Shown: one piece after another, positions 1-21,445 of the stretch
Layout: every line of letters starts with the position of its first letter
How positions within the stretch are numbered: position 1 is the stretch's first letter
Notes under the pieces: generated by a model
What the model was told of the DNA's origin: nothing
Seen by the model: the letters and a program-made list of their open reading frames with translations, nothing else
Database searches by the model: none
IMG/VR virus record: IMGVR_UViG_3300005913_000114
Coordinates: 1 to 21,445 of that record
Direction: 5' to 3' (one strand)
Source: a virus
DNA length: 21,445 nt
Translations under genes and position numbers: made by a program

Positions 1-5
1 AGTTA

Positions 6-590
6 ATGAAGTACAAAATAGTAGTGTGCTTGGGTTCAGGTGGGGGGTTTATACCCCGTATAATGACACAAGCCCGGTTGGACTTACACGATCAAAGTAT
101 TTTTGAAGGAAATAAAGACTTCAATTGGGGGGATATAGGGGCAACTTACCTTGTAGATGCAGCCAATGGAGTAGGAGGTACACCTGATTATTTAGAAGAT
201 AATTCTTACTTTAGGTACCAGTTTAATCCAAGATTTATAAAAGATACAACAGAGAATGCGTATTACAACTTCTTTGTAAAACAGGATATTAAAATAGATT
301 TTCTGCATATAGATGCTGGACATTCTTACGAAGATGTTAAACAGGATTTTGAATTATACTCAAAACTCCTAGCTCCAAACGGAATGATATCTATTCACGA
401 TACAGATGAAAGATTTCAAAAAGAGCTTATTATTACAGAAGATGAAAAAGAGTACTACGACCTATTCGAAGGTCCACCGCGTTTTATTAAAGAAATAGGA
501 CCAGAATGGAAACAATTCAACTTCTTCAATACAGGTCAATTAGCAAATAAACCATCCTCAACAGGAATAACACTTTTACAACGTGCTTAA
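6..590 (+). CDS. Class I SAM-dependent methyltransferase (Methyltransf_24-like)
   Basis: A 194-residue protein that probably transfers a methyl group from S-adenosylmethionine to an unidentified acceptor. A glycine-rich stretch at residues 10-14 (GSGGG) follows the first beta strand and fits the SAM-binding motif I. Residues 99-132 carry the pattern of phage and bacterial methyltransferases of this type: FLHIDAGHSYE, then a helix, then GMISIHD. The first ATG is at base 6, but no in-frame stop is visible before it, so the gene may start outside the window and a few N-terminal residues may be missing. It overlaps the next gene by 8 bases, so the two are probably co-translated. Its place beside glycosyltransferases suggests sugar methylation, which is inference. 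Confidence 0.75.
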   Translation: MKYKIVVCLGSGGGFIPRIMTQARLDLHDQSIFEGNKDFNWGDIGATYLVDAANGVGGTPDYLEDNSYFRYQFNPRFIKDTTENAYYNFFVKQDIKIDFLHIDAGHSYEDVKQDFELYSKLLAPNGMISIHDTDERFQKELIITEDEKEYYDLFEGPPRFIKEIGPEWKQFNFFNTGQLANKPSSTGITLLQRA

Positions 591-1422
591 TTTAGTTACA
601 GTAGTTGGAGAAAATACACACATACTCCCTCATATGTTAAAACACTATGAAGACGTAGTGGATAAAGTATATGTAGTGGTATATAGACAGTCGGAAAGAG
701 ATGATATATTAGAAAAAGTAGAAGAACTAGGCATAACCCCCTATAAGGTTATAACCGAATCAAAGTATAATTGGAACAAAGTAACACAGTTGTATAATGA
801 AACCAAAAAAACAAAACCCAATGATTGGTGGATAGTATCAGATGATGATGAACTACAGGTATACCCTCACCCAATTGAAGACATTATTAACAAGTGCGAA
901 AGACATCAATATACCTTTGTCACAGGGGGGTTCTTAGATAGAATAGGTAGGGATGGTACTTTCCCAATAGTAACGAGAGACACTAACTTACACACATCTT
1001 TCCCTTTAGCAGGATTTTTTAGGTACCCGATGTCAGGGGCTTGCCCAAACAAGGTAACCTTAATGAAAGGACACCAGGATATAACATCCGGTCAACATTA
1101 CGCACAATTTCCGGACGGTACAAATAGTTGGGGAAAGTCTCACCCAAAGAGAATGCCGATAGAAGAGTGTTTTACTCAAGTTCACCATTTTAAATGGGAT
1201 TCAACTTGTATTAGTAGGATTAAAAAGGTTGCTAATACAAATATGAAGTATGCGTACTCAAAAGAGTATGAAACTATGTATAACGCAATTAAAATGTTTG
1301 ATTTTAAAATAGATATAAATAATCCTGAGTTTTTAGTCGAGACTTTACTAGAAAGTTCTTATATTGAGTATATGGATTATTCTAAATGGAATACATTAAT
1401 TAATAAAATAGTTACAATATGA
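583..1422 (+). CDS. Glycosyltransferase, GT2-like (GT-A fold)
   Basis: A 279-residue predicted glycosyltransferase. The N-terminus gives the first beta strand of a GT-A fold (LVTVVGEN). A second strand (VYVVVYRQ) follows, and an acidic metal-binding stretch (SDDDEL, residues 86-91) lies after a hydrophobic strand, as in GT2-type enzymes that bind nucleotide sugar through a divalent metal. The start must be GTG at 583, because the next in-frame ATG (about 633) would remove the first strand. It overlaps the upstream methyltransferase by 8 bases, and its stop overlaps the next start as ATGA. Donor and acceptor sugars cannot be told from sequence. The second half is less recognisable and probably holds the acceptor side. 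Confidence 0.75.
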   Translation: MLNLVTVVGENTHILPHMLKHYEDVVDKVYVVVYRQSERDDILEKVEELGITPYKVITESKYNWNKVTQLYNETKKTKPNDWWIVSDDDELQVYPHPIEDIINKCERHQYTFVTGGFLDRIGRDGTFPIVTRDTNLHTSFPLAGFFRYPMSGACPNKVTLMKGHQDITSGQHYAQFPDGTNSWGKSHPKRMPIEECFTQVHHFKWDSTCISRIKKVANTNMKYAYSKEYETMYNAIKMFDFKIDINNPEFLVETLLESSYIEYMDYSKWNTLINKIVTI

Positions 1423-1622
1423 GCAGCGAAAAATTAACAGAATACCAAAAACTGTCGCTAGAATTAAAAGAAAGACAGGTAAAAGCTAGTGAAAAGATAG
1501 CTACTAGTTTAGATGCACTTACTTTATGGTTTGAAGAAATAGATAAAGAAGACTGGGATAATAGATTACAATTCTACCTAAACGAATTTCACAAATTAGT
1601 ACCAGAGGATGTAGATGCATAA
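1419..1622 (+). CDS. Small helical protein of unknown function
   Basis: A 67-residue hypothetical protein. The composition (rich in Glu, Lys, Leu, Gln and Ala) and heptad-like spacing over residues 1-40 suggest a long amphipathic helix, followed by an acidic, Trp-containing segment (WFEEIDKEDW). I do not recognise a family. No signal peptide, membrane segment or cysteine is visible. It sits between two glycosyltransferase genes. Its start overlaps the upstream stop (ATGA) and its end overlaps the next gene by 8 bases, so it is well embedded in the operon and probably translated. It could be an adaptor or stabilising subunit of a neighbouring enzyme, but nothing in the sequence proves that. 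Confidence 0.65.
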   Translation: MSSEKLTEYQKLSLELKERQVKASEKIATSLDALTLWFEEIDKEDWDNRLQFYLNEFHKLVPEDVDA

Positions 1623-3063
1623 ACTGGGAATAATAGTCCCCTACAGAAATAGGCCCTTGCAATTAAGGGAGTTTACAAGAGAGCTCCCTATTTACCTTGA
1701 GCAGAATAATCCCGATGTTGATTACGAACTAATCATTGTTAAACAACAAGATATTAAAAAGTTTAACAGAGGTAAATTACTAAACATAGGTTTTTTAGAA
1801 GCAGAAAAAAGAGGCTGTGATTATGTTATATTCCACGATATAGATATGGTACCTGTAAAAGGAAGTTACCAATATAAGAATATACCACTTCAGCTTGCAA
1901 ATACATTTGTTATTGAAAGAGACTTTAGGAGGACTATAACTAAAGACTACTTTGGGGGTGTGACATTATTTCCTGTAGAACAGTTTAAAAAAATTAACGG
2001 ATACTCTAATAAATATAGAGGCTGGGGTTTTGAAGATAACGACCTTTTACTGAGAAGTAAGGAAATGAATCTCCCGTTAAGTAATAAAGAACTAAGGGTT
2101 CCACCGTTAAAAAAACCTATGTTAGAGTTTAACGGTAAAACATCGTTAGTAAAGGTCCCAAATAAATTCACCTTTGTAAGACCCATTTCATTTGTATGTA
2201 CATTCACCCCTGGTCCGGTAAAATGTAACCCCAACGAAATAACAGATGAATTTGCTGCGTTTGGGATACCGGGATATGACTTAAACTTGTCATTTAATTC
2301 ATTTAAGACATATAAGTTTGAATTATTTCTTGTTAACGATGTAACTTACTCTATTACAACTGATCAACTTCCTAATATGCCGGTAAGGTGTGTTGTAACA
2401 ATAGATCCAAGAACTAGAGAAATAGAGTTCTATGTCAACGGTAAACGAATTGGGAGCACAACTTGGGATAAGTACCAAATTAGAAAATATAATACCGAAC
2501 CTTTCCTTTACTTAGGAGTAGCATCTCCAGAAAGAAAAGACAAACCTAAATTCTTTAACGGAGTCATAGATAGCTTTGCTGTTTTTAATAAAGTATTGAA
2601 TAGAGAAGAGATAAAAGATATAAGTATTAATATAAAAGATGACTTACTCAATTCAAAAGAATTTGGATACACAGATGAACTGGTTACTTACTACGATACA
2701 AGGTATATAGAAGGTAACAACCTAAAGGATCTTTCTGGTAACAATAACCACGGTAAGATAGTAGACTGTAAAGTGGTAAATATAGAAACACCACCTAGTG
2801 TTGTAGAAAGGTACCCACATAGACGTAAATGTAAATACAGGTTACTTAAACATGAAGAAGGAGGATACAAAGACGGGTACTGGGTAGATTGGCAAAGTAG
2901 AAAAAACCAAATATACTACTATCAATTAGTAGAGAATAATTCTACTAATAGTGAAAACGATGGACTTAGTAACTGTTCGTATAAGTTATTAGAGGAACAA
3001 GAAATTAGGTACTACATTGGTAAAGTATCCTACATTTATACCAAACTAAACGTAAGAACATAA
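1615..3063 (+). CDS. GT7-type galactosyltransferase with nested LamG-like domain (first copy)
   Basis: A 482-residue protein. Residues 1-160 match the beta-1,4-galactosyltransferase family (GT7): VPYRNR (8-13), FNRGKLLNIGF (50-60), the metal-binding FHDIDMVP (73-80), FGG (113-115), and NGYSNKYRGWGFEDND (128-143), which corresponds to the family WGxEDDD box. Residues about 168-336 form a LamG/concanavalin-like beta sandwich (EFNGK at 171, FYVNGKRIG, NGVIDSFAVF). A further LamG-like stretch (KDLSGNNNHG, 371-380) follows. The end (about 405-482) then resumes GT7: KYRLLKH aligns with the metal-ligand MIRH segment of vertebrate B4GalT1, and NDGLSNCSYKLL with its DGLNSLTY segment. The sandwich therefore interrupts one catalytic domain. 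It is likely a sugar transferase; donor and acceptor are unknown. A paralog follows with a TAATG overlap. Confidence 0.85.
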   Translation: MHKLGIIVPYRNRPLQLREFTRELPIYLEQNNPDVDYELIIVKQQDIKKFNRGKLLNIGFLEAEKRGCDYVIFHDIDMVPVKGSYQYKNIPLQLANTFVIERDFRRTITKDYFGGVTLFPVEQFKKINGYSNKYRGWGFEDNDLLLRSKEMNLPLSNKELRVPPLKKPMLEFNGKTSLVKVPNKFTFVRPISFVCTFTPGPVKCNPNEITDEFAAFGIPGYDLNLSFNSFKTYKFELFLVNDVTYSITTDQLPNMPVRCVVTIDPRTREIEFYVNGKRIGSTTWDKYQIRKYNTEPFLYLGVASPERKDKPKFFNGVIDSFAVFNKVLNREEIKDISINIKDDLLNSKEFGYTDELVTYYDTRYIEGNNLKDLSGNNNHGKIVDCKVVNIETPPSVVERYPHRRKCKYRLLKHEEGGYKDGYWVDWQSRKNQIYYYQLVENNSTNSENDGLSNCSYKLLEEQEIRYYIGKVSYIYTKLNVRT

Positions 3064-4475
3064 TGAAACATAAATTAGGGGTATGTGTACCGTATAGAAA
3101 TAGAGAAGCACATCTACATGAATTTGTACCGAAAGTAGGAAAGTACTTAAAAAATCAAGGTATAGATTTTCAAATGTACTTTTGTCATCAAGTAGACGAT
3201 AAGTTATTTAATAGAGGGGCTACAAAGAATATAGCAGCAAAACATGCTATTGAAGAAGGTTGCGATTATGTTGTGTTTCATGATATAGATATGATACCAG
3301 AAGAGGGTACAGACTACTCATATCCCACAGAAGGACCTAGACACATAGCTACCAAAATATCTCAAATGGATTATGAACTTAAATACCACGAGTATTTCGG
3401 AGGAGCAGTTTTATTTACGAAAGAACATTTACAAGCTACTAATGGGTATTCAAATAACTATTGGGATTGGGGTATGGAGGATGATGATCTCTTTTGGAGA
3501 TGTCATGTAGAAGGGTTAACAAACGATACATACCTTACTAAACTAGAAAACCAGAAATATATAAAGTTTAACGGAAAAAATTCTTACGGTAAAATCCCTT
3601 TTGAAAGAAAATTAAGGGATTTAACAGCTAAATCACATACAGTCTCAATACTGTGTAGATCTTATCAGCAACCAGAAAAGAACCCAATATTTTTAATAGG
3701 AGACAAGAAGACTAAATATATTGAATACCCAATCTTCAGAATACCGGGATACGATTACGGGCTTTCTTTTAATAATTCGAAAGCTTTAACACTTACATAC
3801 TGGAATACCTTTAATCAACATAATTATATGTGGGTAAAGCGGTACGATAAACAGTGGAGCTGGGTGACAGCTGTGTTTAATTCAAACGAACAGTTAACTC
3901 ATTTATATTTAAATGGAACTGAAGTGGATTCAAAAGGAGGATATGGAAGCAGTTCTCCTTTAATCTATAAAGGAAAGTTAAAAAAATACGGGCCTAATGA
4001 TATTTATATTGGAACATCCCCATCTCAATCAGAAACCTCAACTAGTAAATATTATAAAGGAGATATAGCAAAAATATATGCTTGGACAGCCGCTCTGACC
4101 ACTACCCAGTTGGAGAATATTCATAAGGAAATCCCACAGGAAGAATTGGTATTGGATATTGATTTTAATAATCCTAAAGATGAGATATTTTTAAATAATA
4201 CAGAAGAACAGATAGAGACTTTTAACATCCCTAACTCTATACTCCCTTTTAGAAAGGAAGGAAAATTTACTTGTCTACCCCATGAAGACGAAGGAATAGT
4301 AGGGGGAGTATTTAAAAAAGGAGAAACAACCGCTGCAAATGAAAGAAGGTATGTACTCCAAATGCAACAAGGTAAAGTACAACACAAAGAAGACGGTATT
4401 TCGACTTTAAAATATACCGTAATAGGAGAAGATAAGTTAACACCTTGGGCAAAAATGCTTAATATAAAGTTATGA
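3063..4475 (+). CDS. GT7-type galactosyltransferase with nested LamG-like domain (second copy)
   Basis: A 470-residue paralog of the preceding gene with the same architecture. GT7 signatures are VPYRNR (9-14), FNRGATKN (49-56), FHDIDMIP (72-79), YFGGAVLF (111-118) and WGMEDDD (136-142), the last closer to the family consensus than in copy one. A LamG-like insert spans roughly 165-355 (IKFNGKNSYGKIP, LYLNGTEVDS, YKGDIAKIYAW). The C-terminal GT7 part resumes with GKFTCLPH (400-407), whose His407 is the candidate metal ligand, and DGISTLKYTVI (444-454). The two copies differ widely, so the duplication is old. The start overlaps the upstream stop (TAATG), and its own stop overlaps the radical SAM start (ATGA). 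A lectin-like insert could bind the acceptor glycan, which is inference. Confidence 0.85.
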   Translation: MKHKLGVCVPYRNREAHLHEFVPKVGKYLKNQGIDFQMYFCHQVDDKLFNRGATKNIAAKHAIEEGCDYVVFHDIDMIPEEGTDYSYPTEGPRHIATKISQMDYELKYHEYFGGAVLFTKEHLQATNGYSNNYWDWGMEDDDLFWRCHVEGLTNDTYLTKLENQKYIKFNGKNSYGKIPFERKLRDLTAKSHTVSILCRSYQQPEKNPIFLIGDKKTKYIEYPIFRIPGYDYGLSFNNSKALTLTYWNTFNQHNYMWVKRYDKQWSWVTAVFNSNEQLTHLYLNGTEVDSKGGYGSSSPLIYKGKLKKYGPNDIYIGTSPSQSETSTSKYYKGDIAKIYAWTAALTTTQLENIHKEIPQEELVLDIDFNNPKDEIFLNNTEEQIETFNIPNSILPFRKEGKFTCLPHEDEGIVGGVFKKGETTAANERRYVLQMQQGKVQHKEDGISTLKYTVIGEDKLTPWAKMLNIKL

Positions 4476-5842
4476 TACATCAAGAGGTAAAGGATAAGTT
4501 AGATAAGGTAGGGTGTGGGTTCTGTTTAGCTAAATGGTCACAGGTTACTATTCACTTAGGTACAGGAATGACTCATTCATGTCATCACCCGTCCCCACAT
4601 AAGATTCCGCTTGAAGAATTAAAACTTGATCCAAGTGCTCTACATAATACTAGTTTTAAGAAAAAAAAGCGTAAAGAGATGTTGGACGGTAAAAGACCGT
4701 CCGAATGTGATTTCTGCTGGAATGTAGAAGATAATTCTGATTCTTTCTCCGATAGAGTCTTTAAATCAGCAGAACCTTGGTCTTGGCAAGATTACGATAA
4801 AATTAAAAGCAGCCACTGGAATGAGAATATTAACCCTAGGTACGTAGAAGTATCATTTGGGAATACATGCAACCTTAAATGTGCATACTGTGGCCCTCAA
4901 TACTCCTCTAAATGGGTTGAAGAGATAGAACAGCACGGAGGATACCCAACCTCTCAAAACTTTAATAGTATAAAGGATATTAAAAAAAGAGGAGAAATGC
5001 CATATCTACATAAGGAATTTAATCCCTACGTAGAAGCATTTTGGAAGTGGTGGCCAGACTTATATAAAGATCTACATACTTTTAGAATTACAGGCGGAGA
5101 ACCCCTACTAACTAAAGATACCTTTAAGGTACTAGAGTACATACAGGAAAATTGGGAACAAAATCCTAACCTTTCTCTTGCTATTAACACTAACCTATCA
5201 GTACCTGATGCACTAATAGAAAAGTTTCTCCTAATTGCAAAAGATTTAACTGAAAACAATAAAGTAAGAGAGCTAATTATTTTTACTTCTGTCGAAGCTA
5301 CCGGTTCTCAAGCCGAGTACACAAGGTTTGGTCTTGAGTACGATAAATTTTGGGATAATATAGAAAAACTTCTTACAAAACTTCCGAAACTAACAGTTAC
5401 TATTATGGCTGCATTTAATGCTCTATCAGTATTTACCTACGGGGAGTTAATAGATAAGGTATTTGAGTTTAAACAAAGGTTTCATAATAAAGACAGGTAC
5501 TGGGGTGATGCACTTCAACTTGATACTTCTTACCTGAGATGGCCGACCCACTTATCAATTAAAATTCTAGAACCTGAACATAAACAGTTAATATATGATG
5601 CAGCTGTTAAAGCATTTTATTACGGTAAAAACCCACCTCCTAATGATACCGCTGGATATTCTGATATTCAGATACAAAAAATAAAAAGAACATATGACTA
5701 TGCCATTGGAGAAAGTAACTTTGATGTAGAGAAAAACAGAAAAGACTTTGCTTCATTTATTACGGAATACGATAAAAGAAGAGGAACTAATTTTATAGAA
5801 ACCTACCCTGAACTAAAAGAACTGTATGTTAAGTATAAATAA
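4472..5842 (+). CDS. Radical SAM enzyme with N-terminal twitch/SPASM-like module (copy 1)
   Basis: A 456-residue radical SAM protein. The CxxxCxxC cluster motif is Cys133, Cys137 and Cys140 (CNLKCAYC), and the SAM-contact GGEP motif is at 208-211. Ahead of the core is a cysteine-rich module with FCLAKW (C18), SCHHP (C37) and CDFCW (C79, C82), which resembles the twitch/SPASM auxiliary cluster but at the N-terminus. Two features are shared only with the copy at 6401: CHHP in place of the more usual CC, and the HKIPLEEL segment (residues 43-50). NPYVEAFWKWW (184-194) is also shared with that copy. It should bind two iron-sulfur clusters and make a 5'-deoxyadenosyl radical. The substrate is unknown. 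Neighbouring glycosyltransferases hint at a sugar or glycopeptide. Confidence 0.88.
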   Translation: MIHQEVKDKLDKVGCGFCLAKWSQVTIHLGTGMTHSCHHPSPHKIPLEELKLDPSALHNTSFKKKKRKEMLDGKRPSECDFCWNVEDNSDSFSDRVFKSAEPWSWQDYDKIKSSHWNENINPRYVEVSFGNTCNLKCAYCGPQYSSKWVEEIEQHGGYPTSQNFNSIKDIKKRGEMPYLHKEFNPYVEAFWKWWPDLYKDLHTFRITGGEPLLTKDTFKVLEYIQENWEQNPNLSLAINTNLSVPDALIEKFLLIAKDLTENNKVRELIIFTSVEATGSQAEYTRFGLEYDKFWDNIEKLLTKLPKLTVTIMAAFNALSVFTYGELIDKVFEFKQRFHNKDRYWGDALQLDTSYLRWPTHLSIKILEPEHKQLIYDAAVKAFYYGKNPPPNDTAGYSDIQIQKIKRTYDYAIGESNFDVEKNRKDFASFITEYDKRRGTNFIETYPELKELYVKYK

Positions 5843-6401
5843 TAAAGAACCATGGGCATTTTGGCCAACAAGAATCTGTAATGGCTTTTCTCCATTAGCA
5901 GGAAACCAGCTAATTAGCGGTAGATACAACTTCGAATTTTCCTTAGATTTTACCATTAGAAAAACCTACGGATTGAAAAGTACAATCTTTTCCATACTCC
6001 CTATTTACACTTGTCTCAATTACTATAATGAACATATGAGTAATATAGATGTACATACTAAAAAGGGTAGAGATTGGAGAGAAATAAAGGATACTATATT
6101 TATAAATAAAAAACATAATGTTACTGTTAAAAACCTAGCTAACAGTACATTTACAGTATGTATAGATAACGAAGTAGTTATAGAAACTCAACAATTTAGC
6201 CATGTTACAGATCCTCAAATGATATTTGGAGCTACTAACCTTCCGTGGCATCATGATAACCATAACTACTGTGATATAGATCTACATGAATTTAAGATGT
6301 TTCATGATGATACCTTAATTGCATATAATAGATTTAATAAGTATTTTTACGATAAGTCTTTTGACATATCCAATAACTGTAATTTTATACACAAAATATA
6401 A
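5826..6401 (+). CDS. Stand-alone LamG/concanavalin-like beta-sandwich protein
   Basis: A 191-residue protein that reads as one jelly-roll lectin-like domain: alternating beta strands (YNFEFSLDFTI, HNVTVKNL, FTVCIDNEVVIE) and a closing strand with the LamG-like pattern DIDLHEFKMFHDD. No signal peptide or membrane segment is seen. It overlaps the upstream radical SAM gene by 17 bases, and its TAA overlaps the next ATG (TAATG). It lies between the two radical SAM genes that share the CHHP motif, suggesting a shared pathway. Because a similar fold is inserted in both GT7 proteins upstream, this may be the same module carried separately for glycan binding. Family assignment rests on pattern only, without an alignment. 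Confidence 0.6.
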   Translation: MLSINNKEPWAFWPTRICNGFSPLAGNQLISGRYNFEFSLDFTIRKTYGLKSTIFSILPIYTCLNYYNEHMSNIDVHTKKGRDWREIKDTIFINKKHNVTVKNLANSTFTVCIDNEVVIETQQFSHVTDPQMIFGATNLPWHHDNHNYCDIDLHEFKMFHDDTLIAYNRFNKYFYDKSFDISNNCNFIHKI

Positions 6402-8026
6402 TGGGAATATTCGCAAAAAAAGAAAACGAAACATTTCAAGAATACAGAGATAGAGCTGTAGACAGCCTCTCTCCTTCTTTCTGCGGTGCTAAATGGTATA
6501 ACGCTACAATATGGCTAGGTAATGGTCAAACAGCATCCTGTCACCACCCTCCTGCACATAAAATACCTTTAGAAGAATTAAAGTTTAGTTACAAAGCACT
6601 TCACAATACTAAATATAAGAAAGCAGTTCGTAAGCAGATGATAGAAGGTATAAGACCTAAAGAATGTGAATACTGCTGGAAAATAGAAGATTTAGGGAAA
6701 GATAAAGTCTCTGATAGAGTTTATAAATCTGTTATATATACAGATGAAGAGCTCAAAGATGCAAAAGAAGTAATGGGCTATGCAGAGGACGTCGACCTCA
6801 AAACATTAGAGATAGCATTTGATGCTAATTGTAACTTTGCTTGTTCGTACTGCAATGCTTCCTTCAGTACTACATGGCAAAAAGATATTAAACAAAACGG
6901 CCCTTACCAGAATCTTGTATCAGACGGTGCAAAAGCATTCCAACATGACGGTTCCCATGCCATGCCTTACGGTAGAAAAAATAAAGATAATCCTTACGTA
7001 GAAGCATTTTGGAAATGGTGGGAAGCAGAACTTCAATACAGCTTAAGAGAACTAAGGGTAACAGGAGGAGAACCTTCGATGTCACCAGATTTCTGGAAAC
7101 TTATGGAATGGTGGAAAGAACACCCAGAATGTAAAGTCCCTTTCGCCGTAAATTCAAATCTAGGTCAAAAGAAACAGCTACTGGACGCTTTAATAGAATC
7201 AACACATAGTTTTAAAGACTTTAGTATATACACCTCTAATGAAGCAGTAGGTCTCCAATCTGAATATATAAGGTACGGTTTGGAATGGGATGTTTGGTTA
7301 AAAAATATGTACAGGGTAAATGAAGAAGGAAATTTAAAAGCAGTTAACGTAATGATGACTATTAATGCGTTGTGTCTATTTTCTATCACAGAGTTTATGG
7401 ATGAAATGCTAAAGCTTAAAGCAAAATTCGGCGACCAGGCTGCAGTAATGTCGTTCAATATACTACGTTTCCCCTCCTTTCAATCGATAGTTACACTGCC
7501 CGAACACATTAGACTAGAAAGAGCAGCCCATATAGAAAAATGGTTAGAGGAAAAATGGAACGGTGGAAAAAATGGTTTCATGCAACATGAAAAAGATGGT
7601 CTACTTAGATTAATAGAGTACATTAAAACAGTACAAACCGGCCATGAGTTTACTTCTTCCTTAGAATCAAGAGAAAGAGACTGGAAGTCTTTCTATAGAC
7701 AGTACGACAAAAGGAGAAATAAAGATTTTAAGACAGCATTTCCTATGTTAGGAGAATGGTATGATAGTATACCAGAAACCAACTTAACACCATTAGTGAA
7801 TGCTGTAGACGGGGATGATGCTAAATCTAATAAATATGTAGAGGGCGTCCTGAAACAAGCTAAAGATGAAGGATGGGTTTTAAACGCTCAATGGGCTAAT
7901 CCAGGATCAGAATCCTATATTGAACCTGATGATGAACAGCAAGATTCTATGATAGACTTAATAGAGCAGTTAAATAAAGATAAACAAACAAACCCTGTAA
8001 AAAAATCAGATAACACTCTAACTTAA
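6401..8026 (+). CDS. Radical SAM enzyme with N-terminal twitch/SPASM-like module (copy 2)
   Basis: A 541-residue radical SAM protein, the longest of five in the window. The core cluster motif is Cys144, Cys148 and Cys151 (CNFACSYC), with GGEP at 222-225. The N-terminal auxiliary-cluster cysteines are C28 (FCGAKW), C47 (SCHHP), C89 and C92 (CEYCW). It pairs with the copy at 4472 through CHHP, HKIPLEEL, ALHNT and NPYVEAFWKWW, so these two form a subgroup. About 80 extra residues at the C-terminus, acidic and low in complexity near the end, have no match in the other copies. Substrate unknown; likely iron-sulfur dependent and cytoplasmic. The start overlaps the upstream stop (TAATG), and the next gene begins 2 bases after its stop. 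Confidence 0.88.
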   Translation: MGIFAKKENETFQEYRDRAVDSLSPSFCGAKWYNATIWLGNGQTASCHHPPAHKIPLEELKFSYKALHNTKYKKAVRKQMIEGIRPKECEYCWKIEDLGKDKVSDRVYKSVIYTDEELKDAKEVMGYAEDVDLKTLEIAFDANCNFACSYCNASFSTTWQKDIKQNGPYQNLVSDGAKAFQHDGSHAMPYGRKNKDNPYVEAFWKWWEAELQYSLRELRVTGGEPSMSPDFWKLMEWWKEHPECKVPFAVNSNLGQKKQLLDALIESTHSFKDFSIYTSNEAVGLQSEYIRYGLEWDVWLKNMYRVNEEGNLKAVNVMMTINALCLFSITEFMDEMLKLKAKFGDQAAVMSFNILRFPSFQSIVTLPEHIRLERAAHIEKWLEEKWNGGKNGFMQHEKDGLLRLIEYIKTVQTGHEFTSSLESRERDWKSFYRQYDKRRNKDFKTAFPMLGEWYDSIPETNLTPLVNAVDGDDAKSNKYVEGVLKQAKDEGWVLNAQWANPGSESYIEPDDEQQDSMIDLIEQLNKDKQTNPVKKSDNTLT

Positions 8027-8028
8027 TA

Positions 8029-9336
8029 ATGGAATTAGATCCACGTAACATATCAAAAGAAAAGACTTTCTGTTCTGCTCCTTGGATGCACCTTCACGTG
8101 ATAAACGATGGAAGAGCTTTTCCTTGCTGTATGACTGAAATTAGTGATGATCATGTAGTAGGAAATGTAAAGGACAATTCTCTCTTAGATATTCTCAATA
8201 GTCCAAAAATGAATGCTATGAGAAAAGGTATGTTAGAATCTAAAAGTTTACCTAAATCTTGTGAGAGATGCACAGGCAGAGAAGAATCAGGTTTTAGTTC
8301 TATGAGACATGGAATGAATGATCAATGGTATTCAAAAATTGATGATTTAGTTAAGAAAACAAATGTCGATGGGTCTATAGATGAAGTAAGACTACTTTAC
8401 TGGGATATTAGATTTTCTAACTACTGTAATTTAGCTTGTAGAACCTGCCACCCTATATTTTCAACCTCATGGGCTAACGACTATATTAGATTAAGATCTC
8501 ATGATGATAACGTAGAATTAGGACTCCAAAATTTAGACAACGAAACAAATTTTTGGAAAGAATTAGACGAAAACCTATCATTAGCACAGGAAATACATTT
8601 TGCAGGAGGGGAACCTATACTTATGCCAGAGCATTGGAAAATTATAGAATTTTTAGAAAAAACTAATAGGTTTGATGTAAAGTTAAAATACTCTACAAAT
8701 GCTACTAAACTAATAGTAAAGGGAGTAAACATATTAGACGTATGGGAAAAATTTAATAACGTACATTTAAGTTTATCAATAGATGGAACAGGAGATCATT
8801 TTGAACTAACTAGACATAAGGGCAATTGGGAAAAAACAAAACAAAACCTTATAGAAATAAGTAAAAGCAACCTTAGGTACTGGGTACATCCAACAGTAAG
8901 TATCTTGAATATTTTACATATAACGGATCTACACAGAGAACTATTCGATTTAAATCTTATTCCAAATACAATTAGAGATTGCGAACAAGAAGTAGACTCT
9001 ACTACAGGTAAAGTACATGGATTTGATGAGCAAGATTACTTTACTATAAGATTTCACATAAACCCATGCATACACCCAGACATCTATTCAGTTCATAATA
9101 TACCGGAAGATATAAAAGAAATTGCTTGTAAAAAGATAATGCAATATGCTAAAGAATATAAAACCAGATACAACATACCTACAACCGGCTGGGAGTCTTT
9201 AGTGGATTTAATGAATAGTCAAAAGTGTAATATGAAAGTTTTTAATAAGTTTGTGGAGACAACTAAGAAACTGGATAAAATTAGAAATCAAGACTTTTGT
9301 AAAATCCAACCAGAATTTAAAAAGTATTTTAATTAG
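8029..9336 (+). CDS. Radical SAM enzyme with N-terminal twitch/SPASM-like module (copy 3)
   Basis: A 435-residue radical SAM protein with the CxxxCxxC motif at Cys133, Cys137 and Cys140 (CNLACRTC) and GGEP at 193-196. The N-terminal module is the classical form of a SPASM/twitch cluster-binding segment: FCSAPWMHLHV (C15), DGRAFPCC (C33, C34), GNVKDNSLLDI, then CERC (C78, C81). This differs from the two upstream copies, which have CHHP. LSLSIDGTGD is a typical radical SAM barrel strand. The gene starts 2 bases after the preceding stop and is followed after 3 bases by an SGNH hydrolase gene. NCBI annotation, as I recall it, calls such proteins twitch-domain-containing radical SAM proteins. The substrate is not deducible. 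Confidence 0.9.
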   Translation: MELDPRNISKEKTFCSAPWMHLHVINDGRAFPCCMTEISDDHVVGNVKDNSLLDILNSPKMNAMRKGMLESKSLPKSCERCTGREESGFSSMRHGMNDQWYSKIDDLVKKTNVDGSIDEVRLLYWDIRFSNYCNLACRTCHPIFSTSWANDYIRLRSHDDNVELGLQNLDNETNFWKELDENLSLAQEIHFAGGEPILMPEHWKIIEFLEKTNRFDVKLKYSTNATKLIVKGVNILDVWEKFNNVHLSLSIDGTGDHFELTRHKGNWEKTKQNLIEISKSNLRYWVHPTVSILNILHITDLHRELFDLNLIPNTIRDCEQEVDSTTGKVHGFDEQDYFTIRFHINPCIHPDIYSVHNIPEDIKEIACKKIMQYAKEYKTRYNIPTTGWESLVDLMNSQKCNMKVFNKFVETTKKLDKIRNQDFCKIQPEFKKYFN

Positions 9337-9339
9337 GAT

Positions 9340-10272
9340 ATGAAGGAAATTAGAGGCTCATTGCACACCTACTTATATAGCGATAAATCAGAAACATCCT
9401 TTGAGTCTTTCCTAAAAAGGGAATTTTTTATAGTAACCGATAATGATAAAGTAGAAACAAAAATTGCTGATCTAAAAAAAGATGAATTTTTAGAAGTAAC
9501 TTATTCAAGTGAAAATGAAAAAGAACGATCTCAAATTGCAATTAGAGATAATCTGACACTGTTTAAAGAAGAGGATGTTTCTTATAGAGTAAACAGACTA
9601 GGGATAAGAACTTCTGGAATAGATTTAGTAAAAGATTATACACATACCCTTATGGCAGGAGATAGCTTTACTTTTGGAGAAGGTATACCTTATAAAATGA
9701 CCTGGCCATATCTAATATCTAAGAAATATAATTGCTCATTTGAAAACCTAGGGTACCCAGGTGCATCTATTTCAAAAATTGCAAGAATACTTACTACTAT
9801 ACTGCCTATCAAAAAACCTAAGAGGGTGGTAGTACTTTTTCCTACAAGCGGAAGACAGGAACTAGTTATTGATGCACCACCAAGCAGTAATGACCGAGAT
9901 TATTATACCATTAATTATCAAGCAGGGTTTCCTCCAAAAGAGGGTACGTTTAGACAGCCCTGTATAGATTATGAAAAGTCTCTTACTTCCCATGTAGACA
10001 AACTTGATATGTATAAAAATTTTTATATTATAAAACTATTAGCAGATAGTTTAGGTATAGAACTGGTAGTTTCAAGTTGGGATACAGAAGTATATAAGGA
10101 ACTTTTTAACGTATTTGATGAGAGTCAAATAGCAGGACATTTTCATTACTTAGCCCGAGATAAAAAAAATGATAAAGCAAGAGATGGAATGCATCCTGGA
10201 GAAAACCCTAATATAATTTTTGCAGACGCTATTGAACGCGCTATAGGTAAAAGAAAACAAAAAGATAGATAG
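9340..10272 (+). CDS. SGNH/GDSL-family hydrolase
   Basis: A 310-residue protein with an SGNH hydrolase core in its second half. Block I is MAGDSFTFGEG (nucleophile Ser109), block II is NLGYPGAS (Gly138), and block V is DGMHPG (Asp282, His285). The block III position shows FPTSGR (167-172) instead of the usual GxND, a variation that leaves the oxyanion-hole Asn uncertain. The first 100 residues are charged and not recognised. Family members act as esterases or O-acetyl removers or transferrers on sugars and lipids; here a sugar acyl group is a reasonable guess from the neighbouring glycosyltransferases. It begins 3 bases after the radical SAM stop. An 87-base gap follows, one of the few in the island. 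Confidence 0.8.
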   Translation: MKEIRGSLHTYLYSDKSETSFESFLKREFFIVTDNDKVETKIADLKKDEFLEVTYSSENEKERSQIAIRDNLTLFKEEDVSYRVNRLGIRTSGIDLVKDYTHTLMAGDSFTFGEGIPYKMTWPYLISKKYNCSFENLGYPGASISKIARILTTILPIKKPKRVVVLFPTSGRQELVIDAPPSSNDRDYYTINYQAGFPPKEGTFRQPCIDYEKSLTSHVDKLDMYKNFYIIKLLADSLGIELVVSSWDTEVYKELFNVFDESQIAGHFHYLARDKKNDKARDGMHPGENPNIIFADAIERAIGKRKQKDR

Positions 10273-10277
10273 GTCCT

Positions 10278-10340
10278 ATGTATGACCCAAACATAAATCA
10301 GCAAACATATAAACGACACTGCCCCTACTGGGAAAGGTAA
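10278..10340 (+). CDS. Possible 20-residue peptide
   Basis: In the 87-base gap between the SGNH and radical SAM genes, an ATG at 10278 opens a 20-codon frame ending in TAA. The peptide is basic and ends HCPYWER. It is too short for coding statistics to be trusted, and no strong ribosome binding site is present (only AGG a few bases upstream). It may be a chance frame, the remnant of a larger gene, or a real small peptide. Cys, Tyr and Trp close together next to radical SAM genes make a modified-peptide substrate conceivable, but nothing else supports it. Confidence 0.2.
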   Translation: MYDPNINQQTYKRHCPYWER

Positions 10341-10359
10341 ACTTAAATAAAAATCTAAT

Positions 10360-11703
10360 ATGAAAATTAAACCTGAAGACGGTAATAAAACTTTCTGCAT
10401 GGTTCCTTGGTCCCACACCTACCTTTCACCTCAAAGTGAAAGAAGACTATGCTGTGCTTCTAGAGAAAAAGCTAACTGGGCAACTCAATACATTGATAAT
10501 GAATCTGCAGATGAAAAAGCAACATATAACCCAGGAACTTTAAAAGACCATTGGAACTCAGAGTATATGAAAAATATACGCAAGAATTTAATGGAAGGAA
10601 AACAAATTCCTCAATGTACAGTATGTAATGATAAGCTATTAAATATATCGGTATATAGGGACTATTTTAATAAGAGTTTATTCCCAAATAAGATAGAAGA
10701 GGCTTTTGATAAAACAACAGAAGACGGTCACACTGAAATGTTACCTATATCGTTTGACTACAGAGTTAGAAACCTATGTAATTTCAAATGTAGAATGTGC
10801 GGCGATCAGTTATCCTCTTCCTGGGAAGCAGAGAAAAGGCAAATGGGAGATTACGATACCGAAGGTCATACAGATTTCTGGGCATTAAAAGAAAATAAAC
10901 CGGCAATAGAGAATTTTCAAAAGAACGTAGCAGAAGAGGAGCTATGGGAAGCTGTTAAAAGTGGTAGAATTGAAGAAATATACTGGGTAGGTGGAGAACC
11001 GCTTATGTGGGAAGTCCATTGGCAAGTAATGGAATATTTAATTGAGAATGACTTAGCAAAAAATGTATGGATTCGCTACAATACTAATTTTTCTAGAACT
11101 ACATATAAACATTGGGACTTAAGAGAGATATTACCTCATTTTAAAAAAGTTCAGATATGTGCATCAATTGATGGAGTAGGAGAAAATGTAGAATATGTTA
11201 GACATGGAATTAAATGGGATAGTTGGATTAAAAACTTTAAAGACTTTTTATTTTTAAATGAAAAGTATGGAGAATACGGAATAGCTTTTGACCTAACAAT
11301 TACTACACCGGGTTTATTCTGTCTTAAAGAAATGCTAGATTTAGCATTAGAACTAAACGTTCAAACACTTATTAAAACTACATTTGCATTCGATAGCTCT
11401 ATAACTATGTGTCCACAAGTGCTGCCTCGTAAACTATATGATGAGGTGCTTGATGATTTACTTGACTATATTACACCAAAAGTAGAGAATACTAAATACT
11501 CCAACTGGATTGACTGTTTAACAGATTTAAAATCAAGACAGGTCTTTTCTGAGATATACCCAGACTGGAAAGAAGGGCTTACCAAAGGTAAAAAAAACTT
11601 ACAGAGAGTAGATAAGTGGAGAAAAAATGAAGGAGACATAGAAAAAATATACGCCAAACACCCAGGCGTTTTAGAGTGGTGGAACTCAATAGAGATTATA
11701 TAA
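10360..11703 (+). CDS. Radical SAM enzyme with N-terminal twitch/SPASM-like module (copy 4)
   Basis: A 447-residue radical SAM protein. The core cluster motif is Cys140, Cys144 and Cys147 (CNFKCRMC), and GGEP is at 211-214. The N-terminal module has FCMVPW (C13), RRLCC (C31, C32) and CTVC (C86, C89), so the four-ligand set for an auxiliary cluster is present. VQICASIDGVGEN is the usual barrel strand with the substrate-side Asp. The middle region (about 150-200) is longer than in copy 3. The gene starts after a short non-coding gap with an A/T-rich leader and no Shine-Dalgarno sequence. Its stop overlaps the next ATG as TAATG. Substrate unknown. Confidence 0.9.
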   Translation: MKIKPEDGNKTFCMVPWSHTYLSPQSERRLCCASREKANWATQYIDNESADEKATYNPGTLKDHWNSEYMKNIRKNLMEGKQIPQCTVCNDKLLNISVYRDYFNKSLFPNKIEEAFDKTTEDGHTEMLPISFDYRVRNLCNFKCRMCGDQLSSSWEAEKRQMGDYDTEGHTDFWALKENKPAIENFQKNVAEEELWEAVKSGRIEEIYWVGGEPLMWEVHWQVMEYLIENDLAKNVWIRYNTNFSRTTYKHWDLREILPHFKKVQICASIDGVGENVEYVRHGIKWDSWIKNFKDFLFLNEKYGEYGIAFDLTITTPGLFCLKEMLDLALELNVQTLIKTTFAFDSSITMCPQVLPRKLYDEVLDDLLDYITPKVENTKYSNWIDCLTDLKSRQVFSEIYPDWKEGLTKGKKNLQRVDKWRKNEGDIEKIYAKHPGVLEWWNSIEII

Positions 11704-12926
11704 TGGTACCAGGAGAAGGATATAAAAAAAGAGCATTTTGTGTACTACCCTTTATACATCTAGCTACTCACCCAATAGGTACTGTAACCCCATGTTGTGT
11801 TACGGATATGAAAGATGGAGTATCAACTGCCGCTGTTGAACAACATGATGATGTACATTTATTCCTTTCAAAGGATAGCTTAGATGATATAGCTAATTCT
11901 AAAAAGTTTAAAGAAGTAAGGAAGCAAATGATTAATAATGAATTTCCATCTGTTTGTAAATCCTGTTATAAGTATGACGACAACAACGTACATTCTAAAC
12001 GAATGGAATCTAATCTTAAATTCTCGCATTTGATTAATGAATGCTTTAAGAATGTTAATCCTGATGGTTCTTTAAAGAGAGTTAACTACAAATATGTAGA
12101 ATTAAGACTGGGTACTGTATGTAACCTTAAGTGTACTACCTGTAATCCATTTTCATCTAATAGGTGGCATCAAGATATAGGAGCATTTAAAGGTACAGAA
12201 TTTGAAAAAGATTACTTCAAGAACGAAATCAAAACTGAATGGTTTAGGGATACAAATTTTTATGATGAGCTGTATAGCAAGTGTGATGGATTAGAAGAAG
12301 TATGGATTAATGGAGGTGAACCAACCTTAATAAAGGAGCACGGTTACTTTTTAAAAAAGTTTATTAATGACGGTACAAGTAAAAGTATTAATTTACACTA
12401 CAGCTTAAATTGTACCCAGTTCCCTGATTACTTTATTGAACTATGGAAACATTTCGGTAAAGTAAGGATACATCTCTCAATTGACGACTTAGGAGAAAGA
12501 AACCACTACGTTAGATACCCTTCAGATTGGACTGTTATAATGAAAGCACTGGATAAAATATTAAAGTATAGAGATATTTTTGATTTAGAAATGTGCCAGA
12601 CTGTGAGTGCACTAAATGTGTATAACCTAAATAACTTTAGAAAGTTTACTAAAGACCATGGACTTATAATAGCATATAATTATGTACAATACCCAGATCA
12701 TTTACATGTTAGTCTAATTCCTGAAGAAATGAAAACAGGAATTGTTAATAATATAGATGAATTAGTACCTTACGAAGCCGAAAAATTAAAATTAGAATTA
12801 TTTAGAGAAACTAGACAAAAAGACATAGATAGGTTTTATTCTTTTATAAATATAATGGATAAGCAGAGAAACGTAAAGATAGGAGATTACTTACCAGAAT
12901 GGAATGAATATTTCTTAGACAAATAA
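11703..12926 (+). CDS. Radical SAM enzyme with N-terminal twitch/SPASM-like module (copy 5)
   Basis: A 407-residue radical SAM protein if started at ATG 11703. I prefer this to the in-frame GTG at 11676 because it gives a TAATG overlap, as at two other junctions, and puts FCVLPF at the same distance from the start as in copy 4. Motifs: C13, TPCC (C31, C32), CKSC (C85, C88), core CNLKCTTC (Cys140, Cys144, Cys147) and GGEP (204-207). RIHLSIDDLGERN replaces the more usual SIDG with SIDD, a small departure at a position facing the active site in related enzymes. The next gene, a truncated SGNH fragment, starts 10 bases after its stop. Substrate unknown. Confidence 0.9.
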   Translation: MVPGEGYKKRAFCVLPFIHLATHPIGTVTPCCVTDMKDGVSTAAVEQHDDVHLFLSKDSLDDIANSKKFKEVRKQMINNEFPSVCKSCYKYDDNNVHSKRMESNLKFSHLINECFKNVNPDGSLKRVNYKYVELRLGTVCNLKCTTCNPFSSNRWHQDIGAFKGTEFEKDYFKNEIKTEWFRDTNFYDELYSKCDGLEEVWINGGEPTLIKEHGYFLKKFINDGTSKSINLHYSLNCTQFPDYFIELWKHFGKVRIHLSIDDLGERNHYVRYPSDWTVIMKALDKILKYRDIFDLEMCQTVSALNVYNLNNFRKFTKDHGLIIAYNYVQYPDHLHVSLIPEEMKTGIVNNIDELVPYEAEKLKLELFRETRQKDIDRFYSFINIMDKQRNVKIGDYLPEWNEYFLDK

Positions 12927-12936
12927 TAAGAGCATT

Positions 12937-13131
12937 ATGAATATACTAATTACTTCCGGCTGCAGCTACACCCAGTACGGATACCCCTGCTGGAACATGT
13001 GGTTAGGGCAACACTACGATAAATATCTAAACTTAGGAAAAGCAGGAACCGGACCTAAATATTCTTATATACGGATTAGAGATTACTTTAAATATGAGAA
13101 AAATATTAACCCTAACTTAAAATCTTTATAA
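12937..13131 (+). pseudogene. Truncated SGNH-hydrolase N-terminus
   Basis: A 64-codon frame that reads like the first third of an SGNH/GDSL-type phage protein. It has block I (ILITSGCSYTQ), then a block II-like NLGKAGTG, then stops at TAA. Blocks III and V, with the catalytic Asp and His, are absent, and the following gene in another frame starts 2 bases later with an unrelated sequence. A full member would need well over 150 more residues. It is most simply a gene remnant left by deletion or replacement of its 3' part. Translation as a short protein cannot be excluded, because the frame itself is intact. It is not a close copy of the SGNH gene at 9340. Confidence 0.6.
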
Positions 13132-13133
13132 GT

Positions 13134-14432
13134 ATGTCGTACAGTAATTATTTATTAGAGAGTTACAGCGGAAAAATCTTTTACGGTGTAGATTCTTATA
13201 ATAATAACTTTATTTATCAGGATCCAATAGGATCAATTGTTTATAATCTGCTTTATTTTATTGAACATAACATAAAGTTTATTTACCCAATCCTATGTCT
13301 TGATCCATCGCTTTTCCTGAAAGATCCCCCCAACCTAAACAGTAAAGTAGTAGAAGCATGTAATAACGGACTATGTAGAGTAGTTATAATGTTTAATACT
13401 GAAGGGTATCAAGCAGGTACTACATTTTTTGAATGGTTAGAAACATTTGCTATAAAAAATAAATTAAATTTTACTAACTTTTTTTTAGCACACGGTAATA
13501 GAAAACTAGCGAAGTCTTACCTGCATTACTTAAGCAGTGAAAGAGATCCAAGAGTAAGTATATTAAAATACTCTTACTTTCAAGATTTCCCTTGGTTTAT
13601 ATATAACGGCGATAGTAACTCCCCACAAGGAAAGGACACCCTTAAACACTTTAGTAAAGTTCTGACTAACAATAGAGAAGTAAGAAAAGTAAAACACTTT
13701 CTATGTTTAAACAGAGTACCTAGAACAAGTAGAATGCTGATGTTTGCAATAATAGCATCAAACGAGGACTTAAATAGTAAGACTATACTTTCTATAGGAT
13801 CTGGTGAAAACTGTCCCAATAGTAAAACCAAGTACTTGAAGCGACACCCAGAAATAGAACAAGACTTACCCAGCTGGTTGCTCCTATCATATGAAAATGA
13901 AGAAATACCGCTCCGTTTACAGAATTTTATTAATTCATACAACTGGGAAGAACGTAAACATGTTCTCGATAACTCGAAAGATACGAACAAAGCAAACGAT
14001 GTAAATTTAGATTTTCACAAATCTACCTTTTTAAATATAGTCACAGAAACACTTACAGAAAATAATACTATATTTTTCTCAGAAAAGATATTCAAACCGA
14101 TATATATGCTTCAGCCTTTTATACTTCTAAGTAGTAAGAACTCACTAAAGGAACTAAAAACACTTGGGTATAAGACTTTTGACAGATGGTGGGATGAAAG
14201 CTATGATGAGGAAGATAAATTAGTAGATAGAGTATTAAAAATAGAAAAAGTATTAAAGAGACTGAGTAAATTAACTCCTGATGAACTCTATACAATGACT
14301 ACTGCTATGGAAGATACTTTGGTACATAATTATAGTGTATTTTTATTAGAACCAAAACAAGAATCTTTAGATTATTTCAATTTGTTAAGCTTTAATCAGA
14401 ATATTTATAATTATAAAAATGAGTTACTATGA
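13134..14432 (+). CDS. Probable glycosyltransferase (GT-B/fucosyltransferase-like C-terminus)
   Basis: A 432-residue protein of a type common in phage glycan islands but poorly characterised. The most telling part is FFSEKIFKP (314-322) followed by QPFILLSS and, after a short helix, LGYKTFDRWWDESYD (344-358). This E-K helix resembles the nucleotide-sugar binding end of GT-B fucosyltransferase-like enzymes. Residues 188-200 (HFLCLNRVPRTSR) probably begin the second Rossmann-like half, and FNTEGYQ (87-93) lies in the first. The gene at 14489 shares the C-terminal motif, so the two are distant paralogs. Its stop overlaps an ATG that begins a 14-codon remnant (stop included) of the dehydrogenase gene found further downstream. 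Function as a transferase is inference. Confidence 0.6.
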   Translation: MSYSNYLLESYSGKIFYGVDSYNNNFIYQDPIGSIVYNLLYFIEHNIKFIYPILCLDPSLFLKDPPNLNSKVVEACNNGLCRVVIMFNTEGYQAGTTFFEWLETFAIKNKLNFTNFFLAHGNRKLAKSYLHYLSSERDPRVSILKYSYFQDFPWFIYNGDSNSPQGKDTLKHFSKVLTNNREVRKVKHFLCLNRVPRTSRMLMFAIIASNEDLNSKTILSIGSGENCPNSKTKYLKRHPEIEQDLPSWLLLSYENEEIPLRLQNFINSYNWEERKHVLDNSKDTNKANDVNLDFHKSTFLNIVTETLTENNTIFFSEKIFKPIYMLQPFILLSSKNSLKELKTLGYKTFDRWWDESYDEEDKLVDRVLKIEKVLKRLSKLTPDELYTMTTAMEDTLVHNYSVFLLEPKQESLDYFNLLSFNQNIYNYKNELL

Positions 14433-14458
14433 AAATAGGTTTTATAGGAGTTGGAAAA
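14428..14458 (+). repeat. Direct repeat, left copy (31 bp)
   Basis: This is identical to 15507-15537 over 31 bases, and similarity ends on both sides. The two copies flank the gene at 14489 and its leader. The repeat lies at the 5' end of the dehydrogenase reading frame. It looks like the scar of a recombination event and not a transposon end, since no inverted repeats or transposase are present. Confidence 0.9.
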
Positions 14459-14470
14459 GTTAAGGAATAG
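14429..14470 (+). pseudogene. 5' remnant of the nucleotide-sugar dehydrogenase gene
   Basis: This short frame encodes MKIGFIGVGK followed by VKE and a stop. Its first 30 bases (14429-14458) are identical to the first 30 bases of the intact dehydrogenase gene at 15508, and the match includes one base before the ATG. The ATG overlaps the upstream stop as ATGA, the junction style used elsewhere in this operon. I infer that the dehydrogenase gene once started here and that a segment of about 1,050 bases was later inserted or duplicated, leaving this stub. Confidence 0.8.
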
Positions 14471-14488
14471 TAATTCTAATTTAATACA

Positions 14489-15448
14489 ATGATTTATACA
14501 AAGAGTACACAGACACTTTATGCTCACGTATGGGCATGGTACACAGTTGATGAATTGATTTCCTTTATGGAGAATCATAAACCTATTAGATTCATTTTAG
14601 ACTGTTCGTCAGAATACGAACCACCAGGAAGTTTTAACAATAAAAAAGAGCTAGTTAAATTAAATCAATACATTAAGACCAATAGTATAGAATCTTACAT
14701 AATACTAGGTAGCTGTAATATACATACATACCCAGCTCATAAAAAACCTTTAGACATATTACCGGATTTTAATTTTTTAACTTACCCCTTAACTTTTTGC
14801 GGTATAGTTTACAATACGCTACCTTACACAAATGAGTATAATAAGCCGACGCATTTATTTTATGCTCTAATTAATAGGCCCCATACACATAGATGTATAT
14901 TAGTAGATGAAATAGTAAATAAACGTTTGAGTGAATATGGTAAATTTACTTGGAATAAATTAACTGAAGGTAAGTACAATTTTAAGCACTGGCATGAAAA
15001 AATAATAATACAGAAGGGAGAATGGCTTGAAGATGACGCTTATAGTAAACCGGAATTGCAATACTTTACTTCTGTTTTTGATCTAGTGGTAGAAACTACG
15101 ATTGAAACAGCTTTTTTTACTGAAAAAACTTTCAAACCAATTTTATTAGGAAAGCCTTTTCTTATATTTGGAGCTCCTAAAATTAGTACATCCTTAGCTG
15201 AACTAGGATTTCAACTGTACGATGAAGTTATTGATTATAGTTTTGACCAGATAGAGGGGACAGAAGAGAGAGCTAAGGCTTTATGTCTAGAGCTCAAAAG
15301 AATTGCATTGAGGTATTCATTAGAAGAAATATTATTAATTTTAAAAAATAAAGTAGAGTTTAATAGAAAATTAGCAATAACACTCGCCCAAGACCCCTCT
15401 CATACAGCTATAACTATGGTTAATAATTACGTAAAGGGTTTTTATTAA
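14489..15448 (+). CDS. Probable glycosyltransferase-like protein in an inserted segment
   Basis: A 319-residue protein sharing its C-terminal motif with the gene at 13134: FFTEKTFKP (209-217), GKPFLIFGAP (221-230), then LAELGFQLYDEVIDYSFD (237-254). The N-terminal half is shorter and different (LFYALINRPHTHR at 123-135 matches the strand-loop before the second domain). It is probably an enzyme of the same broad type with another substrate. It starts 18 bases after the dehydrogenase remnant stop, and a direct repeat follows at 15507. The gene therefore sits alone in a cassette that appears to have entered the operon later than its neighbours. A transferase role is inferred from motif and context only. 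Confidence 0.55.
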   Translation: MIYTKSTQTLYAHVWAWYTVDELISFMENHKPIRFILDCSSEYEPPGSFNNKKELVKLNQYIKTNSIESYIILGSCNIHTYPAHKKPLDILPDFNFLTYPLTFCGIVYNTLPYTNEYNKPTHLFYALINRPHTHRCILVDEIVNKRLSEYGKFTWNKLTEGKYNFKHWHEKIIIQKGEWLEDDAYSKPELQYFTSVFDLVVETTIETAFFTEKTFKPILLGKPFLIFGAPKISTSLAELGFQLYDEVIDYSFDQIEGTEERAKALCLELKRIALRYSLEEILLILKNKVEFNRKLAITLAQDPSHTAITMVNNYVKGFY

Positions 15449-15474
15449 GTAAAAAAAAGTAAAAGCAGTAAAAC

Positions 15475-15490
15475 TATATATATATATAAA
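15475..15490 (+). promoter_or_regulatory. Alternating TA tract, possible promoter for the dehydrogenase gene
   Basis: A run of alternating T and A ending in TATAAA lies 33 bases before the ATG at 15508, in a 59-base gap that also holds an A-rich stretch. It resembles the TATTTATA motifs before the tail genes only loosely. If it is active, it would replace the operon-internal coupling lost when the preceding segment was inserted. Confidence 0.3.
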
Positions 15491-15506
15491 GATAAAAACA
15501 AGTCAA

Positions 15507-15537
15507 TATGAAAATAGGTTTTATAGGAGTTGGAAAA
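15507..15537 (+). repeat. Direct repeat, right copy (31 bp)
   Basis: This is the partner of the repeat at 14428-14458 and covers the start codon and first nine further codons of the intact dehydrogenase gene. After base 15537 the two sequences diverge: the intact gene continues with KLGKDAAE, whereas the left copy runs into a stop. Confidence 0.9.
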
Positions 15538-16674
15538 CTCGGAAAAGACGCTGCCGAAGTAATGGCAGAAAAACACAATGTAATAGGTTACGATATTAAT
15601 CCCATACAGCCTGAAAATTTTGAAATGGTTCCGACCATTAAGGATGCTTGTGAAGACAGAGAACTCATCTTTGTAGCTGTACCAACACCTCATAACCCGG
15701 CTTACGATGGCCGATACCCAACAGCACATTTACCTAATAAGGATTTTCACTACCAGATTGTTAAGGACGTACTAACTGAAGTAAATAAACATGTCACTAA
15801 AGAACAACTAGTAATTTTAATTTCAACAGTATTACCAGGGACTATTAGAAGAGAGTTTATAGACCTTATACCAAACGGTAGGTTTATATACAACCCATAT
15901 TTAATAGCTATGGGGACAGTAAAATGGGATATGATTAATCCTGAGATGGTTATTATCGGTACTAAAGACGGTTCTATGACCGGTGATGCTAAGATACTAC
16001 TTGACTTTTATTATACGTTTATCACAGAAGGTACACGATATGAAGTAGGAACTTGGGATGAAGCAGAAGCAATAAAAATATTTTATAATACATTTATATC
16101 TACTAAAGTAGCTCTTGTTAATATGATTCAAGATGTTGCAGAAAAAGGAGGTAATATAAATGTAGATATAGTAACCGGAGCACTAGAAAGATCTACCCAG
16201 CGAATAATTGGGAAAGCCTACATGACAGCAGGGATGGGGGACGGAGGGGGATGTCACCCAAGAGATAATATTGCTTTACGTTATATGGCAGAAGAATTAG
16301 ATTTAGGTTACGATTTATTTGATGCTATTATGAATGCTAGAGAGAAACAGGCTAGGAACCTAGCTAATACTTTAGTTAAGCACGCAAAAGAAAATTTACT
16401 GCCTATCGTCATACTGGGGGAATCTTATAAACCGGATGTTAAGTTTAAAGACGGTTCAACTACTATATTAACAGGTCACTTTTGTGAAAAACAAGGTTAC
16501 ATCCCTCAATTTGATATTCAAACAGAAAAACCTGCCGTATTTCTATTAGGGCATATGGGAAAATTTCACGATTACAACTACCCAAAAGGCTCTATCATCG
16601 TAGATCCATGGAGAGCATATACATCCGACATTAATAAAGTAATACATTACGGTAATACACGTATAAATAAATAA
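15508..16674 (+). CDS. ugd: Nucleotide-sugar dehydrogenase (UDP-glucose/GDP-mannose dehydrogenase family)
   Basis: A 388-residue enzyme predicted to oxidise C6 of a nucleotide sugar to the uronate in two NAD-dependent steps. The N-terminal Rossmann motif is GFIGVGKLG, with GxGxxG at residues 7-12. VAVPTP (57-62) and ISTVLPGT (105-112) are typical NAD-domain segments. EAEAIKIFYN (185-194) carries the conserved Lys190, and GDGGGCHPRD (244-253) carries the catalytic Cys249, with Arg for the usual Lys in the PKD position. GESYKPDV matches the C-terminal domain. It is somewhat shorter than typical family members. It likely makes a uronic acid donor for the glycosyltransferases upstream. UDP-glucose as substrate is likely but not certain. 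Confidence 0.88.
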   Translation: MKIGFIGVGKLGKDAAEVMAEKHNVIGYDINPIQPENFEMVPTIKDACEDRELIFVAVPTPHNPAYDGRYPTAHLPNKDFHYQIVKDVLTEVNKHVTKEQLVILISTVLPGTIRREFIDLIPNGRFIYNPYLIAMGTVKWDMINPEMVIIGTKDGSMTGDAKILLDFYYTFITEGTRYEVGTWDEAEAIKIFYNTFISTKVALVNMIQDVAEKGGNINVDIVTGALERSTQRIIGKAYMTAGMGDGGGCHPRDNIALRYMAEELDLGYDLFDAIMNAREKQARNLANTLVKHAKENLLPIVILGESYKPDVKFKDGSTTILTGHFCEKQGYIPQFDIQTEKPAVFLLGHMGKFHDYNYPKGSIIVDPWRAYTSDINKVIHYGNTRINK

Positions 16675-16679
16675 AAGTT

Positions 16680-16934
16680 ATGGCAAAAACAGTAAAATTA
16701 ACACAGGAACACCTAGAACTCTTAAATGAACTCCAACAGAGGCAAGCACTCTTAAAAGAGGAGTTAGCTGCTGTAGGACAAATTAAGCTCAATATTAAAC
16801 TAAGAGAAACCCAAATAGAAGTATTCTACTCAGAAAATATTAATAAAGAAAAAGAGATAGCCAAAGTACTGGAACAGACTTACGGTAGAGGAAATGTTAA
16901 TATAGATACAGGTGAGTTTACTCCCCTACAGTAA
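16680..16934 (+). CDS. Small coiled-coil protein of unknown function
   Basis: An 84-residue protein starting 5 bases after the dehydrogenase stop. Residues 5-50 have strong heptad-like spacing of Leu, Ile and Val with Glu, Gln and Lys (LLNELQQRQALLKEEL), which predicts a coiled coil. The end (YGRGNVNIDTGEF) looks like a short beta hairpin. No family is recognised. It is the last gene before the tail module, so it could belong to either side: a small structural or assembly protein, or the tail of the accessory operon. No cysteines or membrane segments. Confidence 0.7.
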   Translation: MAKTVKLTQEHLELLNELQQRQALLKEELAAVGQIKLNIKLRETQIEVFYSENINKEKEIAKVLEQTYGRGNVNIDTGEFTPLQ

Positions 16935-16956
16935 AGATGTTTAATAAGTTTTAGTC

Positions 16957-16967
16957 TATTTATATAT
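16957..16967 (+). promoter_or_regulatory. TATTTATATAT motif, candidate late-promoter element
   Basis: A variant of the motif found before the tail genes, here 94 bases before the sheath start and upstream of a hairpin. It may be a second start for the sheath unit, or a chance match in AT-rich DNA. Confidence 0.3.
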
Positions 16968-16973
16968 GTAGTT

Positions 16974-17001
16974 GAAGCCCGTTTAATTTAAACTTGGTTT
17001 C
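16974..17001 (+). terminator. Imperfect hairpin between accessory operon and sheath gene
   Basis: GAAGCC pairs with GGTTTC (one G-T pair). After a small internal loop, GTTTA pairs with TAAAC around a three-base loop. The sequence GATTTTCT follows, a short and impure T tract. It could end transcription from the accessory operon before the sheath unit, but the stem is AT-rich and interrupted. Confidence 0.4.
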
Positions 17002-17014
17002 GATTTTCTACTTA

Positions 17015-17025
17015 TATTTATAATA
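17015..17025 (+). promoter_or_regulatory. TATTTATAATA candidate late promoter before the sheath gene
   Basis: This motif begins 36 bases before the sheath ATG and is followed by GACA, as at 19455. The same 11-base core, allowing A or T at position 9, recurs before the tube, gp26-like and tape measure genes. It contains TATAAT, and its reverse complement contains TATAAATA, the T4 late-promoter core. Whether it is read by a phage or host sigma factor is unknown. Confidence 0.6.
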
Positions 17026-17050
17026 GACACAAAAACAAACTTAACCTAAC

Positions 17051-18772
17051 ATGGCAGAATCAATAATCTCCCCAGGTGTATTCCAAAGAGAAAATGATAT
17101 TTCATTTATCCAACCAGCTTCAATAGAAGCCGGAGCAGTAATCCTTGGCCCTACAGTAAAAGGACCGGTAGAAGTACCCACTATTGTTACATCTTATAAT
17201 GACTTTACAAGGAAGTTTGGAGTAACATTCGAATTAGGATCCTCTAAAGAAGAGTTCTTAACCTCATTAGCTGTTAAAAGCTACTTTGAACAAGGGGGTA
17301 ATACCTGTCTTGTAACAAGAGTAGTATCAATAGCTACAAACTGGACTAATGCATCATCTACATTTATCTCTTCCTCAGCAGGAACAGAACCTTTCACTTT
17401 AGGTACTTTAGGTAAAGGTGCAATTTATAATGCTTCATCTGCTTCTTTACAAGCGGGCGATGAACTTGCAGACGGATCATTAACGTCAGGTTCAGCAGAT
17501 AACCTAAGATGGGAAATCTCAAACGTAGAACCAACACAAGGAACATTCACACTATCTGTCCGTAGAGGAGATGATAATACAAACAGTAAAATAGTATTAG
17601 AGACATTCAACAACTTATCTTTAGATGCTAATTCAACTAACTACATCGAGAAAGTAATTGGTAACCAATCTTCTGCAATAACAGCAGACGGAACAGCTAT
17701 ACTTCAAGTAGGAGAATATATTAATCAATCTAACTTCATAAGAGTAGCTTCTGTACCGCACAAGATACTTAATTACTTAGCAAATGACGGAGTAACTTAT
17801 ACACCTGAAAATGCAGCTAAACTACCATCAGCAGGAAAAGGAGCATTCTACGGCGGAGTTGGAGAGATTTCAACCACAGCTAACTTATACGGTAACATTA
17901 GTAATGTAAACACACAAGGTCTTGCAGCCACGGACTATACTAAAGTTATCACATTATTAAGTAATGCCGATGATTATCAATTTAATATTATTTCAGCACC
18001 AGGATTAATTAAAAACCTTCATTCTGCACAGATAGATAGTATCTTATCTCTAGCAGAGAATAGAGGAGATGCAATCGCAGTAGTAGACACAGTAGAATAC
18101 GGTTCTACAGTGGGAGCAGCTAAAACACAAGCAACAGGAATGAATAGTTCCTATGGGGCTACTTACTGGCCTTGGTTACAAGTTCAATCTGCTACAGGCA
18201 AAAATGTATGGGTACCAGCTTCAGTTGTTATTCCAGGAATTTATGCTTTTACTGACGGAGCTTCAGCACCATGGTTCGCACCAGCTGGATTAGTTAGAGG
18301 AGGATTAGTTGGGGTGATACAAGCAGAGAGAAAATTAACTAGAACAGATAGAGATACTCTATATAACGGTAAGGTTAATCCAATCGCTACTTTCCCTGGA
18401 ACAGGTTTAGCAGTATTTGGACAAAAAACATTACAAACTAAAGCTTCTGCTTTAGATAGAGTAAACGTTAGGAGATTATTAATTGATCTTAAGAAGTTTA
18501 TCGGAGGAGTTTCTCAAGGACTAGTATTTGAACAAAATACAATCACTACAAGAAATAAATTCTTATCTACAGTTAACCCTTACTTAGAATCAGTAACACA
18601 GAGACAAGGTCTTTATGCATACAGAGTAGTAATGGATGATACTAATAACACTGCTGATGTAATTGATAGAAACCAATTGGTTGGACAAATATTTATTCAA
18701 CCAGCTAAGACAGCAGAATTTATAGTACTAGATTTCGTAGTAGAACCATCAGGAGCTACTTTCGGAGCATAA
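17051..18772 (+). CDS. gp18: Tail sheath protein (T4 gp18-like)
   Basis: A 573-residue contractile tail sheath subunit, polymerising around the tail tube and contracting to drive it through the cell envelope. The N-terminus (SIISPGVFQREND) is the typical sheath arm, followed by GAVILGPTVKGPVEVPT, a family hallmark. Residues about 100-280 form a variable, Ser/Thr/Asn-rich insertion domain that would lie on the sheath surface. The C-terminal half is conserved: ATYWPWLQV, VPASVVIPGIYA, APAGLVRGG, then FIQPAKTAEFIVLDFVVEPSG. T4 gp18 is longer (about 659 residues), with the difference mainly in surface domains. The start lacks a Shine-Dalgarno sequence (leader AACTTAACCTAAC). The tube gene follows after a 37-base gap with its own promoter-like motif. 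Confidence 0.95.
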   Translation: MAESIISPGVFQRENDISFIQPASIEAGAVILGPTVKGPVEVPTIVTSYNDFTRKFGVTFELGSSKEEFLTSLAVKSYFEQGGNTCLVTRVVSIATNWTNASSTFISSSAGTEPFTLGTLGKGAIYNASSASLQAGDELADGSLTSGSADNLRWEISNVEPTQGTFTLSVRRGDDNTNSKIVLETFNNLSLDANSTNYIEKVIGNQSSAITADGTAILQVGEYINQSNFIRVASVPHKILNYLANDGVTYTPENAAKLPSAGKGAFYGGVGEISTTANLYGNISNVNTQGLAATDYTKVITLLSNADDYQFNIISAPGLIKNLHSAQIDSILSLAENRGDAIAVVDTVEYGSTVGAAKTQATGMNSSYGATYWPWLQVQSATGKNVWVPASVVIPGIYAFTDGASAPWFAPAGLVRGGLVGVIQAERKLTRTDRDTLYNGKVNPIATFPGTGLAVFGQKTLQTKASALDRVNVRRLLIDLKKFIGGVSQGLVFEQNTITTRNKFLSTVNPYLESVTQRQGLYAYRVVMDDTNNTADVIDRNQLVGQIFIQPAKTAEFIVLDFVVEPSGATFGA

Positions 18773-18785
18773 TTAAAATTTAAGA

Positions 18786-18796
18786 TATTTATAATA
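18786..18796 (+). promoter_or_regulatory. TATTTATAATA candidate late promoter before the tube gene
   Basis: This is an exact copy of the 11-base motif at 17015, beginning 24 bases before the tube ATG inside the 37-base sheath-tube gap. No terminator separates the two genes, so it would add extra tube transcripts to read-through from the sheath promoter. Confidence 0.55.
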
Positions 18797-18809
18797 AAGC
18801 AAATACAAC

Positions 18810-19295
18810 ATGGCAGTATTAGATCCCAATGAGATAATGTTTAGAGCTTTCGAGCCTAAAGTACAAAACAGATTTGTAATGTACATGGACGGAATACCTT
18901 CTTTCTTAGTAAAGAATGTGAAAGCACCATCATTTACAGATAACGTGATTAAACTTGATCATATTAACTCTTACCGAAAAATTAGAGGAAAGAGAGAATG
19001 GCAAGATATGTCAATGACTCTTTACGACCCAATCACTCCATCAGGAGCACAAGCGGTAATGGAATGGGCACGTCTATCTTATGAATCAGTAACCGGTAGA
19101 GCTGGTTATTCAGATTTCTACAAAAAAGACTTAACCCTTAACATCTTAGGACCAGTAGGGGATATAGTAGGAGAATGGATTATTAAAGGAGCATTCTTAC
19201 AAACAGGAGATTTCGGTCAATATGATTGGACTTCAGATGCAGTGGTAGATTTAGCAATTACTGTATCAATGGATTATTGTATACTAAATTATTAA
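18810..19295 (+). CDS. gp19: Tail tube protein (T4 gp19-like)
   Basis: A 161-residue tail tube subunit whose stacked hexameric rings form the channel for DNA. Length and sequence pattern match T4 gp19 (about 163 residues): an N-terminal FEPKVQNRFVMYMDGIPSF strand pair, KAPSF, the internal IRGKREWQDMSMTLYDPI, a helix with AVMEWARL, and GEWIIKGAFLQTGDFGQYDW near the end. No signal or membrane segment. It starts without a Shine-Dalgarno sequence after CAAATACAAC. A strong intrinsic terminator lies about 50 bases beyond the stop, so the tube gene ends a transcription unit, in keeping with the need for many copies of this protein. Confidence 0.95.
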   Translation: MAVLDPNEIMFRAFEPKVQNRFVMYMDGIPSFLVKNVKAPSFTDNVIKLDHINSYRKIRGKREWQDMSMTLYDPITPSGAQAVMEWARLSYESVTGRAGYSDFYKKDLTLNILGPVGDIVGEWIIKGAFLQTGDFGQYDWTSDAVVDLAITVSMDYCILNY

Positions 19296-19347
19296 TGTTG
19301 TGTTGAAATACTAAAGAACGTATATTAAACTACTACTTTTATAAAAT

Positions 19348-19384
19348 AGTGCCTATTTAGATTAAATTAGATAGGCATTTTTTT
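19348..19384 (+). terminator. Intrinsic terminator after the tube gene
   Basis: TGCCTATTTAG (19350-19360) pairs with TTAGATAGGCA (19367-19377) with two G-T wobbles around a six-base loop, followed at once by seven Ts (19378-19384). This is the clearest terminator in the window. It ends the sheath-tube transcription unit. The rest of the 195-base gap holds only AT-rich sequence and the promoter-like motif at 19455. Confidence 0.85.
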
Positions 19385-19454
19385 ATGGAATATAGTTAAC
19401 TAAAAGCTGTAAAATAGAGTAACTAATTGTTGTTTTAGAAATATATTCTTCGTA

Positions 19455-19465
19455 TATTTATATAT
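19455..19465 (+). promoter_or_regulatory. TATTTATATAT candidate late promoter before the gp26-like gene
   Basis: The motif begins 36 bases before the ATG at 19491, the same distance as at the sheath gene, and is likewise followed within a few bases by AGACA. It lies downstream of the tube-gene terminator, so this unit needs its own promoter. Confidence 0.55.
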
Positions 19466-19490
19466 AGACAAGTTATAACTAATAAAATTT

Positions 19491-20231
19491 ATGGAATCAA
19501 AATTTAATTTACCTACCGAAACGGTAGATTTGCCTTCAAAAGGGTTACTTTACCCCGAAGGATCACCACTAGCCACCGGTAAGATTGAAATGAAGTATAT
19601 GACCGCTAGGGAAGAAGATATACTAACCAACGGTAATTACATAACAAATGGTACAGTAATAGATAAACTGTTACAGTCCCTTATCGTAACAGAAGGGATT
19701 GTTTATGGAGATTTACTAACTGGTGATAAAAATGCTATAATGATAGCAGCACGTATACTTGCGTATGGAAAAGAGTACACCACTACGGTGAAAGGAAAAC
19801 AGGAAACTATTGATTTATCCCAGATAAAAGAAAAAGAAATTAATCAGGACTTGTATAAAGAAAGAAAGAATGAATTCTTATTTCAACTACCAAACACAGA
19901 TAATGTTGTAACATTTAAACTTTTAACTCATTCGGATGAAGCATCTATAGAAAGAGAAATGAAAGGTCTGAAAAAAATTAATAAAGATAGTTCGACTACA
20001 AGCACCACCCGACTAAAGCATATAATTTTATCAGTAAACGGAAGTACAGAGAAAAAAGACATTAGAGACTTTGTTGATAACGGACTATTAGCCCTTGATG
20101 CTAGAGCCCTTAGAGATGAATACTCTAGATTAAACCCAGACATAGACTTAATAGTTTATGTAGACGGCGTTGAGGAGGGCGTCGATCTTCCGATTACTCT
20201 AAACTTTTTTTGGCCTGACGCAAAACTATAG
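19491..20231 (+). CDS. T4 gp26-like baseplate hub or tail assembly chaperone protein (zero-frame product)
   Basis: A 246-residue protein placed between tube and tape measure genes. FNLPTETVDLPSKGLLYPEG at the N-terminus and MKYMTAREEDIL (34-45) are hallmarks of the T4 gp26-like baseplate family (PF12322 from memory). The gene's position is that of the tail assembly chaperone in many tailed phages. The frame ends NFFWPDAKL. At codons for Phe239-Phe240 the message has seven Ts, and the +1 (equivalently -2) frame from there is open for another 81-82 codons with conserved-looking protein sequence. I therefore expect a minor frameshifted product of about 321-322 residues, comparable to lambda gpG/gpGT. 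The exact role (hub subunit or chaperone) is not settled by sequence. Confidence 0.85.
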   Translation: MESKFNLPTETVDLPSKGLLYPEGSPLATGKIEMKYMTAREEDILTNGNYITNGTVIDKLLQSLIVTEGIVYGDLLTGDKNAIMIAARILAYGKEYTTTVKGKQETIDLSQIKEKEINQDLYKERKNEFLFQLPNTDNVVTFKLLTHSDEASIEREMKGLKKINKDSSTTSTTRLKHIILSVNGSTEKKDIRDFVDNGLLALDARALRDEYSRLNPDIDLIVYVDGVEEGVDLPITLNFFWPDAKL

Positions 20232-20457
20232 AACATCGTTCTATTCTCAAATACATGATATAGTCTTCCATGGTAATGGAGGGTATTCTTGGGCAGATGT
20301 ATACAACATGCCAATATGGTTAAGAAAGTTTACATTTAATAAATTAAAAGAATGGTACGATAAACAGAATGAAGATACACAGCCACCAACTAAACCATCG
20401 ACAGCTATCGCACGACCTAATATAAAACCAGCATACAGCACAAAGGCTTCTAAATAA
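20203..20457 (+). CDS. Frameshift extension, gp51-like/chaperone C-terminal part
   Basis: This frame opens at 20203, just after an in-frame TAA at 20200, and runs to TAA at 20455-20457. It overlaps the end of the gp26-like gene by 29 bases. It encodes FYSQIHDIVFHGNGGYSW and NMPIWLRKFTFNKLKEWYDKQ, which I recognise as resembling the small gp51-like protein that follows gp26 in T4-like marine phages. A Pro/Thr/Ala-rich tail follows. No in-frame ATG, GTG or TTG precedes the conserved part except the overlap itself. The first in-frame ATG is inside NMPIW, so independent initiation would lose the conserved start. Translation by frameshifting from the upstream gene is the best explanation. Only the region after about 20211 would appear in the protein. 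Confidence 0.75.
   Translation, partial: TFFGLTQNYRTSFYSQIHDIVFHGNGGYSWADVYNMPIWLRKFTFNKLKEWYDKQNEDTQPPTKPSTAIARPNIKPAYSTKASK
20205..20211 (+). other. Candidate ribosomal frameshift site (T7 run)
   Basis: AAC-TTT-TTT-TGG in the zero frame. A tRNA-Phe on the second TTT can slip +1 onto TTT at 20209-20211, or back by 2 onto 20206-20208, with full pairing either way. Both lead to GGC at 20212 and the open downstream frame. The zero-frame stop is only 18 bases past the run (20229). Confidence 0.7.
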
Positions 20458-20468
20458 TAGAGGCCTTT
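20442..20468 (+). terminator. 11-bp hairpin with the chaperone extension's stop codon in its loop
   Basis: AAAGGCTTCTA (20442-20452) pairs with TAGAGGCCTTT (20458-20468) with one G-T wobble around a five-base loop that contains the TAA stop. No T tract follows (ACTATTTATAATA instead), so it is weak as an intrinsic terminator. It may be an attenuator, a processing site or an mRNA-stabilising end before the tape measure unit. Confidence 0.45.
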
Positions 20469-20470
20469 AC

Positions 20471-20481
20471 TATTTATAATA
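20471..20481 (+). promoter_or_regulatory. TATTTATAATA candidate late promoter before the tape measure gene
   Basis: This is an exact copy of the 11-base motif, starting 2 bases after the preceding hairpin and 23 bases before the GTG start of the tape measure gene. The spacing is nearly that seen at the tube gene (24). Confidence 0.55.
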
Positions 20482-20493
20482 AATAACTTTTAA

Positions 20494-21445
20494 GTGGATA
20501 AGGAATTAGCAAAAATAGTAGAGCAACTTAAAAAATTAGGTACATCTACCAAAGAAATACAAGTAATGGTTGCTGCTTTTGAAGCCGTAAAAAATAATGT
20601 AACAGCAGCACAGGTCCAATTAGGACTTATGGCTTTAAAAGTTACAGAATTATCTAATATTGCTGCTTTTTCAAATGAAACCTTTGCAGACCTTTCTATT
20701 ATTCTACAAGCAAATTTAGCGGAACTTTCCAAAACAGAATCCTTTACCAATAAAGCCCTTAAAAGTAGAAAAGCATTTAGAAATATAACACAGGAATTAC
20801 TAAACGATGAAAATGGGTTAGTAAATCTTTCAGAGAAACAACTAATAAAACACCTAGCCTCTCTTGGAATTCAAAAAGATATACTTAAGACAAATATAGA
20901 ATCACTTAAAAATGATTATAAGCTAGCTGGCTTGGAGGATGCAGCTTATAAAACTAAACTAGAGAAATTAAAAAGAAGTAAGGCTATAACGAAGGAGCAA
21001 TACGAGCTTTTAAAATACTCGACTGAAGGGTTAGCGACAGAAGAAGCAATAATAATCAAAACAAAGGAACGCTTATCTCTTCAGAAAGATATAAATAAAG
21101 CTACAGCTGAATTTGCCGCAATGGCAGATATAATAGGAGCAATACCAGGTCTTAGAAAACTAGCCCCCGCATTTAAAGAAGCAGAAGAAGCTGCAGCAGC
21201 CGCATATAATGAGACAAAGGATTTAGCTGAAGCAACCAAAGCAGGGATGAACTCCATCGTTGGGGGTATAAAACAAATGTTTACAAGTACAATGTTTCAG
21301 CTTGCACTTTTAGCCACCGCTTTTAAAGGTATATTAGATTTAGCATTTAAAGTAGATACACAGATAACAGAAATTTCCAAATCTCAAGGGAAATCCTATA
21401 AAGAGGCTGCAGCATTTAGAGAAGAACTCTCGGACGCAGCTAGAA
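20494..21445 (+). CDS. Tape measure protein, N-terminal part (cut by window end)
   Basis: An open frame of 317 codons that runs off the window. It begins at GTG 20494, directly after an in-frame TAA. The first in-frame ATG is 24 codons later, so GTG is the likely start. The sequence is almost all helical and rich in Ala, Lys, Glu and Leu, with long coiled-coil stretches (residues 1-200), then a hydrophobic segment with MFQLALLATAFKGILDLAF (about 270-290) and VDTQITEISKSQGKSYKEA, a pattern typical of tape measure proteins. The place after the chaperone gene fits: tape measure length sets tail length, and the chaperones coat it during assembly. A functional counterpart of T4 gp29 is inferred from order and composition. 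Confidence 0.8.
   Translation, partial: MDKELAKIVEQLKKLGTSTKEIQVMVAAFEAVKNNVTAAQVQLGLMALKVTELSNIAAFSNETFADLSIILQANLAELSKTESFTNKALKSRKAFRNITQELLNDENGLVNLSEKQLIKHLASLGIQKDILKTNIESLKNDYKLAGLEDAAYKTKLEKLKRSKAITKEQYELLKYSTEGLATEEAIIIKTKERLSLQKDINKATAEFAAMADIIGAIPGLRKLAPAFKEAEEAAAAAYNETKDLAEATKAGMNSIVGGIKQMFTSTMFQLALLATAFKGILDLAFKVDTQITEISKSQGKSYKEAAAFREELSDAAR

Follow-up and report, generated by a model that had tools for sequence, protein, structure and literature searches.

A predicted LamG-like domain nested within the GT7 catalytic domain of two adjacent proteins from an uncultured phage

The stretch of DNA analysed here (the window) comprises 21,445 nt, i.e. positions 1 to 21,445 of IMG/VR record IMGVR_UViG_3300005913_000114. 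It encodes two adjacent GT7-type (beta-1,4-galactosyltransferase-like) proteins, termed A and B, together with a methyltransferase, a GT2-like glycosyltransferase and a series of twitch-domain radical SAM proteins. The features, with the evidence in parentheses, are as follows.

3..590, + strand: methyltransferase (Methyltransf_24; Pfam, 2.9e-12), whose start possibly lies outside the window
583..1422, + strand: GT2-like glycosyltransferase (Glyco_tranf_2_4; Pfam, 1.3e-6)
1615..3063, + strand: protein A, predicted GT7 enzyme with nested LamG, 482 aa (ORF, Pfam, AF2, VIA-align)
1615..2085, + strand: A, GT7 core part 1, residues 1-157 (GT7N and GT7C matches, phmmer)
1831..1848, + strand: A, FHDIDM, the DxD metal/nucleotide motif (sequence)
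2023..2043, + strand: A, WGFEDND, Trp loop with catalytic acidic residues (sequence)
2086..2811, + strand: A, LamG-like insert with linkers, residues 158-399 (Laminin_G_3, fold match)
2812..3060, + strand: A, GT7 core part 2, residues 400-482, with PHRRKCKYRLLKH, lid helix and DGLSNCSY (profile match, B4GalT1 C-terminus)
3063..4475, + strand: protein B, predicted GT7 enzyme with nested LamG, 470 aa (ORF, AF2, VIA-align)
3063..3530, + strand: B, GT7 core part 1, residues 1-156 (Pfam, phmmer)
3276..3293, + strand: B, FHDIDM, the DxD motif (sequence)
3468..3488, + strand: B, WGMEDDD (sequence)
3531..4241, + strand: B, LamG-like insert with linkers, residues 157-393 (Laminin_G_3 at 171-349, fold match)
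4242..4472, + strand: B, GT7 core part 2, residues 394-470, with PFRKEGKFTCLPH, lid helix and DGISTLKY (profile match)
4472..5842, + strand: twitch-domain radical SAM protein 1 (NF033640, E 1.9e-100)
5826..6401, + strand: LamG-like protein, 191 aa (hhalign to the A-type LamG insert, probability 94.9)
6401..8026, + strand: twitch-domain radical SAM protein 2 (NF033640, E 9.9e-93)
8029..9336, + strand: twitch-domain radical SAM/SPASM protein 3 (NF033640, E 3.1e-105; SPASM)
10360..11703, + strand: twitch-domain radical SAM protein 4 (NF033640, E 1.5e-95)
11676..12926, + strand: twitch-domain radical SAM/SPASM protein 5 (NF033640, E 4.4e-100; SPASM)

An earlier note on this DNA had described GT7 N-terminal motifs followed by a LamG-like middle part in both proteins, and this was borne out by the ORFs and Pfam. 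The first ~160 residues were matched by GT7N (E 1.5e-17 for A and 2.5e-18 for B) and by GT7C (E 2.5e-16 and 3e-19, respectively), and the middle of each protein by Laminin_G_3 (E 3e-10 for A and 8.4e-10 for B). The curated cut-offs of the GT7 profiles PF13733 and PF02709 (27 and 23 bits) were passed with 63.9 and 59.5 bits by A and with 66.4 and 68.9 bits by B, and that of Laminin_G_3 (27.6 bits) with 40.9 and 39.4 bits, respectively. Residues 2-148 of A matched B4GalT1 (phmmer, E 1.1e-21) and residues 3-152 of B matched B4GalT7 (E 6.6e-29); PHROGs matches were only modest (best 1.4e-5 for A and 0.0023 for B). In both proteins the GT7 motif starts within about the first ten residues, without the N-terminal stem of animal B4GalT.

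The earlier note had further claimed that the LamG-like domain lies inside the catalytic domain and that the GT7 core is completed by the last ~80 residues of each protein. Both claims were supported by structure prediction and by profile searches with the joined core. The AF2 models of A (pLDDT 92.0, pTM 0.88) and B (pLDDT 92.1, pTM 0.86) were superposed on bovine B4GalT1 with VIA-align: residues 1..482 of A aligned with 179..398 (Z 26.8, rmsd 2.1, 211 residues) and residues 1..470 of B with 178..398 (Z 27.5, rmsd 1.9, 214 residues). The superpositions of both models on B4GalT1/B4GalT7 run from the first (or second) to the last residue, with the C-terminal residues packed on the core, and extend over 192-214 residues at an rmsd of 1.7-2.5 A (23 B4GalT rows per list). 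Residues ~160-396 matched LamG/pentraxin folds rather than GT7. A LamG-less core profile built from eight proteins aligned with B4GalT1 as a single stretch (profile positions 2-228 of 230, E 5.1e-46), so that the GT7 profile continues past the LamG region, and the Pfam GT7C match on A extended from 17-61 to 17-77 of 78 profile positions once the LamG was cut out. Uninterrupted relatives from Parachlamydiaceae, two Planctomycetota and Sneathiellales aligned to the family in two pieces, skipping the LamG columns; the second piece had an i-E of 2.1e-6 in one of the four and of 0.004-0.013 in the other three. The C-terminal segment alone scored just 5.7-6.7 bits against B4GalT1, as would be expected if a LamG had simply been fused behind a GT7 domain and an unrelated tail resembled GT7 by chance. 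This explanation is scarcely credible in view of the whole-core superposition of both models, the single-stretch alignment of the joined core, the 20.7 bits of the C-part against the uninterrupted bacterial GT7 L078, and the near-invariance of its His, Asn and Gly. Thus, as judged from models and alignments, a complete beta sandwich of the LamG/pentraxin type splits the catalytic domain of both GT7 proteins. Because the core is complete after removal of the insert, A and B were placed in GT7 as a variant; an uninterrupted catalytic domain, here broken by ~240 residues, is usual in GT7 without being part of its curated definition.

The first half of GT7 was found in 316 distinct ORFs at 245 loci, which derive from many different IMG/VR datasets. 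The second half was also present in 305 of these ORFs, and 8 of the 11 ORFs lacking it reach the end of their locus. The domain was interrupted in 277 of the 305, representing 124 distinct A-type, 124 B-type and 29 third-type proteins. Since the split layout recurs in 277 distinct proteins, it is neither due to chance nor an artefact of one contig, and an assembly artefact or frameshift was ruled out. A genes that appeared N-terminally truncated were checked at eight loci (L017, L033, L034, L045, L047, L050, L064 and L066); the GT7 N-part ran on upstream in-frame in all eight, and the short forms are therefore ascribed to the ATG-only start rule (or a stop in between).

A was followed by B for 120 of the 124 A-type proteins, within 30 nt in 108 of these 120, and was not followed by B in three. 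The third type was located upstream of 24 of the 124, was absent over >2.5 kb in 85 and could not be decided in 15. At the 236 loci with a typed GT7 gene, which overlap in part and many of which end nearby, the order was A-B in 149, third-A-B in 33, A alone in seven, third type alone in four, B alone in three, A-B-B in two and third-A in one, and an uninterrupted gene stood alone in 37. Within the flanks examined, uninterrupted GT7 genes thus had no second GT7 gene beside them at any of the 37 loci. Among 50,697 GenBank phage records, A matched just four lipothrixvirus records, via its LamG part, and no match was obtained for B, radical SAM protein 1 or the uninterrupted GT7 L075 at the E-values set. 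Non-eukaryotic cellular genomes, scanned with exact short peptide patterns, yielded 15 loci: interrupted proteins are encoded on three MAG contigs (L072-L074, 9-23 kb in length) and uninterrupted ones at L075-L078; L079 (a fragment) and L080-L086 (weak or WGxED-only matches) were excluded from the counts. The bin of L072 gave no phage sheath match and that of L073 gave three.

The spacing from the Glu of WGxED to the metal-binding His was 273 residues in A (E140 to H413) and 268 in B (E139 to H407), exactly the distances noted earlier. It was 27-28 in all 28 uninterrupted relatives, 238-294 in the 124 A-type and 250-286 in the 124 B-type proteins; over all interrupted proteins it ranged from 238 to 361, and no value fell between 28 and 238. 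The insertion point is common to A, B and the third type and corresponds approximately to residue 329/330 of human B4GalT1. It lies in the linker joining the Trp loop to the lid, which closes over the active site and carries the metal His and the acceptor-binding helix; the distance is ~8-9 residues to the lid and 13 to the metal His. The earlier placement of the insert in the flexible loop by the metal site has therefore to be corrected: it is not the lid itself that is interrupted but the adjoining linker.

A and B share with B4GalT1/B4GalT7 the DxD, WGxED and metal His motifs, the lid-helix Asn and Arg/aromatic residues and the C-terminal DG. In the DxD motif, D75 and D77 were retained in 117 and 118 of the 124 A-type proteins (the remainder gaps) and both Asp in 123 of the 124 B-type proteins (the remainder a gap). 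W137, G138, E140 and D141 of the A-type Trp loop were each invariant (124/124), as were W, G, E and D of the B-type WGxED (124/124 each). The metal His was present in 123/124 A-type (H413) and 124/124 B-type proteins (H407), and A-type N431 and G450 in 124/124. Arg224 and Glu313 of human B4GalT1 hold Gal (PMC6198961); the equivalent pair was kept at every aligned position in A and B. The lid-helix Arg-Phe (355-356, contacting the N-acetyl group) corresponds to R/K-Y/F in most relatives, and A of the window has Tyr at the lid-helix position where most relatives have Arg. Equivalence of the C-part with the MxxH region of B4GalT1 held for the His and failed for the Met ligand, which is replaced by Leu in A and Cys in B; this position is Ser in 22 of the 28 uninterrupted GT7 proteins, indicating that the Met ligand is not GT7-wide. 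The third type, as aligned, retained the Trp in 13/29, the Glu in 11/29 and Arg52 in 3/29, and on this sequence evidence is catalytically degenerate. These losses would suit the idea that the GT7 core is a mere relic and that the proteins are catalytically dead carriers of LamG. For A and B this is very unlikely, as retention of the catalytic residues in essentially all 124 + 124 distinct proteins is hard to account for without selection for activity.

The LamG profile was matched by 276 of the 277 interrupted ORFs (the exception being L112:772-2229), and no other domain type was established at the same insertion point among the 277. Residues 166..396 of A matched 4dqa (BACOVA_03559; Z 21.5) as well as PAPP-A and pentraxins, and the insert of B matched the PAPP-A LamG (Z 21.2) and pentraxins. 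The fold, a concanavalin A-like beta sandwich by these matches (Z up to 21.5), is thus shared with PAPP-A LamG, PTX3, SAP, CRP and 4dqa at Z about 17 to 21.5; none of these matches is titled a glycosyltransferase, whereas the insert of A and B sits in GT7. The LamGs of A, B and the third type were mutually homologous (hhalign probability 99.9, E 6e-36 to 8e-33).

The earlier note had the domain fused first and the fusion then duplicated. Trees were calculated from 24/28 uninterrupted and 50 (first tree) or 49 (second tree, without the long row L094_1179) of the 277 interrupted proteins, after filtering for redundancy and length. In the free trees the interrupted proteins did not form one clade and required two (first tree) or three (second tree) state changes, and none (0%) of 200 bootstrap trees of the second tree needed only one. 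These topologies would agree with a history in which an uninterrupted GT7 was duplicated first and each of the three types then acquired its LamG independently. Such repeated insertion is nevertheless quite improbable, given the identical insertion point in all three types, the mutual homology of their LamGs, the single occurrence of uninterrupted genes and the fact that one clade of interrupted proteins was not rejected (AU p 0.355). A single fusion followed by duplication is favoured, for which the conserved gene order also speaks, although the free trees leave this part of the earlier claim only partly sustained.

LamG/pentraxin folds frequently bind glycans; carbohydrate binding is not a defining feature of the LamG fold, and LamG domains also act as protein-binding or structural modules. 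The insert might be a docking or oligomerisation module instead of a lectin, replacing the dimer interface of B4GalT1-type enzymes and serving a heteromer of A, B and the third type or docking these proteins to virion proteins that carry LamG. The adjacent genes in conserved order, the degenerate donor site of the third type, which would suit a scaffold, and the many predicted viral proteins resembling the LamG part of model A among the matches listed fit such a role. The insertion site also falls beside Arg330, whose salt bridges with Glu313 are located at the rim of the homodimer interface in human B4GalT1 (PMC6198961). We regard docking as possible yet rather unlikely: Y255, W257 and W265, which are among the conserved residues of the B-type LamG, would suit sugar binding, a frequent property of this fold.

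In the known enzymes compared here the arrangement differs. A and B depart from B4GalT1/B4GalT7 in that a ~240-residue LamG region separates the Trp loop from the lid, and from B4GalT1 in the missing Met ligand. Uninterrupted GT7 proteins, whether bacterial (L075-L078) or encoded on viral contigs (L087 and others), have the same core as A and B, and many share the R[RK]xx[KR][YF]xxLxH-like lead-in to the metal His, but they lack LamG and are single genes. Lectin and glycosyltransferase are likewise joined in one chain in GT27 ppGalNAc-transferases, with a C-terminal ricin lectin, and in GT54; there the lectin is appended behind the catalytic domain, whereas in A and B a lectin-like domain is nested within it, between two moving active-site loops. 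The C-terminal CBM94 lectin of GT54 (MGAT4) was reported to be essential for function in mouse MGAT4A/B (PMC12616123). Pelagimyophages, T4-like marine phages, have a variable host-recognition region in which tail fibre genes lie together with several glycosyltransferase genes and with radical SAM cassettes, and GT8 is named the most represented family (PMC7029224); the main text of that paper contains neither the word 'galactosyltransferase' nor 'laminin', whereas A and B are GT7 with LamG. A GT7 with nested LamG was not found in the open-licence PMC literature searched or among the Foldseek top chains compared by VIA-align; because VIA-align covers these top chains only, the latter absence is weak evidence.

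We consider it moderately probable that A and B are active metal-dependent GT7-type enzymes that carry LamG in the linker connecting the Trp loop with the lid, that the fusion arose once and was duplicated into the order [third type]-A-B, and that the insert holds the acceptor for enzymes of one pathway. Both have the GT-A fold by their superposition on B4GalT; UDP-Gal or a similar UDP-hexose would be the most likely donor and a GlcNAc/HexNAc-like sugar the most likely acceptor. From its attachment at the base of the lid, the LamG may keep the acceptor (a glycan or glycoprotein) or some partner by the active site. A and B may act one after the other, each adding a sugar, in a pathway that also includes the GT2-like enzyme, the methyltransferase and the twitch radical SAM enzymes, and the decorated target could be a virion protein or a host surface glycoconjugate. 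It is improbable, though conceivable, that the tandem proteins form a GT7-LamG complex (with the third type as regulator in some phages) that glycosylates a radical-SAM-modified protein, its lectins gating the lid as alpha-lactalbumin does in trans on B4GalT1; two-stage protein modification by radical SAM enzymes and glycosylation was not found in the papers searched on phage radical SAM and glycosyltransferase genes. The nesting, kept in 277 distinct proteins, provides a natural system in which to ask whether catalysis can be gated by the binding of a sugar. It may show how a sugar-binding module is wired directly to catalysis, and it indicates an insertion point tolerated by galactosyltransferases.

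The interrupted genes also mark out a conserved, uncharacterised glycosylation and radical SAM cassette in uncultured phages, for which a sheath match points to Flavobacteriia as the first candidate hosts. Of 132 interrupted loci, 94 carried a homologue of the methyltransferase, 127 one of the GT2-like protein and 115 one of radical SAM protein 1, the last count possibly including cross-matches between radical SAM paralogues; none of the three had a homologue at any of the 28 uninterrupted loci. The 191-aa LamG-like protein, for which there was no Pfam match, had a homologue at 26 of the 132 interrupted loci.

The domain layout of proteins A (1615-3063; 482 residues) and B (3063-4475; 470 residues) was examined. 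Pfam and PDB searches attributed the first ~155 residues of each to GT7 and the middle to LamG. Taken alone, the C-terminal segment scored weakly, as a second stretch of 6.7 and 5.8 bits in the family profiles, but it was colinear and fell on the corresponding end of B4GalT1. AF2 models were confident (mean pLDDT 92.0 for A and 92.1 for B), and each could be superposed on bovine B4GalT1 from its first residue to its final one: model A gave Z 26.8 at rmsd 2.1 over 211 aligned residues, and model B gave Z 27.5 at rmsd 1.9 over 214. LamG-fold matches were centered on about residues 160-396 in both. When the N- and C-terminal parts were joined, the LamG-less profile of eight cores aligned to human B4GalT1 as a single stretch (2-228 of 230, E 5.1e-46). 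Removal of LamG from A lengthened its Pfam GT7C match from profile positions 17-61 to 17-77 of 78, placing LamG inside that Pfam domain. Uninterrupted GT7 proteins occur in bacteria and viral contigs, and the family profile matched four bacterial ones in two pieces, skipping the LamG columns (second piece: i-E 2.1e-6 in one, 0.004-0.013 in three). Superposition, joined-core profile, and uninterrupted relatives decide in favour of the proposal of the earlier note that LamG is nested in the catalytic domain: the GT7 core of A and B is split by LamG.

As reported in PMC6198961, human B4GalT1 has its Trp loop at residues 309-318 and its lid at 338-365, Met340 and His343 are among its metal ligands, the acceptor N-acetyl group is bound by Arg355, Phe356, and Ile359 of the lid, and Arg330 lies at the rim of the dimer interface. 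According to the joined alignment, the insertion is located at about 329/330 in the linker from the Trp loop to the lid, so LamG adjoins the lid and lies outside the lid proper. The insertion had been placed in the flexible loop itself; the alignment puts it in the linker instead. LamG might present the acceptor or a partner beside the lid.

The split is sharp. A survey of 245 loci yielded 316 distinct ORFs with the GT7 first half; the second half was present in 305 and not found in 11. The gap between the halves was <40 residues in 28 of these 305 and ≥150 in 277 (maximum 337), and none had a gap of 40-150 residues. The WGxED Glu and the metal His were 27-28 residues apart in all 28 uninterrupted proteins; the corresponding spacing was 238-294 residues for the A-type (n = 124), 250-286 for the B-type (n = 124), and 272-361 for the third type (n = 29). 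The distances of 273 (A) and 268 (B) originally read from the window were confirmed. The LamG profile did not match the insert of one interrupted GT7 (locus L112:772-2229); this insert may be a diverged LamG or a different domain.

Trp, Gly, Glu, and Asp of WGxED were invariant in A- and B-types (124/124 each), and the metal His was present in 123/124 and 124/124, respectively. The donor-sugar Arg (Arg52 of A) and both DxD Asp residues were kept wherever aligned, as was the lid-helix Asn in 124/124 A-type and 123/124 B-type proteins (one gap). The Met340 position was mostly Leu, Val, Ser, or Thr in the A-type, Cys in 119/124 B-type, and Ser in 22/28 uninterrupted proteins. From these residues we infer that A and B would be active GT7 enzymes using a saccharide acceptor. 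A third GT7-LamG paralogue is found in tandem upstream of A in some phages (29 distinct proteins, e.g. L120:260-1963, L018:3992-5578, and L089:1016-2578 at related loci). All 29 kept Gln44, Asn51, Asp75, Gly114, Asn431, and Gly450; as aligned, Trp was missing in 16, Glu in 18, Arg52 in 26, and His in 10. Because several donor-site residues are missing, the third type may be a pseudoenzyme (pseudo-glycosyltransferase) or an enzyme with another donor.

The LamGs of the three types matched each other with hhalign probability 99.9 (E 6e-36 to 8e-33); the free-standing 191-residue LamG-like protein of the window, a control with a shallower alignment, scored 94.9 (A-type), 86.4 (third type), and 0.9 (B-type). 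A was followed by B in 120/124 cases (3 not, 1 unknown), with ≤30 nt between them in 108 of the 120, and the third type by A in 26/29 (3 unknown). A third type preceded 24/124 A-type genes, was absent within over 2.5 kb in 85, and was unknown in 15. This conserved order and the mutual LamG homology fit one GT7-LamG fusion followed by duplication, as originally suggested, and trees constraining the interrupted proteins together were not rejected (p-AU 0.355). Against it, free trees needed 2 or 3 state changes (two analyses), and only 1 in 0% of 200 bootstrap trees.

The source of the window, a 21.4-kb virus record, is a phage with a contractile tail, in which an enzyme block lies upstream of the sheath gene.

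Features of the window
Methyltransferase
GT2-like glycosyltransferase
1615-3063, protein A
3063-4475, protein B
4472-12926, five radical SAM proteins with a twitch domain (NF033640)
5826-6401, free-standing LamG-like protein of 191 residues, among the radical SAM genes; remote similarity to the A-type insert
9340-10272, GDSL-like protein; GDSxxxG stretch resembling GDSL/SGNH hydrolases, Pfam match sub-threshold
13134-15448, two neighbouring proteins sharing an FF[ST]EKxFKP motif, without Pfam match
UDP-glucose/GDP-mannose dehydrogenase family protein
17051-18772, tail sheath

The FF[ST]EKxFKP motif recalls fucosyltransferase-like enzymes. No homologue of the 9340-10272 protein was seen in the examined flanks of related loci. 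Among GenBank phages, the nearest sheath (65.7% identity) belongs to Flavobacterium phage immuto, in which the genes ahead of the sheath carry annotations for lysozyme, tail fibre, structural proteins, and hypothetical proteins in place of the enzyme block. Neighbours were counted at 132 interrupted loci, some from the same contigs and with limited flanks, versus 28 uninterrupted loci. A GT2-like homologue occurred at 127, a methyltransferase homologue at 94, and a radical SAM 1 match at 115 of the former, and each at 0/28 of the latter. From these frequencies, the usual unit consists of methyltransferase, GT2-like, optionally third type, A, B, and radical SAM genes, the neighbour order being that of the window and presence being what was scored elsewhere. 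Two related loci (L073 and L074) belong to Flavobacteriales MAG NAT55; its three phage tail sheath family matches and two cassette contigs indicate that this bin probably contains phage contigs.

The GT7 family and the LamG domain are known. Literature searches found no description of the nested layout, and in 50,697 GenBank phage records A was matched only via LamG and B, like the first twitch radical SAM protein, not at all; to the extent of these searches, the arrangement is new. An appended lectin is reported to be essential in GT54 enzymes (PMC12616123), which offers a functional precedent, though none for the layout of A and B. In the B-type LamG (window 3531-4241), Tyr255, Trp257, Lys259, Arg260, and Trp265 were conserved at 98-100% (n = 124), far more positions than in the A-type LamG; they form a candidate ligand site. 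Substrates could be surface glycans, as proposed for pelagimyophage glycosyltransferases (PMC7029224), or virion proteins. Of the radical SAM families whose matches fell far below their cut-offs, several are peptide maturases, and others, e.g. MoaA, are not. An earlier paper noted 12 radical SAM genes in one T4-like marine genome (PMC5332604). The 191-residue LamG-like protein encoded among the radical SAM genes is a possible substrate or partner.
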